DNA of 63,455 nt from a virus, in IMG/VR virus record IMGVR_UViG_3300024974_000006, positions 1-63,455 of that record; one strand, given 5' to 3'. Under the pieces are notes generated by a model. The model made no database searches, had not been told where the DNA came from, and saw only the letters and a program-made list of their open reading frames with translations. The translations under genes and the position numbers were made by a program. This document shows, piece by piece, positions 1 to 63,455 of this stretch (positions are counted from its first letter, which is position 1; each line of letters begins with the position of its first letter).

Positions 1-71
1 TTATGCCGTTAAAGAAAGCTCAGAAAATATGCGCTATATATCCTAATCACATCTTTGTTAAATGTAGTTGA
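1..71 (+). CDS. 3' part of a 45-aa early protein crossing the end/start join
   Basis: This is the C-terminal part of a small frame that starts at 63374. If the 15-base overlap (63441-63455 equals 1-15) is collapsed, the frame continues from base 16 to a TGA at 69-71. The whole product is 45 residues, begins MKAFIQFKSAAHGIEL and ends in FVKCS. Function unknown; no membrane segment or known motif. Its intact frame across the join is the main evidence that the genome closes. Confidence 0.7.
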   Translation, partial: MPLKKAQKICAIYPNHIFVKCS

Positions 72-110
72 AAAGATTAAATAAGGTGTATTGACAGCTA
101 AGTAACTAAT

Positions 111-217
111 CCTTAGTTCTATTAGTTCTGACTAGAACTAAGGGTTCATTAATTACTAATAGACCTTTACTGTAATACCAGACTATTTAATAACAAGTTT
201 GGTTAGTAAAGGTCTAT
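111..217 (+). promoter_or_regulatory. Two strong leader stem-loops
   Basis: Bases 111-120 pair perfectly with 134-143 (10 bp). Bases 159-171 pair perfectly with 205-217 (13 bp, 33-nt loop). They fill the gap between the junction gene and the gene at 240, with the ribosome site GGAG just after the second stem. Neither has a terminator-like T-run. They may be RNase processing sites, mRNA stabilisers or translation controls. Confidence 0.6.
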
Positions 218-239
218 CATTAATTAATTGGAGAATGAT

Positions 240-362
240 ATGTTGAACTATATAAAAGTATTATTGATATTGGTATCATTTATATTGGTAACTTTTACCA
301 TATTAAATGTAGTATCTATTGATTACCGTGAAGGTCAGAGACTTTCTCAAGGACAGTATTGA
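240..362 (+). CDS. Small single-pass membrane protein (40 aa)
   Basis: The ATG at 240 follows a good ribosome site (GGAG about 7 nt upstream). The 40-residue product begins MLNYIKVLLILVSFILV: one hydrophobic segment at about residues 5-25, then a short polar tail. It heads a run of closely packed small early genes, and the next ATG follows its stop by one base. Family not recognised. Small early membrane proteins of lytic phages often act on the host envelope, but nothing specific shows that here. Confidence 0.6.
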   Translation: MLNYIKVLLILVSFILVTFTILNVVSIDYREGQRLSQGQY

Positions 363-363
363 T

Positions 364-507
364 ATGAGTAAGCAGGAAGTTAACTTAATACCTTATTCCA
401 AAGTTATCTTGATGATAGTCTCTTCTATTCTCTTCTGTTCTTTAGCCTTTAAAGCTTTTGAAGTAATAGACTATTATCATCTTTCTCTTTTACACTGTGG
501 TGGATAA
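364..507 (+). CDS. Small membrane protein (47 aa)
   Basis: I chose the ATG at 364 over an in-frame upstream ATG at 319, because AAGGA lies about 9 nt before 364 and the upstream start would sit inside the preceding gene. The product begins MSKQEVNLIPYSKVILM and has one membrane segment at about residues 10-30. The end overlaps the ribosome site of the next gene. Function unknown. Confidence 0.6.
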   Translation: MSKQEVNLIPYSKVILMIVSSILFCSLAFKAFEVIDYYHLSLLHCGG

Positions 508-508
508 T

Positions 509-736
509 ATGGACTGCTGTACACTATTACTTTTCCTATCAATGGTAGCTATGTCTACCTTTACTTTAACCTTAGCCTTAGAGCTTAAGGCAGTCTCTAT
601 ATATGACAGTTTTAACTGGGCTACTCTTTTCCCAGTGGACTATGTCCCACCAAAGAGAAGAGACGCCACTACTATCAGATTACTCACACGCTCAAGATTT
701 GCGTACAATACATTTGACGCATTGATGATAGGATAA
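509..736 (+). CDS. Hypothetical early protein with N-terminal membrane segment (75 aa)
   Basis: The ATG at 509 is preceded by GGTGGA; an in-frame GTG at 497 is the alternative start. The first 25 residues are hydrophobic (MDCCTLLLFLSMVAMS) and may be a signal anchor. The rest is polar with a basic stretch (PPKRRDATTIRLLTRSR). It lies in the same tight small-gene string as its neighbours. Not recognised. Confidence 0.6.
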   Translation: MDCCTLLLFLSMVAMSTFTLTLALELKAVSIYDSFNWATLFPVDYVPPKRRDATTIRLLTRSRFAYNTFDALMIG

Positions 737-739
737 CTT

Positions 740-937
740 ATGAATACAAGAGATGAGGACGGTATACCAATTAAACCCGATCTATCTTCTATTAACAAAG
801 AAGAACTGATCAAGAGGTTGATACTAGCTGAAAGCTTAGTAACTCTCTATGAGGCTAAGTTAGATAAGTTAGAAGAACTTCAAAGAATAAGAGAGTTAAG
901 GCAAAGACCTACTGCCCTCTTAAAAGCTGTAAGTTAA
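740..937 (+). CDS. Hypothetical helical protein (65 aa)
   Basis: It starts three bases after the previous stop. From about residue 18 the protein is charged and helical (NKEELIKRLILAESLVTLYEAKLDKLEEL) with heptad-like leucines, so a short coiled coil is likely. It ends this small-gene string; about 330 bases without a plausible plus-strand gene follow. Function unknown. Confidence 0.65.
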   Translation: MNTRDEDGIPIKPDLSSINKEELIKRLILAESLVTLYEAKLDKLEELQRIRELRQRPTALLKAVS

Positions 938-1079
938 TCAGGTTAAAGTTATGATTAGAATAAGAGATCCTACTTAATATTTTTTTATAATCTAATTATC
1001 TTAATAGACACTCCAGGCATAAATATGAGAATAAGAGGCTCTACAATGAATCGAATATAATAGCTTTAACTTCTAAAAA

Positions 1080-1219
1080 CCTAAAGCTTAGTAGAACTTA
1101 TTCTACTAAGATAAATCATCGATAGGTGTTTATAATAGTGATGATATTTGATTAATATTAATAATTAATTATATTCAATAGAGTATAATATAATATACTC
1201 TTACCCTCCCTCCTGGGAC
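1080..1219 (-). ncRNA. Candidate small RNA in a gene-free gap
   Basis: This follows from its boundaries only: a perfect sigma-70 promoter (1226-1254, minus) and a hairpin with a partial U-tract about 110 bases on (1087-1110). A perfect 8-bp stem lies between them (1180-1187 with 1194-1201). No minus-strand gene fits. The RNA would be about 140 nt. It lies in the 938-1266 gap, so it is not antisense to a gene unless it reads past 1080. No known sRNA family recognised. Confidence 0.35.
1087..1110 (-). terminator. Possible weak terminator for a leftward RNA
   Basis: A perfect 10-bp stem (1087-1096 with 1101-1110) has a 4-nt loop. Read on the minus strand it is followed by CTTTAGGTTTTT, an interrupted U-tract. 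It lies about 110 bases downstream of the minus promoter at 1226-1254, so it could end a short RNA. The U-tract is imperfect and the arms are AT-rich, so termination is unproven. Confidence 0.4.
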
Positions 1220-1256
1220 AAGTGTATTATATCATACTTTCCCTCATTTGTCAATA
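1202..1256 (-). repeat. 55-bp direct repeat, copy 1
   Basis: This segment matches 29217-29271 at 51 of 55 positions in the same orientation. The two copies bracket the plus-strand block from 1267 to 29213. The identical core includes both promoter hexamers on the minus strand. Recombination between the copies would delete or loop out 28 kb. Confidence 0.9.
1226..1254 (-). promoter_or_regulatory. Perfect sigma-70 promoter, leftward (copy 1)
   Basis: On the minus strand TTGACA (1254-1249), 17 nt, then TATAAT (1231-1226): an exact consensus for host housekeeping RNA polymerase. It points left into the 938-1225 gap and away from the gene at 1267. The start would be near 1219. Confidence 0.75.
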
Positions 1257-1266
1257 GGCATAACTT

Positions 1267-1500
1267 ATGCACCCTCACAATTATCTATCATTTGAACATG
1301 CTACTCTTGTAGCCAATAAGATGACCAAACTCTATAAGGTCTACTTTACTGCTGTGCATTTAGACAATGGTATGTGGGTAGTTTCCTCTAAGTATGCTCC
1401 TAATAATCTAGCAGACCCACCAGTATTAGGATTTTCCCGAAAAGACTTAAGGGCTTTATACAGAGCAACTGCTGGGATGTTAGCTATTATCTATACTTGA
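1267..1500 (+). CDS. Hypothetical protein (77 aa)
   Basis: This is the first gene after the 330-base gap. It begins MHPHNYLSFEHATLVANKMT and is soluble by composition, with mixed alpha/beta character and a basic patch (FSRKDLRALYRATAG). Its stop overlaps a possible TTG start of the next gene. No strong ribosome site was seen upstream. Function unknown. Confidence 0.65.
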   Translation: MHPHNYLSFEHATLVANKMTKLYKVYFTAVHLDNGMWVVSSKYAPNNLADPPVLGFSRKDLRALYRATAGMLAIIYT

Positions 1501-1514
1501 ATATAGGCTCAAAT

Positions 1515-1730
1515 ATGCGCCAGATTGTACGATTAGAGAAAACCCCTACAGTCATGTGGGTATCAAACACTTTGCCCCTAGAAAGGCACTGTATGGCTTT
1601 TATTTCATCCTTATTAATCAATGGGGATAAAGCATGGGCTATAGCTGAGAACAGAAAGATTTACCGTTACTTTGAGAAAGTAGAGCCTTCTCATATAAAC
1701 GAATTTAATAAGGGGTTGTATGGTGGATAA
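1515..1730 (+). CDS. Hypothetical protein (71 aa)
   Basis: I chose the ATG at 1515 (AGG about 8 nt upstream); an in-frame TTG at 1497 overlapping the previous stop is the alternative. The product begins MRQIVRLEKTPTVMW, is soluble and beta-rich, and ends GLYGG. The 3' end overlaps the next gene's start (1720), so the two are probably translated together. Not recognised. Confidence 0.6.
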   Translation: MRQIVRLEKTPTVMWVSNTLPLERHCMAFISSLLINGDKAWAIAENRKIYRYFEKVEPSHINEFNKGLYGG

Positions 1731-1863
1731 GTTTTTAATTATATTTTATATCATGGGTATACTACCTTGGGGTATTATATTTAGAAAGATTGGATTAACA
1801 GCTCAATTAATAGGGTTATTAGTTCAAGCGATAGGACTAATAGGAGTAGTTTATTTTAATTAA
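1720..1863 (+). CDS. Small membrane protein (47 aa)
   Basis: The ATG at 1720 follows AAGGGG by about 5 nt and lies inside the end of the preceding gene. The product begins MVDKFLIIFYIMGILPWG and has two hydrophobic segments (about 5-20 and 27-45) with a short basic turn (FRKIG), so a two-pass hairpin is likely. It could be a small holin-like or envelope-modifying protein; function unknown. Confidence 0.6.
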   Translation: MVDKFLIIFYIMGILPWGIIFRKIGLTAQLIGLLVQAIGLIGVVYFN

Positions 1864-1895
1864 CAATACGAAACAATTAATTAAGAGGATAGAAA

Positions 1896-2357
1896 ATGGT
1901 TGTAGCATTATTAATTTATTTAGCAGATGTAATAGGATCACTGAAAGCTCTTTTATCAGGGGTTATTCTTATATCATTTATAGCCCTTGCTGTACTAGGC
2001 TTATACTATTTTCTTACAGAAAACTCTGGGTATTTATCTGACGAAGAAAGTATTAACTTAGCAGCCTGCAAAAAATGGATCTCGAATGTAGCTATAGTTA
2101 TAATGGTGGCTGCGGGTTTAAGTGTCATTATCCCATCTAAGAACACATTCTATCTAATGATAGGTGGATATGTAGCCCAATCAGCTTACACAGAAATCAA
2201 GACAAGTCCGCTGACTGATAAGATCAATAAAATCATTCAACTTCGTCTTGACAGTGAATTAAATAACATGCTAAAGGAAGAAGCCGATGTAACTAAAGAG
2301 GAAGGTCTACAAGTGGAAAACAATAGCTCCAAAGAAGGTAATAATAAAAATGAATAA
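1896..2357 (+). CDS. Membrane protein with charged C-terminal tail (153 aa)
   Basis: GAGGA precedes the ATG. Two long hydrophobic stretches (about residues 15-40 and 63-82) flank a polar loop. From about residue 100 the protein is charged and probably helical (KINKIIQLRLDSELNNML), ending in a Lys/Glu/Asn-rich tail. The stop overlaps the next start by 8 bases. The family was not recognised. It could sit in the inner membrane with a cytoplasmic helical tail. Confidence 0.75.
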   Translation: MVVALLIYLADVIGSLKALLSGVILISFIALAVLGLYYFLTENSGYLSDEESINLAACKKWISNVAIVIMVAAGLSVIIPSKNTFYLMIGGYVAQSAYTEIKTSPLTDKINKIIQLRLDSELNNMLKEEADVTKEEGLQVENNSSKEGNNKNE

Positions 2358-2586
2358 AGTTTTACATATAAATAAACACACCAAAACTATCTACATAGAA
2401 AAAGATGGAAAGGCTAATCACTATACTTGCAATAACCTTAATGTTCTTAACAGGGTTTTTACAAATGATATTGTAAAAGCAAATGGTAGACCCTTCATCA
2501 ATGAACCGAAGAGATATAATAAAGATACTCATATCCCAGTTATGATAGCTAATAATAATTGGGTATTGAGAGACCTTCCCAACTAA
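2350..2586 (+). CDS. Small protein with GxPF motif (78 aa)
   Basis: It begins MNKVLHINKHTKTIYIEKDG and overlaps the preceding gene by 8 bases. Its second half (NGRPFINEPKRY, then THIPVMI and NWVLRDLP) resembles the second half of the protein at 3878 (DGYPFMSRPKKL, TYIPIKI, AFWALRE) and, more weakly, the one at 4224 (SGAPFIQEQ). The three look like distant paralogues scattered in the ligation cassette. Function unknown; they could be carriers, substrates or small subunits. Confidence 0.7.
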   Translation: MNKVLHINKHTKTIYIEKDGKANHYTCNNLNVLNRVFTNDIVKANGRPFINEPKRYNKDTHIPVMIANNNWVLRDLPN

Positions 2587-2603
2587 ATAATCACAAGGCC
2601 ACC

Positions 2604-3035
2604 ATGAAACAACCTGTAGACTTTCCATTACCCATCTTTGTAGCAGTTTATGGCTCATTAAAGAAAGGCTTTGGGAATCATCGACTACTATCAGACTCCA
2701 CCTTAATCGGTAGAGGTTCTACTGATACTACTTATGACATGATAAGCTTAGGAGGATTCCCTGGTTTAGTTGAGGGAAATAACCATATTCAAGTAGAAGT
2801 GTATGAAGTAACAGAAGATAAGCTCCTACATTCCCTTGATCGATTGGAAGGTTATCCATCTTTCTATAATCGAGAGCTGATTGATATATCGCTGGACAAT
2901 GGAAGTAAATGTACAGCATGGATATACCATTTGAAGAATAAACAAGGATATACTGGTGGAAGGTATACATCAGTAAATAGCTTTGATATAAAAAGTAGAC
3001 AAGTTTGGGTTAATCCAAACTATTCGATTAATTAA
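2604..3035 (+). CDS. Gamma-glutamylcyclotransferase-like protein
   Basis: The ATG at 2604 has AAGG about 6 nt upstream; extending to 2559 would add residues with no homologous look and overlap the previous gene. It is 143 residues. The family signature VYGSLKKG is at residues 15-22. LDRLEGYPSFYNRELI (79-94) carries the expected acid (Glu82). Relatives release 5-oxoproline from gamma-glutamyl amides (GGCT, BtrG, AIG2 types). Next to ATP-grasp and amidoligase genes it could trim or edit gamma-glutamyl groups on the cassette's product. Family call good; substrate unknown. Confidence 0.85.
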   Translation: MKQPVDFPLPIFVAVYGSLKKGFGNHRLLSDSTLIGRGSTDTTYDMISLGGFPGLVEGNNHIQVEVYEVTEDKLLHSLDRLEGYPSFYNRELIDISLDNGSKCTAWIYHLKNKQGYTGGRYTSVNSFDIKSRQVWVNPNYSIN

Positions 3036-3045
3036 TAGGAGAAAT

Positions 3046-3891
3046 ATGAGAACACTATTTGTCCATAAAAGAAAATTTAAGAATGGAGATAAAAGGGATG
3101 GTTTAAGTGGTCTATGCTCTACAGCTCTTGCAGTAAAGCTTGAATTACCAATCTTCACTCCAAAGATACGCCCAGTCAAGGATAAATCATTTATTATTAT
3201 CAATTGGGGCCTAACTAAAATCCCTTGGTTATCTAACAACACTGGATCAAAGGTAATAAATCATCCAGACAGTATTAGAAATGCAGTTGATAAGAAGATT
3301 GCGTTCAGAATGATGAATGGAAAAGTTAATATTCCAGATTGGACTACTGATAGGAAAGTAGCTGAGAGTTGGTTTGATAAGGATGGCAAGGCAGTTGTAT
3401 TTTGTAGAACACTTTCTAAATCGTACCAAGGGAAAGGTATTGTAATAGCTACCTCCAAGGAAGAACTAGTCCAAGCCCCTTTATACACTCTTAGAGTACC
3501 TAAAAAATACGAATATAGAGTACACATCGTTAACAATAAACCTGTTCATATCCAGCAAAAGAAGAGGCTTTCAAAAGAAAAGTTAGAAGAAAGAGGTTTA
3601 AGTTTAGAGAGTAACGGGCTAGTTAGATGTTGGAATAATGGATACATCTACAGCACTAACATAGTCCTACCTGAGAAAGAAGATATTCTGAACTCTATTA
3701 TAGAACAATCAAAGAAAGCAATTGAAGCTTTAGATCTTAATTTTGGGGCTGTAGATGTGATTGCTAGTAACAAAGGCAGAATTACTGTGCTAGAAGTTAA
3801 TACAGCTCCAGGAATAGAAAACTCTACTATAGACAGATATGCTTCTGCATTTGCAGAACTGATTAAAGAGGTTGAGAATGAAGAAAAGTGA
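3046..3891 (+). CDS. ATP-grasp carboxylate-amine ligase
   Basis: The ATG follows TAGGAG. It is 281 residues. ATP-grasp features in order: a nucleotide-binding loop SYQGKGIV (126-133), an RVHIVNNKP strand (158-166), Asp237 in GAVDVI, and the metal/ATP-binding LEVNTAPG (249-256, Glu250 and Asn252). ATP-grasp ligases activate a carboxylate as acyl-phosphate and join it to an amine. Such genes sit beside amidoligases in phiEco32-like phages. It resembles the RimK-like group, but the substrate cannot be read from sequence. It overlaps the next gene by 14 bases. Confidence 0.88.
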   Translation: MRTLFVHKRKFKNGDKRDGLSGLCSTALAVKLELPIFTPKIRPVKDKSFIIINWGLTKIPWLSNNTGSKVINHPDSIRNAVDKKIAFRMMNGKVNIPDWTTDRKVAESWFDKDGKAVVFCRTLSKSYQGKGIVIATSKEELVQAPLYTLRVPKKYEYRVHIVNNKPVHIQQKKRLSKEKLEERGLSLESNGLVRCWNNGYIYSTNIVLPEKEDILNSIIEQSKKAIEALDLNFGAVDVIASNKGRITVLEVNTAPGIENSTIDRYASAFAELIKEVENEEK

Positions 3892-4231
3892 GGTAGTAAA
3901 TATAGTTACTCTTATGGGTAAAGATACAAATTATTACAAAATAAAACAATCTCATATAGGAAGAGATAAACCAAGAAGCCATCCTTTATTAAATACTTAT
4001 ATTTTCACGAAAAAGGAGAGTATACTAGGTTTAAAAAAAGGAGATATACTACGATGCGATGGATACCCTTTTATGTCACGCCCTAAAAAACTTAGAGTTT
4101 TTAGGCATCCAAACACTGAACATAGAAACGGTGTTTCTCATAAACACTGGATTAACACTTATATACCTATAAAAATCGGTCAGTTAGGTACTACCGCTTT
4201 CTGGGCATTAAGAGAGGAACAACATGGATAA
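3878..4231 (+). CDS. GxPF-motif small protein (117 aa)
   Basis: I chose the ATG at 3878 (GAGG 7 nt upstream) over an in-frame TTG at 3872. It begins MKKSEVVNIVTLMGKD. The second half has CDGYPFMSRPKKL, then TYIPIKI and AFWALREE, matching the pattern in the 2350 protein. It lies between the ATP-grasp ligase and the first amidoligase and overlaps both neighbouring genes by a few bases, so it is surely part of the same operon. Function unknown; a partner or substrate of the ligases is a guess from position. Confidence 0.75.
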   Translation: MKKSEVVNIVTLMGKDTNYYKIKQSHIGRDKPRSHPLLNTYIFTKKESILGLKKGDILRCDGYPFMSRPKKLRVFRHPNTEHRNGVSHKHWINTYIPIKIGQLGTTAFWALREEQHG

Positions 4232-4556
4232 AAGATTAAATAACCCAAGAGTAACTGGTACGAGAAGGCACCCTATTCAGAGAGAAAAAACAGAAATATC
4301 ATTTATGGTTGTTAATGAGACTAATGAGGTGATTCATAGAGTCTCACCAAATCCGTTAGCTATGTCTCATTATGCAACCCCTCTAAGAGTTGGAGACATT
4401 ATCGCGACGTCAGGTGCGCCTTTTATACAAGAACAAGCACCTATTATCATTAACGATAATATAGTTTATAGGCCAGTAAGATTAACATCGACTAACTCAC
4501 CCACACAAAGATTTGCATTAAGGTTTGTAAATTTTGTAACGAATTCAACCAATTGA
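4224..4556 (+). CDS. GxPF-motif small protein (110 aa)
   Basis: Starts 8 bases inside the previous gene. It begins MDKRLNNPRVTGTRRHP, a basic N-terminus. LRVGDIIATSGAPFIQEQ at about residues 55-72 matches the KKGDILRCDGYPFMSRP pattern of the 3878 protein, so the two are probable paralogues. The C-terminus is polar and Asn/Thr-rich. It lies directly upstream of the COOH-NH2 ligase gene. Function unknown. Confidence 0.72.
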   Translation: MDKRLNNPRVTGTRRHPIQREKTEISFMVVNETNEVIHRVSPNPLAMSHYATPLRVGDIIATSGAPFIQEQAPIIINDNIVYRPVRLTSTNSPTQRFALRFVNFVTNSTN

Positions 4557-4563
4557 GGTCGAT

Positions 4564-5382
4564 ATGAATAAGTACTTTTTAATAGGGTCTGATCCAGAAG
4601 CATTCGTTAGAAACTCTAATGGTGAATTGGTATCAGCTATTGGGGTAGTACCCGGAACAAAACACGAACCATTCAATACAAAGAATGGTAGTGTACAGCA
4701 TGATAACATCTTAGCTGAATTTAATTCACGCCCATCTTCTTCATTAGAAGAGTTTATAGAGAATCATAAACTGATTATTCATGACCTCCAGTCAATATTA
4801 ACTCCATTAGACTTGCATTTGGATTTTATTGCATCTGCTTTAGCATCTGACGAACTACTATCAGATCCGATTAGTAGAGTAGCAGGATGTGACCCTGATT
4901 TTAATGCTTGGTTGCTTTGTCAGAACCCACCAGCAAATTATAATATAACTAATGTTAGAGCAGCTGGTGGACATTTACACTTATCATTTGATCAAGCAGA
5001 AGAAGATTTTGATCATGCTAATCGTTTGAAGTTCGTTAAAGCTATGGATTTTAATGTTGGAGTTGCCTCTGTAATATTCGATGAGGATCAACAAAGAAGA
5101 AAATACTATGGTCAAGCTGGTTCTTTTAGACCAAAAGATAAAAGTATCGGAGATCCTTATAATGGTGTAGAATATCGCACACTCTCTAACTTCTGGTTAA
5201 GATCAGAAGAGATGATGAAATGGGTATATGAGAGAGCTAAGATGGTCTATCATGACTTGGATTATATATCCTCTATAGCTGAGAGTGTTGGTGGAGAGAT
5301 CCAGCAGATCATTAATACTGGAGATAAAGATAAAGCTGAAAAGTTTTGTTATAGGATGGAGATAAATTATGACTTCGGTTGA
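4564..5382 (+). CDS. Amidoligase, phiEco32-like COOH-NH2 ligase type 2
   Basis: It is 272 residues. The opening LIGSDPEAF (6-14), then HDNILAEFNSRP (46-57), GGHLHLSF (135-142, with the HLH pair) and VEYRTLSNFW near residue 200 form the pattern of the phage COOH-NH2 ligase family, a glutamine-synthetase-like fold. These enzymes are predicted to form amide or isopeptide bonds using ATP. It lies between small unknown genes and the second amidoligase, so it belongs to a modification operon. The family call is strong; the target (capsid, wall or peptide) is unknown. Confidence 0.88.
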   Translation: MNKYFLIGSDPEAFVRNSNGELVSAIGVVPGTKHEPFNTKNGSVQHDNILAEFNSRPSSSLEEFIENHKLIIHDLQSILTPLDLHLDFIASALASDELLSDPISRVAGCDPDFNAWLLCQNPPANYNITNVRAAGGHLHLSFDQAEEDFDHANRLKFVKAMDFNVGVASVIFDEDQQRRKYYGQAGSFRPKDKSIGDPYNGVEYRTLSNFWLRSEEMMKWVYERAKMVYHDLDYISSIAESVGGEIQQIINTGDKDKAEKFCYRMEINYDFG

Positions 5383-6097
5383 TAGAAAATCTATCTTACA
5401 TAATACCGAACACTATATAGACGAACCCCAAGATTATGCAGTTCGTTACTCTGAGTGCTATGGCATCTATAAAGATAATGTAATAAGAGCTCATGATTTT
5501 GGTATATCGGATAGTGGGGTTTATTGTAGAATTAGAAAAATAGTTAAAAATCAAGATAATATTAATTCATTCTTAAGTGATGCTTCACATATTAAAGTTG
5601 AAGATGTAGGACTTCAATTCCCAATCCCTACTCTAGGTTTTATCAATCTTGGGACTTATGCTATCTTTCTTCAAAGAACACATCTTAAGAGAGGGAATGG
5701 TAGGTATAGAAGAGGTTTTAGGCCGGACACAATATCAGGGTTTAATCCTTTTACAAAAGAACTTAGAGCCATTGGTGAGTACGACATATTAGATGGTGAA
5801 AGAGAAAACTATATGTCAGATGAAGTGTTTATGAGAATAGCTCCTAATTTATTCTTTCCAGAGCCATTCTTATCTTTTGAGGAGGCTTTGAATGAAGTAA
5901 CATCATTTAATCGACTTGGGATAGCCTTTACTCCATCTTTAGCTATTAAGATAGATCTATTATCTAATAGGATAGTCTTATTGAAAAATTGTTGGATTAT
6001 AGGTGACTACGATTTCAAAACAAATGTATTTAATATGCGAGTAGATACATTTAATTCAGAACTGGGTCGATTAAAAGTCCCATTTAAAGAGGTTTAA
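5369..6097 (+). CDS. Unknown protein of the amidoligase cassette (242 aa)
   Basis: Overlaps the upstream ligase by 14 bases and ends 2 bases before the next amidoligase, so it is co-translated with both. The product begins MTSVDRKSILHNTEHY, is soluble, and contains the basic HLKRGNGRYRRGFRP near residue 110. I do not recognise a fold or catalytic motif. Its invariable-looking position between two amidoligases suggests a shared role, such as adaptor or substrate binding. That is inference only. Confidence 0.8.
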   Translation: MTSVDRKSILHNTEHYIDEPQDYAVRYSECYGIYKDNVIRAHDFGISDSGVYCRIRKIVKNQDNINSFLSDASHIKVEDVGLQFPIPTLGFINLGTYAIFLQRTHLKRGNGRYRRGFRPDTISGFNPFTKELRAIGEYDILDGERENYMSDEVFMRIAPNLFFPEPFLSFEEALNEVTSFNRLGIAFTPSLAIKIDLLSNRIVLLKNCWIIGDYDFKTNVFNMRVDTFNSELGRLKVPFKEV

Positions 6098-6098
6098 T

Positions 6099-7496
6099 AT
6101 GTCAAACATAGCAGAAGCTTTCGGATATAAATCTGATGATAAGCTATACAGAACTACTTCTGAGCTAGTGACCTCTGATCATGGGATAGGGGTTGAGGTT
6201 GAGATAGAAAATGTGATTTACGATTGGCAAAGAGATGCTCCAGATATTCCTAAAGCAGTGTACTTTAGGCATAGTAATCAAAACGAGCTTCCTAATTTAT
6301 CCAAATATTGGAATATCGTAAAAGACGGATCATTAAGAAAAGGTGTTGAGTTTATCTTTAGGGAAGCTTATAAAGGGGCTAATATTACAGAAGCTTTAGC
6401 AACAATGAATAGCTTCCTAAGCATCTACAGACATAATGGATTACCACCAATAGCATCAGATAGATGCTCAATCCATGTACATTTAGATGCTAGAGACATG
6501 GATGAATATCAGCTGAATAATATTTTATTAATTTATATTTTGATTGAACGAATTCTATTTAAACATGTTAATCCGTTAAGAGTAAAGAATAATTATTGCC
6601 GACCATTATCTGACTCAGCATTCATATATGTACTGAATGATTTAAAAAGAGTAGCTTTATCAAAGCAGATTTCTGATCTTCCAAACATTATCTCAAACTC
6701 TTGTGATAAGTATTCAGCATTAAACATAAGACCTTTAATTAAATATGGGTCTATTGAGTTTAGACACCATCAAGGGACTACTGATATGTCCCAAGTAAAG
6801 GACTGGATTAATATAATCCTTACTCTAAAATGTCTAGCTATGTCTACAGACATTAAAGATATTTTAGCAATTTATGAGAAGAAGCCAATTAGAGTATTAA
6901 CTGATTTATTTGGTCAAACTGTTCTTGCTGAGCCTACTTTTATAGATAGTTTTGAATGGGAATTGGAACTAGCAAGAGGTTATAATGATGTTAAAGAGAT
7001 ATTTGATTTTGATAACCTTGATAAAGCCTCGAAATTAAAGTACTCTAAAAAGAAGACGAATGAAAAAACTTTAATTGCTAGATACATTGAAAAGAATAAT
7101 ATAACAGTACCTGAAGTTAATAAGTCAACTAAACAAAGTCCTACAGAAGAAATTAATAATGAGCCTAGCACTACTATTGATGCACAAGGAGATGCCTCTG
7201 TAAGAATTAGAATGATGAGTGTTGCGGATAGATCAACACCTTCTGACTACAGCCAATTTTCTGGTAGAGCAACTGGGTTACGTCCTACTCTTACAGACAA
7301 TCTATCTTGGGACTCTATGCCCCCAGGGATGGAAGCTTTGTTGAGGGTTTCTACAAATACGACTGAAACTTCTGAAGAAGTACCAAGGATAGTTAACTTA
7401 AGTTCTTATCAGATTGGCGTCTTATCGCCACGAATTCAAGAACAAATTTATTTACTAAGAACTTTATTCAATCAACCAAGACCCCAGGAACAATAA
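6099..7496 (+). CDS. Putative amidoligase (Amidoligase_2 type)
   Basis: It is 465 residues. Glutamine-synthetase-like ligase marks: GIGVEVEIENV (29-39, alternating Glu), KDGSLRKGVEFIF (75-87), CSIHVHLDARDM (123-134) and GSIEFRHHQGT near 220. These supply the acidic and His residues expected to bind metal and ATP. From about residue 310 the protein is low-complexity, Thr/Ser/Glu-rich, with no domain I can name. It is clearly different from the ligase at 4564, so the phage has two amidoligases. GGTT and AAAGAGG precede the start. Confidence 0.85.
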   Translation: MSNIAEAFGYKSDDKLYRTTSELVTSDHGIGVEVEIENVIYDWQRDAPDIPKAVYFRHSNQNELPNLSKYWNIVKDGSLRKGVEFIFREAYKGANITEALATMNSFLSIYRHNGLPPIASDRCSIHVHLDARDMDEYQLNNILLIYILIERILFKHVNPLRVKNNYCRPLSDSAFIYVLNDLKRVALSKQISDLPNIISNSCDKYSALNIRPLIKYGSIEFRHHQGTTDMSQVKDWINIILTLKCLAMSTDIKDILAIYEKKPIRVLTDLFGQTVLAEPTFIDSFEWELELARGYNDVKEIFDFDNLDKASKLKYSKKKTNEKTLIARYIEKNNITVPEVNKSTKQSPTEEINNEPSTTIDAQGDASVRIRMMSVADRSTPSDYSQFSGRATGLRPTLTDNLSWDSMPPGMEALLRVSTNTTETSEEVPRIVNLSSYQIGVLSPRIQEQIYLLRTLFNQPRPQEQ

Positions 7497-7497
7497 G

Positions 7498-8721
7498 ATG
7501 TGTGGACATGTAGGATTTGTAAATCGTGGTAATGGATATTTAGCAGACTATGATACTTGGTTTAAACAAGCTTTATATTGTGGGGCTTTGAGAGGAGTGC
7601 ATGGGACCGGCATAGTTGGAGTATCTTCACTAAACCAGATGTCAATGTATAAAAGGGCATTAGCTGCTTCTGACTTTCTAGAACTAGCGGCTACTAAAAA
7701 GATTATTACTGGAACTAATAAAGCTTTGCTAGGTCATAATAGATATGCTACACAAGGCGGCGTATCTTGTGAGAACTCTCATCCATTTAAAGTCGAGCAT
7801 ATTACCCTTCTCCATAATGGTACTTTAACTTCTCATAGATCATTAGCAGGAGGCAATACATTCACTGTTGATAGCGAAGCATTAGCGGCTCATTTGGCTG
7901 TGAGTGAAACATACAAAGAAGCATTAGAGGAAGTTGATGGAGCGTATGCTTTAGTTTGGCATAACGCTAACAATGACACAATTAACTTTGCTAGGAATGA
8001 TGATAGAGCATTATACCTAGGGTTTCACTATGGTAAAGATGGAGATATTAAAACTGGACAGACTATCTTCTATGCCAGTGAAAAAGGTATGTTAGAATGG
8101 TTGTGTGCAAGAAATAATATTAAATTAGAAAGAGTGGCTCTTTTAAAACCAGGAGTTGTATTAACAGTACCATTAGATATAAAAGAGGAAATATCTGATT
8201 CTACATTTACTCCAAAGGAACCAAAAGCTTATGACTACTATCAGACTGGTGGTTATTATGGTAGAGGGGGCACAAATGGAAAAAAGCCAGAAAGCGAGCA
8301 ATCGTCTCCAAGAACAAACATAGTAAAAAGAAATAACTCTTATCCAACATTAAAAAAGTATTCATATTTATTAGGAGTAAAATCTCTTCAATTAAAAATA
8401 ACAGCATTTAAACCATATCAAGCATCAGGCGGCTATGGAGTGCTTTGTGGAATCTATAATAATGATCTTGAAATTCAAATTGGTGGACAGACTAAACAAG
8501 ATATGGATTCTTATTTAGGTAAGATGGTAAAGGTGACCCTTACATCAATGCACTCTGATGAGGTAGCATCAGGAAGGATACTAGGGCTAGCAGACGAGCT
8601 ACCAGATGATAATGAAGAAGATTATGAGGATTATGGTGGTGGTACTGTAGTACAATTTGAAAAAAAAAAGTCTACTGCTCTAATTGTGACGAAGAGGTTA
8701 TTTCAGAGAAACCATTTATAG
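7498..8721 (+). CDS. Class II glutamine amidotransferase, zero-frame product
   Basis: It is 407 residues. Catalytic Cys2 directly follows Met1 (MCGHVGFV), as in GlmS/PurF-type N-terminal nucleophile amidotransferases. LLGHNRYATQGG and LLHNGTL supply the substrate-binding motifs. The enzyme would release ammonia from glutamine for a partner ligase. About residues 255-300 form a polar linker, followed by a C-terminal region of unknown fold. The zero frame ends 51 bases after a run of 10 A at 8660-8669. The -1 frame carries a further conserved-looking domain (see 8670-8783), so this stop may belong to only one of two products. Confidence 0.88.
   Translation: MCGHVGFVNRGNGYLADYDTWFKQALYCGALRGVHGTGIVGVSSLNQMSMYKRALAASDFLELAATKKIITGTNKALLGHNRYATQGGVSCENSHPFKVEHITLLHNGTLTSHRSLAGGNTFTVDSEALAAHLAVSETYKEALEEVDGAYALVWHNANNDTINFARNDDRALYLGFHYGKDGDIKTGQTIFYASEKGMLEWLCARNNIKLERVALLKPGVVLTVPLDIKEEISDSTFTPKEPKAYDYYQTGGYYGRGGTNGKKPESEQSSPRTNIVKRNNSYPTLKKYSYLLGVKSLQLKITAFKPYQASGGYGVLCGIYNNDLEIQIGGQTKQDMDSYLGKMVKVTLTSMHSDEVASGRILGLADELPDDNEEDYEDYGGGTVVQFEKKKSTALIVTKRLFQRNHL
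8664..8670 (+). promoter_or_regulatory. Slippery heptamer A-AAA-AAG for -1 frameshift
   Basis: In the zero frame the codons read GAA AAA AAA AAG TCT, so A-AAA-AAG sits in register at 8664-8670. This is the heptamer used by E. coli dnaX for -1 frameshifting. It lies in a run of ten A, where RNA polymerase slippage adding one A would give the same frame. A GGTGGTGG stretch about 20 nt upstream could act as an internal Shine-Dalgarno. No strong downstream hairpin was seen. Confidence 0.6.
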
Positions 8722-8783
8722 CAATTGATAATAAACCTTATTGCAACTATTGCGTTGCCTCATTTCCAGAGAGTATATATTAA
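8670..8783 (+). CDS. -1 frame zinc-ribbon tail of the amidotransferase
   Basis: Reading from G8670 in the -1 frame gives VYCSNCDEEVISEKPF and continues to a TAA at 8781-8783. Cys pairs occur as CSNC and CNYC about 20 residues apart, a treble-clef or zinc-ribbon pattern. There is no start codon of its own. The frame ends 3 bases before the next ATG, typical of real gene spacing here. It is therefore most likely a C-terminal extension made by frameshifting, or by a one-base sequencing error in the A-run. Confidence 0.65.
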   Translation, partial: VYCSNCDEEVISEKPFIAIDNKPYCNYCVASFPESIY

Positions 8784-8786
8784 ATT

Positions 8787-9755
8787 ATGAGAATTGTAAA
8801 ATTAGAACTTCCAACAAGTAGAGTAAATGACCACACTTCTATAGATATTAGTAATGCCCCTGCATTTGCTTTATTAAAAATGAAGGAGGATGATACATTC
8901 CTAGAATTAAATTACCCATCTTTATGTAGAGATTTTGTTGGGCCAGCTTGTGTATGTGCTCACAAAAAGGTAAGGAATATATTTTCAAATATGATTCTAG
9001 AAGAAGATCTATTGACTGATACAAACCAAACGTCCATCTCTATCTCTATTAACCCAGATGGAATGAATCATTTATTAAATAACATCAGAATATTGCATGA
9101 GTTTGAACAACATCTCGGTATAAAACTAACTGAAGTCTGTAGTACTAACGAATTAGATAGATTCGGCAGGGCTCATTTAGTTATCATAGGTGATAAATTT
9201 TGGATAAAGGCTCCATTAGCAATCTCATTCTATACTTTTTTCTTAAGATGTTTAACATATTTCGAGTATCATAAGAATATAGGTACTATAGAGAGTGCGT
9301 TTAAATACCTATCGTCAAAAGGCTCTGATAACGTAGATTCTAATTATGCCAAAAAGATTATATCAAATATAGATGTAAGATTATTATTTGGTAATTTAGA
9401 TAGAGTTTTAGGAGATAATCCTTTCACTGGTTTAAATGATAAGGTAATTCTTAAAGATACTTCTTGGATTGAAGATAAAACAAAGAGCTATCCAGATATT
9501 TTAGAAGGAGTTTACAAAAGCTCTTACTTTAATAACAAATATCAGTTTAGAATGAGTAGCCTCTATTCTCAATCAGGGCTAGTCACCTTCTCAGACTGTC
9601 TATTTTTAGTACATCAAGAACGGCAGCACTATATAGGAGTTTCGAATCTTGGTTTAGATTGGGTCTCCAACTATATTGATTTAGCTGTAGAGAATAAAGT
9701 TTTAACCCTTAAAAGAAACCCTACTAATGGTCTTCAGTCATTTGAAGCAAACTAG
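8787..9755 (+). CDS. Unknown protein, paralogue A of a tandem pair (322 aa)
   Basis: It begins MRIVKLELPTSRVND. It shares with the next gene the blocks CRDFVGPACV (about residue 50), IGDKFWIKAPLAISFYTF (about 133-150), LDRVLGDNPFTGLND (about 207-221) and LGLDWVSNYIDLAVE near the C-terminus. The two are tandem duplicates of a family I do not recognise. No signal peptide or membrane segment. Placement straight after the amidotransferase suggests the same operon and process. Confidence 0.85.
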   Translation: MRIVKLELPTSRVNDHTSIDISNAPAFALLKMKEDDTFLELNYPSLCRDFVGPACVCAHKKVRNIFSNMILEEDLLTDTNQTSISISINPDGMNHLLNNIRILHEFEQHLGIKLTEVCSTNELDRFGRAHLVIIGDKFWIKAPLAISFYTFFLRCLTYFEYHKNIGTIESAFKYLSSKGSDNVDSNYAKKIISNIDVRLLFGNLDRVLGDNPFTGLNDKVILKDTSWIEDKTKSYPDILEGVYKSSYFNNKYQFRMSSLYSQSGLVTFSDCLFLVHQERQHYIGVSNLGLDWVSNYIDLAVENKVLTLKRNPTNGLQSFEAN

Positions 9756-9774
9756 AGTCTTATTACATTAAAAA

Positions 9775-10797
9775 TTGAGAATAACCAAAATGAATGAAAA
9801 AGTAAATTTAGTAATAGTAGATTATGGCAATAGTTATGGTAGACCACTTTCAACTCAAGCCCCTTTATTCTCTATCCTTCGCAAAGTAGTAGAGTTTGAC
9901 AAGAAAGAAGTCTACTATGAATTAGCACTAGAGTCTAAGTGTAGAGATTTTGTCGGTAGTACTTGTTTAGCTTCTAATCTAAGATTTCATAATCCTTTAA
10001 ATACTAACGATAAAAATAGAATTGCTTCTATTGATGAAGCGCTTGTCTCTATATCAATAAATGCCCTTCATTCAGATTTACCAAAGTCTAGAATAGGCAT
10101 TTTAAATGATATAGAGAGAGAGATGGGTATCACTCCTACAACTGTCCATGAAACCAATGTTAAAATTGGAATTAATGGTAGGAAAAAGTTAGTATTTATC
10201 GGAGATAGCTTATGGATGAAGTCTCCACATGCAATATCTATCTACACTTTCCTAATAAGATGTTTGTGCTATCCATCTGATAAATCAATAACAACTATTG
10301 AAGAATTATTCAATATGATTTTAATAGAGTATACAAACTCTAATGATGCTTCTTTCATATTCAGATTTCTACCTTATATCGATATTAGATTCTATCTAAT
10401 TAACTTAGATAGAATATTAGGTAAGAACCCATTAACAGGTATGAATGATGAAGAGTTAACTAACACAGTTTTTAGTATAGAAAGTAGCTCTTTTGGACAA
10501 TATTCTATGGACCATCAAAGTACTTATTCTAACAAGTATATTAGAACTAATTATAGATTCTCTTTGAATGTAACGCATCCTCAATCAGGAATAGTTCATA
10601 TAACATACTTATTAACCCTTATAGAAAAAGGCACTTTTATGTCAGATATGTCTGAGTCTTGCATGGGCTTAGATTGGGTTTCCAATTATATTGATTTAGC
10701 TATAGAGAAAGGGATTTTCAAATCAGTTAAAGTAGATGAAAAAGAGTCATTTAAAAGAATCACTAAGACATGGGAGAATAATGACAGAAAAAAATAA
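9775..10797 (+). CDS. Unknown protein, paralogue B of a tandem pair (340 aa)
   Basis: Shares CRDFVGSTCL, IGDSLWMKSPHAISIYTF, LDRILGKNPLTGMND and LGLDWVSNYIDLAIE with the preceding gene. The start is uncertain: a TTG at 9775 gives MRITK, like MRIVK in paralogue A, but has no ribosome site. The ATG at 9790 is an alternative with a weak GAGA upstream. It overlaps the primase-helicase gene by 17 bases, tying the ligation cassette to the replication block transcriptionally. Confidence 0.82.
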   Translation: MRITKMNEKVNLVIVDYGNSYGRPLSTQAPLFSILRKVVEFDKKEVYYELALESKCRDFVGSTCLASNLRFHNPLNTNDKNRIASIDEALVSISINALHSDLPKSRIGILNDIEREMGITPTTVHETNVKIGINGRKKLVFIGDSLWMKSPHAISIYTFLIRCLCYPSDKSITTIEELFNMILIEYTNSNDASFIFRFLPYIDIRFYLINLDRILGKNPLTGMNDEELTNTVFSIESSSFGQYSMDHQSTYSNKYIRTNYRFSLNVTHPQSGIVHITYLLTLIEKGTFMSDMSESCMGLDWVSNYIDLAIEKGIFKSVKVDEKESFKRITKTWENNDRKK

Positions 10798-12412
10798 ATA
10801 TCTAAGAAACGAAAGTTGCCCATCTTGTGGATCGTCTAATGGTCTAGGAGTTTATCTTAGACCTAATGGATCAACATTTGGAAAATGCTTTAAATGTAAT
10901 GAGGTACATAGTATGGATGAAACAAAAGACGTTGTTAGTAATGCTCCATCTAAAATAGATTATGATTATTACAGTGCTGAGTTTCATCCATTAAAAAGTA
11001 GAGGTATATCACAAAAAGTATGCGAGAAGTATGAAGTAAAGAGTGTAGTAGATTCTGATGGAAATGATTTAGTACACTTTTATCCAGTATTAAATGGAGA
11101 CCTGTCTCTATCAGTGTGTATTAGGGAAGTTAAAGGTAAAAAGTTTAAATGGGTGGATGCAGGAGCTAATCAGGAATTCTTTGGACAAAGGGTTGTTGGT
11201 AGTAAGGGTAAGATGATTATTATTACTGAGGGTGTTTGTGATTGCCTAGCGGCAGTTGAAATGCTAGCATTACAAGGAAAGTCCTATAGGGTTGTCTCTG
11301 TTAATAATGGTGCAGGCTCAGCAGTAAAAGTAGTAAAAGATAATTATGAATGGTTAGCCTCTTTTGAGAATATCTTCTTAGCATTTGATCAAGATGAACC
11401 AGGGCAGAAAATGGTTCCTTCTATATCTGAGATGTTTCCCCCTAATAAAGTAAAGAATATAACTTTCTCTGAGAAAGACCCAAATGCCTTACTACTATCA
11501 GGGAAATCCAAGGAATTCTTAGAAGCTATCTATTGTGCTAAAGAAAGCAGGCCAGACGGTATTGTAAGTGTAGAAGATTTGTTTGATGAGGCTATTAAAC
11601 CCCCAGAAATGGGCTTATCTTTTCCTTGGCCTACATTAACTGAGGCTACTTACGGATATAGAGATGGAGAACTTTGGGGTATAGGCGCAGGCTCAGGAAC
11701 TGGAAAAACAGAATTCTTTAAAGAGTGCATTCATCATACAATCAATTTTCACCATGAAACAGCTGGAGTTATCTTTTTAGAAGAGCCAGCAGCCAAAACA
11801 CTTAAAGTATTAGCTGGTAAAAAAGTTAATAAGAGATTCCATATTCCATCAGATAAAGGCGGAGATTGGACTATAGAAGAATTGGTAGATGGTATTAATG
11901 ACTTAAAAGGAAAGGTTTTCCTTTATAATCATTTTGGAGCAAAAGACTGGGAATCTATTAAACCTAAGATAAGATTCATGGTTCAGTCTTTAGGTATTAA
12001 AAGAATTTATTTAGATCATTTAACTGCGTTAGTAGCTCAAGAGGATAATGAGTATAAAGCACTCAATAGGCTTATGGAAGAAATGTCTAGTCTTTGCCAA
12101 GAGCTTAATTGTACTCTTTTTTATGTCTCTCATTTGCGTAAAGCTTCAGGTACTCCACATGAAGAAGGTGGAAGAGTTACAGCAGATCAGTTTAAAGGTA
12201 GTGGGGCAATCGTCTTTTGGTCAAACTTTCTTATTGGGCTTGAAAGGAATCAACAGGCAGAAGATTTGGATGAAAGAAATACAACAACTCTCAGAGTTCT
12301 AAAAGATAGAAATACAGGATTAGCTACAGGAACTACTTTTAGATTAAAGTATAACCATACTACAGGTAGATGGGGAGAAGAAGATGAAGATGAATATAAT
12401 GAATCTTTTTAG
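10781..12412 (+). CDS. T7 gp4-like primase-helicase
   Basis: The ATG at 10781 follows GGGAG, and the zinc finger starts right behind it: CPSC (13-16) and CFKC (36-39). A TOPRIM region follows with IITEGVCDCLAA and AFDQDEPGQK. The C-terminal helicase has Walker A GAGSGTGKT (about 302-310), RIYLDHLTAL and YVSHLRKASG. The enzyme makes primers and unwinds DNA at the fork. At 543 residues it is close to T7 gp4. The end is acidic, as expected for contact with the polymerase. No other helicase was seen. Confidence 0.93.
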   Translation: MTEKNKYLRNESCPSCGSSNGLGVYLRPNGSTFGKCFKCNEVHSMDETKDVVSNAPSKIDYDYYSAEFHPLKSRGISQKVCEKYEVKSVVDSDGNDLVHFYPVLNGDLSLSVCIREVKGKKFKWVDAGANQEFFGQRVVGSKGKMIIITEGVCDCLAAVEMLALQGKSYRVVSVNNGAGSAVKVVKDNYEWLASFENIFLAFDQDEPGQKMVPSISEMFPPNKVKNITFSEKDPNALLLSGKSKEFLEAIYCAKESRPDGIVSVEDLFDEAIKPPEMGLSFPWPTLTEATYGYRDGELWGIGAGSGTGKTEFFKECIHHTINFHHETAGVIFLEEPAAKTLKVLAGKKVNKRFHIPSDKGGDWTIEELVDGINDLKGKVFLYNHFGAKDWESIKPKIRFMVQSLGIKRIYLDHLTALVAQEDNEYKALNRLMEEMSSLCQELNCTLFYVSHLRKASGTPHEEGGRVTADQFKGSGAIVFWSNFLIGLERNQQAEDLDERNTTTLRVLKDRNTGLATGTTFRLKYNHTTGRWGEEDEDEYNESF

Positions 12413-12444
12413 TATTTCATTATTTACAATTAATAAGGATTAAG

Positions 12445-12744
12445 ATGATTGAACAACAGTCGAACATGCTTTATCAGCTCTTCTCTATGGAAGAAGAAGA
12501 GAAACAAAATAGAAAGTTATATAGATTATTAGCAGTAGCATTACTAACGATTAATGTAGACAGAGACATTATCACACTCCAATTTAGTAATAAAATAGAA
12601 GTAAAGATAACTATATATGAGTTCCATTTTTATATAGATTTTTCTGATAAAAGTCTATTTCAAAATGGTGAGAACAAAGAGACAAAACAAAGTAAAGATA
12701 GAATATTATACTATCTTGAATATATAGGAAATCTTAGATCATGA
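12445..12744 (+). CDS. Hypothetical protein (99 aa)
   Basis: AAGGAT lies before the ATG. The product begins MIEQQSNMLYQLFSMEEEEK, has an acidic helical start and alternates beta-like segments afterwards. Its stop overlaps the next start (ATGA). It lies between the primase-helicase and polymerase genes, so a replication accessory role is possible but unproven. Confidence 0.75.
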   Translation: MIEQQSNMLYQLFSMEEEEKQNRKLYRLLAVALLTINVDRDIITLQFSNKIEVKITIYEFHFYIDFSDKSLFQNGENKETKQSKDRILYYLEYIGNLRS

Positions 12745-13025
12745 AACTAAAGACTATTAGAATTGATAAAGCCTATGGTAAAAATAAATTTTCATTTTAT
12801 ATAACTAAGGCAACAGAAGATGTGTATGTAAATGGAAAAACTGAACCATATCCACTTGGATTTTATCATTTTAACCCAGATAAAGTGACAGATAAAGAAG
12901 CTTTTATTAAGTTAGTAACTTGTATGGAGAAGGCGCATAATGATAAAATAAAAGAAATAAAACTATCATTATCTAGTCTAATAACTTTTAAGGAGTCAGT
13001 TATTAATGGAAAGAATAGTCTTTGA
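12741..13025 (+). CDS. Hypothetical protein (94 aa)
   Basis: It begins MKLKTIRIDKAYGKNKFSFY. It is basic and soluble, with a probable beta-rich first half and a helical second half. It overlaps its upstream neighbour by 4 bases and the exonuclease gene by 20 bases. No family recognised; tight coupling puts it in the replication operon. Confidence 0.75.
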   Translation: MKLKTIRIDKAYGKNKFSFYITKATEDVYVNGKTEPYPLGFYHFNPDKVTDKEAFIKLVTCMEKAHNDKIKEIKLSLSSLITFKESVINGKNSL

Positions 13026-13536
13026 TATAGAAGCTGATGGACTATTAGAAGAATCTGAAAATATTTGGTGTATTTCTTATAAAAACTTAGAGACTACAGA
13101 AGTTAATACTTTATATGGACCATCTCTAAACAAGTATAAAATATCTGCTCTATTCAAGGATAAAATAGTCATTGGGCATAATATAATAAAGTATGATATT
13201 CCAATGCTTAAGAAATTCTATAAGTTAGATCTAATAGATACTTTAGAAAATGAAAACATAATTGACACCTATTTAATGTCTAAAGTACTTTATCCAGATA
13301 GACCTATGCCTAAGAATTGTCCTACCTCCATATTAAATCCAGTTACTAACAGATCAAAGAAAATTGGCCCTCATGGATTAGAGAGTTGGGCTTGGAGAGT
13401 AGGAGAAAGAAAATTAGCCATTCACGATTGGAGAGAATTTACTCCAGAGATTATTCAAAGATGTGAAGGAGATGTAATTATAAATGAGAAGGTTTATTAT
13501 AAACTATTAAAAGAAGCTAATCTTAAGGAACTGTAA
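13006..13536 (+). CDS. 3'-5' exonuclease subunit of split T7-like DNA polymerase
   Basis: It is 176 residues, the size of the T7 gp5 exonuclease domain alone. Metal ligands: Asp7 and Glu9 (FDIEADGL), Asp in GHNIIKYDIP, and Asp in CEGDV near residue 160. The LMSKVLYPDRP and GPHGLESWAWRVGERK segments are typical of T7-like polymerases. The gene ends at a normal stop overlapped by the next start, so it is not simply a truncated polymerase. It would proofread with the polymerase at 15293. Whether the two subunits associate is not visible here. Confidence 0.88.
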   Translation: MERIVFDIEADGLLEESENIWCISYKNLETTEVNTLYGPSLNKYKISALFKDKIVIGHNIIKYDIPMLKKFYKLDLIDTLENENIIDTYLMSKVLYPDRPMPKNCPTSILNPVTNRSKKIGPHGLESWAWRVGERKLAIHDWREFTPEIIQRCEGDVIINEKVYYKLLKEANLKEL

Positions 13537-13799
13537 TGTTATCTAAAACAGAAGAATGCCAGAGACTATTTGATTCTATTCCAATAGAGACTACATTAAA
13601 ACTTAAATTTAATTTAAGCTACTCTGATATAATTGGGGAGATAGTTAAGAAAGTAAGACATAATGCTTACTCATACTCTTTGTTTCTAGTAAATAGAGAT
13701 GATAGAACTGGTGGATTTTTCTGGATAAAGCCAGACTATATAGATTATTTTGGTAGAAAGGTAATAGATTTTGAAATAATATCTAAGGAAGAAATATGA
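13536..13799 (+). CDS. Hypothetical protein (87 aa)
   Basis: Begins MLSKTEECQRLFDSIP, starting at the last base of the exonuclease stop (TAATG coupling). It has a helical N-terminal half and a C-terminal part rich in aromatic residues (GGFFWIKPDYIDYFG). Lies in the insert between exonuclease and polymerase genes. Not recognised. Confidence 0.72.
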   Translation: MLSKTEECQRLFDSIPIETTLKLKFNLSYSDIIGEIVKKVRHNAYSYSLFLVNRDDRTGGFFWIKPDYIDYFGRKVIDFEIISKEEI

Positions 13800-14023
13800 A
13801 AGAAGAAACTAATAATTACAAACATCTATACGAGTTAGAAAGAGATTCATACTTTAAAATAGCTTCTACAAATGAAGTTAATGAATTCCCTATTTTACAT
13901 CTGAAACGTATCGATGGTATGTACTCTCTTTGTTATGATGAACAAGGTAAAACATATCACTTAGCAGCATTCACAATAGTTGAGCAAGTAGATAAACCGA
14001 ATAATTGGAGTGGAATAAAATGA
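13796..14023 (+). CDS. Hypothetical protein (75 aa)
   Basis: Overlaps both neighbours by 4 bases (ATGA), so it is translationally coupled to the RNA ligase. It begins MKEETNNYKHLYELERDSYF. The second half reads as short beta strands (GMYSLCYDEQGKTYHLAAF). No family recognised. Confidence 0.7.
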   Translation: MKEETNNYKHLYELERDSYFKIASTNEVNEFPILHLKRIDGMYSLCYDEQGKTYHLAAFTIVEQVDKPNNWSGIK

Positions 14024-15099
14024 GTAGAAAACTAGCTACTATCAGAAGAATAGCAGAAATAAAAAGCATTGAAGGTGCTGATAGGATTGTGGCTTATCGA
14101 GTAGATGGCTGGTGGGTAATAGGGCAAAAGGATCAATTTAATATAGATGATTTAGTTCTTTATTTAGAGATTGACTCTTGGGTACCTACCAAATTAGCTC
14201 CATTCTTAAGTAGAGGAAAGGAGCCTAGAGAGTTCAAAGGGATTAAAGGAGAAAAACTAAAAACAATTAGAATGAAAGGTCAAATATCCCAAGGTCTAAT
14301 TTTACCTTTAGTAAAAGAAGGCACCTTCTGGGGGTATCAGGAGACTACTCCAGCAGGAAGAACTTTACTAATAGTTGTAGATGAATATGAAGATCTTACG
14401 GAAACTCTAGGAATTATGGTATGGGAGGCCCCCACTAAATATGATAGCAGAGGTAACTACATAGGGAACCCTGAAGCTAGAGAAGGTGGTTTTCCTTGGT
14501 ACATACCTAAAACAGATCAAGAAAGAATACAAAATTGTTCTAAGCAGTTATCAAGATGGATTCAAAATAGAGAGGAATTTGAAGTAACCGAGAAATTACA
14601 TGGTTCTTCTATGACAGTGTATGTTAATGATCAGGATGAGGGAGTATGTTCTAGGAATATTAATCTTAAAGTTCCAGAAAATGGAGTATTTAATCCTTAT
14701 TGGCTTGTAGCTCAATCAAATGAGTTAATACCAAAGTTAAGAAGCACTGGTAGAAACCTTGCTATTCAAGGAGAGCTGATAGGACCAGGAGTACATGGTA
14801 ATATGTACAACCTAGATAAGATAGATTTCTATCTATTTAATATCTGGGATATTATACATCAAAGATGGTTCTCTTCAGAAGAAAGAGTACAACTATGTGA
14901 ATTATTGAATATAAAGCATGTTCCCATTCTACCTGTATTTAAAGTAACACCTGAAACAACTATTGATTCACTATTAAGTTCAGCAGATGGAAACTCTATA
15001 CTTAATCCTAATGCCTTTAGAGAAGGGTTAGTATTTAAAAGTTTAAAATCTAGTGAATCATTTAAAGCAGTATCTAATTATTTCTTGGAAAGAGAATAG
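14020..15099 (+). CDS. RNA ligase, DRB0094 (Rnl5-like) family
   Basis: I chose the ATG at 14020 (GGAG about 9 nt upstream); an in-frame TTG at 14005 is unlikely. It is 359 residues. The N-terminal half looks like an OB-type module (GWWVIGQKDQFNIDDLVLYL). The nucleotidyltransferase core has the adenylated lysine in EKLHGSSM (Lys192), QGELIGPG (Glu252), and FREGLVFKS (Glu335, Lys340), ending KAVSNYFL as motif V. Relatives seal nicks with an RNA 3'-OH end. No polynucleotide kinase or tRNA gene was seen, so it may act alone, for example against host RNA-cleaving defences. Confidence 0.88.
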   Translation: MSRKLATIRRIAEIKSIEGADRIVAYRVDGWWVIGQKDQFNIDDLVLYLEIDSWVPTKLAPFLSRGKEPREFKGIKGEKLKTIRMKGQISQGLILPLVKEGTFWGYQETTPAGRTLLIVVDEYEDLTETLGIMVWEAPTKYDSRGNYIGNPEAREGGFPWYIPKTDQERIQNCSKQLSRWIQNREEFEVTEKLHGSSMTVYVNDQDEGVCSRNINLKVPENGVFNPYWLVAQSNELIPKLRSTGRNLAIQGELIGPGVHGNMYNLDKIDFYLFNIWDIIHQRWFSSEERVQLCELLNIKHVPILPVFKVTPETTIDSLLSSADGNSILNPNAFREGLVFKSLKSSESFKAVSNYFLERE

Positions 15100-15102
15100 A
15101 AA

Positions 15103-15279
15103 ATGAGTACACAAGTAGCAGTATTTATAAGAGGTGGAGTAGTACAGTCAGTCTACTCTAATAAGACTGATGTTGAAGTAGAAGTATTTGATATGGATGA
15201 CCTTAAAGAGTTCCATGACTTTAAACAAAGAGAAGAGGAACTTGAAAAATATCTAAAAAGTAAAAATAGAGTCTACTAG
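15103..15279 (+). CDS. Small conserved-looking phage protein (58 aa)
   Basis: It begins MSTQVAVFIRGGVVQSVYSN, then VEVEVFDMDDLKE. The GGVVQ...VEVxVxDxDD pattern recalls very small proteins widespread in phages and archaea whose function is not known. The acidic, helical end (FKQREEELEKYLK) may form a short coiled coil. It fits exactly between the ligase stop and the polymerase start. Confidence 0.7.
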   Translation: MSTQVAVFIRGGVVQSVYSNKTDVEVEVFDMDDLKEFHDFKQREEELEKYLKSKNRVY

Positions 15280-15292
15280 TCATTGAACAAAG

Positions 15293-16645
15293 ATGGCACA
15301 TATTAAATGGGATGAGGCGCTAGCATTAGAGAGAGATGTAGCTATTATCTGCCAAGCTCAGGAAGAGCATGGTATATACTTTGACTTAGACAAAGCTTAT
15401 AGATTAATAGATGAATTAGAAACTCTAAAAGAGGAGAGGTATAATGAGATAAGAGAGTTTCTAAACTTTGAAATAATAAAAGAAGAAACAAAAATTCTAT
15501 TAGAAAACTCATGGAATTATGTTAAGAAAATTAAACTTAAAAATGGTAACTATGTCGAATCAGTTCTTTCTAGGTATAGTGATCCTTCTATCGTTGTTGG
15601 GCCATTCAGTAGGATCAGAATTGATGAGCCATCGATTAGTAAGAGACAGTCTATTGTACAGCAGCTTCTTAAACTCGGCTGGAAACCAAAGGAGTTTACC
15701 GAGAAGGGGTTCCCACAATTAACAGTTAAGGGAGAACCAGTAGATACATTAGAAGAAGTTGGACCTTTTGGTAAAGCTTTATCTGATTGGTATGTTTACA
15801 ATCATAGACAATCCCAGGTAACTGGATTTCTTCCTCATGTTCGTAATGACCATAGAATAGCTGCACAGATAGATACTTGTGCAACCAACACTTATAGAGG
15901 GGTTCATAGGGTAGTAGCTAATATCCCTAGGCCATCTTCTGTATTTGGGAAGGAGATGAGAAGTTTATTTACCGTCCCTCCTAATAAAGTGTTTGTTGGA
16001 GCCGATGTATCTGGCTTAGAGTTAAGAATGTTGGCTCATCATATGAATGATCCTAATTATATTGATCAAATATTAAATGGAGATATTCATACTTATAACA
16101 TGAATATGGGACAACCCTATTTAACTGATAGGGATTTAGCTAAAACATTCATCTACATGTTTATATATGGAGGCGGCGATGAGAAAGCAGGTAGAGTAAT
16201 AAATAGCACTGCTAAAGATGGAAAACGTCTTAAAGACACCTTCTTGGAGGGAATTCCAGCATTAGCTAATCTAATTGCTAAATGTAAGAGATTCTCAGAG
16301 AAACATGGATACATCCCTTCAATCGATAATAGAAAGATCTATATCCGTACTTTTGAAGGAAGGGTATTAGTTCATACAGCCCTTAATGCTAAGTTACAAA
16401 CAGATGGAAGTATTGTAACTAAGAGGGCTATGGCTATAACCAACTATGAAATAAAAAGAAGAGGGTTAAATGCTAATCAAATACTATTCTATCATGATGA
16501 GTATGCTTATGAATCTGATCCAGATTGTGCAGAGGAGGTAGGTGAGATTATGGTCGATTCTATGAGATTAGCTGGTGAATACTATAGACTAAGAATTCCA
16601 ATAACTGGAAAGTATGCTATTGGTAGAGATTGGGGAGTTCATTAA
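15293..16645 (+). CDS. Polymerase subunit of split T7-like (family A) DNA polymerase
   Basis: It is 450 residues and begins at the point where the polymerase domain of T7 gp5 begins, with no exonuclease domain. Motif A: VGADVSGLELR (Asp238). Motif B: RDLAKTFIYMFIYGGG (Lys and Tyr of the fingers helix). Motif C: YHDEYAYE (His401-Asp402-Glu403). These are all catalytic residues of family A. The proofreading domain is encoded 1.8 kb upstream (13006-13536). The intervening RNA ligase and small genes make a recent single frameshift impossible; this is a true gene split. Confidence 0.92.
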   Translation: MAHIKWDEALALERDVAIICQAQEEHGIYFDLDKAYRLIDELETLKEERYNEIREFLNFEIIKEETKILLENSWNYVKKIKLKNGNYVESVLSRYSDPSIVVGPFSRIRIDEPSISKRQSIVQQLLKLGWKPKEFTEKGFPQLTVKGEPVDTLEEVGPFGKALSDWYVYNHRQSQVTGFLPHVRNDHRIAAQIDTCATNTYRGVHRVVANIPRPSSVFGKEMRSLFTVPPNKVFVGADVSGLELRMLAHHMNDPNYIDQILNGDIHTYNMNMGQPYLTDRDLAKTFIYMFIYGGGDEKAGRVINSTAKDGKRLKDTFLEGIPALANLIAKCKRFSEKHGYIPSIDNRKIYIRTFEGRVLVHTALNAKLQTDGSIVTKRAMAITNYEIKRRGLNANQILFYHDEYAYESDPDCAEEVGEIMVDSMRLAGEYYRLRIPITGKYAIGRDWGVH

Positions 16646-16867
16646 ATGAAAGCGTATGGAATACCTAGAGTTATAAGTAGAGAATTTCCAGATCCATTAG
16701 ATATTAAAGAGTTTGGAATGGCAAGTCATGTAGGACAATTAATTACTAAATCAGGAGAATATAAATCTTATACTCGTTCTTCCAAGGAAAGGAGGGCTAC
16801 TAGAATTTATTGGAAAAAGAAAGAAAGATACAGGATTAAAAGAATTATGTATAATGAGAGTCATTAA
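16646..16867 (+). CDS. Hypothetical basic protein (73 aa)
   Basis: Begins immediately after the polymerase stop. It begins MKAYGIPRVISREFPDPLD; the C-terminal half is very basic (SKERRATRIYWKKKERYRI), suggesting nucleic-acid contact. Position next to the polymerase fits a replication accessory, but no family was recognised. Confidence 0.7.
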   Translation: MKAYGIPRVISREFPDPLDIKEFGMASHVGQLITKSGEYKSYTRSSKERRATRIYWKKKERYRIKRIMYNESH

Positions 16868-17110
16868 ATGCTAGATATGAGTAAGTTAACACTTAAAGAA
16901 ATGGAGAAGTTACAGGATGAACTACCTAGTGTAATAGCGCAAAAAAGAACTGACAATATAGATATGGAGGATCTACTACATTACTTTTTTTGCAAACAAA
17001 AAGAACTATTGGAAAATCTGGATTTATCAGAATTGATAGGAATAGCAGAAGAGGAAGAACTTAAAGAAGAGGAGTATTTAAAACTATTAAAAAGCTTGAC
17101 AAATAAGTAA
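16868..17110 (+). CDS. Hypothetical acidic helical protein (80 aa)
   Basis: It begins MLDMSKLTLKEMEKLQDELP. It is predominantly charged helix, ending in EEEELKEEEYLKLLKSL. Its last codons overlap a perfect sigma-70 promoter (17096-17124), so the promoter is embedded in the gene's 3' end. Function unknown. Confidence 0.7.
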   Translation: MLDMSKLTLKEMEKLQDELPSVIAQKRTDNIDMEDLLHYFFCKQKELLENLDLSELIGIAEEEELKEEEYLKLLKSLTNK

Positions 17111-17124
17111 ATCCATGGTATAAT
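17096..17124 (+). promoter_or_regulatory. Perfect sigma-70 promoter, rightward
   Basis: TTGACA (17096-17101), 17 nt, TATAAT (17119-17124): exact consensus in both boxes and spacing. The start would be near 17131. It drives the zinc-ribbon protein, SSB and downstream genes and is the best plus-strand promoter I can see in the window. Confidence 0.8.
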
Positions 17125-17168
17125 ATTCATATTAAATAGAGATAGATTATGAAAAAGGTAAAATAATA

Positions 17169-17336
17169 ATGACTACGGAAGTTCGTAAGTGTTCTTGTAA
17201 AAACATATTTCAGGATCAAGAGTATGGTAGTGGAATGAGAGTTTGTAACTATGATGATAAAGGAGGAAGTACTTGTACAGTTTGTGGAGTTACTCATAAA
17301 GGGCATTTAGAAGTTAAAAAGACTACTAAGAAATAG
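17169..17336 (+). CDS. Zinc-ribbon protein (55 aa)
   Basis: It begins MTTEVRKCSCKNIFQDQEYG and contains CSC, then a single Cys, then CTVCG: four or five Cys that fit a zinc ribbon. The VRKCSCKN...FQD...YGxGMRV pattern is common in small proteins of T7-like and other phages, whose role is unknown. First gene after the 17096 promoter, just before SSB; likely a nucleic-acid or protein-binding accessory. Confidence 0.78.
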   Translation: MTTEVRKCSCKNIFQDQEYGSGMRVCNYDDKGGSTCTVCGVTHKGHLEVKKTTKK

Positions 17337-17344
17337 GTGGGTTT

Positions 17345-17524
17345 ATGTCAGGAGTACCATATGAACATTCATTACTTATCGAATCAAATAATAATGAATT
17401 TTTAAATAGAAGTAGATTCTTTGAAACAGATGATACTGAATCAATTATAGATGCTATAGCTGATAAAGAACATTCAGATTGGCTAATAGATTTAGATGAA
17501 AGTGAGTTTAATGAAGGCTGTTAA
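17345..17524 (+). CDS. Hypothetical acidic protein (59 aa)
   Basis: GGTGG lies about 6 nt before the ATG. The product begins MSGVPYEHSLLIESNNNEFL and is strongly acidic towards the end (SDWLIDLDESEFNEGC). It overlaps the next small membrane gene by 14 bases. Acidic mimicry of DNA is possible for such proteins, but there is no direct sign. Not recognised. Confidence 0.6.
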   Translation: MSGVPYEHSLLIESNNNEFLNRSRFFETDDTESIIDAIADKEHSDWLIDLDESEFNEGC

Positions 17525-17630
17525 ATATAGATCAACGCTAGTATTATTACTAGTAATATCTGTAGTTACACCTTTTGTAGTATATTATCTTGTATTAAAT
17601 ATAATACAATTTGTTTTAAATAAAGCTTAG
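17511..17630 (+). CDS. Small single-pass membrane protein (39 aa)
   Basis: The ATG at 17511 lies inside the preceding gene's end; the product begins MKAVKYRSTLVLLLVISVV with a hydrophobic segment at about 9-33. GAGTTTA upstream is a weak ribosome site, so translation may be coupled. Function unknown. Confidence 0.5.
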   Translation: MKAVKYRSTLVLLLVISVVTPFVVYYLVLNIIQFVLNKA

Positions 17631-17642
17631 GAGAATTAAAGA

Positions 17643-18143
17643 ATGCCAATTTTAAGAGAAGTTCCTGTTATGTGGGCGCAAGTGTTATCCCCTAGCACAC
17701 AGTTTGAGCCTGCTTGGGAAATTCAAGTGTTGCTAACAGATGAACAAGCTGCTCAACTTAAGGAAGAAGCTAAAGCTGTTAATAAGAAAGGGATTAAGTT
17801 GAAAACGGAAGATGGAGCTACTTCTTTTAGATTCCGTAGGAAGGTAGCACGAGCAGATGGTAATGGAGAAAATAAGCCACCGTTGGTCTGTGGACCAAAA
17901 GGTAAAGACGATCATTGGGACAAACTTATAGGGAATGGGAGCATCTGCAATATTCAATATTCTTTCTCCGAATTTAATAATAAATATGGTGTTGGAGTTA
18001 CATCTGATTTAAAAGGGGTCCAAGTAATTAAGCATATCCCATTTGGAGAACAGGATGGAGAAGGGTTTGGGGAAGTAAATGTATCTGTTGACAGCCGTAA
18101 TACCCCTAATAAAGAGTCTTTTGATGATGAAGACTTCTCATAA
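17643..18143 (+). CDS. Single-stranded DNA-binding protein (T7 gp2.5-like)
   Basis: It is 166 residues. GGAG precedes the ATG at a good distance. A beta-rich OB-like body (PAWEIQVLL, TSFRFRRKVAR, NIQYSFSEF) is followed by a very acidic end, SFDDEDFS, the hallmark tail by which phage SSBs contact polymerase and helicase. It would coat exposed strands at the fork. Strong promoter upstream (17096) suits a protein needed in quantity. Confidence 0.82.
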   Translation: MPILREVPVMWAQVLSPSTQFEPAWEIQVLLTDEQAAQLKEEAKAVNKKGIKLKTEDGATSFRFRRKVARADGNGENKPPLVCGPKGKDDHWDKLIGNGSICNIQYSFSEFNNKYGVGVTSDLKGVQVIKHIPFGEQDGEGFGEVNVSVDSRNTPNKESFDDEDFS

Positions 18144-18190
18144 TAATTATTATAAACTAAATTAAATCTTATAAATTCAAAAGGAACTAA

Positions 18191-18442
18191 ATGACTCAGA
18201 TTATTAAAGAAACTCAAGATTATATTTTATGTGCTACCTCAAATGCAAAAGGATCAGAATCAGAAGATTCTTATCAAATTAGAAATAAACAATATGGGAT
18301 TATTGAATTAGACACTCAGATATTACCACAAGCTTTAAAGTTTGTAGATGATCTACAAGTAGCTCTAGATGCTATTAGAGATATGGGTAAGACAGATGGG
18401 AAGAAGGTTGTACAATTAAGTAGTGCTAAGCCAACTATCTGA
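18191..18442 (+). CDS. Hypothetical protein (83 aa)
   Basis: AAGGA lies 7 nt before the ATG. It begins MTQIIKETQDYILCATSNAK. A beta-rich first half and a helix (ALKFVDDLQVALDAIRDMG) are visible. Lies directly after SSB. Not recognised. Confidence 0.72.
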   Translation: MTQIIKETQDYILCATSNAKGSESEDSYQIRNKQYGIIELDTQILPQALKFVDDLQVALDAIRDMGKTDGKKVVQLSSAKPTI

Positions 18443-18524
18443 TAAATTAAAAGTACTAGAAGTAATAGTAATTGTAGTGCTATTACTTCTAGGATTTACT
18501 GAAATAATAATAGGATTAAAATAA
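18423..18524 (+). CDS. Possible tiny membrane protein (33 aa)
   Basis: A GTG at 18423 opens a frame (LSQLSDKLKVLEVIVIVVLL) with one strong hydrophobic segment, ending 2 bases before the next ATG. It starts inside the preceding gene and has no clear ribosome site. The exact fit to the gap and many similar tiny membrane genes nearby support it. Confidence 0.4.
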   Translation: MLSQLSDKLKVLEVIVIVVLLLLGFTEIIIGLK

Positions 18525-18526
18525 TA

Positions 18527-18817
18527 ATGAGTAATGATACTATAACCTTTGCAGATACTTTTCAATTAGGTGAGGGTTGGGAAAAAGATCCAGTAACATC
18601 TGTTACTAACTTTATAGAGAGAGCTAATAGAGCATCTAGATTCATTAAGAAAGTATCAGATGATAAAAATGTAAAGCTGGTAAACATAGTTTATCATGTA
18701 GAAGTTATAATTGCTGAACCAGATGCTTTAGTAGATGAGCAAGTAGAAGTAAGTAAAGATGAATCTTTAGATGAAAATTTCTGGATTAAAGTAGCTAATG
18801 GGGCTAAGTATGAATAG
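18527..18817 (+). CDS. Hypothetical acidic protein (96 aa)
   Basis: It begins MSNDTITFADTFQLGEGWEK. Middle helix with basic face (FIERANRASRFIKKV), then an acidic second half (DALVDEQVEVSKDESLDE). The stop overlaps the next ATG. No family recognised. Confidence 0.7.
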   Translation: MSNDTITFADTFQLGEGWEKDPVTSVTNFIERANRASRFIKKVSDDKNVKLVNIVYHVEVIIAEPDALVDEQVEVSKDESLDENFWIKVANGAKYE

Positions 18818-18965
18818 GATAGCTCTGTCTATATTTTTCTCTACATTCTATCTCTCTTCGATATATGAACTAACTCATTCTATGCCTTTTCAAGGACTCT
18901 TTGATTTTTTAATAGCTTTAGTTCCATTGTATTTCTTTCTCTCTAGTAATAGAGAGAGTACTTAA
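18810..18965 (+). CDS. Small membrane protein (51 aa)
   Basis: The ATG at 18810 overlaps the previous gene by 8 bases. The product begins MNRIALSIFFSTFYLSSIYE and has two hydrophobic segments (about 3-20 and 28-44). Part of the series of tiny membrane genes between SSB and exonuclease. Function unknown. Confidence 0.55.
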   Translation: MNRIALSIFFSTFYLSSIYELTHSMPFQGLFDFLIALVPLYFFLSSNREST

Positions 18966-18970
18966 AACCA

Positions 18971-19081
18971 ATGAGAGGAGACTGGAGAAATAGAAGTATT
19001 ACTTTAACTAAACTATACCTAATCATAATAGTAGGTTATATTATAATTAGAGCATGGGGCTATGTATGCAAACTGCTTTAA
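18971..19081 (+). CDS. Small membrane protein (36 aa)
   Basis: It begins MRGDWRNRSITLTKLYLIII: a basic start followed by one membrane segment (about 14-28). It overlaps the start of the exonuclease gene by 16 bases. Translation signal upstream is weak. Plausible but small. Confidence 0.45.
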   Translation: MRGDWRNRSITLTKLYLIIIVGYIIIRAWGYVCKLL

Positions 19082-19974
19082 TAGATGGAGATGAGGTAGC
19101 TTATAAAATTGCATCTACTTATCAAAATAAATACTATGTAGTTTTAAAAGATGATAAAGTTTTATGGAAAACCAAAACAAAGGAGGAAGCAGTAGAGTCT
19201 ATAGGTAATAGAGATGATCTTGAGATTGAACCAGCGGTAGAGGAATTAGATACAAATGGTTACAAAGACAGAATTACGAAATTCATTGATAGCATTATTA
19301 GTGATACTAATAGCTCTAATTATCGATTATTCTTTTCTGGAGAAAACAATTTCAGACATGCACTTGCAACCTTGCAACCCTATAAAGGTAATCGAGACCC
19401 CACCCTTAAACCAGTATGCTATTCACTCATTAGAAAGGAGTGTGAGGATAGAGGAGCTGAGTATGTAGATTATCTAGAAGCGGACGATCTATTATCTGCA
19501 TATAATGTAATCTTACCAGAAAAAACAATAATTTGTTCAAGTGATAAAGATTTAAGGACAGTTAGTTGTACTAACTATAATATCACAACTAAGAAGATAA
19601 TAGAAATTGATCAAGATGAAGCTATGTATAATTTCTATTATCAACTGTTAGTAGGAGACGAAGTAGATAATATTCCCTCTCCTTATTACCTAGGACCAGT
19701 AACAGCTAAAGCTGTATTGAAAGAACTATATGGTTCTTCATATTATTTCTACTACGAAGGCATTTTACCTTGCTATGAAAAGTATTTATTATCAGTAGAT
19801 AAAGAAGGTAACTACAAAACTAAATGGTATAATGGACAAGACATACATGATGTACTTTGGGAAGTAGGAAATCTATTATGGATGCACAGAACATTAGACA
19901 AGGATGAGAGATGGGGGACTCCTGATTCCTATAAACAAATGATTAAATTAATAGGAGTTGGCGATATTGACTAA
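19066..19974 (+). CDS. 5'-3' exonuclease (T7 gp6 / FEN-like)
   Basis: I chose the ATG at 19066 (GGGG 6 nt upstream); 19054 is an in-frame alternative. It is 302 residues. The protein starts with the active-site strand TALIDGDEVAYK. Then come the acidic motifs LEADDLLSAYN, ICSSDKDLRT and LVGDEVDNIP, and a helix-hairpin-like GPVTAKAVLKEL. These are the metal-binding residues of the PIN/FEN fold. It would remove RNA primers and degrade host DNA ends. Completes the T7-like replication set. Confidence 0.88.
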   Translation: MQTALIDGDEVAYKIASTYQNKYYVVLKDDKVLWKTKTKEEAVESIGNRDDLEIEPAVEELDTNGYKDRITKFIDSIISDTNSSNYRLFFSGENNFRHALATLQPYKGNRDPTLKPVCYSLIRKECEDRGAEYVDYLEADDLLSAYNVILPEKTIICSSDKDLRTVSCTNYNITTKKIIEIDQDEAMYNFYYQLLVGDEVDNIPSPYYLGPVTAKAVLKELYGSSYYFYYEGILPCYEKYLLSVDKEGNYKTKWYNGQDIHDVLWEVGNLLWMHRTLDKDERWGTPDSYKQMIKLIGVGDID

Positions 19975-20389
19975 AAGGAAAAGTATTAACCCTTTAAAGA
20001 AAAAGAATTGGTGTCAATGGAAAGCTTCTCAAGTTCGTAGCTCATGGAGGACTAGAGCTAGAAAGTTTGGACTATCTTTAGATGAAGTGCCTACTAGAGC
20101 TGAAATTCAGAAATGGTTAGAGGATCAACATCCAGTCAAATGTTATTTTACAGGTGGTTTTATTGTTCTAGATACAATAGAATTAGATCATAAAACCCCA
20201 TTAAGTAGGGGCGGTAAATTACATTTAGATAATGTAGGTATTACATCAAGATGGTATAATAATATAAAAGGACAGATGACTGAAAAGGAGTTCAGACAAC
20301 TATTAAGATTAGTTTCTAAATGGGAAGACAAAGGTCTGTCTTTATTTAAAAGACTATCTTCTTCAAATAATATATATAAAAGGAAATAA
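19967..20389 (+). CDS. HNH endonuclease
   Basis: A TTG start at 19967, with AGGAG 9 nt upstream and overlapping the exonuclease stop, fits best; no ATG is available. About 140 residues. Basic N-terminus (TKRKSINPLKKKNW). The HNH core is IELDHKTPLSRGG, LDNVGITSRWYNNIKG. Could be a homing-type or phage nuclease involved in recombination or degradation of host DNA. Its place at the end of the replication block fits either. Confidence 0.82.
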   Translation: MTKRKSINPLKKKNWCQWKASQVRSSWRTRARKFGLSLDEVPTRAEIQKWLEDQHPVKCYFTGGFIVLDTIELDHKTPLSRGGKLHLDNVGITSRWYNNIKGQMTEKEFRQLLRLVSKWEDKGLSLFKRLSSSNNIYKRK

Positions 20390-20445
20390 TGGATATTTTT
20401 GTATTTACAGCTCTTTTACTATTAGTTCTTTGGGTATTGTATTAA
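20389..20445 (+). CDS. Possible 18-aa membrane peptide
   Basis: The ATG overlaps the HNH stop (TAATG), with AAAAGGA before it; the product MDIFVFTALLLLVLWVLY is almost purely hydrophobic. Its own TAA overlaps the next gene's ATG. The double TAATG coupling is the argument for it; its length is the argument against. Confidence 0.4.
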   Translation: MDIFVFTALLLLVLWVLY

Positions 20446-20690
20446 TGAAAGATAATTTAACACTTTTAAATTTTGAGAAAGAAGATTCTTCATCTGGTCT
20501 AGTTAATATTACCTATCATACAGGAGAGGTAGAAGTAATAAAAGCAGACTATATGGGAATATCTCAGGAAGTTCCAGGATTCTTAATGCTATGGAATGAA
20601 GAGCCCTATAGTTTAGAAGGCTTTTATAATACTAGGTATATTGCTAAAATAACTACAGAGAGAATTAATGATAACAGCAAAAGTAATTAA
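20445..20690 (+). CDS. Hypothetical protein (81 aa)
   Basis: The ATG at 20445 overlaps the preceding tiny frame's stop. It begins MKDNLTLLNFEKEDSSSG; composition suggests a small beta barrel (GLVNITYHTGEVEVIKADY). It overlaps the thyX start by 23 bases. Not recognised. Confidence 0.65.
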   Translation: MKDNLTLLNFEKEDSSSGLVNITYHTGEVEVIKADYMGISQEVPGFLMLWNEEPYSLEGFYNTRYIAKITTERINDNSKSN

Positions 20691-21453
20691 AGATTCAATC
20701 TATAATGGAAAAAGATTAACTACTTTAGAATTAGAGTATCCAAGATACATTCATTCAGAATTTATGACTCATAGAGTCTTCTCTAGAAATGCTCAAAGTA
20801 GTAGAGCGATACCAATTGATAGAATGATTAGTAGAGTAGAAGAAAGCAAATGGTACCCAATCTTTATGAAGAATCAATCAGGGATGACAGCTTCTGTACC
20901 TTTATCGTTTAACGAAGAACAAATAGCTAAAGCAGATTGGGATAATGCTAAAGCAGAAATGATTAGGAGGGCTAGAGTATTAGCTAGGAGTGGAATACAT
21001 AAGCAAATAGTTAATAGACTCTTAGAGCCTTTTTCAACGATTAAGGTTATTGTTAGTGCTACTGAATGGAATAATTTCTTTAGGTTAAGAATCCATCCAG
21101 CAGCTCAACAAGAGATACAAGTACTAGCGACTACTATCAGAGACGCTATGCTTAATTCTAACCCTGATCATTTGGATATAGGTGAATGGCACTTGCCTTA
21201 CCTAAAAGAGGATGAGAGTATATTAGAATTATCTATTCAAAAGAAACTAAGCACAGCTCGTTGTGCTAGAGTATCTTATCTAAATCATGATAAGAAATTA
21301 GATATAGATAGGGATGAAGGTTTACATGAGTCACTTTTAAAAGAGAGGCATATGTCCCCGTTTGAACATATAGCAACCCCTTGGAATAACGACAGAACCT
21401 CTAACTTTAAAGGTTGGAGACAGTATAGGTATGACATGGAGAGTTTATCATAA
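20668..21453 (+). CDS. thyX: Flavin-dependent thymidylate synthase
   Basis: It is 261 residues. GAGAG precedes the ATG. The ThyX motif appears as THRVFSRNAQSSR (34-46), with Thr in place of the first Arg of RHRxxSxxxxSxR. HMSPFEHIATP and SNFKGWRQYR later in the protein are also family features. The enzyme makes dTMP from dUMP using FAD, NADPH and methylene-tetrahydrofolate. Works with the ribonucleotide reductase genes downstream to supply dNTPs. The changed first Arg is seen in some phage-type members and need not abolish activity. Confidence 0.9.
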   Translation: MITAKVIKDSIYNGKRLTTLELEYPRYIHSEFMTHRVFSRNAQSSRAIPIDRMISRVEESKWYPIFMKNQSGMTASVPLSFNEEQIAKADWDNAKAEMIRRARVLARSGIHKQIVNRLLEPFSTIKVIVSATEWNNFFRLRIHPAAQQEIQVLATTIRDAMLNSNPDHLDIGEWHLPYLKEDESILELSIQKKLSTARCARVSYLNHDKKLDIDRDEGLHESLLKERHMSPFEHIATPWNNDRTSNFKGWRQYRYDMESLS

Positions 21454-21671
21454 TGTATTTGTTTTATATACTACTTGGGTGTGCTATAGCTCTTTTAATA
21501 AATACTAGGGAAAGAAAGAGTCTTCCTGATCTTTCAAATTCAGAAATTATAGGTGTAACTATTGCTATTATTTTTGGATGGCTTATTCTACTCCCATTCA
21601 TTATTAGTGAGTATTTTAAAAACATTGATCTAAATTTATCATGTAAGAAAAAGTTCTTCTGGGAGAAATAA
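21453..21671 (+). CDS. Small two-pass membrane protein (72 aa)
   Basis: Overlaps the thyX stop by one base (TAATG). It begins MYLFYILLGCAIALLINTRE; hydrophobic segments at about 1-17 and 33-53, with a basic tail. No family recognised. Confidence 0.65.
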   Translation: MYLFYILLGCAIALLINTRERKSLPDLSNSEIIGVTIAIIFGWLILLPFIISEYFKNIDLNLSCKKKFFWEK

Positions 21672-21674
21672 ATA

Positions 21675-22235
21675 ATGACTGTTTACTTTGGGGCTGACTG
21701 GCATCTATATCATAAGAAAGTCTTAGAATTCTCTAATCGGCCTTTCTTAACTATTGATGATATGAAAGATTATTTTATACATGAGTACTTAAGCAAAGTA
21801 AAGAGGAATGATACAGTATATCTTTTAGGCGATATTTCCTTTTCTAATAAAGCAATTATAGATTTAAAAGACTTACCAGGGTATAAAGTATTAATTAAAG
21901 GAAACCATGATCCAAAGGGATTCTCTAATAAATTAAATGGTATTTGGGATGAAGTCTATGACTATAGAAAAATACATTCAGAAAGAGGTAGAAAACTTAT
22001 TCTCTGTCATTTCCCAATAGAATCATGGGACGGAATGGATAAGCAAAGATCTATACACCTACACGGACACACACACAATAATCTATCTCACTCTATTTCT
22101 ACAAAATTTGATAGAATAGATGTTGGATATGATGCTACAGGACAAGCTCTATCTACATTAGAAGAATTATTAGCAATGCAAGAACAAGGACTAATTAACG
22201 AGAGATTTAAAAGAATTATGAATTATGAATTATGA
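21675..22235 (+). CDS. Calcineurin-like metallophosphoesterase
   Basis: It is 186 residues. Metal-binding blocks in order: ADWHLYHKK (D-x-H), YLLGDISFS (GD), IKGNHDPKGF (GNHD), LCHFPIESWDG and HLHGHTHNN (GHxH). It is a complete small phosphoesterase of the YfcE/phage type that cleaves phosphomonoesters or diesters. It might act on nucleotides, fitting its place among nucleotide-metabolism genes, or on RNA ends together with the RNA ligase. Substrate not predictable. Confidence 0.88.
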   Translation: MTVYFGADWHLYHKKVLEFSNRPFLTIDDMKDYFIHEYLSKVKRNDTVYLLGDISFSNKAIIDLKDLPGYKVLIKGNHDPKGFSNKLNGIWDEVYDYRKIHSERGRKLILCHFPIESWDGMDKQRSIHLHGHTHNNLSHSISTKFDRIDVGYDATGQALSTLEELLAMQEQGLINERFKRIMNYEL

Positions 22236-22492
22236 AGATTGAAAATTGGATAATCCTGAATAAACGTATTCTTGGGGAGGTATATGGAAACCCTAACTTT
22301 CCAAATGGGTGCTACATCCATACCAGCACAGTTGTAAACTACTACGAAGATGATGGAGTATATTATGTAGTAACTGCATCAGGAAGTGTATATGGATTAG
22401 GTAAACCAGATAGATACGCTACTAAAGAAGCAATTGATTTATCCCTTCTCAATACAATAGAAGGAATAGATACTTTAAAAGGTCAAGAATGA
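22232..22492 (+). CDS. Hypothetical protein (86 aa)
   Basis: Begins MKIENWIILNKRILGEVYGN, overlapping its neighbours by 4 bases at both ends. Beta-rich with SH3-like character (GVYYVVTASGSVYGLG). Phages commonly carry such small beta proteins of unknown role. Not recognised. Confidence 0.7.
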   Translation: MKIENWIILNKRILGEVYGNPNFPNGCYIHTSTVVNYYEDDGVYYVVTASGSVYGLGKPDRYATKEAIDLSLLNTIEGIDTLKGQE

Positions 22493-22866
22493 ATATAAAG
22501 TATAAAGATAATGATGGATTTGTAATTTACCATAATGGAGGCAAAGTAAACGTGGAACCAGATATTAACTCATTAGCACATCAAATAGAGGAATGGGGGA
22601 GAAAAAGAGGGATATTAGAGTCTTCTGATCCTAAAACTCAAGCACTAAAAACTATTAGTGAAATTGGAGAGTTTGCTGATAACGTAGCTAAAGGGAGAGA
22701 TTGTAGGGATGATATTGGGGATATTGTGGTAACATTAGTTCTTCAATGTGCTTTACAAGGGTATTCATTTGCTGAATGTATTCAATTAGCCTACGATGAG
22801 ATTGCTGGTAGAAAGGGTAAGATGGTTAACGGTATCTTTGTAAAAGAGGGTGATAATTGTGAGTGA
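22489..22866 (+). CDS. MazG-like nucleoside triphosphate pyrophosphohydrolase
   Basis: It is 125 residues. The helical core has TISEIGEFADNVA (the E-x-x-E/D pair), DDIGDIVVTLVLQC (E/D-x-x-D) and YDEIAGRKGKMVNG, the typical MazG-like end. The enzyme hydrolyses NTPs or dNTPs to monophosphates, and in phages it is thought to tune nucleotide or alarmone pools. Sits between thyX and the ribonucleotide reductase genes. Confidence 0.85.
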   Translation: MNIKYKDNDGFVIYHNGGKVNVEPDINSLAHQIEEWGRKRGILESSDPKTQALKTISEIGEFADNVAKGRDCRDDIGDIVVTLVLQCALQGYSFAECIQLAYDEIAGRKGKMVNGIFVKEGDNCE

Positions 22867-23023
22867 TTCACGAGATGTACCACAAGAAATATATGTAGAC
22901 AGTGATGGTGATTTAGTTACTAAAGAGAATATGTTTGTATCAATCGATGAAATTATCCATGCTTATGAAGAGCAAGGATATACTATCTCAATTGTAAAAC
23001 TACCTATCGAGGAAGAAGAATGA
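22859..23023 (+). CDS. Hypothetical acidic protein (54 aa)
   Basis: A GTG at 22859 with GAGGGTG upstream starts MSDSRDVPQEIYVDSDGDLV and overlaps the MazG-like gene by 8 bases. Very acidic. Its TGA overlaps the next ATG. Function unknown. Confidence 0.6.
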   Translation: MSDSRDVPQEIYVDSDGDLVTKENMFVSIDEIIHAYEEQGYTISIVKLPIEEEE

Positions 23024-23274
23024 GAGGGGCAGTATCTAAAAGATTAAAGAGAGAAACTTTGTTAGTAATTGCTGATATGGGGTCTCTTAGTACGATTTCA
23101 ATGGAATCTAAGTATAGAATAACAAGTAAACTAAGTAAAACTAGAAAAGGGGAGGATATAGTTAAAAGAAATTTTAGATTATCTTCTTGTTTTAGAGCTC
23201 TATACCAAAGTAAAAAGAAGAACTACCTAAATTCAATTAGAGCTACTACTAGGATGTTGCCTAATGCTAATTAA
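23020..23274 (+). CDS. Hypothetical very basic protein (84 aa)
   Basis: Begins MRGAVSKRLKRETLLVIADM. Lys/Arg are spread over the whole length, so it may bind nucleic acid. It overlaps both neighbours. Not recognised. Confidence 0.65.
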   Translation: MRGAVSKRLKRETLLVIADMGSLSTISMESKYRITSKLSKTRKGEDIVKRNFRLSSCFRALYQSKKKNYLNSIRATTRMLPNAN

Positions 23275-23671
23275 TGATCATTTAACTGAAGATTACTTGA
23301 TTAAATTAAATAATGCCCTTATAAAAAGTGACAGTGGAACTTTTATCAAAAAAGAGAACTCTAAGATGAGTAATGTAGATGAAACATTACAAGAACGTGG
23401 AAATAGATATGGTGAATTTGCAAACCACTCAGCTATTACACAAGCATTAAAAAGAGTAGCAGAGGGTGATATTACATTACCTATTGGAGATGGTGTAGAG
23501 ACTATATATGTCCCTGAGACTAATTTTAAAACTCTTTCTCCAGCACACAAAGAAGCTTTAGATATGATTTTTCATAAAATCGGTAGGATACTTAATGGTG
23601 ATCCTAACTATACAGACAGCTGGCATGACATTGCTGGGTATGCTACTCTTGCAGAAAAAGAATGCCAATAA
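23264..23671 (+). CDS. Phage conserved protein, DUF6378-like (up to 135 aa)
   Basis: The segment ERGNRYGEFANHSAITQALK followed by HKEALDMIFHKIGRILNG and SWHDIAGYATLAEKE is a well-known phage pattern of unknown function. The start may be 23264 (overlapping the previous gene) or the ATG at 23369, which would begin closer to the conserved part. The family frequently sits among nucleotide-metabolism genes, as here. Its name is recalled from memory. Confidence 0.75.
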   Translation: MLINDHLTEDYLIKLNNALIKSDSGTFIKKENSKMSNVDETLQERGNRYGEFANHSAITQALKRVAEGDITLPIGDGVETIYVPETNFKTLSPAHKEALDMIFHKIGRILNGDPNYTDSWHDIAGYATLAEKECQ

Positions 23672-23865
23672 TAAGGATACCTTTTACAAAAGAGGATGAT
23701 GAACTAGGCGCTTGGTTAAGTGCTGCACTAGAAGATCCTAATGTATGTAAAGAATTTAAAGAGGTAATCAATAATTGGTTTAATTCTAAAACTATAACTA
23801 TTAAAGATATTTCACAATCTAGGAAAACTATTGAAAAAAGAATGTGGGAATCTTTAAAAAAATAG
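23662..23865 (+). CDS. Hypothetical protein (67 aa)
   Basis: Begins MPIIRIPFTKEDDELGAWLS and overlaps the previous gene by 10 bases. Mostly helical and charged. The stop lies just before the strong ribosome site AGGAG at 23863-23867. Not recognised. Confidence 0.65.
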   Translation: MPIIRIPFTKEDDELGAWLSAALEDPNVCKEFKEVINNWFNSKTITIKDISQSRKTIEKRMWESLKK

Positions 23866-23972
23866 GAGATTACTATGAAATTATCAGTAACTAGATTCAG
23901 CAGGATGCGAATCAAGATGAGTGGATAATAATAGCTGCATCCGCCTTATTATGTTTAACATTAAACATTTAT

Positions 23973-24290
23973 ATGGAGGCACGCAGTGAGCCAATAGAAA
24001 GTCAGGTTGCTATAGCTGCTGTGACTATGAATAGGGTGATGGAGAAGGATCAGAAATCAACTATTTGTAGAGTAGTATATCAACCAGGGTCTTTTTCTTG
24101 GACAAAGAAGCGAGTAAAGATAAAAGAGCCTAAAGCTTATAATAAAGCTAAGCAAGTGGCCTCACTTTACTTATCTGGTAAACTAAACAATCCTATAGGG
24201 AATAGGAAGTATTTTAATCATATATCCCTTGGAAAGAGATTTAGTACACCACATAAACCTATAAGAATTAGTAAGTTAGTTTACTATTAA
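23973..24290 (+). CDS. SleB-like cell wall hydrolase with unclear start
   Basis: From the ATG at 23973 the product is 105 residues: MEARSEPIESQVAIAAVTMN, then ICRVVYQPGSFSW and GNRKYFNHISLGKRF. This matches the Hydrolase_2 (SleB/CwlJ) peptidoglycan hydrolase family, and the Glu in EARSEP is the likely catalytic acid. The frame is open upstream to 23895 and encodes LLCLTLNIY, the usual start of the domain, but with no ATG, GTG or TTG. A strong ribosome site with an ATG at 23875 sits in another frame and stops at 23928. Either a one-base indel or an unusual start must be involved. Confidence 0.7.
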   Translation: MEARSEPIESQVAIAAVTMNRVMEKDQKSTICRVVYQPGSFSWTKKRVKIKEPKAYNKAKQVASLYLSGKLNNPIGNRKYFNHISLGKRFSTPHKPIRISKLVYY

Positions 24291-24296
24291 TTTTAT

Positions 24297-24331
24297 ACGC
24301 CTACTGGGGATTCTCGGTGGGCGTTTTTTTT
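24297..24331 (+). terminator. Rho-independent terminator
   Basis: An 8-bp GC-rich stem (24297-24304 with 24317-24324, one G-U pair), a 12-nt loop, then eight T (24324-24331). It ends transcription after the hydrolase gene, separating it from the ribonucleotide reductase genes. Confidence 0.85.
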
Positions 24332-24359
24332 CCTCTAAAATTTAGTAAGAGAGTGTAGC

Positions 24360-24590
24360 ATGTTGTTTGGAAAAGACTTTGAAATAGTTGAATTTGTAGA
24401 TGGAACTTATGGAGTTAGAGCAGTAACCTACTTCTTTTGGTTTAAAATAATAGAATATTACTTAGATGAAGAGTGTGCAAGATGGACCCTACCTGATATA
24501 ATAGTAAAACGTTGTAAATTCAAGTGTCTTGAAGAAGCTAAAGTAATCAAAGATAGATCCTATTTTAAAATAAAGAGGATAGTTGAATGA
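24360..24590 (+). CDS. Hypothetical protein (76 aa)
   Basis: First gene after the terminator. It begins MLFGKDFEIVEFVDGTYGVR, rich in aromatic residues with short beta strands, and has a basic C-terminus. No promoter was identified in the short gap upstream. Not recognised. Confidence 0.65.
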   Translation: MLFGKDFEIVEFVDGTYGVRAVTYFFWFKIIEYYLDEECARWTLPDIIVKRCKFKCLEEAKVIKDRSYFKIKRIVE

Positions 24591-24627
24591 TAAAGATAGA
24601 TATAGTTAGATTTGCAAGGAGAGTGTA

Positions 24628-25614
24628 TTGACAGTAAGAATATTAGAACCAAAAGAGACTTACATAATGGATTACCCTCAGTTTGTAGAACTAGCCAAAC
24701 GACAAGCTGAGATTATATGGCTTCCAGATGAGATAGAAGTAGAGAAGGATTTACATGATATAAAGACTAATTTCTCTCCTAGCGAATATCATGGAATTGT
24801 AACAGTCTTAAAATTGTTTACTCTTTATGAAACTAGGGTGGGAAATGAGTACTGGAAAGACTATGTATCTAAAGTCTTCCCTAGGCCAGACATACAAAGA
24901 ATGGCAGCCACTTTCTCCTATATGGAATTAGGGGTTCATGCTCCATTCTACGCAAAGCTTAATGAGGTATTAGGATTAGATACACCAGAATTCTTTAATT
25001 CATATTTAGAAGATGAAGTTCTATCTAATAGAATGGATTGGGTGGCTAAAAGATTAAGAAGAAAAGGGACACATTTAGATAGATTAAAGTCAGTAGCAAT
25101 CTTCTCTATGATTGAAGGTGCTATTCTTTATTCCTCATTTGCATTTATTAAACATTTTCAAACTAAAGGGAAGAATAAATTAATAAACGTAAATGCAGGT
25201 ATTAACTTCTCAGTACAAGATGAGGACATCCATTCTGTAGGAGGGGCTTTATTATTTAAAACTTACTTACAAGAGGTCTTAGTAGAAAACTCTAATTTCA
25301 ATCTAGTAGAATTAGTAGAAGAAATTATAAATACTGCTAAAATTATTTACGAACATGAGAGTATTATAAACAACAAGATATTTGAAACAGGTGAGATGGA
25401 AGGGATTACAGCTCTCCAATTAAATAACTTTGTTCAATCTAGATTAGACCTGTGTTTATCTCAACTTAATATTGAACCTATCTTCAAACCTAAATATAAC
25501 CCTATAGCTGAATGGTTTTATAATAATATTAATAGTTCTATTCTACATGATTTCTTTGTTAAACAAGGAAGTGACTATAATAGAAACTGGAAAGAGACAG
25601 CATTCAAATGGTAA
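24628..25614 (+). CDS. nrdB: Ribonucleoside-diphosphate reductase, small (beta) subunit
   Basis: A TTG start with GGAGAG about 5 nt upstream; 328 residues. Metal-site helices: YETRVGNEYW, FSYMELGVHAPFY (Glu100, His104, candidate radical Tyr108), MIEGAILYSSF and VQDEDIHSVGG. Together with NrdA it reduces ribonucleotides to deoxyribonucleotides. The first Glu-His pair is spaced ExxxH rather than the ExxH of E. coli NrdB; the second pair is the usual ExxH. Encoded before nrdA, with one unknown gene between. Confidence 0.9.
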   Translation: MTVRILEPKETYIMDYPQFVELAKRQAEIIWLPDEIEVEKDLHDIKTNFSPSEYHGIVTVLKLFTLYETRVGNEYWKDYVSKVFPRPDIQRMAATFSYMELGVHAPFYAKLNEVLGLDTPEFFNSYLEDEVLSNRMDWVAKRLRRKGTHLDRLKSVAIFSMIEGAILYSSFAFIKHFQTKGKNKLINVNAGINFSVQDEDIHSVGGALLFKTYLQEVLVENSNFNLVELVEEIINTAKIIYEHESIINNKIFETGEMEGITALQLNNFVQSRLDLCLSQLNIEPIFKPKYNPIAEWFYNNINSSILHDFFVKQGSDYNRNWKETAFKW

Positions 25615-25626
25615 AGGAGTAAGAAA

Positions 25627-25989
25627 ATGAAACCATTCTATGAGTATAGTACTAGTAGCGAGATTCACAATAATGAAATTACTATTAAAGTTGTAATACC
25701 ATCTAAATTCGGGAGGTTAATTACTCCAGAGGATGCAGAAATAATCGAATGTATTATATTATCTAGAATTGATGATGTGCTACTTTATATAATCAATAAG
25801 CATATCTATTTAACTATTGATAAAGTCAAATCATCCTTTATTCATGATAAGAGAGTACATAATATAAATGAATATATAAGATTATTTAAAAGGATATTTT
25901 ATAGGACTAAGCCTGCATTGATGACAGATAAAGAACACCATGAGATAAAAGAAACTCTAAAATATAGCAATCAACTAGATGTGGAGTAA
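25627..25989 (+). CDS. Unknown protein between nrdB and nrdA (120 aa)
   Basis: Begins MKPFYEYSTSSEIHNNEITI. Alternating beta and helical segments, basic second half. It lacks the Cys pair expected of a glutaredoxin, so it does not look like the usual reductant gene found in this place. It has GGAG upstream of the ATG and ends just before nrdA. Function unknown. Confidence 0.75.
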   Translation: MKPFYEYSTSSEIHNNEITIKVVIPSKFGRLITPEDAEIIECIILSRIDDVLLYIINKHIYLTIDKVKSSFIHDKRVHNINEYIRLFKRIFYRTKPALMTDKEHHEIKETLKYSNQLDVE

Positions 25990-25992
25990 GTA

Positions 25993-27690
25993 TTGAGTAT
26001 CTATAAAGAATTAAGTGAAGAAAGAAAAGAACTTCAAGCTAAAGGAGAATTACCTAATTGGATAACTACTAACTCTTGGCAAATGTTAAAGAGTAAATAC
26101 TTAGATAAAGATGAGACTTTATTAAGTAGATTTGCTTCTATTAGTAATAGAGCTGCTAGTTATATGCCAGACAATATAAAACATGAATGGTTTGATAAGT
26201 TCTTTTTATTAATGTGGAATGGATGGCTAATTCCATCTACTCCAGTACTAGCTAATATGGGTAGAGATAAAGGATGCCAAGTCTCTTGCTCAGGAGGGTA
26301 CATTGGTGATTCAGTATATGATTTCTATAATGGACAAGTGGAAGCGGCTCTACTCTCGAAGAATGGATTTGGTACATCAGGATACCTTGGAGCTATTCGT
26401 CCAAGAGGCTCCGGTATTAATGGGATTCGTGGTAGTGCTTCTGGTGTTCTACCAGTATTTAAAGATTATATACAAGTTAGTAAAGACATCTCTCAAGGGT
26501 CTTCTAGAAGAGGTGCTTGGGCAGGATACTTAGAAATAGATCATCCAGATTTCTTAGAAATACTAAACTTTATCTCTAAGACACCTGATGATGCTAATGT
26601 AGGATGGATAATATCAGATAAGTTTATAGATAGACTTAATAATGGTGATTCTGACGCCATAGAACGTTACCAGAAGACTTTAAAGTTAAAGATGATTACT
26701 GGTAAGGGCTACTACTTCTTCATTGATAAGGTGAATAGATTAGCACCTTCTTGGTATAGAGAGCAAAATAGAAAAATAGTAGCTTCTAACCTTTGTACTG
26801 AGATAGCCCTTCCATCTACCCTAGAGGAGACTTTTACCTGTGTACTCTCATCTAATAACTTATCTAAATGGGATGAATGGAAATCAAAAAATGTTTTCTT
26901 TGATTCTCTTGTATTTCTCCATTGTGTGGCTTTGGACTTTATTAATAATGGTTCAAACATTCTCGGACTTGAAAAAGCTATTAATTTTACTAGGAACCAT
27001 ATGGCTCTTGGTCTGGGTACTCTTGGATACCATACCTATCTTCAAGATAACCTAATACCTTATGAGTCTCTAACAGCTCATCTGTGGAATGTAGAAGTTT
27101 ATAGACAAATGCACTCAGAGACACTGGATGCTTCTCAATGGTTAGCAACTATATTTGGAGAAGCCCCTATCACTCAAGGTTATGGAGTAGCTAATGCAAC
27201 TCGTATAGCTATCGCACCTAATCTATCTTCGGCTCTATATGCTGGTGGGGTCTCTCAAGGGATAGAACCTATCTATAAGAATGTGTATATTCAAGGAAGT
27301 GCTGCTGGAGAAATGGATAGAGTTAATCCATCTCTATTAAAGATAATGAGAGAGAGAGGAAAGTACTCTAAGAAAACTTTAGATAATATTATAAAAGATA
27401 AAGGCTCTGTTAGAAACGTAGACTGGTTGAGTAATGAAGAGAAAGAAGTTTTTAAGACAGCCTTTGAAATAGATCAAAGGGTAATCCTAAGAGCAGCATC
27501 AACTAGACAAAGATTTATTGATCAGGCTCAATCAATTAATTTATTCTTTTCAGCAGATGAAAGTGAAGAGTATATTTCAGAGGTACATAAAATAGCATTT
27601 GAAGATAAATATATAAAATCATTGTATTATATTCGTAGTGAAACGGGAGTGGTATCCCATAAAGGTGAGTGTGTAGCATGTGGAAGTTAA
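25993..27690 (+). CDS. nrdA: Ribonucleoside-diphosphate reductase, large (alpha) subunit
   Basis: TTG start with GGAG 6 nt upstream; 565 residues, much shorter than E. coli NrdA (about 760) and without an N-terminal ATP-cone. The active-site elements are present: CQVSCSGGYIGDS (redox Cys), NLCTEIALPS (radical-site Cys), IAPNLSSALYAGG, and a C-terminal Cys pair in GECVACGS that exchanges electrons with a thioredoxin or glutaredoxin. Lack of the cone suggests altered allosteric control, common in phage versions. The end overlaps the lipoprotein gene. Confidence 0.92.
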   Translation: MSIYKELSEERKELQAKGELPNWITTNSWQMLKSKYLDKDETLLSRFASISNRAASYMPDNIKHEWFDKFFLLMWNGWLIPSTPVLANMGRDKGCQVSCSGGYIGDSVYDFYNGQVEAALLSKNGFGTSGYLGAIRPRGSGINGIRGSASGVLPVFKDYIQVSKDISQGSSRRGAWAGYLEIDHPDFLEILNFISKTPDDANVGWIISDKFIDRLNNGDSDAIERYQKTLKLKMITGKGYYFFIDKVNRLAPSWYREQNRKIVASNLCTEIALPSTLEETFTCVLSSNNLSKWDEWKSKNVFFDSLVFLHCVALDFINNGSNILGLEKAINFTRNHMALGLGTLGYHTYLQDNLIPYESLTAHLWNVEVYRQMHSETLDASQWLATIFGEAPITQGYGVANATRIAIAPNLSSALYAGGVSQGIEPIYKNVYIQGSAAGEMDRVNPSLLKIMRERGKYSKKTLDNIIKDKGSVRNVDWLSNEEKEVFKTAFEIDQRVILRAASTRQRFIDQAQSINLFFSADESEEYISEVHKIAFEDKYIKSLYYIRSETGVVSHKGECVACGS

Positions 27691-27941
27691 TAGTATTAGT
27701 AGTGCTCTTATCAGGTTGTTCATATATTACTTATGAGGGTAAACCAGATGGAAGTACAGTTGTAAAAGGATGGGAAATAGGATCAACTACAGCTCTCTCA
27801 GGGGCTGATTTTAGTACTACTGGAACAAGTAGATCACTTAAGATAGATTCGTTTAATAAGGATCAAGTAGAAGGCTTAAAACAAGTTAATCAAGGTTTAT
27901 CATTAATCGTAGAAGGCGCTGCTAAAGGGGCATTGAAATGA
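27678..27941 (+). CDS. Small lipoprotein (87 aa)
   Basis: The ATG at 27678 has AAGGTGAG 8 nt upstream; a GTG at 27669 is the alternative. MWKLIVLVVLLSGCS is a signal peptide with a lipobox (LSGC), so the mature protein would be anchored in a membrane. The rest (GWEIGSTTALSGADF) is Gly/Ser/Thr-rich with a helical end. Small lipoproteins can be superinfection blockers or outer-membrane spanin parts; neither is shown. Confidence 0.75.
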   Translation: MWKLIVLVVLLSGCSYITYEGKPDGSTVVKGWEIGSTTALSGADFSTTGTSRSLKIDSFNKDQVEGLKQVNQGLSLIVEGAAKGALK

Positions 27942-28189
27942 AAAAGTTAGTATTACTATTTTTACTATTTACTACGCAAGTAATAGCAGAAGATTTAGAT
28001 AAAAGGCATGATGGCTCTGTATTCTCATGTAATGAGATTAGGGCTGATTATGTAACTTCAGGTAAAGAAGTGTTCTTTAAAGAATATCAAGAGTGGTGCA
28101 AAGGAAGTAAATTATATCCGCAGGAAGAGTTAAGTAGAGGTGAGGTAAACCCTACTGGTAATTTCATTGAATTAAGAAAGCAGTTATGA
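27938..28189 (+). CDS. Secreted small protein (83 aa)
   Basis: The N-terminus MKKLVLLFLLFTTQVIAED is a typical signal peptide with a cleavage site after VIA. The mature part is about 66 residues with two Cys that could form a disulphide in the periplasm. It overlaps neighbours by 4 bases on both sides. Function unknown. Confidence 0.72.
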   Translation: MKKLVLLFLLFTTQVIAEDLDKRHDGSVFSCNEIRADYVTSGKEVFFKEYQEWCKGSKLYPQEELSRGEVNPTGNFIELRKQL

Positions 28190-28341
28190 TTGCTAAATTA
28201 TTTAAAGTATTAGGATGGATAGTTCTAGCACTTACCTTTTTATTCTGGGTAGAGATTGAGATGCAATCCCAAAATCCATGTAGTGTATGGGCTAAACATC
28301 CAAATGAATGTAGTTCAAACCATTATCCAAATATTAAATAA
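28186..28341 (+). CDS. Small membrane-anchored protein with Cys pair (51 aa)
   Basis: Begins MIAKLFKVLGWIVLALTFLF: one membrane segment (about 8-22), then an outside tail with two Cys (NPCSVW, NECSS). It is coupled to both neighbours (ATGA and TAATG). With the two genes before it, this makes three successive envelope-directed proteins. Not recognised. Confidence 0.65.
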   Translation: MIAKLFKVLGWIVLALTFLFWVEIEMQSQNPCSVWAKHPNECSSNHYPNIK

Positions 28342-28985
28342 TGCCTAGAAGACTTAAGTTTTCAGGAATGAAGAGGAGGGGGGTAGTAAGTCAACTCCCT
28401 CCTGAAGGTACAGATGAGGAACTAATGGAAGCTTTTAATGTAGCTGAATCTTATCTTTATAAGATCTTATCTTATGCAGATAAGGAGGAAGTAATACCTA
28501 AAGAAGAGCTAGATAAAGAAAGAAGAATATTTCAGTTTGTAAAACAAGGACCAAAGGCAGCATCATTTAGATTTACTAAACATGGCAAACTTACATCTGC
28601 TGATGTTCTTTATTTCTTATCTACTACTCAATCAGCAGATAGACTGTCCGAGACCTATGGTGTATCTGCTACTAAAATAAGAGCTATTAGAAGAGGAGAT
28701 AGCCCAGACTGGCATTGGGAGTATTTATTTGTTAGAAGATTAAAAGCTATCCTTAAAGGAATAGCAATTAAATCAGATGCAACAGAATTTAGGACTCACA
28801 GAATATATTCTATATCTCATAGAACTACTCCTAGTAATATTGAAATATTATATTATACTACTTCTCTTCTTAAAGCTAAGAAATTAAGACAAGGTATTAT
28901 AAAAGAAAAGGAATATGATAAGATGGTCAAGGAAGGAACTTTAGATATAATCTATCCTATAGATAGAATATTAGTAATGAAGTAA
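28341..28985 (+). CDS. Possible helix-turn-helix protein (214 aa)
   Basis: Overlaps the previous stop (TAATG). It begins MPRRLKFSGMKRRGVVSQLP, a basic start. The stretch TQSADRLSETYGVSATKIRA (about residues 93-112) reads as a helix-turn-helix with the usual Gly/Val turn, followed by basic residues. It may be a DNA-binding regulator of late transcription, since no polymerase or sigma factor was found and it lies at the end of the plus-strand arm. That role is inference. Confidence 0.7.
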   Translation: MPRRLKFSGMKRRGVVSQLPPEGTDEELMEAFNVAESYLYKILSYADKEEVIPKEELDKERRIFQFVKQGPKAASFRFTKHGKLTSADVLYFLSTTQSADRLSETYGVSATKIRAIRRGDSPDWHWEYLFVRRLKAILKGIAIKSDATEFRTHRIYSISHRTTPSNIEILYYTTSLLKAKKLRQGIIKEKEYDKMVKEGTLDIIYPIDRILVMK

Positions 28986-28991
28986 ATAATT

Positions 28992-29213
28992 ATGCAACCT
29001 ATTAAGAAATATGCTAAAGATGATAATGATCCACTATGGGAGAGTGAGGATGGATGGTTAGTTAATGTTAAAGATTATGAAGTACTAGAATCAGAGTATA
29101 AAAGAGTATTAACTGAGTATAGTAAATTAGTTGAATCATATGTAGATATTAGGTCTAAATACACTATGCTTATAGTTAAGTTAAAAGAGATGACTGATAT
29201 TATATCTAAGTAA
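28992..29213 (+). CDS. Hypothetical coiled-coil protein (73 aa)
   Basis: Begins MQPIKKYAKDDNDPLWESED; from about residue 28 it is one long helix with heptads (YKRVLTEYSKLVESYVDIRS). Last gene of the plus arm. A minus-strand promoter just beyond (29241-29269) would make RNA antisense to it. Function unknown. Confidence 0.7.
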   Translation: MQPIKKYAKDDNDPLWESEDGWLVNVKDYEVLESEYKRVLTEYSKLVESYVDIRSKYTMLIVKLKEMTDIISK

Positions 29214-29216
29214 TAC

Positions 29217-29271
29217 TACTCTCCCTTCTGGGACAAGTGTATTATATCATACTTTCTTTCATTTGTCAATA
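29217..29271 (-). repeat. 55-bp direct repeat, copy 2
   Basis: Matches 1202-1256 at 51 of 55 positions. All four differences lie outside the two minus-strand promoter hexamers. Lies between the last plus-strand gene and the bidirectional terminator. Confidence 0.9.
29241..29269 (-). promoter_or_regulatory. Perfect sigma-70 promoter, leftward (copy 2)
   Basis: Minus strand TTGACA (29269-29264), 17 nt, TATAAT (29246-29241). It sits immediately downstream of the terminator that ends the late minus-strand arm and points into the 3' end of the plus-strand arm, so its transcript, starting near 29234, would be antisense to 29213 and beyond. Confidence 0.75.
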
Positions 29272-29278
29272 CCCACAA

Positions 29279-29318
29279 AAAAGCCCCTATAGGAATTAAT
29301 ACTCCTATAGGGGCTTTT
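29279..29318. terminator. Bidirectional Rho-independent terminator
   Basis: A perfect 16-bp stem (29279-29294 with 29303-29318) and an 8-nt loop. T-rich on the plus side (CTTTTATTTG) and with six T on the minus side. It separates the two convergent arms. The minus-strand promoter of copy 2 begins right behind its minus-strand side. Confidence 0.92.
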
Positions 29319-29324
29319 ATTTGT

Positions 29325-32300
29325 TTAAAATTCTTCTTGCATTTGAGTTCTAATTAACTTAGATCTACTGTTAATATCTCTTAGTTTAGAAGCTCTGTCT
29401 TCAAATGATAAATTACGATCATGCACTACCTTACTTCTTAAAGTAGCCACTTCCTGTAATCTCTTCTGATAATATTTCTTTCTATTGTAATCCCCAGATT
29501 CACTCACACCAATAGCACCAAATCCAGTAATACCGGCTAATACCTGTCCAGGAGTAGATTTAATATCACCAAACCTATCTTTAGGTGGGGTATTAGTAAC
29601 AAAAGTATCAACCATCTTGCTAGCCCATCCATGGGATGAAAGCCAAGCAGGAGTCATAATGTTCATAGAAAACAACATCAATTCAGAGAGTTGTTGACTT
29701 CCAGAAGCTCCAGGGGTCATAATGTTCTTTCCAGTAAAACTATCCTTACCATTTAGCATTGCTGCAACAGCAGTAGGGGTAGGACCACCTAAGAATCCAA
29801 ACTCATTAAATACTGTGCCTACTGATTGAACACCAGTAGAAATAGGTGATTCCATCCCATCTTCTACATAATTCTCATGAACTTTTCTAGCAGCAGTTAC
29901 ATACTGACTCCAAGGAATCAGATAATCTAATGGTAGTATTTGAGGACGATTAGAACTATCTTTGAAAGGTAAGAAAGCAGTACCTGCATTATGTCTATAA
30001 TAATCTGGTAATCTTCTTTTAAACTTTCTAATATCTTCATCGTCCCAATCATTAGCCATTTGAGAGATCATAGTAAGTAAAGCCGGAAGAGTAGCATACT
30101 GAGCAAACTTTAATGGATGTTTAATCATAGCTCTTATAGCAGCTGGACCAGCCTTATAAGTAAAAGTTAAGAAAGGAGCACCAAAAGGTATCCTTCTCAA
30201 AGTCCTTACCCAACTATGTACTTGGGTATAATCGAATAAAGTTTCATTAGCATGATTAGCCGCTTTAGTCAATAGAACTTGCTTATGATTATTATCTAGA
30301 TCATCTAACTTCTTATTATTTTGAGTTTCCCAAGTTTGAATATAATCTCTAAAAGCAACTGTTTTAAATGTGCCTTCAAGAAATGCAAACATCTTGGAAG
30401 TAGTAGCACTAGTTTTATGACCAGCCATTTTTAACATAGCCATAACTCTTTCATCAGTAAAATGAAGAATATCATCTAAACTAGTAGATTTTCTTTGAGC
30501 ATAAGCAGCTTGAGCAGCTTCTAATTCATCACCATATTGACTATAAATATCTTGCAGTTCTACGGCACTAAAAGTAGTACCAAATAATCCATAATCATTA
30601 GCCATCTTCCAGTAACTACTTTGCTGTCCATTTTTAGCTTTAATTAACTCATCAGTGAGCATCCCAATCAATTTAACTTTAGATGTGCTAGTACCTAGAT
30701 CTAACAGTGCAAAATTACCAAAGAAGTTTCTAACCCAACTAGCAGGATTCAACCCTACCATGCTAAGTTTCCAAAATCTATTAACTCTTTCTAGAGTACC
30801 ATTAGGAGCAAAGAATTTCTCAATGTTATCCTTATGTGCAGTATTATAAGGTGCTACAAATGACTCCAAATCATTAGCCACTTCCTTTCGTACATATTTA
30901 CCAGATAGAGCACCCATTTGTTTGTTCTTAGGGAGCCTAACATAGTTATCCTTTAAGAAAGCATCTTTATCATCAGAGGTTGTCTGTCCTATTTGTAGAG
31001 CATGTTCATGAGCATCAGTAATAATCTTATCTTCTATCTTCCTAATATCTTCTTCCAATTTTACTGTACTTTCTTTAAAAGCGTCGATAGATACTTTAGA
31101 ATTACTAAAGAAATTATTTTGATCTTCTTTATTTAACTCATTAATAATATATAAATTTTGTTCTAATTGCTCATACGCCTTATCTATACTTAGTCTATGT
31201 CCACTATATTTTATTTCAGCGTTATTAGTTAGTACCCAATAAGTACTATCTGTTTTAGACACTTTATTAATGGTATTAAACATCTCTAATAATAAGTGGT
31301 CTCTAGCCATAACTCCATAAGTCTCAGCGACTAAGAATCTAACATCCTTTATCTGTCCTAAAGCTAGCTTATCTAGTTCACTTCTCTCCTTCTTCTTTTT
31401 CATCCAAGAGAGGGCAGAAGGTCTTTTACCTGATCCTCTATAAGCTTTAACAAACTTTAAATATTGGACATGTAAGTAAGCATCTTCATTCTTCTCAAAC
31501 ACATTCTTATCTATTGCACCTAGATCGGATAGATACTTTCCTGTTTCTCTAATTGCAGTTTTAGCTTTAAGAATAACTTTCTTTTGGATGGCAGTTACAG
31601 GTAAGTCATCTACTTTAGCACCTTTAGTAATAAAATACTCTAACACCGCTTGGTTTTGTAATGGATCTAAGCCTTTTAAAGCATGGGAGAGGGCAGTAGT
31701 AGCCTCTTCTATATTAGCAATCTTACCTTTGGTAATATTAGCAATACCAGAATAAGCTTCTTCATATTGCATATCCCCGAAGACTCTCATAGATTTTAAG
31801 ATAGGAGTATGTTTAAGAGTATTATTAAACTTCTTATATGCCCTAGTAAATACATTATCTGATAATTCACCAAATCCACTTAAGAACACAGACCCAAAAG
31901 CTTTCTCATCTTCTAATAGACTATAAGGAGAGTATTGATGAATAATCTGTTCTGGAGGTAATTGAGTGTCACCAATAGAGTAAGATTGATTTCCATCCCT
32001 AACATCACTATTAACTTCAGCACTCTCATTAGCAACAGTTGGAATCTTACCAAAAGGTTTATCTGAGAACCATTGTTCTGCTGGATTAATAGTATCAAAG
32101 ATACGATCAGTGGATTCAGCTATAGCACTTTCTAAATCTTCTCTAGTAAGAGTATCAAAACTATTACCATAATACCTTTTTAATAAGTGTTTAATCTTAC
32201 TAATAATATTATTTAACCAGTTCTCTCTATTCCTTCTAAGGTCAGTCCTTTTAGGACTTGATTTATCACCTAATCCAACTCTATTCTTAATAAACGTAGT

Positions 32301-35300
32301 ATCACTAATAAACTTAGCTTTTGCTAACTCAGCCATGTATTCATCAGCTAATTTGAGGGCTACACTTAGAGGTATAACCTTTTTTATTGCTTTACCATTA
32401 GTATCTACAGAATTAAATACTACTTTCTGATGAGAAGGGAGGTTATTAACTCTATCTATATAAGCCTGTTTCTTTTGAGTAGAGTTCATATTAGCAAAGC
32501 CGTCAATATTAACAGCCATCCATGAGTATAGATAGGAGTCCCACCCAGTCATAGTAGCCATAATATCATCTTTTAGTTTACCACCATCCTTGTTATTAAG
32601 CATGGATAATAAAAACTCATCGTACTTATTCTCAATAATTAAGTTACCATCCCTGTCCATTACCTCAACATCAAATAAAGCTCTAACACCATAATGACCA
32701 ACTAGCTCATGAGCAATAGTCCCAACCATATTCATAGGATTAGGGAATCTAGCACCATTGATATAAATATGAGTAGTGCCATCAGCTAACTTCTTATGTA
32801 CACCATTAGCATACATTAGATCTGTAGAATGAGCGATAGGAGTCTTAGACCAATCTTTAGTAGCAAAATCTTCTACATATTCAAATGTTAATCCATTACC
32901 TAATAAAATTTGATTCAACCCATTTTTGATTTTAGTAAATATATCAAAGTTGGCAGCATGATTAATAACTATTTTAGTAGGCTTTCTCCAAGCATCCTTA
33001 TCAGAAATATCTAGTCTTAAAGTCTGAACTTCACCTTCACTATCTACTTCATCCCTAGTCTCCATGTCTGAGGCTCTAATTCTTGTTTTAACTACGTCCT
33101 TCCTTTCAACAACAACTATAGCATCTCGTCTAGAAGCTAATACTCCTCTCTCTAATCTAAGCTCATTTAATAGTTCTTTATCAGGATCAGCAGCTCCTTT
33201 TTCATAAGCAATCTGTTTGTCTATAGCATCTATAGATGCTAATAGATTAGCATATTCCTCATCTTGTTCTGGAGTTAATTCTGTAGAAGCTTCTTTAGCT
33301 TTATTAGTAGCTTTATTAATCTCATTAATAATTGCTTGATCTATAATAGAATCATCTACTACAGTCTCCTCATCACTAACTAAGTCATCTAGTACTTTTG
33401 GAACATACTCAGTAGAGTCTTCTTCTACATCATTAATAACTGTCTGAGGAGGAAGGTTTTCTTCAAATACTTCTTTAGCTACTTCTATATCAACTTGATC
33501 TTCTACATTATCTATAGCAACTAATGCTTCATTAATAGTATTATTTTTCTTTATTACATCTTTAACTTCTAAGACTTTAGCAGGTAGATTGATAATAGAT
33601 TTAATAGGGATAGATACTGTCTTATACCCTTTGCTTCCATTAGCGTTGGTATACTCTATCATGACATCAGCTTTCTGAGCTTGTTTAGATGGAGTTTTTA
33701 CTACTACTGCCTTAATAGATTTTTGTTCTTCTGGAGTTAGTTTATTAGTTAAAATACTAAGTCCATAAGGATCATTTTCAGTTGGTAGATTAGAAGCATC
33801 AAAAGTTATCTCTTGTTGTTTAACTAAGTTATGAGTGGGCTCTTTAACTACCTTCTTTGCTTTAGGAGCAGCTTTCTTTTCAGGTGTAACTTTAGTTGTA
33901 GGAACTTTAGTTTTTAAATGGGCTTCTAATTCAGCTTCTAACTTTACAATCTCAGCAGCTCTATCCCTAAATCCATGTGTATCCTCACCAGCTTTCTTTT
34001 GATCAGCCATAGCTCTAAGCTCTTGAGTCTTAGTAGCTATTTGATCTCTTAGTTCTTTTGTCTTCCTGTCTTTTTCAATCTTCCCATTTTCTGATCCGCT
34101 TGTACGAACTCCTCCGCTACTTCCTGTGGTATCTTTACTTTCTTGGCGAACTTGGGATTGTGTGCTGCCGCTAACATTAGTCGTTGTTGGGCCTTTGATC
34201 TTGTTGGCATTTTGTTTCTGTGCCTCATCTATCTTATTTTGAATATAATCTGTAGCCTCTAAAGAATTAGAGATAGAAGAAGCCTCAATTACTATTTTTT
34301 GAGCCTCTACTTTAGATAAATCGCCATCTTTAACAGCGGCATCTAATTCATCTTTAGTAGACTGCATGTATCCTTTAACATCAGATCTTCTAGAATCTCT
34401 TGCATCTCTCTTTTGTAATTCAGGAATTAAATCATTATACTCTTTATTTTGATTAGTAAAATGTTCTATATTAGATTTTAATTCTTCTACATATTGTTTA
34501 GAATTCTTATCTGTGCTTCCTTCAAATAAAGATAATTCTGCTTTAAGACCCTCTAATTCTCTAGTATTCTTAGATATTTTTTCTTGTACTAACGCTTCTC
34601 TAGTTTTAGTTTTAAAGAGAGTACCCTGAATATTTATAGGTGCTTTTCTATTCTCTATAGATTCTATTTCTTCTAGTAAAGAATTATTTTCTACTTTAGT
34701 AGATTTCTCTGTAGATTTCTCTTTTTGAGAAGGTATAACTTCTGTAGGTACTGCTTCTTTTGATTTAGGTTTATCAGTTAAAAGATTAACTGGAGCTAAA
34801 CCACTAACTTGCTTACCATTCTTTTGATAAGTAAAATCAGCGGTGCCATCTGGATTAATAGAAGTAATATTAACTTCACCAAATCTAGGATGATAAGCTA
34901 TGGTTGGTTCTTTAATAGCTTCAGGGGCTTTAGGAACCTCTGGGGTAGCTTCAGGGGCTTTAGGAACCTCTTGGATAGCTTCAGGGGCTTTAGGAACCTC
35001 TGGGGTAGCTTCAGGGGCTTTAGGAACCTCTGGGATAGCTTCAGGGGCTTTAGGAACCTCTGGGGTAGCTTCAGGGGCTTTAGGAACCTCTGGGGTAGCT
35101 TTAGAAGAAGTAGCCTTAAGCTCTTCTTCAGGTGTTAACTTATTATCAGAAGCAACACTACTATCAGCACTCTCCTGTCCAACTTTAACTGCGTTATTCT
35201 TTTCTTCTTGTAAAGATTTAGAAATAGCTTCAGTCCTTGCTCTACTTTCATGGGCAGAGGTAATATCCTTAATAGCTTGTTCAGCTTCCTGTTTAATAAT

Positions 35301-36578
35301 TGGATCTACAGGTTTATCTTTCTTAGGAAGAGTAAGATTTCTTAAATTAGAGAGGGTAGCATTATAAACTTTAGAATAATTTTCATCTTCATTATTGATA
35401 CTTCTAGCAAAGCTATCAGCATATTTATTATATACTTTTGAAACTGTAGGATTAGAAATAGAGGATTGATCAGAGAACTTATCAATCTTTTTATTCTCTT
35501 CTCCAGGCTTAACAGGCTGTCCAGTAAATGGATGAGTGACTCCAGCCATACCACCACCCATTACACCACCTACAATACCTCCTTCTACCAATGCATTTAA
35601 TGCACCTTCATGAATATCTTTAGTAGGGTCAACATAATCTTTAATAGCTTTATTAGAAATTAATTGCTCACCATAAGATTGTGGCATTTCTTGAGCAGCT
35701 TCTTTAGCAGCATCCTTGCCTATAGCTTTAAATACATTCCTGGTAATCTTACCAGCGCCACCACCTACCAACGTGCCAATAGCACCACCACCAGTAAGTA
35801 ATCCAATACCCCCAGTACTAATAGATGTATCAGTGAATACATCATTAGCAGCCTTATCAGCTAAGATACCTTTAGCTAACTCTTCTCTTTGAGGAAGTGG
35901 TAGGGTAGGATCAATCTCCGAGAGGGTTTGATGAAATAAAGGATTCTTCCTATAAACTTCAATAGGAGTATTAAGAGCCTCTTGTCTAGTTTGATTAGCA
36001 TTCTCTGCACCAGCGACTACCCCCTCAGCCATACTAGCGCCTAAAGCACCACCTACTCCCAGCTCCTTTACAATCTTAGAAGCATTAGCTAATTTAGTTA
36101 AACCTCCAGCAGGAGCAATAGTAGCTAAAATATCTGGAGCACTGGCAGCCAATCTATGAGCTAGGGTAGTAGCTGTAAAATCTCCAGTATAGTTACCATC
36201 TTTATCAAATAATTGTTTAGCAGCTTCTTCCTTGAAAGATGGAGAAGTAGATTCAACTAACTTCTTAGCTGATTCAGCGCCTTTAATTTGTTCTCTAGTA
36301 GCTGTATCATCAGGGATTAATCCTAGTTTTCTACCTACTTCAATAGTAGCTCCACCAAGGTTAACAGTACTAGCTAAGAAGGTTTTTCTTAAATTTCCTG
36401 TTAATCCTGGTTCATCTTCAGAGGGCGCTTTTTGGAGATACTCAGAGAAATAATCCCTAGAAGGAGTTGTTCCTAGTTGTTTCTTTTGGGGACTTGTTCT
36501 CCTACCTACAGTAGGTAAAGGAGAAGACTCATAAGAATCACCACCATAACCCTCTAAATTTCCTAAGTAATTCGCCAT
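29325..36578 (-). CDS. Giant internal virion / polyvalent protein (2417 aa)
   Basis: The largest gene. Gly-rich, membrane-compatible stretches lie at about 253-277 and 324-348. Six Pro-rich decapeptide repeats lie at about 494-553, with long charged coiled-coil regions around them. AHELVGHYG carries an HExxxH metal-site pattern at about residue 1290. A C-terminal block around 1930-2250 (NPASWVRNFFGNFALLDL) resembles domains of phage large polyvalent proteins. Such proteins are packed in podovirus heads and ejected with the DNA to form a channel or act on the host. N-terminal or internal transglycosylase motifs were not recognised. It is the last late gene, directly before the terminator. Confidence 0.85.
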   Translation of the reverse strand: MANYLGNLEGYGGDSYESSPLPTVGRRTSPQKKQLGTTPSRDYFSEYLQKAPSEDEPGLTGNLRKTFLASTVNLGGATIEVGRKLGLIPDDTATREQIKGAESAKKLVESTSPSFKEEAAKQLFDKDGNYTGDFTATTLAHRLAASAPDILATIAPAGGLTKLANASKIVKELGVGGALGASMAEGVVAGAENANQTRQEALNTPIEVYRKNPLFHQTLSEIDPTLPLPQREELAKGILADKAANDVFTDTSISTGGIGLLTGGGAIGTLVGGGAGKITRNVFKAIGKDAAKEAAQEMPQSYGEQLISNKAIKDYVDPTKDIHEGALNALVEGGIVGGVMGGGMAGVTHPFTGQPVKPGEENKKIDKFSDQSSISNPTVSKVYNKYADSFARSINNEDENYSKVYNATLSNLRNLTLPKKDKPVDPIIKQEAEQAIKDITSAHESRARTEAISKSLQEEKNNAVKVGQESADSSVASDNKLTPEEELKATSSKATPEVPKAPEATPEVPKAPEAIPEVPKAPEATPEVPKAPEAIQEVPKAPEATPEVPKAPEAIKEPTIAYHPRFGEVNITSINPDGTADFTYQKNGKQVSGLAPVNLLTDKPKSKEAVPTEVIPSQKEKSTEKSTKVENNSLLEEIESIENRKAPINIQGTLFKTKTREALVQEKISKNTRELEGLKAELSLFEGSTDKNSKQYVEELKSNIEHFTNQNKEYNDLIPELQKRDARDSRRSDVKGYMQSTKDELDAAVKDGDLSKVEAQKIVIEASSISNSLEATDYIQNKIDEAQKQNANKIKGPTTTNVSGSTQSQVRQESKDTTGSSGGVRTSGSENGKIEKDRKTKELRDQIATKTQELRAMADQKKAGEDTHGFRDRAAEIVKLEAELEAHLKTKVPTTKVTPEKKAAPKAKKVVKEPTHNLVKQQEITFDASNLPTENDPYGLSILTNKLTPEEQKSIKAVVVKTPSKQAQKADVMIEYTNANGSKGYKTVSIPIKSIINLPAKVLEVKDVIKKNNTINEALVAIDNVEDQVDIEVAKEVFEENLPPQTVINDVEEDSTEYVPKVLDDLVSDEETVVDDSIIDQAIINEINKATNKAKEASTELTPEQDEEYANLLASIDAIDKQIAYEKGAADPDKELLNELRLERGVLASRRDAIVVVERKDVVKTRIRASDMETRDEVDSEGEVQTLRLDISDKDAWRKPTKIVINHAANFDIFTKIKNGLNQILLGNGLTFEYVEDFATKDWSKTPIAHSTDLMYANGVHKKLADGTTHIYINGARFPNPMNMVGTIAHELVGHYGVRALFDVEVMDRDGNLIIENKYDEFLLSMLNNKDGGKLKDDIMATMTGWDSYLYSWMAVNIDGFANMNSTQKKQAYIDRVNNLPSHQKVVFNSVDTNGKAIKKVIPLSVALKLADEYMAELAKAKFISDTTFIKNRVGLGDKSSPKRTDLRRNRENWLNNIISKIKHLLKRYYGNSFDTLTREDLESAIAESTDRIFDTINPAEQWFSDKPFGKIPTVANESAEVNSDVRDGNQSYSIGDTQLPPEQIIHQYSPYSLLEDEKAFGSVFLSGFGELSDNVFTRAYKKFNNTLKHTPILKSMRVFGDMQYEEAYSGIANITKGKIANIEEATTALSHALKGLDPLQNQAVLEYFITKGAKVDDLPVTAIQKKVILKAKTAIRETGKYLSDLGAIDKNVFEKNEDAYLHVQYLKFVKAYRGSGKRPSALSWMKKKKERSELDKLALGQIKDVRFLVAETYGVMARDHLLLEMFNTINKVSKTDSTYWVLTNNAEIKYSGHRLSIDKAYEQLEQNLYIINELNKEDQNNFFSNSKVSIDAFKESTVKLEEDIRKIEDKIITDAHEHALQIGQTTSDDKDAFLKDNYVRLPKNKQMGALSGKYVRKEVANDLESFVAPYNTAHKDNIEKFFAPNGTLERVNRFWKLSMVGLNPASWVRNFFGNFALLDLGTSTSKVKLIGMLTDELIKAKNGQQSSYWKMANDYGLFGTTFSAVELQDIYSQYGDELEAAQAAYAQRKSTSLDDILHFTDERVMAMLKMAGHKTSATTSKMFAFLEGTFKTVAFRDYIQTWETQNNKKLDDLDNNHKQVLLTKAANHANETLFDYTQVHSWVRTLRRIPFGAPFLTFTYKAGPAAIRAMIKHPLKFAQYATLPALLTMISQMANDWDDEDIRKFKRRLPDYYRHNAGTAFLPFKDSSNRPQILPLDYLIPWSQYVTAARKVHENYVEDGMESPISTGVQSVGTVFNEFGFLGGPTPTAVAAMLNGKDSFTGKNIMTPGASGSQQLSELMLFSMNIMTPAWLSSHGWASKMVDTFVTNTPPKDRFGDIKSTPGQVLAGITGFGAIGVSESGDYNRKKYYQKRLQEVATLRSKVVHDRNLSFEDRASKLRDINSRSKLIRTQMQEEF
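34921..35100 (-). repeat. Six 30-bp tandem repeats inside the giant gene
   Basis: Six contiguous 30-bp units with one to three changes each. They encode a Pro/Ala/Glu/Lys decapeptide (PEVPKAPEAT type), keeping frame, so copy number can change without breaking the gene. Probably an extended, rigid or flexible linker. Confidence 0.95.
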
Positions 36579-36591
36579 TTGGTTCCTTTAA

Positions 36592-37824
36592 TTATTGTTG
36601 TAAACTTGCAAGTACCGAGTTAGCACTTTCTTTATCTATACCATTTTTAGCTAGTATTTTAGCAATTATAGAAGGATCATTATTAGAACTAGTAATTTCT
36701 GTCATATCCTCACTTGGAAGAATTAAACTTAAATCACTATGGGTAATAGGTCTTCCATAAATTTGTTTAAAAGCTCCAGCTCCAGCAGAAGGAGAAAAGG
36801 TACCAGATGTTTCAGCACTTTGTCTGAAATTTAAAAAACTTTTATTTTGTTCATTCTCTAAGTTACCTATAGATATATTTTCTTTACCAGCAGCTTCCCT
36901 ACGTTTAAAAGCTATGTCAGCCATCTTAGCATTTTCAGTAATACCTTGTGTATTCGCATCAGTACTAGCGGACAATTCCTGTTTGTATAGGTCTCCTAGT
37001 CTACCAGATAATTCACTCCTACCTTGAGCAGATGCTTTTAGATAAGCATTTCTTAAACCTTCTAATTTAGATGATTTATCCATCGCTGCTGCATCAGCGT
37101 ATCTTTGATTAGATATTTCAGCTTGTTTAGCAAAGTTAGCTTGTATTTCAGGTCTACTATTCCTATCAATAGTTTTAGATAAATAATCTAAACTCTCTGG
37201 AGATAGCATTTTACCATTATTAAATTGAATTGTGCTAGTTGATCCATTAGGAGTATTAATACTTAACTTACCTTTTTCATCTTGAGAAAGAGAAGTATCT
37301 CCAGATATCGACCCTCTATTTGGGCCCGTTGCTTCTGATACAGGTTTGAATGCAGCAGGAGCTTGAGTTATAGGTGTAGAAGGAGTAGTTGATACAGGAG
37401 TTACATCAGTAGATTCTGGTATACCCCCTTTACCAAATAATACATTTCTGCCTACTTCTATTAACGCCTTTCCAGAATTAGTTGATTCAGTAGCTAGTTC
37501 TTTAGCAGAAGTAGCTGCGCCTTGAGCAGCAGCCCCAAAAATACCTTTATTACTTATATTACTAGCAGTATTAGATAGAGTAGTGCCTATAGATTGATCT
37601 AAGATTCCAGGATCACCTCCCAGTATCTTTACTACATTTTGAGCACCAGTTTTAATAGCTGATGGAGTATTAGCGCCTGTTCCACTAGCATCTGCATTAC
37701 CAGCGATGGTGCTCTTAGTCCCAGCAGAAGCTTGGGAACGTTGAGTACTTCTTCCAGCAGGAGAAGGGGTAGGAGAAGTAAAATTAGCTCCTATTTTCTT
37801 TAATTGTTCTGGACTATACGCCAT
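36592..37824 (-). CDS. Putative internal virion protein (410 aa)
   Basis: Begins MAYSPEQLKKIGANFTSPTP. Low-complexity Ser/Thr/Ala/Gly-rich first half, then a helical region (residues about 220-330). Placed directly before the giant protein gene, as internal virion or ejection proteins are ordered in podoviruses. No sequence motif identifies it; the call rests on place and composition. Confidence 0.7.
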   Translation of the reverse strand: MAYSPEQLKKIGANFTSPTPSPAGRSTQRSQASAGTKSTIAGNADASGTGANTPSAIKTGAQNVVKILGGDPGILDQSIGTTLSNTASNISNKGIFGAAAQGAATSAKELATESTNSGKALIEVGRNVLFGKGGIPESTDVTPVSTTPSTPITQAPAAFKPVSEATGPNRGSISGDTSLSQDEKGKLSINTPNGSTSTIQFNNGKMLSPESLDYLSKTIDRNSRPEIQANFAKQAEISNQRYADAAAMDKSSKLEGLRNAYLKASAQGRSELSGRLGDLYKQELSASTDANTQGITENAKMADIAFKRREAAGKENISIGNLENEQNKSFLNFRQSAETSGTFSPSAGAGAFKQIYGRPITHSDLSLILPSEDMTEITSSNNDPSIIAKILAKNGIDKESANSVLASLQQ

Positions 37825-37835
37825 TAATTGTTTCC

Positions 37836-39692
37836 TTATAAAGCATAATTTCTATTTTCATTACCACTATAGCTAACACCACCAGATAGACTAGCAGATA
37901 CATTTATAGCGGATAAAGCAGAAGTACCTATAGATTGATATATAGAACCAGCAGCTATTCTAGCATTAAGCATAGCAGTGTATGAACTCTTTAAACTCTC
38001 TAAAGTAATTTGAGCATTTGTAATACCTAAATCAGATTTATATTTATTCTGTATTATAGTGTTTTCAGCAGATTTTAGAGCTAGTTCACTTGATGCTTGA
38101 GCTAATTGTACATCAGCCAAATACATCTGAGTCTCACCTTTATAAAGATCAACAGCTGCTTGATATACTAACTGATCAGCTTGTACTTGTTTAATAAATG
38201 CTTCTATATCAGCTTCATATTTCTTAATATTCAATTCTTGAATATCTACAGCCATTTGAGCTTTTTTAATTACTACATCTGAAGTAGCTGCATATCCTTG
38301 TATTCTAGATACAAAAGCTTTGACCTTAGCTTCAAATACATCTACCTTGGCTAACTCACCTTTCATCTGATCTGCATACATTCCATATTCAGCAGCCTTA
38401 GCTCCTACAAGAGCTGTATACGCTTGAATATCAGATTTATAAGTCTCTAATTTAAGATTTTCAGCTTTAAGCTTTTCAGAGATAGTCTCTACTAATGTTT
38501 TATATATCTCTACATTAACTTTAACACCATCTAATCTAGCAAGATAGATTCTAATATTCTGTTCGTTAATATCTCCTTTTAACTTTTCAGCTTCTATCTC
38601 AGCTTTGAATATTTCTATTTTACTAAGTTCTGCTTGGACTCTAGCTGAGTAGGCAGTGGCAAATGCTTTATATGCTTCTACTTCACTTTGAAATACACTA
38701 ACTTGAATCTTAAATATTTCAACTGCAATATCTTGAATATATTTAGCAACTTCAAAAGCTCTTTGGACTATTTGCTGATGCTCTTTAATTAGTAAATCTT
38801 CAAGAGTTATAGCTTGCTGAATAGAAGTTTTTATATTCTCTTGTTCTAACTCAGCTTGTTTAATCATTATCTCTCTACTAAGATCTATAATCTTAGCTTG
38901 AGTTTCTTGTACAATCTGATCTAAGGCAGCTTGAGTAGCCCCCGTTGGACGACTAAATCCTGTAGAAGCCCTATCTATCAATAGAGTTCTTTCAGCTAAT
39001 AATGAAGCCCTAGACTCTCTATCCCTAGCTCTAGACCATAAAGCCTCCTCTACTTCTGGTGATAACCCAGTGCCACCAGCTAATCTAGAGAGCAACTCAT
39101 CCTTTATACCAGTTAATAGTGGAGATGAATATAAATCTTCATTAAAAGAAAAAGTAACTCCTGGAACTACTAAAGAGTTGGAAGTAGGAAAATCTAAATC
39201 AAATAAAGGGATGTCTAAAGCTGAAGCTGTAGGTATATTTAGCGATAGTAAAGTAGGGACATCTGGTAATGGATCACTAGGAGCAATAGGATAATCAAAA
39301 CTAGTATTTATAGTAAAATCTTTTACTGGGATACTTGCATCTAATGGAGAGGGAACTGTGGGTATATTTAATGAGGGGTCAGGCTCAGTAAAAGTAGGAG
39401 GAACTCCTATATCTTCTATTACTGGTAATGTAATTAAAGGTGGAGATGGTGGAGTATGTGTGGTAGTATTAATACTTGGAGCTACTGGTTTAGTAGCAGT
39501 ACCTACTCCTACATGTGTAGTAATAGAGTCGAAAGTAACATTAGGCTGATATGAATCAGCGCTAAACCCTAATAAACCTTGAGCTACACTATCTGCCGAT
39601 CTTACTGCTGATTCAGCATAATCATTTAAAACATTTAACCAATTATCTACATCAGGGACAATTACTTCCCCATTCATATCTTGAAATGCCAT
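37836..39692 (-). CDS. Structural protein with long coiled coil (618 aa)
   Basis: The N-terminal third is Pro/Thr-rich and extended (TTTHTPPSPPLITLPVIED). From about 205 to 570 it is almost continuous helix with repeated YxxxIEAxxxxV-type segments. It ends in a short Ser/Gly-rich tail. This looks like a virion protein, either part of the ejection apparatus or a tail rod. I do not recognise an enzyme domain. Overlaps the upstream gene by one base. Confidence 0.75.
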   Translation of the reverse strand: MAFQDMNGEVIVPDVDNWLNVLNDYAESAVRSADSVAQGLLGFSADSYQPNVTFDSITTHVGVGTATKPVAPSINTTTHTPPSPPLITLPVIEDIGVPPTFTEPDPSLNIPTVPSPLDASIPVKDFTINTSFDYPIAPSDPLPDVPTLLSLNIPTASALDIPLFDLDFPTSNSLVVPGVTFSFNEDLYSSPLLTGIKDELLSRLAGGTGLSPEVEEALWSRARDRESRASLLAERTLLIDRASTGFSRPTGATQAALDQIVQETQAKIIDLSREIMIKQAELEQENIKTSIQQAITLEDLLIKEHQQIVQRAFEVAKYIQDIAVEIFKIQVSVFQSEVEAYKAFATAYSARVQAELSKIEIFKAEIEAEKLKGDINEQNIRIYLARLDGVKVNVEIYKTLVETISEKLKAENLKLETYKSDIQAYTALVGAKAAEYGMYADQMKGELAKVDVFEAKVKAFVSRIQGYAATSDVVIKKAQMAVDIQELNIKKYEADIEAFIKQVQADQLVYQAAVDLYKGETQMYLADVQLAQASSELALKSAENTIIQNKYKSDLGITNAQITLESLKSSYTAMLNARIAAGSIYQSIGTSALSAINVSASLSGGVSYSGNENRNYAL

Positions 39693-40846
39693 TATAATTT
39701 CCTCTTAACTTCCATAGGCATAAAATCTATACTCTCCATATCAAAAGAAGTTGCATCAACTATTAATTCAAATTGAAAATACCTAGCAAGTAAACCCTTG
39801 CCTACATCAATTTTCTGTGTTTGTAAATGATTAGTATACTTATTTAACTTATAGAATATTTCGCCTATACCATCTACTCTAACTTTTAAAATTAATCCAC
39901 CTGAGTTTGTAGCTCCTAAATATATACTTGGGATAGATTTTTTATTAGTAGTGCCAAAACTCATTCCAGCAGTTTCTATAATAGATCGGATAGCTACATT
40001 ATTATCAGTAGTTCCACCATACTTATATAACCCTGTAGAATTATAGAAATAATAATTACCTTCATATTCACAACTACCATCAAAATTATAATTAGTATAA
40101 GTAGTTATAGAATTTGTCTCTGGAGATAGAGCATATCCTAAATACGCATTCTGGCCAGAAGTAGTAGGAACAGAAAGAATAAAATCATCGATAATGACAT
40201 TGTATATTTGTGATTTAGATGTTGAAGTTCCTAATAGACTCCATTCATCTGATAAAGATATAATAGATATATGACTAGGTGATAAAGTATCAGTATTAAT
40301 TACTGATTCTATTAAAGTAGCGTAAGATTTATATAAATCCACTAAAGTTGCATCTAATACTAATAGATCTACTATAGTTTCTTGAGTACCATAGTCAATA
40401 CTATCTATTATAGAAAGTATATTGCTAATAGCGTTAATAAAAATAACTTTATCACTAACAGAATCACTTAGACTAACACTTTCTATTAATAGTTCTAGTT
40501 GATAAATTAATCCAGTAAGAGTAGAAGTATAAACTATACTCTCAGAAATAGTAGAATTATAACTAACTAGTATATCATCTATAATAGTTATGATCTCTGT
40601 TATTGTAAGAGACGAGTTAATAGTTTGTAATTCAGTTAATACTAAAGATACAACTTCTGATATAGTAAATGTCTGAGTATATGTTAAATCAGTTGTATAC
40701 TCAATAGAAGAGGATACAGGATAATATGGACCAAGTGGAGTGTCATACCCTTGAAGTTGTGTAGATTCAGAGATAGACACTGAATACACTTCTCCAATTA
40801 GGCTATTTATAGCTGCTCCATTGATTGTAGATCCGTTAATAGCCAT
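39692..40846 (-). CDS. Putative tail structural protein (384 aa)
   Basis: Begins MAINGSTINGAAINSLIGEV. Residues about 20-200 contain repeated Ser/Thr/Ile segments (SVSDSVSD-like) of about 28 residues, suggesting a beta-solenoid or fibre shaft. The C-terminal half reads as beta-sandwich. The start motif recalls small phage tail proteins. Lies between fibre and internal virion genes. Function inferred from context. Confidence 0.7.
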   Translation of the reverse strand: MAINGSTINGAAINSLIGEVYSVSISESTQLQGYDTPLGPYYPVSSSIEYTTDLTYTQTFTISEVVSLVLTELQTINSSLTITEIITIIDDILVSYNSTISESIVYTSTLTGLIYQLELLIESVSLSDSVSDKVIFINAISNILSIIDSIDYGTQETIVDLLVLDATLVDLYKSYATLIESVINTDTLSPSHISIISLSDEWSLLGTSTSKSQIYNVIIDDFILSVPTTSGQNAYLGYALSPETNSITTYTNYNFDGSCEYEGNYYFYNSTGLYKYGGTTDNNVAIRSIIETAGMSFGTTNKKSIPSIYLGATNSGGLILKVRVDGIGEIFYKLNKYTNHLQTQKIDVGKGLLARYFQFELIVDATSFDMESIDFMPMEVKRKL

Positions 40847-40848
40847 TA

Positions 40849-42435
40849 TTAATCCTCAATAAGAATACCCTTCCAGTAAAATCTTCCAGATAAGGTAGTT
40901 GCAGTAGCACCAATTTTGACACTGGCTGTTAGAGTTGTTAAACCATCCCCATGTAAAGGTGCAAATTTATCCCTCCCTTTAACAGCAGCTTTAGTAGTTA
41001 ATGTAGCTGCTAGTAAATCAGTAGTGGCGCCAGTCTTACCAAAAGACACAGTAGGTTGTACTGTAACCGTATTAGATGAAGTTACAATTACACCTACCTC
41101 ATCTACATAAAAAGAAGCTCCAGTAGGAATAGTAATAGTAGATACATCATCTGCTGTCGTCTTTAAGTCAACTATATTAGAAACAATAATAGACTCATTA
41201 CCAGATTGATTTACAAATGGATCACCTGCTCCACTAGCATGTATTAGATTAACACCTGCCATAACATAGCTATTGTCTATTACATTATAAGCACCCCCAC
41301 CAAAGGCAGAAGAGTAACTCTTAGAACCATCAATATAAGCATTAGCACCAATAGCAGTATTATAAAGACCACCTCCGAAGTCTACAGTAACACCATGCCC
41401 TATACCTATAGCCTTCTCTCCCCATGCGAAACAGTTTCCTCCAACAGCTACACCATGATAACCTGTTAAAGCAATATCACCTACAGCCACTCCTTCTAAT
41501 CCAGACGCAGATTGACTACCAATAGAAACTGCACCAAAATCGTAAGCTTTAGATCTATAACCTATAGCTGTGTTTTCAAAGATACTGGCTGAAGCAGTAT
41601 TACCAACATATACCCAAGTGACACCATTATCAGATGTGCTAGTACCTATAGAAGTTGTAACCCAAGTAGGTTCAGTAGTAGCATGTGTAGTTCCTGAGTT
41701 AGTACATACAAAAGCAGAGTTACCAGCACTTGATCCTATTACATCTCCAGCTATTACTGCTAATCCAGTACTCCATGTTTGTCTAAATGCTGCTTTAGAC
41801 AGCCTACCAATAGATAGACTTCTATCGACTTGAGCGTCTGAATTTCTACCCATGGCTATTGAATCAGCACCTTCACATGAAGAATAAGCCCCAATAGCAA
41901 TAGCATAAGTGCCTGTTTGAGCTACAGCATTTGTTCCAATAGATACAGCATAATCTATAGTGGCCTCATTACCGTACCCTACACTAATAGAATAAGGCCC
42001 AGAAGCTTTAGTGTCATAGCCTACTGCTACAGTTCCAGTTCCACTAGCAACTCTAGTTGTTCCAGTTCTACCAGATTGCAGGTTTACTGCATTAGTCCCT
42101 TTAGCATCCCCAGCGTTATTAAATCCTTGTGGAAAAGTCTCTAAAGTAGCCTGAGTAATACCCATATAGATAAAGTCAGAAGTAGTCCAAGATAAGGCAG
42201 TAGTACCTTCTTGTGCTCTAACTACTGTTAGATTATTTCCAGAACGAGCAGTTACTTTAACGATCTCAAATAAAGTAACAGCTATATTAGATAGAGTAGC
42301 ATAGTACCATTCAGTCCCTCCTGGAGTAGGAAAAACTCCACCTATAGTTTCAGCAGTAATAGGGATAGTTGTAGTACTATTATTTATACCTGCTGATAAA
42401 GTCGTCTTTGCATTATTTTCAAATATTTGTGTCAT
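40849..42435 (-). CDS. Tail fibre with YadA-like head repeats (528 aa)
   Basis: The first about 90 residues form a virion-attachment part (MTQIFENNAKTTLSAGINNS). After that come many copies of the trimeric autotransporter head motif: SIAMGRNSDAQVDRSLSIG, AIAIGAYSS, TAIGYRSKA, AVAVGG. Such repeats fold as a left-handed beta-roll trimer. A short segment (EPTWVTTSIGTSTSDNG) also occurs in the protein at 55779. The protein likely binds the host surface. Confidence 0.82.
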   Translation of the reverse strand: MTQIFENNAKTTLSAGINNSTTTIPITAETIGGVFPTPGGTEWYYATLSNIAVTLFEIVKVTARSGNNLTVVRAQEGTTALSWTTSDFIYMGITQATLETFPQGFNNAGDAKGTNAVNLQSGRTGTTRVASGTGTVAVGYDTKASGPYSISVGYGNEATIDYAVSIGTNAVAQTGTYAIAIGAYSSCEGADSIAMGRNSDAQVDRSLSIGRLSKAAFRQTWSTGLAVIAGDVIGSSAGNSAFVCTNSGTTHATTEPTWVTTSIGTSTSDNGVTWVYVGNTASASIFENTAIGYRSKAYDFGAVSIGSQSASGLEGVAVGDIALTGYHGVAVGGNCFAWGEKAIGIGHGVTVDFGGGLYNTAIGANAYIDGSKSYSSAFGGGAYNVIDNSYVMAGVNLIHASGAGDPFVNQSGNESIIVSNIVDLKTTADDVSTITIPTGASFYVDEVGVIVTSSNTVTVQPTVSFGKTGATTDLLAATLTTKAAVKGRDKFAPLHGDGLTTLTASVKIGATATTLSGRFYWKGILIED

Positions 42436-42436
42436 C

Positions 42437-44755
42437 TTATATACTGAATCCTATTCCAAACCCCTGATTTGCAGGAAAATTATTAAAAGCATTTATATTT
42501 ATTAATTGGGGGATTGTTACTCCATTTATTAATAAATAATTAGTTATTCTTCCAGATCCAGATACATTAGTATTACACCATGCTAGATAACTATTAGGAC
42601 CCATTTTAATATAGATACCATTACCTCCACCTACTACAGTATGTATAGCCCTACTTTCAGTAGTAGTGGTTGATGGAGCAGGTATACTAGTATAAACTCC
42701 CTGGACGGTACTGATACTAGCAGGAGTAGAAGAGGTAGTCTCCTTAGTATTTACTATTCCTAATAAAGAAGTAATAGTAGTATTTATATTACTATTCAGT
42801 ACCTGTGAATAATAATCTACTACTGCATTAGAATGAGTTATTTGTACCCCATTAGGAAATCTATAAGCATTAGCTGATATTACAGCCTCATATTTTTTAT
42901 TCCAAGTATTTATTGTATTTCTAAACGATGTAAAATCTATCGATTTATTATAATTAAATACACCTACAGAAGTAGATCCATTTATAGCATCATAGAAAAA
43001 AGAATTATTATTCTGTATTGATCTTGTTTTAATAAAATAATGGTTAATTGGATAGATGTATTTATACCCTAAAGCAAGGCCTACTGAATTATCAAAAGTC
43101 CAATCAAGAGTATATTTACTCTCAGTTATTACATCCGTATCCATAACTCCTTCCATAGAAGAGTCAAATTGAGTTAATATTTTACCTTTAATAACCCCTT
43201 CTAATTTAACTAAAGCTACTAACCTAGCATCTCTCTTATAAGTCCTTATCAATGATCTACCTATATTAAATCCAGAAAGAATTGATATATCTCCAGGGTC
43301 ATACATGGTCACTTCACTTATACCACCAGTTAAAGCACTATAATCTAAATCAGTATAATCGTAATTATCTGTAATACCTACATCACCAGTTACTTTAGTC
43401 CCAGTTTTATCTTGGAATTCGTAATTTAAAGTAATCCAGTGTCTGTTATAATAAGTATTGGTTATAGTTGAATCATAAAGAAAACCAACTACCGAACTAC
43501 CTTTAGAGATTACATTATAGGTATAATCAGTACTGGATACATTTCTAGCCCAGTACGCTATTCTTGTTACAGTAGGATAAGTAGGATTATGTGTAAAATC
43601 ATGATTACCTGAAGTTGTAGCAGTTGAAGATATTACTTTAACTCTATTAATACTCTCTACATAGTTAAATGTTGATATATTATAACTAACATTATTATTA
43701 ATAGCAGTTAAATAGTTTGATGAATTAGGAGTACCATTTACTAAAGAAGTATCATTAGATATATTATATGTTATAGCAGGAGAAGGATTAGGGTCTGCCC
43801 ATACTCCATTAGAGTCTAACTTTATTACAAAATCTAGAACAACCATTTTTGAATTAGGGGAAGAAGCTACTCGTTGTTGGAGCAATATACTTAAATAAGC
43901 TCCATCAGGAGAAAATCTAGCATCCCAAACTCTTGGATTATCAAAGAAAGTCATTGTAGGTAACGAAGATACTTTATTAGAAGTAACAGTACCTAAAGTA
44001 TCATGATAGGTAGTTATAGTAAATGTTAGTGGGCTAGCTTCATAATATATATCCATTTTATTAGTAATAGTATCCCCCACTACTTTATCTAAATATATAT
44101 GAATAAAATCCGCAGATTGATAAAGAGAACATACCATACTATACGCACTAGAATAGTAAGCATCAACTACCCCACTTATCCCAGTAACAGATAATGGAGA
44201 ACCAGTCATATCAGAACTATAAACCTTATCCCAATGAGGAGAGACTCCAGAAGTATTAGAAATACTACCTAATACTGGCTGTCTATTATGTAATATACTC
44301 CCAGTAGAAGTAGCATTAAAAGTGGAATACACTTTATCATTTTTAGCAATGAGTGTATCTACATTACTATTAATTAAGGTAGAAATTCCTAATGTTGGGG
44401 GTATGCTAAAAGGAGGAGTGTTTCCATCTACATAAATTGCTCCATCCATTTCTAAACTTGTAGGAAGAGCAGTATAATAATAAGTACAATATACTCCAGT
44501 CTCATTTAATTTTTTAATAGAAATAGGAGAAGTAATTTTAATAGAATTGAATCTATTATTATAGTTACTTTGTTTACTAGATATTACACTGATGATAGAA
44601 CCATCAGACAGTATCTTTTTCCTAGAAATAGAATTAACTCCCTCCTTCTCTGCTTGACTAGAAATAAAATTACTAAACTGTAATGCCTCAGATTTGAGAG
44701 AAATAGCCTTTGTTTTATCACCTTTAAAACTATAAGAAGGGGGGAGGTTATTCAT
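42437..44755 (-). CDS. Putative large tail or adhesin protein (772 aa)
   Basis: Begins MNNLPPSYSFKGDKTKAISL. Almost entirely beta-strand composition, rich in Ser/Thr/Tyr/Asn. Contains FSPDGAYLSILLQQRV, which looks like a beta-propeller blade but is not enough for a call. Lies between fibre and tail genes, so host recognition is likely. No enzymatic motif recognised. Confidence 0.72.
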   Translation of the reverse strand: MNNLPPSYSFKGDKTKAISLKSEALQFSNFISSQAEKEGVNSISRKKILSDGSIISVISSKQSNYNNRFNSIKITSPISIKKLNETGVYCTYYYTALPTSLEMDGAIYVDGNTPPFSIPPTLGISTLINSNVDTLIAKNDKVYSTFNATSTGSILHNRQPVLGSISNTSGVSPHWDKVYSSDMTGSPLSVTGISGVVDAYYSSAYSMVCSLYQSADFIHIYLDKVVGDTITNKMDIYYEASPLTFTITTYHDTLGTVTSNKVSSLPTMTFFDNPRVWDARFSPDGAYLSILLQQRVASSPNSKMVVLDFVIKLDSNGVWADPNPSPAITYNISNDTSLVNGTPNSSNYLTAINNNVSYNISTFNYVESINRVKVISSTATTSGNHDFTHNPTYPTVTRIAYWARNVSSTDYTYNVISKGSSVVGFLYDSTITNTYYNRHWITLNYEFQDKTGTKVTGDVGITDNYDYTDLDYSALTGGISEVTMYDPGDISILSGFNIGRSLIRTYKRDARLVALVKLEGVIKGKILTQFDSSMEGVMDTDVITESKYTLDWTFDNSVGLALGYKYIYPINHYFIKTRSIQNNNSFFYDAINGSTSVGVFNYNKSIDFTSFRNTINTWNKKYEAVISANAYRFPNGVQITHSNAVVDYYSQVLNSNINTTITSLLGIVNTKETTSSTPASISTVQGVYTSIPAPSTTTTESRAIHTVVGGGNGIYIKMGPNSYLAWCNTNVSGSGRITNYLLINGVTIPQLININAFNNFPANQGFGIGFSI

Positions 44756-44756
44756 A

Positions 44757-45266
44757 TTATGTAGAGGATATTGTAAGAGTATAAGTAATATTTAACTTAT
44801 CTGCCGTTAACATAGTTCTTACTGCACTAAACTTAGATGCAGCCCCTAAAGTACCAGAAGTGCCTGCTTTTACAGAAGAACTAGACAAGAAGGCTCCATA
44901 AATAGAGACACCACTAGCAAATGTAAATACTGCTGGAGAAGCAGAGTTAGTAATAGTTTTAGAAGAGACTCCTGCCTCAGTCCATGCTGGACGAGTAGTT
45001 TCAGAATACTCTGAGTTAGCTTCGTTAGCTACACCAGCACCAGGAAATGTAGCCATAACATTAGCTGCTATAGGTGTATAGTTATTTTTATATATTCCAA
45101 CAAACCACGAAGTAATAGGAGTCCCACCTGAAAAAGAGGCATCTAAAGCATAGTTAAGCCCTTCATCTACTACTAAATTAGGCTCTTCCCATGTATCAAT
45201 CACTTCTCCATTACGAACATGCTCAAATCTGAAGATACCGCCAATTTTTAAATTCTTTTCAATCAT
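44757..45266 (-). CDS. Putative virion protein (169 aa)
   Basis: Begins MIEKNLKIGGIFRFEHVRNG followed by EPNLVVDEGLNYALDASF, a pattern common in small phage structural proteins. The rest is Ser/Thr/Ala-rich beta. A weak likeness to the protein at 56308 (a GPFRYAVIY-type strand) is possible. Likely a tail or decoration component. Confidence 0.7.
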   Translation of the reverse strand: MIEKNLKIGGIFRFEHVRNGEVIDTWEEPNLVVDEGLNYALDASFSGGTPITSWFVGIYKNNYTPIAANVMATFPGAGVANEANSEYSETTRPAWTEAGVSSKTITNSASPAVFTFASGVSIYGAFLSSSSVKAGTSGTLGAASKFSAVRTMLTADKLNITYTLTISST

Positions 45267-45274
45267 TTATTTTC

Positions 45275-46546
45275 CTAAGTTATAATAATGCCATTTCTGA
45301 CTATTGTTGTTTCAACCAAATCTCCCACAACTGAATTATTAGGATTTTGATTAGTTTTTAAAATAGAGAGATATTGATTCATACCCTCAGTTTTTAAAAA
45401 TGTAGCCATTCCTGAATCCGCTGCTTTAAGATTAATATTCTGAGCAGATAAATTAATAGTCATACCTTGATTAAATAATATAAAGATACCTAAATTAGAA
45501 GTAACTAACCATTTATATCCTATTGGAGTATTATCGATATGAACATAACTCCCACTTAATTTATGACCAGTCCCTTCAACTATCTTAACTTCTTCTTTAG
45601 TAGTCCTTTTAAATGTTAAAGCATCCTCACCAGACAGATAATATAGTTTATCAGACCCTATCCATATACCGTCCTCTACTGGCATAACTTCCCTAATTTT
45701 ACTGGGGAACTCTATATAATTAGAATCAATCTTAAAGTGTTCATATTGATATGGTTCTGAATACCATAATATATTATCCTGAGCAACATACATCCTTCCT
45801 CTATAATACTTAATTATATGGCCTAAAGGAGGATTGTATAGTCCAAACATTCTAAGAGGAGAGATAAGATTACGAGAATCTGTAATTTTAATAGTTTCTC
45901 CAGGGGTTCCTATTTTAGAGAAATATAAAGTATTACCATCTGTTGTAGAGCAATACACTCTACAATAGACTATATTAGTGTTAGTATATACAGGTAGAGT
46001 AAGAGTAATGCCGCCTGTAGAGCTAAGAGTAATAGTAGAAGTAGTAGTAAGTCCAGACTCCCTCCCATCTGATGTTACTGTAGTAAAACCAACCATATAA
46101 GTACCAGCTGGCATTTCTCCTACTGTTTGAGTAAGAGTAACTCCCATATTTACAGGAGGTAAACCCCAATCTCTTAAACCATCAAAGTCTATTATACCAT
46201 TAGTAGAGATTGAAGAAAAATAAATTTTCCCATCTATTTCTTCAAAAGAGAGTGTATCAGAAGTAATTCCACTTTTTATTATAGTAGAATAACCATCTGC
46301 ATATTTTCTAAGCAGCGTCCCATTTTTAACTGCATACATACCTAGAGTAGTCTCTGAAGACCATAAGGATGTATAAAGACCTGAATCCTCTAAAGTATAT
46401 CCTTTTCTTTTTTTAATCCCGCCTAACTTATCTATATTGACATTATCAGCTTTTTTAAGATACTCAGGAGGAGTACTTTCAGCATCTAAAACATTATTAA
46501 TACCTTTAAATTGCGAAATATGAACTGTTTTAGGATGTATTGGCAT
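45275..46546 (-). CDS. Putative tail tube or stabilisation protein (423 aa)
   Basis: Begins MPIHPKTVHISQFKGINNVL, then NVNIDKLGGIKKRKGYT, a start typical of podovirus stabilisation/needle-hub proteins of the P22 gp10-like kind. The middle (YCRVYCSTTDGNTLYFSKIG) and VEDGIWIGSDKLYYLSG read as a beta-propeller. Overlaps the adaptor gene by one base, which fits the order adaptor-hub. Confidence 0.75.
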   Translation of the reverse strand: MPIHPKTVHISQFKGINNVLDAESTPPEYLKKADNVNIDKLGGIKKRKGYTLEDSGLYTSLWSSETTLGMYAVKNGTLLRKYADGYSTIIKSGITSDTLSFEEIDGKIYFSSISTNGIIDFDGLRDWGLPPVNMGVTLTQTVGEMPAGTYMVGFTTVTSDGRESGLTTTSTITLSSTGGITLTLPVYTNTNIVYCRVYCSTTDGNTLYFSKIGTPGETIKITDSRNLISPLRMFGLYNPPLGHIIKYYRGRMYVAQDNILWYSEPYQYEHFKIDSNYIEFPSKIREVMPVEDGIWIGSDKLYYLSGEDALTFKRTTKEEVKIVEGTGHKLSGSYVHIDNTPIGYKWLVTSNLGIFILFNQGMTINLSAQNINLKAADSGMATFLKTEGMNQYLSILKTNQNPNNSVVGDLVETTIVRNGIIIT

Positions 46547-47241
46547 TAAATACCTCCATACCTAATAGGTCTTTTAGCATTTCTACTCTTTCTAATAGTA
46601 GAGTACACCGAAGTAAATGGAAACTCTCTATCAAAAAGACCACTTAGATAAGCAGATCTATTAGGATCAAAAGTATTTGCTTCATCTTTCATATAACATA
46701 ATGAAGCTGCTCCAAATAACATAGGTACTTGATAATCCTCAGCTAATTCTGGAGAAGAATCAGGGTCATCCCAAGTTAATTTTACTTTAGGTAATCTATA
46801 TACAAATAAAGTAACAATCTCATCTTTAGTAGGAGTAGGGTATATTCTAAGTTTACCAGTAGATGTATCTGGTATGTAATTTTCTATGTCGCCTGTTCTA
46901 GTATCAAAATCTATAATATGAGTAAAATCACTTAATTCTAATTCTACTAATGATTTACCATCTTCTCTTCTTCCTGACCTAACTTGTTTAATATAAGATG
47001 GGAGGGTATAGTTTATAGTACTAATTTTAACTGGTAGACTATAAGTATCTTTTATAGGAGAGGTTCTACGATAAACTTGATTAATAGCTTCATTAATATT
47101 AGCAACTAGCTCTTCATTAGTCCATCTTAATTGCATAGAGTCAGCATCTGTATCTGAGAACTGCGTCCAATCTACACCTGTACCGCCTGTGTCATAAAGA
47201 ATATTAGTCCTAAGATGAGTTACTAGTTCTAATAGTGTCAT
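46546..47241 (-). CDS. Head-tail adaptor protein
   Basis: It is 231 residues, begins MTLLELVTHLRTNILYDTGG and continues with LRWTNEELVANINEAINQVY, the helical start of P22 gp4-like and related adaptors in podoviruses. Then KVKLTWDDPDSSPELAEDYQ. It would ring the portal to close the head and seat the tail. The neighbours (hub and capsid-side genes) support this. Confidence 0.78.
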   Translation of the reverse strand: MTLLELVTHLRTNILYDTGGTGVDWTQFSDTDADSMQLRWTNEELVANINEAINQVYRRTSPIKDTYSLPVKISTINYTLPSYIKQVRSGRREDGKSLVELELSDFTHIIDFDTRTGDIENYIPDTSTGKLRIYPTPTKDEIVTLFVYRLPKVKLTWDDPDSSPELAEDYQVPMLFGAASLCYMKDEANTFDPNRSAYLSGLFDREFPFTSVYSTIRKSRNAKRPIRYGGI

Positions 47242-47242
47242 A

Positions 47243-47638
47243 TTATACCTCTGATTCTTTTGTTACTTCAGACCAAATGCTATCCAATTCATCTTTCTTA
47301 ACAGGCTTACCAATATAAGTAATTGCTTTTCTATGTATCAAATTACCTTTAGAGTCTACAACATCTTTAGGGTTCTCGAATAGAGACTTCAAAATGCCTT
47401 TAACTTCATCTCTTTCTAATGCTGCTTTTTCATCTGCTTCCCTTTTTTTAGAAGCAATATAGTCTTCCATGGATTCAGATTTAATATCTTCTGAAGTGGC
47501 ACCAGCTGCATAAGCATGTGACCATAAAAACTCTGGTAAATCTCTTAATTCATTTCCTATGATGGCTACATGCCCATCAGTAGTTGCAATCCTGATTTCC
47601 TTACCATTTGGACTTCTAAATTTCTTAACTTTACTCAT
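47243..47638 (-). CDS. Hypothetical protein of the head block (131 aa)
   Basis: Begins MSKVKKFRSPNGKEIRIATT and has VGHVAIIG-like short beta strands followed by a long charged helix (DYIASKKREADEKAALERDE). Lies between adaptor and decoration genes. Could be a head completion protein; not recognised. Confidence 0.7.
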   Translation of the reverse strand: MSKVKKFRSPNGKEIRIATTDGHVAIIGNELRDLPEFLWSHAYAAGATSEDIKSESMEDYIASKKREADEKAALERDEVKGILKSLFENPKDVVDSKGNLIHRKAITYIGKPVKKDELDSIWSEVTKESEV

Positions 47639-47656
47639 GTATAATCCTTTAGTTAT

Positions 47657-47695
47657 AAAAAAACCCTATGACCTCGATTAATCAAGACCATAGGG
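47657..47695 (-). terminator. Rho-independent terminator in the late arm
   Basis: Minus-strand stem CCCTATG/CATAGGG (47695-47689 with 47670-47664) followed by seven T (plus-strand A-run 47657-47663). It reduces transcription of tail genes relative to the capsid and decoration genes upstream. Confidence 0.8.
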
Positions 47696-47704
47696 CTTAG
47701 TTTC

Positions 47705-48499
47705 TTAGCCCTCTGAAAAGGAGGCTCTACCATCTACAATATACTGCACTTCTAATCTTAAAGTACCAGCAGTAGGGACATCCACTGTAGTATTAGCTAC
47801 ATCCCAAATTAAATCAACAGTATCAACTGCGCTTAATTTAGTACCTGTAGGAACTAAAGCTGTTCTACCTGTTGCATCTACGGAAGTAGCAGTCAAATAG
47901 GTTTCACTTCCAATCTTAACTGCGACAGTATCAGCTGGAGCTGCACCATTAGCAAGAGTGACTGCTCCCCAAGTAGCATTAGCATGGGTTTCAGTAGTAG
48001 CAATTGAGTTGCCAGCAGTTCCACCTGTTTTAGCCGTGACGGTAACAGTATGAACACCATTAGAGACAGCAGTAACAGTTGGATGAACAAGAGTACCAGT
48101 AGAGTAGGTAGTACCTACACCAGCTCCAGCATTAATAGCAGCAGCTAAATTATTGAGAGAGGTGGCTTCACTAACCCCAATAAGAACTTCATAAGCTACA
48201 GCAGGACCAGCTGATAACGCTGTTTTAAAGGTATATACTGTAGCGCCAATGGTTACAGTATTAGTGTCAGCAGGGGCTGCAGATGAAGTTAGGACTCCAG
48301 TAGCATGTACACCACCAGTATTCCAAGCTGTATCTACAATTAAACTACCACCAGTAATAATTGCTTTTTCTGGTAATTGGATAGCTTCCATAGTAGAAGT
48401 CCCAGCTGTTCCGATGATAGTTGTATCAAAATCATCATAAGTAGCTTCTACCAATGCACTAATTAATTCTTGTCTATCGCATTTCTTAGTGATAGCCAT
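47705..48499 (-). CDS. Capsid decoration-like protein with inserted domain (264 aa)
   Basis: The first about 60 residues (MAITKKCDRQELISALVEAT) and last about 65 (ending LRLEVQYIVDGRASFSEG) align with the 131-residue neighbour at 48504. Between them sits an extra block of about 120 residues (VTIGATVYTFKTALSAGPA through TVTAKTGGTAGNSIATTE), of the kind that recurs in phage tail and capsid proteins as a surface domain. Likely a head-surface protein. Unusually Ala/Thr/Val-rich. Confidence 0.75.
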   Translation of the reverse strand: MAITKKCDRQELISALVEATYDDFDTTIIGTAGTSTMEAIQLPEKAIITGGSLIVDTAWNTGGVHATGVLTSSAAPADTNTVTIGATVYTFKTALSAGPAVAYEVLIGVSEATSLNNLAAAINAGAGVGTTYSTGTLVHPTVTAVSNGVHTVTVTAKTGGTAGNSIATTETHANATWGAVTLANGAAPADTVAVKIGSETYLTATSVDATGRTALVPTGTKLSAVDTVDLIWDVANTTVDVPTAGTLRLEVQYIVDGRASFSEG

Positions 48500-48503
48500 G
48501 ATA

Positions 48504-48899
48504 TTAACCTTGTGAGAATGCAGCTCTACCGTCTACAACATACAGAACAATCAATTCAAATTGACCAGCAGCCGCAGGATCAGCAGTGTCAACCATAATA
48601 TCTAGAGTGTCTGCGACAGTATACTTATAACCTGTTAGAGTCAAAGCAGTGACACCAGTAGCTGCACCATCAATATTATCCAGATAACGATTAGCTACAC
48701 CACCATCACCTAAGTGAATATCAACTGTAGCAGTTGTTGCATCTGATACATTAATAAAACCACCAACTACCACTGCACCTTCTGGTACATCAATAGCAGC
48801 ATAAGTTCCTTGAACACCAATGTCAGTACCAGTACCCAGAGTAACAACTACTCTAGCGGCAATAACTTCTTGACGACCTACATCTTTTGTAATAGCCAT
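48504..48899 (-). CDS. Capsid decoration-like protein (131 aa)
   Basis: Begins MAITKDVGRQEVIAARVVVT and ends FELIVLYVVDGRAAFSQG. All-beta composition. Paralogous to both ends of the neighbouring 264-residue protein. Located after the capsid gene and a 27-residue basic gene, where head decoration or cement proteins are common. Role inferred. Confidence 0.75.
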   Translation of the reverse strand: MAITKDVGRQEVIAARVVVTLGTGTDIGVQGTYAAIDVPEGAVVVGGFINVSDATTATVDIHLGDGGVANRYLDNIDGAATGVTALTLTGYKYTVADTLDIMVDTADPAAAGQFELIVLYVVDGRAAFSQG

Positions 48900-48935
48900 T
48901 TATATTTCTCCTAATTGATGACAATTAAAGATAAA

Positions 48936-48961
48936 GAAGAGAGCATCATCAATATCTCTTC
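48936..48961 (-). terminator. Weak terminator-like hairpin
   Basis: Read on the minus strand: GAAGAG (48961-48956) pairs with CTCTTC (48941-48936), a 6-bp stem with a 14-nt loop, then TTTATCTTT. It lies between the 27-residue gene and the decoration gene. Low GC in the loop and short stem; function uncertain. Confidence 0.35.
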
Positions 48962-48996
48962 TCGGTTTAGAACCATCAATAGGTTCTTTAATTTAC

Positions 48997-49080
48997 TTAG
49001 CAAGGCATCTTCTTGCCTTTACCTTTAGGTGGCATACCTTTAGGTGGCATCTTTTGAAATGGGTTTTTACCTTTAGCCAT
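48997..49080 (-). CDS. 27-residue very basic peptide
   Basis: Minus-strand ATG at 49080 with AGGAA about 6 nt upstream. The product MAKGKNPFQKMPPKGMPPKG continues to a stop after KKMPC. It contains the repeat KMPPKGMPPKG and has about one third Lys, no acidic residue and one C-terminal Cys. Good ribosome site and position directly behind the capsid terminator support it. It could bind DNA or cement the capsid; unknown. Confidence 0.65.
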   Translation of the reverse strand: MAKGKNPFQKMPPKGMPPKGKGKKMPC

Positions 49081-49098
49081 TATTATTTCCTCATATAT

Positions 49099-49137
49099 AA
49101 AAAAGAACCCCCTAGTACCCACTAGGAGCAAAGGGGG
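49099..49137 (-). terminator. Rho-independent terminator after the capsid gene
   Basis: Minus-strand stem CCTAGT/ACTAGG (49111-49116 with 49121-49126) inside further C/G pairing (49108-49110 with part of 49133-49137), then six T (plus A-run 49099-49104). It isolates a short, abundant capsid transcript; downstream genes would rely on readthrough. Confidence 0.8.
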
Positions 49138-49152
49138 CCGTGTTATTAATTA

Positions 49153-50253
49153 TTAGATAGCGTGATCAACTACCAGTACACCGAAATCTTCTACAGATTT
49201 ATCGTAGATACTATAGAATTTAGGTTTCAAGAAACCAAACATTTTATCTACGTTGATACCAGGAGAAGATTCGTACTCAAACCATTTTTCATTCCATTCT
49301 GGAGCGCCTAGATCGGCCATACCCAAAGCTTGAGAACCACAGACTAACAGACGTGAACCGTCAACCAGATTACCAGCACCCCATTTGTCAACACCACTTG
49401 TTTTACCAAGAGTATTATAGACCAAACGATGCTCATGGAAAATCAAACCATCAACAGTAACAATACCACCAGTAAAGAAAGGATTATCTTTACCACGATC
49501 TGCACCAGTTACAACAGCTCTTTGATAATCCGCATCCTTCTTTAATTGAGCTAAACCTTCAGGACGAATAAATACAATATAGTATTCTTTTCCACCTTGA
49601 ATCAAAGGTTTAATATAATGAGTTTTAGCATAGGTATTAATATCTACCATTGCTTTATAAGTTAATACATCAACAGCAGCTACAGCAGTAGTATCACCAG
49701 CAACCAAACCATCAGTTGTATCCCATCTACGATGACGTTTGGTAGTAGGAGCAGATACATCAGCAGCAAAAGCTAATGAATTAAATGCACCAGAAGTACG
49801 AGCAGAACCATCATTGTTGTAAGCATAAGAGACACCTGAGAGTGTCAAGAATGCCAATTGATCCATGCGATTTGCAAGCCAGTATGCCAGACGATCACGA
49901 GCATTTTCACGGAAGGAAACAACAGTTTTTTGTTCTGCTAATTTACCTTTTTGACGCAGACCATGAGAGATCAGATCGATAGTGATCTTATCATTGTAGG
50001 TCTTCATTTCTTCCTCGAAACCCTCACGTTGATTGTCACCGACGACACCATCTTCAACTAAGTCAGCTAACAAGTGCATAATGACTTGTTCCCCTTTCTC
50101 AGTTTTTGTCAATTCAGTAATACGTTGAATGACAGCATCAGCACCACCAACGAATTTATTAATAAAAGTCATATCACGAGCTTGTTTCCACAGATCCCTT
50201 GACCAGACTAATTTTTGATCCGCAGTTAAAGATGCGAAATTAGTTAATGACAT
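49153..50253 (-). CDS. Major capsid protein, N4-gp56 family
   Basis: It is 366 residues and begins MSLTNFASLTADQKLVWSRD, then FINKFVGG; KGEQVIMHLLADLVEDGVVG and LISHGLRQKGKLAEQKTVV are the signature of the N4-gp56 capsid family (HK97-like fold). AGGAAA precedes the ATG. Codon use differs from neighbours: many CGT/CGC Arg codons and GC-richer third positions, as expected for the most highly expressed gene. Structured leader upstream and terminator downstream. Confidence 0.93.
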   Translation of the reverse strand: MSLTNFASLTADQKLVWSRDLWKQARDMTFINKFVGGADAVIQRITELTKTEKGEQVIMHLLADLVEDGVVGDNQREGFEEEMKTYNDKITIDLISHGLRQKGKLAEQKTVVSFRENARDRLAYWLANRMDQLAFLTLSGVSYAYNNDGSARTSGAFNSLAFAADVSAPTTKRHRRWDTTDGLVAGDTTAVAAVDVLTYKAMVDINTYAKTHYIKPLIQGGKEYYIVFIRPEGLAQLKKDADYQRAVVTGADRGKDNPFFTGGIVTVDGLIFHEHRLVYNTLGKTSGVDKWGAGNLVDGSRLLVCGSQALGMADLGAPEWNEKWFEYESSPGINVDKMFGFLKPKFYSIYDKSVEDFGVLVVDHAI

Positions 50254-50257
50254 TTTT

Positions 50258-50392
50258 TCATTTCCTATTTTTAAAATTATAAGTTAAAGTTAATAGACAT
50301 ACGGAGTCATAGCCGGTCTGCTCTCGTGTAGACAAACGAAATTGTTCTACTTTAAGCCAAGTAGTAGGCACCTCTTTGTACCAATGGTACAT
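50258..50392 (-). CDS. Possible 44-aa leader peptide before the capsid gene
   Basis: A minus-strand frame from ATG 50392 ends with a TGA at the capsid gene's ribosome site. Product begins MYHWYKEVPTTWLKVEQFRL. No ribosome site was seen in front of it, and its start sits in a palindrome (50377-50391). It could be translated and couple to the capsid gene, or be a chance frame in a structured leader. Confidence 0.3.
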   Translation of the reverse strand: MYHWYKEVPTTWLKVEQFRLSTREQTGYDSVCLLTLTYNFKNRK

Positions 50393-50456
50393 GAGCAAAA
50401 TTAGGTGCAGTAAATTTATAAAGCGGCCTGCACTCCGCTATGAGGCTAGTCGCCTC
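50377..50456 (-). promoter_or_regulatory. Structured leader upstream of the capsid gene
   Basis: The gap 50254-50445 folds into several stems: 50377-50382 with 50386-50391 (perfect 6 bp), AGCGG/CCGCT around 50422-50439 (5 bp, 8-nt loop), and 50442-50446 with 50452-50456 (perfect 5 bp). Such structures could stabilise the capsid mRNA or separate it from the scaffold transcript. No consensus promoter was seen here. Confidence 0.5.
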
Positions 50457-51369
50457 GTAATAGTGCTAATTCTTTAGCAGTAAGTTTGTTAAAATCTCTT
50501 TCTGACATCTTAGAAACATTTACTTTTCCAAGATCAACATCTGTTTTAGTAGTTGATTTAGTTTTAGTTGGTTGAGAGTTGGCGGCTTGAGCAGCTTTCT
50601 TTCTAGCTTCAACTGCCCTCTTACCTCCTAAACCTGTTTTCTTAGGCGGGGTTTCAACTTTAGTAAACATTGGTACTACCTTTCCAACTGCCAATTTCAA
50701 AGCTTCAACCTTTGTCTTACCAGCAGCAACATACCCAGCTAATAAAGTATTAACTGTATCTACTGCTTCTTCATTATACTCATCTGCTTCACTATCTAAG
50801 AACTTATATTGTTCTTCAAATGAAGTAATTAAAGTTTGAAATGAAGTTGTTTCAGTTGATTGATTAATTTTATCAGTTGCTTCTTTAACTGAAGTATCTT
50901 TAATAGATTGAATTAAAGCTTTAAATTCTTTTTGTCTTTCATTATCTATTTGTCTTCGTAAAGCAGATGCTTTAGCAGCTTCACCTTCAATTAGGAGAGT
51001 GGCATAATTTTCTTCAGCTTGATCAAAGTCAAATGCAACTACAGGATCAACTGGTTTTATAGAAGTTGATTGATTTTTATTATTAAGATCAATCAGTTTC
51101 TCTAATTGTTCTTCAAGCCATAAACTTCTTTCTCTAAGCTCATCCGCTTTTCTTTTTTCCCTTTCTAAGCGAGCTTTAGGAACCATTATTTCTTTAGGTT
51201 CTTCCTCATCTTCATCATCCGTATCTTCTTCAATCTCTTCTGATTCAGAGTCGTTAGTATTCTCAGTATCCTCCAATGAGTCTTCGTCAGTTTCTGACTC
51301 TTCAAGCTCCTCATCTTCGTCAAGTTCAAATTCATCACCACGATCTAATGTGTCATTATCTACAGCCAT
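50446..51369 (-). CDS. Putative scaffolding protein (307 aa)
   Basis: Extremely acidic N-terminus (FELDEDEELEESETDEDS and onward to about residue 60), then long charged helices (EREKRKADELRERSLWLEEQ) and a basic C-terminus (KRAVEARKKAAQAANSQ) that would contact the coat. This acid-helix-base layout, and the place directly upstream of the capsid gene, is typical of scaffolds. No protease motif. Confidence 0.82.
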   Translation of the reverse strand: MAVDNDTLDRGDEFELDEDEELEESETDEDSLEDTENTNDSESEEIEEDTDDEDEEEPKEIMVPKARLEREKRKADELRERSLWLEEQLEKLIDLNNKNQSTSIKPVDPVVAFDFDQAEENYATLLIEGEAAKASALRRQIDNERQKEFKALIQSIKDTSVKEATDKINQSTETTSFQTLITSFEEQYKFLDSEADEYNEEAVDTVNTLLAGYVAAGKTKVEALKLAVGKVVPMFTKVETPPKKTGLGGKRAVEARKKAAQAANSQPTKTKSTTKTDVDLGKVNVSKMSERDFNKLTAKELALLRGD

Positions 51370-51416
51370 ATGTTCCTTTTGGGGTTATGTTTAGTACTGA
51401 GTCATTCAGTAAATAA

Positions 51417-51830
51417 TTAAATTGTTTTTCCAGATTGGAAGTCTTTTAAAGTTAATCCATTTGTAAACTGAAGATGAGCAAACTCTTTAAAGCTAACCCA
51501 ATCCCCAGCCCATTCTAATCCTAGTTTCTTACCTATTTCACCACATCTCTTAAATGCATTTAAATCACTCCATTGAGCCTTACCATTAATAATAGGAACA
51601 AAGTCAAAAGCAACTTTATAGTTATGAAATGATTGACCGCCTCTAGCATTAGTAACTTTCTTTCCTGGAGAAGTTCTTCCTTGAGCATATAAAGCATTTT
51701 GAGATTCAATATCTCGATAAGTAGAGGTGATGATTACATCTATACCTTCTTTATTACAATTAAGTATAAATGCTCTACACATACCTTCTACTTTAGGATG
51801 AAGGTCTTCTAATTTTCTAGAGTTAATCAT
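51417..51830 (-). CDS. M15-family L-alanyl-D-glutamate-type endopeptidase (endolysin)
   Basis: It is 137 residues. Zinc-binding residues: SFHNYKVAFD (His69, Asp76) and EFAHLQ (His119, with Glu116 as likely acid/base). STYRDIESQNALYAQGRT is also typical of VanY/T5-lysin-like peptidases. It would cleave the peptide stem of peptidoglycan at lysis. Located between portal and scaffold genes, not in the holin cluster. A second hydrolase is encoded at 23973. Confidence 0.9.
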   Translation of the reverse strand: MINSRKLEDLHPKVEGMCRAFILNCNKEGIDVIITSTYRDIESQNALYAQGRTSPGKKVTNARGGQSFHNYKVAFDFVPIINGKAQWSDLNAFKRCGEIGKKLGLEWAGDWVSFKEFAHLQFTNGLTLKDFQSGKTI

Positions 51831-51832
51831 TA

Positions 51833-53839
51833 TTACATCATTCCTAATTGTTGATGAGTCATTTCAGGTAACTCAGGTTCTTGCTCTTGCTCAGAGGTTT
51901 CTTTACCAATAGACGCCATTAAAGCATCCATAATAGGAGCTAGTGTTGGCTTATCAGCTATTAACATAGCGACATCTGCTACAGTCTTAAGAGTATCTGC
52001 TTCCTTATCTTTTGCTTTAGCTTCTAACTCTTCAATAGTCTTCTGCATACTTTCCATTTGCAGTTCCATTTGCTTTTGTATTTGCTTTTGTTGCTCTTCA
52101 TCTGGACCACCTTCCATCTTTTTAGCGATCTCATTTTTACGAGAAAGAGTACTCATTTTAACCATTTCATCATCAGGTATTTGAACACCAAATTTACGAA
52201 GTTCAATTGCCTGAGCAAATTGAGCATTTTGAAAAGTTATTTGAGTAGGTACATCAGCTATAACTACATCATATTTACCGACAGTTACATCATTAATTAA
52301 CCTAGATGAATCTGGTTGTTCTTGATTAATTGTAATTGGAGTATTAACAGACTTACCTTTATCATCAGGGCCAACTATAATGAAAGTACGTTCTTGAGTG
52401 TAAAAAGCTTGTATTAGTTTAAGAACCCTTTCAGCAATCATATTACGAGTTCTAAATAGATTATCTATAGGGGCAGCTAATTGGACTGCTGCTTGATGAA
52501 CTCTTGATTGGATTGCAGTTCCACTTACTTCTGGCCCTTTACCACCTTGGAATGTTTCAGATACACCAGAGATTAATCTGATTAAATCTACTCCAGAAGT
52601 TACTAAATCCTTTAGACCAGTTGGAACCTGATTTGGTTCAATTTTTTCTGGTTTTTGTCTACCAGATTTATATTCTAATACTAATCCAGTTTGAGAACCT
52701 ACATCCTCCAGATCCTCAACTTCCATATTAACAAGAGAGTTTTCTTCAATAATCCATCCAGAATTAGCTGTAGTATTAACTACATGTAAAATCTGAGAGT
52801 AGACTTTATTAAGCATCTCTTGAGTTTTTACTAAATTATCAACTAGACCTACTGTTACCCCTCGTCTGAAATAAGGGAAATAAGGGACTATAGTAAAATG
52901 ATCATAAGGGCTCCAAGCATCATGAAGAATAGTATCTCTAGTAGATACTGTCCATCTAATCCTCTTAGTTACTCGCTTAATTGTTTCCCAGCCTTTCTCT
53001 TTAGCAATTCTCTTCTTTTCAGACGCTTTTATATCGTCAGGTACAGGATATAAATCACCTGTATTAACATCGAAATAAAACTCTCTGTTCTGCAATTTCC
53101 AATATTGTCTATTAATTATTCTAGCATGTTCTACCCCAACTTCATCTTGATAAAAGGCAGAATAATTCTCTATAGTACCAAACTTATTTCTAGGCTGTTC
53201 TAAATTGTCTGTTCCAAAATCAGGATCATTAGAAATAGATGAAACTACTTGTCTCCACTTATTTAATCCATAAGTCTCTTTAATATCATCAAAGGACATC
53301 CATGAAGTAACTAGAACATCAGCCCAATCATCTGGATCGTAAGATTTAGCATCTGGATCTGGTATAACATCTAATGGATCTAATGATTCAATTTCAATAT
53401 CCCCATAGATATTTTCATTGAAATTCATCTTTATCTCAAAGTACCCTCTTTGTTGGATTAATCCATCAGAGAATACTTGGCTCTCCTTCCACGGATATTT
53501 ATTAGTATCCGTTAGGTACATACTTAGTTTAGAGAGTATGTCAGAAATATCCTGATCATCTACTTCTCTAGGTTTATAAGCAATATCCATACGAGATTGA
53601 GTTTGATACCCAATAACAGTATTTACAGTAGAAAATATTATATTCTCTTCTAAGTAAGGCCTTCCAATATCATCTAAGGTTTTCTTATCCTCATCAGACC
53701 ACTGTCTACCCCCACCTAAATAAAAATTCTCACATAATTTAGCTTGTTTCTGGTAGTCTCCATGACCACGAGTGATGGCAGTTTGATAGCGAGACCATTG
53801 CTTTTTAGCTAAATCATAATCCTTTAGTATATTCGCCAT
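51833..53839 (-). CDS. Portal protein (P22-type)
   Basis: It is 668 residues. Opening MANILKDYDLAKKQWSRYQT; then FYLGGGRQW, NTVIGYQTQSRMDIAYKP, DPLDVIPDPDAKSYDPDD and SGVSETFQGGKGPEVSGTAI, the pattern of P22-like portals. The C-terminal part is a long helix (barrel, about 580-640) rich in Gln/Glu. It forms the dodecameric ring through which DNA enters. Directly downstream of the large terminase gene. Confidence 0.92.
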   Translation of the reverse strand: MANILKDYDLAKKQWSRYQTAITRGHGDYQKQAKLCENFYLGGGRQWSDEDKKTLDDIGRPYLEENIIFSTVNTVIGYQTQSRMDIAYKPREVDDQDISDILSKLSMYLTDTNKYPWKESQVFSDGLIQQRGYFEIKMNFNENIYGDIEIESLDPLDVIPDPDAKSYDPDDWADVLVTSWMSFDDIKETYGLNKWRQVVSSISNDPDFGTDNLEQPRNKFGTIENYSAFYQDEVGVEHARIINRQYWKLQNREFYFDVNTGDLYPVPDDIKASEKKRIAKEKGWETIKRVTKRIRWTVSTRDTILHDAWSPYDHFTIVPYFPYFRRGVTVGLVDNLVKTQEMLNKVYSQILHVVNTTANSGWIIEENSLVNMEVEDLEDVGSQTGLVLEYKSGRQKPEKIEPNQVPTGLKDLVTSGVDLIRLISGVSETFQGGKGPEVSGTAIQSRVHQAAVQLAAPIDNLFRTRNMIAERVLKLIQAFYTQERTFIIVGPDDKGKSVNTPITINQEQPDSSRLINDVTVGKYDVVIADVPTQITFQNAQFAQAIELRKFGVQIPDDEMVKMSTLSRKNEIAKKMEGGPDEEQQKQIQKQMELQMESMQKTIEELEAKAKDKEADTLKTVADVAMLIADKPTLAPIMDALMASIGKETSEQEQEPELPEMTHQQLGMM

Positions 53840-53842
53840 TTG

Positions 53843-55180
53843 TTAAGCGACCCTCCAATTCTTCGTGGAAATAACTCTTTGATTGGCTTTCATCATCTCA
53901 GACCTAAATGATCTAGATTTAGGAAGGGTTAAACCTACAGCCATATATCTAAAAGCGTCAGCGGGATCAGATGCCCAGTCATGTACTGGGGTGTTTTTAT
54001 AAACTTGATTCTTCTCATCCCATTCTTTTCTATAATTCTTTAAACCATCTAAGCCGATATTACACCTAACCTTATCAAAATTACAGAGAGGAAGAATGGC
54101 TCTAACAGCATTAATACCTTCTTCTTTAGATAATTTAGGAACTATGTTTAATCTAGTACCTTTGAATAACTCCTCTGCCATTTCAAATCTAGTTCTACCT
54201 GTTCCAAATTCAATATTAATCATGTCATGTGGAAAGTTTATAGATTTGTAAACATAGTTTTTATTCTGTAAAACTTTAGCGTAATGCTCTAGTCCTTTAT
54301 TTAGAGAAGTATAATAATCAATTACATTAATCTCTTTACCTAAAGTTTGAGTAAACCATATTGAGGTAGAATCTCCTACTCCTATATCCCACCAAGTTTC
54401 TACTGGGGCTGAAGGATTATGTGGTACTCTACCAACTCGCTTCTCTTTTTCTAATTCTTCTAGCATAGCTAAGTAGTAGAACCCAGAAGCATTTGAAGTC
54501 CATGAATTATAAAACTCTTGTTGGATCATCTCTTCAGACATTCCAGAAGCTCTTTCTTCATCGATCACTTCATCAGATATATATCTATTTCCATTCTCAT
54601 CTAATGTTTGTAGAACGTTATAGTTCTGAACAAACCAACTAGGGTTTCTCATAGCTAGGTTATACATATCATAAAAATGATTTTTTCCATTTACTGAACT
54701 ATTAAATATAGCCCATCCATTATTCTCAGCTAAAATTGGTCTTACAATATTCCAAGCTTTTGGATTTTGGAAAGCATATTCAGAGAATACACAACCTACT
54801 GGGTTACTGCCTCTAATCTTATTAAACTTATCAGTCCCCATGATTTGTATAATTGAGCCATTAGTCAATTGTACTTTCATATCTGTAGAATTCTTAGATT
54901 GTATTAGTGGTTCAGGGATATGATCTAAGAATTTGAAGCCTGAGCCATCAATACCATCCCAAATAACTCTTCGTCCTTGAGCGTATTCAGGAAAGAAGTA
55001 ATAGTAGACACCTCGTCTCTTTAATGCTTCTTTAATAACAACATTGAACATAGTCTTATCCTTACCAGCGCGTCTATGATATACACAGATAGCCCTTCTA
55101 TAACCAGAATCTAATGCAGCTAATAACTCTTTCTGATAGACTCTTGGTTCAAATTGGTAAGGAATAGTTATAATGCTCAT
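53843..55180 (-). CDS. Terminase large subunit
   Basis: I chose the ATG at 55180 (product begins MSIITIPYQFEPRVYQ); an ATG at 55195 would add five residues. It is 445 residues. Walker A is HRRAGKDKT (35-43); Walker B is VGCVFSEYAF. Nuclease acids lie in WWDIGVGDST and HDWASDPADAFRY. It pumps and cuts DNA into the head. It overlaps the lipoprotein gene by 4 bases (ATGA). The small subunit candidate is 4 kb upstream at 59371. Confidence 0.93.
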   Translation of the reverse strand: MSIITIPYQFEPRVYQKELLAALDSGYRRAICVYHRRAGKDKTMFNVVIKEALKRRGVYYYFFPEYAQGRRVIWDGIDGSGFKFLDHIPEPLIQSKNSTDMKVQLTNGSIIQIMGTDKFNKIRGSNPVGCVFSEYAFQNPKAWNIVRPILAENNGWAIFNSSVNGKNHFYDMYNLAMRNPSWFVQNYNVLQTLDENGNRYISDEVIDEERASGMSEEMIQQEFYNSWTSNASGFYYLAMLEELEKEKRVGRVPHNPSAPVETWWDIGVGDSTSIWFTQTLGKEINVIDYYTSLNKGLEHYAKVLQNKNYVYKSINFPHDMINIEFGTGRTRFEMAEELFKGTRLNIVPKLSKEEGINAVRAILPLCNFDKVRCNIGLDGLKNYRKEWDEKNQVYKNTPVHDWASDPADAFRYMAVGLTLPKSRSFRSEMMKANQRVISTKNWRVA

Positions 55181-55365
55181 TTTATCTCTGTACACTCAAT
55201 GTAGAATAGAATATATCCATATGGATTTTGTTGAGTAATAACCTCTTCAGTTACTACTCTGGCTTTTTGTTTACAATCCAATTTTAGTTGTTGTTGCTGC
55301 TGTGAAGTAAGTAAAGAGCACGCTACCAAGAGTGGCAAGCCCAAAATTAATAGCATTAAGCGCAT
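55177..55365 (-). CDS. Small lipoprotein, possible outer-membrane spanin
   Basis: From ATG 55365 the product is 62 residues: MRLMLLILGLPLLVACS, a signal with lipobox (LVAC), then a Gln-rich, Tyr-containing tail with two more Cys. An ATG at 55356 is an alternative start; neither has a clear ribosome site. Its first about 32 codons lie inside the holin gene in another frame. A lipoprotein nested in a lysis gene recalls Rz1, but no partner Rz was identified and it is not proline-rich. Confidence 0.65.
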   Translation of the reverse strand: MRLMLLILGLPLLVACSLLTSQQQQQLKLDCKQKARVVTEEVITQQNPYGYILFYIECTEIK

Positions 55366-55525
55366 CTTGAGGAACATCAATTCCAGTAAAATTAAAAATA
55401 GCTGAAGTAATAATACCAAACGGTACCATTAGTAAACTACGGTTCTTCCATTTTGCTGGATCTTGTAAACTTTCACCAGCTTTAACTGCATTAGCAGCAG
55501 TAATTAGTTTTTGTAATAAAGTCAT
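55271..55525 (-). CDS. Putative holin (84 aa)
   Basis: Begins MTLLQKLITAANAVKAGESL, then WKNRSLLMVPFGIITSAIFN, with membrane segments at about 31-46 and 61-76, and a DVPQDALNAI linker typical of a phage small holin-like family (GESLQDPAKWKNR). It would permeabilise the inner membrane to release the endolysin at 51417. The gene end overlaps the lipoprotein gene. Confidence 0.72.
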   Translation of the reverse strand: MTLLQKLITAANAVKAGESLQDPAKWKNRSLLMVPFGIITSAIFNFTGIDVPQDALNAINFGLATLGSVLFTYFTAATTTKIGL

Positions 55526-55540
55526 AATTATATTTAATTA

Positions 55541-55777
55541 TTATAATTTAAAGAACCCTTTACTTTGAAGATAAAGAGCGGCTCCAAGAACCAATGCACC
55601 TAAGAATTGAAAAGATCTATTTATAAAAGTCTTCCCTACTTGCTGATACATCTTAGATTCCATTTTAATAACTGCTTTCTCAGCAGCTCTTTCTGCTATC
55701 TCTTCAATCACTTCTTCTGTTATCATTGGATGTCGTCTTCGTTCTACAAATATATCGTTTATTTCTGAAGTATTCAT
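55541..55777 (-). CDS. Membrane protein of the lysis cluster (78 aa)
   Basis: Begins MNTSEINDIFVERRRHPMIT. A charged helix (VIEEIAERAAEKAVIKMESK) precedes a single C-terminal membrane segment (about 58-73). Two-gene tandem with the holin. Could be an antiholin or a tail-anchored regulator; not recognised. Confidence 0.65.
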   Translation of the reverse strand: MNTSEINDIFVERRRHPMITEEVIEEIAERAAEKAVIKMESKMYQQVGKTFINRSFQFLGALVLGAALYLQSKGFFKL

Positions 55778-55778
55778 A

Positions 55779-56306
55779 CTATAAATCCGCTATAGTTATA
55801 ATTAAACTTTTATCAAATTCTTCAGTTATGCCAGAAGCCCTAGTTACAGTAATATGATTAGTCAAAGTAAGTGTAGTAGTACCAGTAGGAACTATCATAG
55901 CCGTTACTTTACATCTAGTAATCCTGTTATCTATAATATCAGCGATATTTGCAAGTGTTACCCAACTAGGTCCAGTCCAAGTTGATGTAGTAATAACATC
56001 TCCTGCCATTAAACGAACATTAGCAGGCTTACATTTCCATTTCACATCTCCATCATCTGTAGTACCACCTTCTACAGTACCCCATGTAGGCTCTGTTAAA
56101 CTAGAGATACCCCCACTCACACATTCATAAATACATCCATTAGGAGTAGAAGGTATAACAATAGAAATTCCTTTTATATACTCTTGAGATGATAACCTAA
56201 CAGGAGGTCGGTACATTATATAGTAGTATTTCTTAGAATCAGGGTCATGTAAATCCGTCTCAGGCCATATAACTTGACCTGAATCATCAGAGTATAATAT
56301 AGTCAT
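55779..56306 (-). CDS. Putative virion protein (175 aa)
   Basis: Begins MTILYSDDSGQVIWPETDLH. The segment CVSGGISSLTEPTWGT, then DGDVKWKC, resembles a block in the tail fibre at 40849 (CTNSGTTHATTEPTWVT, then NGVTWVY). This short beta module is common in phage tail proteins and may be carbohydrate-binding. Otherwise beta-rich with no known domain. Confidence 0.7.
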   Translation of the reverse strand: MTILYSDDSGQVIWPETDLHDPDSKKYYYIMYRPPVRLSSQEYIKGISIVIPSTPNGCIYECVSGGISSLTEPTWGTVEGGTTDDGDVKWKCKPANVRLMAGDVITTSTWTGPSWVTLANIADIIDNRITRCKVTAMIVPTGTTTLTLTNHITVTRASGITEEFDKSLIITIADL

Positions 56307-56307
56307 A

Positions 56308-56715
56308 TTAGGTTATAGTAAATAATCCGTTAACATTATCGAAATCTAATGTAAATGTCTCAGCAGAGGCCATAGTAATAGATGAACCATAGTCTGACCA
56401 ACCAATCAATTCTTTGTTAGTAGCAGTATCATTATAAATTACCGCATATCTAAATGGACCAACAGAACCGGAAGCAGTTAATACTAAATCAGCCAGGACT
56501 AACTTATAAACACCAGATGTCTGAGTTGAGGAAGTAGTTGTTATATTACGAGTAGATAAGTTTGTATAACTTATTTCAGTTATATCAGCTAATACAGCAT
56601 TTGTAGCTACTGGAGCTGAATTAGTTAAAGCTACTTTTAACTGATCAGAAGCTAGATTATGTACTTTTTCAGCTGCTGCTTTAGCAAAGGTATTAAATTT
56701 ATTTAAAGTTGCCAT
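56308..56715 (-). CDS. Putative virion protein (135 aa)
   Basis: Begins MATLNKFNTFAKAAAEKVHN; LKVALTNSAPVATNAVLAD and GPFRYAVIYNDTATNKELIG are a pattern seen in small phage structural proteins. All-beta. AAGGAAAC precedes the ATG. Likely a tail or head decoration component. Confidence 0.72.
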   Translation of the reverse strand: MATLNKFNTFAKAAAEKVHNLASDQLKVALTNSAPVATNAVLADITEISYTNLSTRNITTTSSTQTSGVYKLVLADLVLTASGSVGPFRYAVIYNDTATNKELIGWSDYGSSITMASAETFTLDFDNVNGLFTIT

Positions 56716-56724
56716 TAGTTTCCT

Positions 56725-57780
56725 TTAAGGAGAGATTATATCCGTTACAGTATTGCAAGTAGATATAGATAGTATTTTGTTATCTTCTACTGTATTAAGT
56801 AATATCGGTAAAGATGTTATTGTAAAAATTGGAATATTAGGATAATCTAAGACTATTATATCAGTTGGTATCTTATAAGAGTATAATAATTTTATTTTAT
56901 TATTATTTATACTAAGAGTAGCTACATCTTGAATATAAAATGGTCTAGTAAAAGCTATACCTATGGATACAGGATCAATAATATAATTATTAAAGTCTAT
57001 TATAAATAATCTGTTATAAACATTAGCAATATCAGTAGGACTTACTGCATAATTAACAGTATCTAATACTATCGCCCTACCTAATATATAATTAGGTTCT
57101 ACTGTAGTTATATCATAGAGACTAGTAGTTATACTAATTTTATTATATTTGACTAAATCTATATTAGATGTAACTATAGACATGCTATCAGTTATTATGG
57201 GCAACTGAAAGGTCCTAGAAAATATAATTTCATTAGTAGTTATATCTATAGGAGTAGACATAACATAACTATCTCTTCCTAATGGAAAAATCATTCCATT
57301 AGTGTTTATAGAATGAGCAGAATAATCTATAGTTAATGTTCTATTATAATACTCATTTAGAGTATTAGTACTAATTAAGTAGTTTTGAGTAGAGATACTC
57401 AAAAAATTATTATATAATAAAAATAAATCAGATGGAACTACGCTAAATAGTCCAGTGTTAATTAAGAGAACCTTATCTATAAGGTAAGATATACTATTAG
57501 TTGAAATAATATAACTACCAGCTGTTATAGAAACCTCTCTATCAAATAATAAATTTAAATTATTTGGAGTAATTACAAATGAATTAGTAGTTGTACTTAT
57601 TAATCGATTAAATAATAAATTTAATGAACTATTAGAGATTGAATAACTTTGATTACTAATAGTTAATGTGTAACTATTAGTATCTCCAAAATTAAGTGCA
57701 ACAGCATTGCTAGATGGAGCGGTATAACTAGTATTAAAATTTAATACTACTGCATTATAATTTGGAGGAGTGTATGACAT
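56725..57780 (-). CDS. Repeat-built structural protein (351 aa)
   Basis: Begins MSYTPPNYNAVVLNFNTSYT. From about residue 35 to the end it consists of about 30-residue repeats: a Tyr/Phe-x-Ile strand, then LLFDR- or LLYN-type, then a second strand (SYIISTNSISYLIDK, NYLISTNTLNEYYNR). This degenerate repeat occurs in many phage structural proteins. Extremely AT-rich, Asn/Ile/Ser-rich. Fibre shaft or tail spike accessory is likely. Confidence 0.7.
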   Translation of the reverse strand: MSYTPPNYNAVVLNFNTSYTAPSSNAVALNFGDTNSYTLTISNQSYSISNSSLNLLFNRLISTTTNSFVITPNNLNLLFDREVSITAGSYIISTNSISYLIDKVLLINTGLFSVVPSDLFLLYNNFLSISTQNYLISTNTLNEYYNRTLTIDYSAHSINTNGMIFPLGRDSYVMSTPIDITTNEIIFSRTFQLPIITDSMSIVTSNIDLVKYNKISITTSLYDITTVEPNYILGRAIVLDTVNYAVSPTDIANVYNRLFIIDFNNYIIDPVSIGIAFTRPFYIQDVATLSINNNKIKLLYSYKIPTDIIVLDYPNIPIFTITSLPILLNTVEDNKILSISTCNTVTDIISP

Positions 57781-57783
57781 AGA

Positions 57784-58131
57784 TTATCCTGGAACTATCT
57801 TATCAAAGATAACAGCATTATAACTAGGTCCACCATCTTTTTCTACGGCTAAAACATAATATTTATTATTTTTATCTAGGCCAGAAAAAGAGAAAGTACC
57901 ATTAGCTGCGGAGATGGTTGATTGTAATAGAATACCAGATCTTATCTCATAGATATTAACAACCCTGTTCTGAACTGGTACTGTGAGTTCAGTTACAGTA
58001 CCACTTATTACTCCATTACCAGATGAGTATCCAGACTTAACATCCTCTAGTTTAGTGACTATCTTACCTGTCCAAGTAGATTGAGATGGGATAAAAGAAG
58101 TGGTACTAGGATCATTAATATAATCTGTCAT
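57784..58131 (-). CDS. Ig-like / carboxypeptidase-regulatory-like virion domain (115 aa)
   Basis: Begins MTDYINDPSTTSFIPSQSTW. GTVTELTVPVQNRVVNIYEI, then LLQSTISAANGTFSFSGLDK, looks like a transthyretin-like beta-sandwich seen in phage surface proteins. Probably a small adhesion or decoration unit of the tail. Confidence 0.68.
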   Translation of the reverse strand: MTDYINDPSTTSFIPSQSTWTGKIVTKLEDVKSGYSSGNGVISGTVTELTVPVQNRVVNIYEIRSGILLQSTISAANGTFSFSGLDKNNKYYVLAVEKDGGPSYNAVIFDKIVPG

Positions 58132-58132
58132 C

Positions 58133-59362
58133 CTATCTCCATGGACCTGTCATATCTACATGAACACTTCCTGTTAATTCAGCTGTCACTGTCGCTGATC
58201 CTATATTAATAGAATAAAACCTTCTACCTGTAGTAAGTGGAGAAGTAGAAACATAAGTATTAGTATGAGGTATACTTCTATATTGGAGAGGTACATATAC
58301 TCCAGGAACCCATCCTCTAATTCCTACAGATAAAGGGGCAGCACCTCCAGTAACCTGTAAAACGCCTATACGAGTAGCGTAATAACCTCCATTAGCATTA
58401 TTAGGTGTGCTCATAACATAAGAAGCGGTTGTATAATAAGAGCCAACTATTGTTTTAACTGAAGTACTCGCTCCCTTTAAAGAGTATGGGTCCCACTGAT
58501 AAACACCTGCATTCTTAGTCACTCCAGAGCCATCCCTAGATAATCTCCCAGAAATAGAGAAGTCAGTAGTGGTATTAGAGATATATGTTGGTAGGTTGAT
58601 AGCACATATTGAAAAACAAACACCTGGACTAGCAGGGGTGGCTGTTGAGTTATGTGCAATACTCATAGCTCCATAGAGATCCCCTGTAACTTCAGACGTA
58701 ACATCCCCTGCTACATAATAAGCATAATTATTAGCATTGGAGGCGTGGAAAGCAGCAAAGAATAAAATAACTCTATCATCAGTGAAGAGTATCCATGGAC
58801 GAGCAGTGGCATCAGCAGTAGACGATTTATGCCAATAGTTGGTAGTAGTTGCATCAATTCCAGTATCTACATCTGTCATACTCTCATAGACAGCATGAGA
58901 AGCGTAGGTAGTTGTAGAGTCTTCAAATCTATGATAAAACCTGCTTCCTCCTGAAGTATCCCCAGTACGATATACTGCTTTATTAGTACCACTATAAGTC
59001 CTAGCCCAAATATCATTAGGCATTACCTTAGCAGTTATAGTACCAGTAGCTGGAGTGGCTGGAGTACCTGTAACAGTGAAATCAAAGGTATTAGCTGTTA
59101 CATTAAAGATTGGGGTATTAATATTATACTCTGTTTGATCTGCCCCACTGATCCTTAGAGCTTGAAAGGCATCAGAAGTAAATCCATGAGCAGTGCATGT
59201 TGCAGTAGCTGTAGATCCAGAACGAGTAATGGTGATTGTTTTAGAGTTGTATCCATCTATTAAACAAGCTTTAATTACAGCTTCCAATGCTCCAGCAGAA
59301 CCAGAGAGAACTGGTGCTCCTGTATCAGTACTTCTATATATTTTTACAGCATTAACAGCCAT
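58133..59362 (-). CDS. Putative virion protein (409 aa)
   Basis: Begins MAVNAVKIYRSTDTGAPVLS, the opening of a common phage structural protein: GSAGALEAVIKACLIDGY. The rest is beta-rich, with an inserted segment (ATATCTAHGFTSD) and FYHRFEDSTTTYASHAVYES, which suggests a lectin-like fold. Likely a head- or tail-surface protein. Codons are somewhat GC-richer than average for the window. Confidence 0.72.
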   Translation of the reverse strand: MAVNAVKIYRSTDTGAPVLSGSAGALEAVIKACLIDGYNSKTITITRSGSTATATCTAHGFTSDAFQALRISGADQTEYNINTPIFNVTANTFDFTVTGTPATPATGTITAKVMPNDIWARTYSGTNKAVYRTGDTSGGSRFYHRFEDSTTTYASHAVYESMTDVDTGIDATTTNYWHKSSTADATARPWILFTDDRVILFFAAFHASNANNYAYYVAGDVTSEVTGDLYGAMSIAHNSTATPASPGVCFSICAINLPTYISNTTTDFSISGRLSRDGSGVTKNAGVYQWDPYSLKGASTSVKTIVGSYYTTASYVMSTPNNANGGYYATRIGVLQVTGGAAPLSVGIRGWVPGVYVPLQYRSIPHTNTYVSTSPLTTGRRFYSINIGSATVTAELTGSVHVDMTGPWR

Positions 59363-59370
59363 GTTTACCT

Positions 59371-59883
59371 CTAATTATATTCAATTATTTCAACCATATC
59401 CTCTAAATCTAAGGATGATAATTCTACTTCTTCTTTAATTTCAATTTGATCTATATCTCCTTGAGTAACTTGGATCTTAGACCCAGAGGGAGCATAGTGG
59501 ATAATGTTAAATGTATGATTTTCAGTTTCTTTCTTATCAGTAAATATTCCTAGATGTTTACCTAGGACAGTTAAAGCTGCTATTCGAGCAGAGTGAGAAG
59601 AAGTTCTATCTTCTCTAATAGCCTCCTTATACATCTTCTCAATGATAATTTCAGGTTTTAATTCAAGAGCTTCAGTTCTTTCTTGGAGTGCTGATTGAAT
59701 ATGGAATTGAATGTTAGTTCTACGAGAATAAGGATTATCCTCTTTAGGATGTTTTATCTCTGGGACTACTTGAGAATGAGCATAGGAGTGAGATAGTTTA
59801 GAAAGATACGCTCTTACATACAATTTTTCTACTGGGTCTAATCTAGGAGTTTTTAATTCTAATATTTCTTCATTGTTTTCCAT
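59371..59883 (-). CDS. Probable terminase small subunit
   Basis: It is 170 residues. Helical middle TEALELKPEIIIEKMYKEAI and SARIAALTVLGKHLGIFTDK form the pattern of small terminase subunits (a DNA-binding/oligomerising helix pair, then the LGKHLGxF motif). Acidic C-terminus (EIKEEVELSSLDLEDMVEII) to contact the large subunit. It lies near the start of the late arm, about 4 kb before the large subunit. Confidence 0.75.
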   Translation of the reverse strand: MENNEEILELKTPRLDPVEKLYVRAYLSKLSHSYAHSQVVPEIKHPKEDNPYSRRTNIQFHIQSALQERTEALELKPEIIIEKMYKEAIREDRTSSHSARIAALTVLGKHLGIFTDKKETENHTFNIIHYAPSGSKIQVTQGDIDQIEIKEEVELSSLDLEDMVEIIEYN

Positions 59884-60147
59884 TTATTTTTTACCAGCTC
59901 TCTTATTACGAGGATAAGATCTGTTAGCACTTTTAGATTTTACTCTAAGGTTAGATGAAGAGTTATTATTAGCGTTGGTATCAGCATGATCTACATCTAA
60001 CCCATCTCCTAATCTTACTTTCCCCTTTTTCATTAAGGAGTATCTAGCCCTGCCTCTACTTGCTCTTTTCTTTTTCTGAGAAGGGGCAGCATGATAATTA
60101 GCATACTCCTGAGCATAATCTCTTTTATAGTTTGGAGATGATGGCAT
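59884..60147 (-). CDS. HNH-like small protein (87 aa)
   Basis: Begins MPSSPNYKRDYAQEYANYHA, strongly basic. DGLDVDHADTNANNNSSSNL followed by RVKSKSANRSYPRNKRAGKK is a compact HNH-like block common in phages. An HNH protein beside terminase is often needed for packaging. The Asp-His and Asn residues of the nuclease site are present. Confidence 0.8.
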   Translation of the reverse strand: MPSSPNYKRDYAQEYANYHAAPSQKKKRASRGRARYSLMKKGKVRLGDGLDVDHADTNANNNSSSNLRVKSKSANRSYPRNKRAGKK

Positions 60148-60560
60148 TATGGTGCTTCCTTTACTTGTTTATTGTTATTTGGAGAAGATGCTGGATCAGC
60201 AAATAATCTTACTGCTTGATAGACCATTTTAGCTCTAAGGGGCAGCATACCATCTTTTAGACAAATAGTTACTAGAATCTTATCTGCCATTTCTCTATGA
60301 ATATGATGGTCTAAGTGAGACTCTCTCATTAATTGATAGAGAGCATCATGAACTAGACTCCCCCTCATGAAAGAAGGGGTATCAATAGTTGGACCTGAAG
60401 GACCATCCCAAGCATATCCTTTGAATATGATTAATCTTCCATCTTCATATAAATTAATGAAGGGAGTAGTAATAGCTTCATGGGGATAGATAGGAATCTT
60501 AATGGAGTAGTCTTCATTTAATTGATATTTATAACCATCTTTAAATCTTATTTTATCCAT
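60147..60560 (-). CDS. DUF1353-like protein (137 aa)
   Basis: First gene of the late arm. YAWDGPSGPTIDTPSFMRGS, then LVHDALYQLMRES, matches the family's conserved block (GWDGPSGP...SxVHDALYxL). Family members are widespread in phages and of unknown function, sometimes placed near lysis or packaging genes. Overlaps the HNH-like gene by one base. Confidence 0.8.
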   Translation of the reverse strand: MDKIRFKDGYKYQLNEDYSIKIPIYPHEAITTPFINLYEDGRLIIFKGYAWDGPSGPTIDTPSFMRGSLVHDALYQLMRESHLDHHIHREMADKILVTICLKDGMLPLRAKMVYQAVRLFADPASSPNNNKQVKEAP

Positions 60561-60606
60561 TAAGGCACCTTGCTTAGTGTAACAGTCGTAGACTCTTAAG
60601 GTGGAC

Positions 60607-60623
60607 TATAAGTCCTATAAGTC
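60607..60623 (+). repeat. Pair of TATAAGTC direct repeats
   Basis: TATAAGTC at 60607-60614 and 60616-60623, one base apart. Related AGTCTTA copies follow at 60641-60647 and elsewhere in the gap. Could be binding sites for an initiator or regulator. Confidence 0.6.
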
Positions 60624-60922
60624 TTATTGTTTATTCTTTTAGTCTTATTTATTATATTTTAAACATTAAGGGATTAATAGTCTATATAATACATATAGAC
60701 CCCCCTATCCCCCCATACGGTCTTAGACAAGATAAAATTATAAAAAGTTCAATTAATGAATTAAGGGATAAAAAATTATAATTTTAAGACTTTTAGAGCT
60801 ATTAGTACTATTAGTGTGGTTCAATGTTAAGACCTGTAAGGTCACCTTTTTCTCTGAATGCTTTTAGTCCCCCAGGAAGGGGGTTTGGAGATATTGGGAT
60901 CTATGGGAATAAGGGTTATATT

Positions 60923-61026
60923 ATTTATATTTGTATTTCTGGAAAGTAGGTGTAGTGGGCATGTGGGTCATACGATTTATATTTGTATTTCTGGAAAGTA
61001 GGTGTAGTGGGTATGAGGGTCATATA
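60923..61026 (+). repeat. 52-bp tandem repeat, two copies
   Basis: Units 60923-60974 and 60975-61026 differ at only about four or five positions. A reading frame crosses them (60931-61167) but looks like chance translation of the repeat. The unit has no palindromic core. Confidence 0.9.
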
Positions 61027-61134
61027 CATATACCTTATAAAACTCAAAGAACCTTCTCTAATACCCCCCCCTTGGTTCTAGCAGTTTCTCTCAGTCCTTT
61101 TTATACTATTAGTATTATTACTTCTGTCAGTAAC

Positions 61135-61164
61135 ATTGTACCATGGGACTTAGGGTTGTGTCAA
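61135..61164 (-). promoter_or_regulatory. Candidate late promoter, leftward
   Basis: On the minus strand TTGACA (61164-61159), 18 nt, TACAAT (61140-61135). The -35 is exact, the -10 has one mismatch and the spacing is one over optimum. It points towards the late arm, whose first gene begins at 60560, and no better minus-strand promoter was seen in the gap. Confidence 0.5.
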
Positions 61165-61293
61165 TGAGAACAGAAAGAAAACACAAGATGTAGTAGTATT
61201 ATGGTACTGGAGGCACTAGATATAGTGTTTCTAAGGGATATATCAATAGCTCCTATCCCACTCCTTATTATATATAAGCTCTCTCAGCCCCTA

Positions 61294-61412
61294 TTGACAT
61301 TCCATACAGGATATGAGAGACTATAAGCGTTCCAAAGAGAGACTTTGGAAGCTCTAAATCCCACGCTACTATATAAGCCTAGCAGGGATTGACAAATTGA
61401 GCGGGGTGTGAG
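61294..61412 (+). promoter_or_regulatory. Two repeated promoter-like elements, rightward
   Basis: TTGACA at 61294-61299 and 61389-61394, each followed after exactly 14 nt by TGAGAGA. If these are promoters, the -10 would be GAGACT or GAGAAT with an extended TG; both are poor for sigma-70 alone, so an activator or altered specificity would be needed. They lie just before the early arm. Confidence 0.35.
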
Positions 61413-61860
61413 AGAATTTAGCCGTACCAAATAGAACACTTGGTACAGAACACCTTTAGAGTAAAAGGTATAGCAAAACCTTTGCCACTCTATCGATGCA
61501 CAAGTATGTGTAGACTAGTGTGATACCTAGCAGGCTGGCAACCTTTGGAGCTTTTAGAGCAAAGCTAATAGTGCCGACATGAGTATGCACTCAAGTAATG
61601 TAATTTAATTACCAAGCTTGAATGAGGAACAGGCATAGATTAGCATATACGCTGAAATAGCGCGTATGTGGATATGGGTAAGTGCGTCATAAAACCGACT
61701 GACTGCGGGGACGTATGCCATATTTGAAGAGGATGAAACCTTGAATAAAGGGCTACAGTCTAAACAAGGTCTAATTATGTTTGTATAAAACATGGTTAGG
61801 GTAATGAGAATTGGCTTATTACCCTGGATAACTAATAAGCCTTTATTACATTAATAAGGG
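61331..61860 (+). ncRNA. Densely folded segment, candidate structured RNA
   Basis: At least eight exact or near-exact stems: 61331-61337/61343-61349, 61424-61430/61440-61446, AGAGT/ACTCT around 61458-61492 enclosing AAAGGT/ACCTTT, 61549-61554/61561-61566, a 9-bp stem around 61643-61670, 61798-61805/61818-61825, 61813-61821/61833-61841, and 61840-61848/61852-61860. The last three overlap and exclude one another. No long frame is credible, and GC is clearly above the flanks. It could be a phage noncoding RNA or a long regulated leader for the gene at 61897. Confidence 0.5.
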
Positions 61861-61896
61861 TTTATCATTTATTCAATTAACTTGTAGGTGATTATC

Positions 61897-62121
61897 ATGG
61901 CTAGAACTAAAGATGCTATCCGCCTAATGGATAAAATAGGGCAGAAAGTATGCTCTTCTAATCCTTTAGATAGGAACATGTCTAAAGACAAAATTGTAAA
62001 GAATGTCTATAAACATAAGTCAGGTATGATGACGGGCAATACTACCAATCGCTTCGGTACTAAAGTCCATACTGTTTTTGATGTAAAACTCCAGGCTTGG
62101 ATTTATACACAAGTAGTTTAG
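61897..62121 (+). CDS. Early basic protein (74 aa)
   Basis: The ATG at 61897 has AGGTG 7 nt upstream; a GTG at 61888 is an alternative. The product begins MARTKDAIRLMDKIGQKVCS: basic, with helix-like first third and beta-like end (FGTKVHTVFDVKLQAWIYTQ). It is preceded by the folded segment and followed by a terminator-like hairpin. CGC/CGT codons occur, unlike most middle genes. Unknown function. Confidence 0.7.
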   Translation: MARTKDAIRLMDKIGQKVCSSNPLDRNMSKDKIVKNVYKHKSGMMTGNTTNRFGTKVHTVFDVKLQAWIYTQVV

Positions 62122-62156
62122 TCTACTCTCTTCAGCCTCCTAAAGGCAAACTCCAC

Positions 62157-62190
62157 ACCCTTAGTCCTTCATTGGACTAGGGGTACTTTT
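62157..62190 (+). terminator. Terminator-like hairpin
   Basis: An 11-bp stem (62157-62167 with 62174-62184, one G-U pair) with a 6-nt loop, then ACTTTTG. The T-run is short, so it may attenuate rather than stop transcription before the gene at 62218. Confidence 0.55.
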
Positions 62191-62217
62191 GTTCACTTAA
62201 AATCTATAGACTCAATT

Positions 62218-62439
62218 ATGAATCCATCAATCGAGAAGAAAATAATAAAGGCTGAATTATTGTTTGTTAGATTAAGAGACTTAGGTGCTTTTCCGCACTT
62301 CTACGGAATGAAAAAGCTTAGAAGAAAATACAAGAAACTTCGCAGAATCGGCGAGGAGTGTAGAAAATCTTTAGATGTAGACCTATGGGACTATACAGTG
62401 ATAACGAATGAACTGTGTATAAAACATAATATTACTTAA
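62218..62439 (+). CDS. Early basic protein (73 aa)
   Basis: Begins MNPSIEKKIIKAELLFVRLR, helical and basic (MKKLRRKYKKLRRIGEECRK), so it probably binds nucleic acid or a host protein. No strong ribosome site was seen (ACTCAATT). Stem-loops lie on both sides. Function unknown. Confidence 0.65.
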   Translation: MNPSIEKKIIKAELLFVRLRDLGAFPHFYGMKKLRRKYKKLRRIGEECRKSLDVDLWDYTVITNELCIKHNIT

Positions 62440-62450
62440 TTATCCACCAT

Positions 62451-62520
62451 TATTCCAGCTACTTTAAGTTCTAACTTATTAGCTGGAATACTAGTGCATA
62501 AATGTAATTTATAAGCACTA
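62451..62520 (+). promoter_or_regulatory. Two leader stem-loops before the 246-aa early gene
   Basis: 62451-62461 pairs perfectly with 62480-62490 (11 bp). 62492-62497 pairs with 62515-62520, extended by 62498-62503 with 62507-62512 and a two-base bulge. They are followed about 20 nt on by the ribosome site AGGTG. The layout is the same as before the genes at 240, 61897 and 63374. Confidence 0.6.
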
Positions 62521-62551
62521 TCCCATAAACTTAATTAGATAGGTGAATACA

Positions 62552-63283
62552 ATGGCTGAATACACACAAAAACAAAGAGAAACTGAGAGGAACAATATAA
62601 TGTCCAAACTCGGTGTTCTCTTAAAACAAATCGGTACGGTACAAGGTAACGCTCACAATCTATTGATTGATGTAGTTCTTTACACTTTCAAGAACCGCTC
62701 TGACTTATCGGTAGTAACCAGTGTAATGAATAGTATTACATCCCATAAAGGATCATTCAGGGTCGAGTCTATCGGCTACTGGTTAACGGAAGTCGCTGGA
62801 GTGTCGTGTACTGTTAAAGATAACGTATGGGCATGTAAGTTGAACCGTGACTCTTCTAAACACGGTGTAGAGTTTACATACGACCGAAAGCATCTTGATA
62901 GATGTAAGGAGGACGGATTAAGATTCTGGATAATAGCTCCGGTAGTAATGAAGGAACTAAAGATTGCGGATGACTTAGATAAGGTTACATCCTCGGCTGA
63001 GACTCAACTTGCTAGAGCATTGGCGGCTGGTAAGATTAGCGAGGACGCTTTAGCTTTGCATGTGTCTAACATGGTGTCAAGAATCCGGCAATTAGCTGGT
63101 TCTGGTAAGACCAAAGACTTTCTTGAAGAGTTTTATGCCTCACATCCTGACCAGCGTCCAGTCCTCCGGCAATTGGAGGATGAATTGAATGAAGAGAGGT
63201 CGATAGTGGAATTAGAAGGCGAGGTAATCACTGCCTCTCTATCTCCTACTAACTCTCTCGAACTAGCAACGATTACCGCATAA
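62552..63283 (+). CDS. Largest early protein, unknown (243 aa)
   Basis: The ATG at 62552 has AGGTG 7 nt upstream (alternative GTG at 62543). It begins MAEYTQKQRETERNNIMSKL. Mostly helical; LGVLLKQIGTVQGNAHNLLI and FYASHPDQRPVLRQLEDELN stand out, with an acidic C-terminal third. CGN Arg codons are frequent, unlike the middle genes, suggesting strong early expression. Host takeover is the likely role from position only. Confidence 0.75.
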   Translation: MAEYTQKQRETERNNIMSKLGVLLKQIGTVQGNAHNLLIDVVLYTFKNRSDLSVVTSVMNSITSHKGSFRVESIGYWLTEVAGVSCTVKDNVWACKLNRDSSKHGVEFTYDRKHLDRCKEDGLRFWIIAPVVMKELKIADDLDKVTSSAETQLARALAAGKISEDALALHVSNMVSRIRQLAGSGKTKDFLEEFYASHPDQRPVLRQLEDELNEERSIVELEGEVITASLSPTNSLELATITA

Positions 63284-63303
63284 GCTTAACCCTTAACCCC
63301 TTA

Positions 63304-63346
63304 GTACCATTAATAGCTTTCAGTTATCTGAATGGATTGATGGTAC
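63304..63346 (+). promoter_or_regulatory. Leader stem-loop before the junction gene
   Basis: An 11-bp stem (63304-63314 with 63336-63346, one G-U) encloses a second stem TTCAG/CTGAA (63319-63323 with 63328-63332, 4-nt loop). It lies 27 bases before the ATG at 63374. Confidence 0.6.
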
Positions 63347-63373
63347 TTCCTTACTTCATATAGGATTAATACA

Positions 63374-63455
63374 ATGAAAGCTTTCATACAATTCAAATCA
63401 GCTGCTCATGGTATTGAATTATCCCACGTACTTCCTGGCTTTATGCCGTTAAAGA
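63374..63455 (+). CDS. 5' part of the 45-aa protein crossing the join
   Basis: The ATG at 63374 has TAGGAT about 7 nt upstream. The first 27 codons (MKAFIQFKSAAHGIELSHVL and onward) run to the last base of the window and continue at base 16 (see 1-71). Early, unknown, soluble. Confidence 0.7.
   Translation, partial: MKAFIQFKSAAHGIELSHVLPGFMPLK
63441..63455 (+). repeat. 15-base end overlap with bases 1-15
   Basis: Identical to bases 1-15. This looks like the leftover overlap of a circular assembly. It is too short for typical T7-like terminal repeats; a circularly permuted headful genome would also assemble as a circle. Confidence 0.85.

Follow-up and report, generated by a model that had tools for sequence, protein, structure and literature searches.

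One of two unrelated gamma-glutamyl-cleaving enzymes is nearly always present in the phage amidoligase cassette

GGCT and Peptidase_C26 (C26) are unrelated enzymes, and one or the other is near-obligate in the phage amidoligase cassette: among 85 dereplicated loci C26 only is found in 46, GGCT only in 25, both in 13 and neither in 1. Since 84/85 loci carry GGCT and/or C26, the gene content points to an obligatory gamma-glutamyl-removing step in the cassette pathway and suggests that gamma-glutamylation is transient, as it is in the metabolism of butirosin or putrescine. The alternation of the two enzymes across cassette loci is new here, although an earlier remark on the replacement may exist. 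The cassette itself has been known for more than ten years, and hundreds of sequenced lytic phages carry it, including some used against Pseudomonas and E. coli and the E. coli laboratory phages Bas86 and SU10; we know of no product or phenotype of it.

Organization of the cassette and its relatives

The window, i.e. the whole stretch of DNA analysed (IMGVR_UViG_3300024974_000006, 63,455 nt), contains the cassette at positions 2350-10797, all on the + strand and directly 5' of a DNA primase/helicase gene (10736..12412, + strand; phrog_239, E=2e-163), which is the constant 3' neighbour, lies inside the fetched stretch in 65/85 dereplicated loci and is placed outside the pathway. Between neighbouring genes of the cassette the distance ranges from -28 (an overlap) to +65 bases. 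The five enzymes that the initial annotation had located in one tight string, namely GGCT, an ATP-grasp ligase, a COOH-NH2 ligase (COOH), a second amidoligase (AMD2) and a class II glutamine amidotransferase (GAT), are all there by Pfam and PHROG matches, and the several unassigned members correspond to exactly six ORFs without a confident family (S1–S3 and U1–U3; starts at 2350, 3872, 4224, 5369, 8787 and 9775). A DNA polymerase is also found near the cassette, and a thymidylate synthase in the same arm of the genome. This neighbourhood of primase and polymerase, with the thymidylate synthase, would suit a DNA base hypermodification pathway, which is nevertheless extremely improbable: the cassette enzymes resemble peptide-bond chemistry, and the proteins scanned, a subset of the window ORFs, matched no known base-hypermodification family.

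The same five enzymes, in the same position, have been published for LUZ24-like, phiEco32-like and RIO-1-like phages (PMC3890496, PMC5498523, PMC11945000), and the window shares the features of these cassettes, with PF14395, PF12224, ATP-grasp, class II GATase, GGCT and the primase/helicase neighbour. It is a member of the already described phage amidoligase ('peptidoglycan modification') cassette, and the idea of an 'extended' version with enzymes special to this virus has to be given up, since the set is shared with relatives. Its recurrence in diverse phage contigs puts the gene order far beyond chance. Caudoviricetes sp. ctwe8250 (MW202615) and the IMG/VR loci L070 and L071 have the order of the window, GGCT - ATP-grasp - COOH - U1 - AMD2 - GAT - U2 - primase/helicase, with COOH 53-61% identical to that of the window, but they have a single U2 copy where the window has two (U2 and U3), they are without S1 and S3, and a relative of S2 is present in L071 only. 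L070 differs further by HNH-type ORFs, recognised by eye, that are inserted in the cassette. RIO-1/PSA-HP1, phiEco32-like and LUZ24-like phages have GGCT, class II GATase, COOH, AMD2 and ATP-grasp beside replication genes as in the window, but in the phiEco32 and LUZ24 types GGCT and ATP-grasp follow GAT, and U2/U3 give way to one or two CFG-Cys proteins of 300 aa located before COOH. In the Peptidase_C26 variant (CW02, PA11-type and many freshwater phages) the ligases, U1 and the GATase are as in the window, with a PF07722 enzyme in place of GGCT.

Ligases and glutamine amidotransferase

The RimK-like ATP-grasp ligase (3046..3891) matches phrog_2599 'ribosomal protein S6 glutaminyl transferase' (E=6e-55), with the Pfam ATP-grasp models below their cut-offs, and Lys83, Glu156, Arg158, Lys172, Asp237, Glu250 and Asn252 are kept in 59-62 of 62 sequences. 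COOH (4564..5382) is of the phiEco32 type 2 and belongs to the glutamate-cysteine-ligase-like superfamily (PF14395, E=1.3e-8, above cut-off; phrog_3815, E=2e-70); residues D10, E12, K33, D47, E52, R132, H137, H139, R178, R189, E203 and R205 are invariant (58/58). AMD2 (Amidoligase_2; 6099..7496) has a long C-terminal tail and matches PF12224 over residues 120-240 (E=6.6e-13, above cut-off), with E35, E84, H126, H128, N209, E220 and R222 kept in 59/59 and E33 in 58/59. GAT (7498..8721) is a stand-alone glutaminase domain with a C-terminal extension (PF13522, E=1.9e-13) that begins with Met-Cys; R82, N107, G108 and D125 are kept in 54/56, and among solved structures the GlmS glutaminase domain 1xff is the closest. 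GAT has putative AUU/AUC start codons. As judged from the alignments, the catalytic-type residues of the cassette enzymes are conserved.

Gamma-glutamyl-cleaving enzymes

GGCT of the window (2559..3035, with a likely true start at ATG 2604 from the upstream sequence) matches PF06094 (E=1.3e-24), its nearest solved relative being E. coli YtfP (1xhs), and the catalytic-type Glu97 is kept in 21/21 sequences together with the YGxL motif. In C26 (PF07722) the catalytic-type Cys102, His203 and Glu205 are kept in 42/42. C26 is also matched by PF00117, a class I glutaminase resemblance, with CarA among its PDB matches, and the C26 of locus L003 resembles PuuD (6vtv) and is closer to Lin1909 (3fij).

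Whole-record searches support this split: C26 is lacking in the window and in all of the nine other tested GGCT-only records in which both searches found GGCT. None of the first 43 loci, analysed before a second scan, had neither enzyme, and the single locus that does is L089, an 83-kb record. With dereplication at 50%, 23/24 loci still have GGCT, C26 or both; the mutual exclusion of the two is not significant at this level (p=0.18), and their alternation tracks lineages. As C26 replaces GGCT in most relatives, the 'editing' earlier proposed as a possible role of GGCT is more aptly described as an obligatory removal of the gamma-glutamyl group.

COOH is present in 316 of 50,697 GenBank phage records, GGCT in 283 and C26 in 55. 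Per host genus, GGCT and C26 counts sum to the ligase count in Pseudomonas (105+16=121), Vibrio (7+15=22), Aeromonas (11+0=11), Proteus (8+0=8) and Klebsiella (0+3=3), these being plain counts of records not paired one by one. The cleaving enzymes could instead be metabolic helpers outside the ligase pathway that scavenge glutathione or gamma-glutamyl peptides, and GGCT is indeed seen beside a lone amidoligase in a phage of Bacillus and in phages of Arthrobacter (PMC5513430); yet few phages overall have either enzyme, and the two nearly always accompany the ligase, and we regard such a helper role as very improbable.

U1 is a core protein and the small proteins are lineage-specific

U1 (5369-6097, 242 aa) is a core cassette member newly recognised here, present in 74/85 dereplicated loci and mostly located between COOH and AMD2, and the U2/U3 family is found in 10/85, figures that are partly given by construction as the loci were gathered via the COOH-NH2 ligase. 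The thought that the unassigned genes might never occur with amidoligases is not borne out for either family. U1 and U2 alignments are too divergent for collection scans, and the single-protein scans used instead returned nothing beyond loci already known and additional pieces of these. The AlphaFold2 model of U1 (pLDDT 80) has no solved relative in the PDB, the best match being a non-significant eIF5A fold (E=0.046), and in BFVD it has matches down to E=2.5e-10, among them proteins of two cassette-carrying phages, CW02 and Vp_R1. Fusion of U1 to GAT or AMD2 in the loci that lack it was ruled out, with no profile match.

S1 (2350..2586, 78 aa), S2 (3872..4231, 119 aa, likely start ATG 3878) and S3 (4224..4556, 110 aa) share the motif (G/N)DI..xxG.PF. 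The S1-S2 alignment is better than 500/500 shuffles and S1-S3 better than 496/500; a protein in the corresponding position of L071 is related to S2 (E=2e-6, better than 500/500 shuffles), and S3 also aligns to it better than 500/500 shuffles. S1 was found outside the window only in the near-identical contig L002, and the three together only in near-identical contigs with the one relative in L071; they are lineage-specific, diverged paralogues. They end with LPN, QHG and STN, respectively, and none has the Pup-like C-terminal Gly-Gly-Glu/Gln of a small conserved protein. Pup-like substrates were ruled out on the lack of a conserved C-terminus and the lineage-specific range, and for the same reasons the small proteins find no support as peptide substrates; a full pathway remains plausible from the recurrent joint enzyme set and the U1 core.

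U2 and U3 belong to a fast-varying invariant-Cys family

U2 (8787..9755, 322 aa, invariant Cys47) and U3 (9775..10797, 340 aa, likely start ATG 9790) are 34% identical and are newly described here as paralogues within a recurrent invariant-Cys family. In L054, L070 and L071, the three closest relatives, the U2-type gene is single, and a tandem duplication in the window is therefore likely. The model of U2 is of low confidence (pLDDT 59, about 80 in the N-terminal part), and this poor query gave one significant match in BFVD, to an uncultured-phage protein. No link between U2 and the C0/CFG proteins was found with hhalign; U2 and C0 both have an invariant Cys and never occur together in the 85 loci. 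The minimal loci L069, L143 and L147, the latter two on short contigs, retain COOH and U2, and L069 and L147 also C26 and GGCT, with no AMD2, GAT or ATP-grasp within the fetched stretch.

U2/U3 and similar proteins vary fast, each with one invariant Cys, which would fit a peptide tag placed on virion or host proteins with small proteins as substrates. RimK-like ATP-grasp enzymes modify proteins, and the Pup ligase PafA belongs to the ligase superfamily. Against this are the properties of S1–S3 given above, and the location of the cassette, in the replication arm and on the strand opposite to the virion genes, speaks weakly against modification of the capsid or virion, so that a tag of this kind seems distinctly unlikely.

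Proposed pathway

With the gene set, its synteny, the conserved catalytic-type residues and at least one of the two gamma-glutamyl-cleaving enzymes as the observed basis, we propose an amide-ligation pathway with a transient gamma-glutamyl group, and give the full scheme, including the roles of U1 and U2/U3 and the target, a probability of about 0.4. The order of the reactions, the transience of the gamma-glutamyl group, these roles and the target are what we infer. COOH would use ATP to activate the gamma-carboxyl of glutamate and join it to the amine of an acceptor, and ATP-grasp and AMD2 would form one or two more amide bonds, one of these probably with ammonia freed from glutamine by GAT. 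GGCT in the window, or C26 in most relatives, would remove the gamma-glutamyl group last, leaving the finished product with a free amine. U1 might serve the ligases as a scaffold or other structural partner, and the invariant-Cys protein of the U2/U3 type a partner of COOH, perhaps a carrier or acceptor. The pathway would run during replication, and its target would belong to the host or be a metabolite, with a cell-envelope peptide or a small amine as the likeliest candidates.

The scheme may be likened to butirosin biosynthesis, where BtrJ attaches gamma-Glu and the GGCT-fold BtrG takes it off, and to putrescine catabolism, where the glutamine-synthetase-family PuuA attaches it and the C26 enzyme PuuD takes it off, both being ATP-dependent gamma-glutamylations followed by removal. 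The ligase family of the window is different, however, and there are no polyamine enzymes; the acyl carrier protein that butirosin requires was also not seen in the window, where the small proteins matched no Pfam family. L089, with neither cleaving enzyme, also speaks against the scheme, and C26 could supply ammonia or use another substrate. That the cassette is a dedicated biosynthesis, with an amine protected by gamma-glutamylation during the assembly of an amide product by the two other ligases and the glutaminase, on or together with the fast-evolving invariant-Cys proteins (U2/U3, C0, CFG), and with GGCT and C26 as interchangeable deprotecting enzymes across lineages, is rather unlikely.

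For RIO-1-like, phiEco32 and LUZ24-like phages it has been put forward that the cassette introduces unusual peptide bonds into the side chains of host peptidoglycan, with GGCT and the amidotransferase as peptidoglycan-degrading or recycling enzymes, and that the effect is to exclude superinfection, weaken the wall or create new sites for endolysin (PMC5498523, PMC11945000, PMC10580990); a supporting experiment was not found in these papers. The host genera in the largest groups listed for ligase-positive GenBank phages are Gram-negative, which agrees with this explanation but may reflect sampling. To our knowledge GGCT-fold enzymes are known for L-gamma-glutamyl amines and not for the D-Glu linkage of peptidoglycan, and we see the peptidoglycan explanation as a real but lesser possibility than the transient gamma-glutamyl pathway. 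The near-obligate GGCT or C26, U1 as a core subunit and the invariant-Cys partners would take the cassette from 'some peptide ligation' to a specific, testable chemistry.

Genome organization and gene content of the cassette

The viral record spans 63,455 bases and is arranged in two arms. The + strand arm, extending to about 29 kb, encodes primase/helicase, RNA ligase (14005–15099; phrog_968, E=1e-81; adjoining the DNA polymerase gene), DNA polymerase, exonuclease, ribonucleotide reductase and thymidylate synthase, and the - strand arm beyond about 29 kb carries the virion genes (portal, major head protein, tail assembly). A 2,417-residue protein encoded on the - strand (29325–36578), with weak PHROGs matches to virion RNA polymerase, endolysin and DarB-like proteins, is probably a giant virion protein.

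The cassette (2350–10797, + strand) lies in the replication arm. The five enzymes named in the initial annotation, a gamma-glutamyl cyclotransferase-like protein (GGCT), an ATP-grasp ligase, a phiEco32-type COOH-NH2 ligase, a second amidoligase (AMD2) and a class II glutamine amidotransferase (GATase), all have Pfam and/or PHROGs matches, and six unassigned ORFs are interleaved among them. With mechanically called gene starts, the intergenic spacing is -28 to +65 bases. At the 3' end, the final ORF runs 62 bases past the point where the primase is annotated to begin.

The cassette belongs to an already described type, since the same enzyme set has been published in LUZ24-, phiEco32- and RIO-1-like phages. 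The enzymes are present in a LUZ24-like phage according to the UFV-P2 paper (PMC3890496), and the set was named the peptidoglycan modification cassette by Duhaime et al. 2017, with conservation in RIO-1, phiEco32, 7-11, PA11, tf, LUZ24, PaP3 and CW02 (PMC5498523). The peptidoglycan reading returns in a 2025 paper on a LUZ24-like phage, with weakening of the wall and endolysin sites as added options (PMC11945000), and amidoligase and GATase genes were described in OM43 phages in 2023 (PMC10580990). The relevant passages of these four papers report no experiments on the cassette.

Conservation among related loci

IMG/VR loci were anchored on the COOH-NH2 ligase (first set n=52; later, with an alignment query, up to 80 of at least 568 relatives). 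To these were added ten GenBank regions with annotation and 16 loci found in genomes that were either bacterial or metagenome-assembled, and the architecture was derived from profile searches of the ORFs. Collapsing the loci at 90% identity of the ligase, and keeping only those with flanking sequence, left 85; in the E-values and Fisher tests kinship is handled only through dereplication. AMD2, GATase and ATP-grasp are each found in 84/85 loci, and primase inside the fetched stretch in 65/85. The usual order is COOH-NH2 ligase, U1 and AMD2, with GATase on either side, followed by ATP-grasp and primase/helicase, and active-site-type residues are kept in all five enzyme families.

U1, the 242-residue product of 5369–6097, is a core member of the cassette, present in 74/85 loci, although co-presence of U1 or U2 with the ligase is partly built into a ligase-anchored collection. 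Its AlphaFold2 model (pLDDT 80) has no significant match in the PDB but 11 at E<=1e-3 in BFVD, a library independent of the loci collected here, where the two phage-named matches, CW02 and Vp_R1, are both cassette-bearing.

Three bacterial MAG contigs (L152, L153, L154) have COOH-NH2 ligase relatives, in two copies in L154, and lack other cassette members. Bacillus phage 055SW001 (L064) has a lone Amidoligase_2 and GGCT (8656–11070 and 17503–18141), near an annotated poly-gamma-glutamate hydrolase, and none of the other cassette enzymes.

Gamma-glutamyl-cleaving enzymes

In most relatives the gene 5' of the ligase encodes a Peptidase_C26 (C26; PF07722, E=2e-19 to 5e-16; PF00117 weaker), with Lin1909 (best), carbamoyl-phosphate synthase small chain and PuuD among its solved relatives. 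The first 43 loci with context had C26 only in 26 cases, GGCT only in 11, both in 6 and neither in 0 (Fisher p=2e-6). With the second scan the 85 loci gave 46, 25, 13 and 1, respectively (p=5e-11 at 90% dereplication, 5e-8 at 70%), the sole exception being L089, which has neither anywhere in its 83-kb record. At 50% dereplication 23/24 loci have one or both enzymes, whereas their mutual exclusion loses significance (p=0.18); what holds robustly is therefore at least one enzyme and not exactly one. Searched over its full length, the window has GGCT and no C26. Of 50,697 GenBank phage records, 316 carry the ligase, 283 GGCT and 55 C26; compared as genus-level counts and not record by record, GGCT plus C26 equals the ligase count in Pseudomonas (105+16=121), Vibrio (7+15=22), Aeromonas (11), Proteus (8), Cronobacter (6), Pseudoalteromonas (5) and Klebsiella (3).

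The two folds are unrelated and alike only in gamma-glutamyl bond cleavage. Their near-constant company is a ligase from the glutamate-cysteine-ligase-like superfamily, which would be explained most simply if a gamma-glutamyl bond is formed and afterwards cleaved. Known precedents are the BtrJ/BtrG pair of butirosin biosynthesis, where BtrG has the GGCT fold, and PuuA/PuuD of putrescine degradation, where PuuD is a C26 enzyme.

Proteins with an invariant cysteine

U2 (8787–9755) and U3 (9775–10797) are paralogues, 34% identical, with an invariant Cys47. Their family occurs in 10/85 loci and C0, an invariant-Cys family of relatives near the ligase, in 33, never both together (p=0.006 at 90% dereplication, 0.02 at 70%); comparison of U2 with C0 did not establish homology. 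L069 and the short contigs L143 and L147 keep ligase and U2 with no AMD2, GATase or ATP-grasp nearby, an arrangement that links U2 with the step carried out by the ligase. Reduced loci with COOH-NH2 ligase and U2 copies, lacking these three enzymes within the fetched stretch, are seen in L004 (196 kb), L005 (297 kb), L143 and L147, and all but L143 also carry C26 and GGCT.

C0 proteins (for example L013:4993–6768, L055:7088–8020 and L065:5116–6027) are fast-evolving, 180–591 residues long, lack a Pfam match and usually lie directly 5' of C26 or the ligase. Cys55 and Arg142 are invariant (25/25 each), and His195 is found in most. C0 proteins have a short C-[FYHW]-[GAS] motif close to the N-terminus, as do the proteins encoded directly 5' of the ligase in phages of the phiEco32 and LUZ24 types, where CFG-motif proteins resemble C0. 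The motif is enriched in ORFs 5' of the ligase (29/93 against 13/330 others, p=4e-12; by cluster 18/57 against 11/247), partly circularly as it was picked after viewing some of the same sequences. The small proteins S1–S3 are diverged paralogues specific to the lineage of the window, with a relative of S2 in L071 only.

GATase and its start codons

The GATase probably supplies ammonia to one of the ligases, as judged from its stand-alone glutaminase domain with N-terminal Cys, related to that of GlmS. The codon preceding this invariant Cys is AUU or AUC in 17/131 cassettes (ATT in L017, L026, L049, L008, L038, L034, L076, L052, L084, L082, L110, L021 and L058; ATC in L039, L029, L022 and L120) and GTG/TTG in 2. 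Most of the AUU/AUC codons have a Shine-Dalgarno-like stretch directly 5', and 13 of the 17 genes have no in-frame ATG, GTG or TTG from the preceding stop to the Cys; a propeptide is therefore excluded in these. Such rare starts suggest IF3-dependent control.

Possible target

The cassette is on the same strand as the replication genes and opposite to the virion genes, which argues weakly against modification of the virion and in favour of a target in the host, in metabolism or in DNA. A cell-envelope peptide or a small amine would be our tentative preference among such targets.
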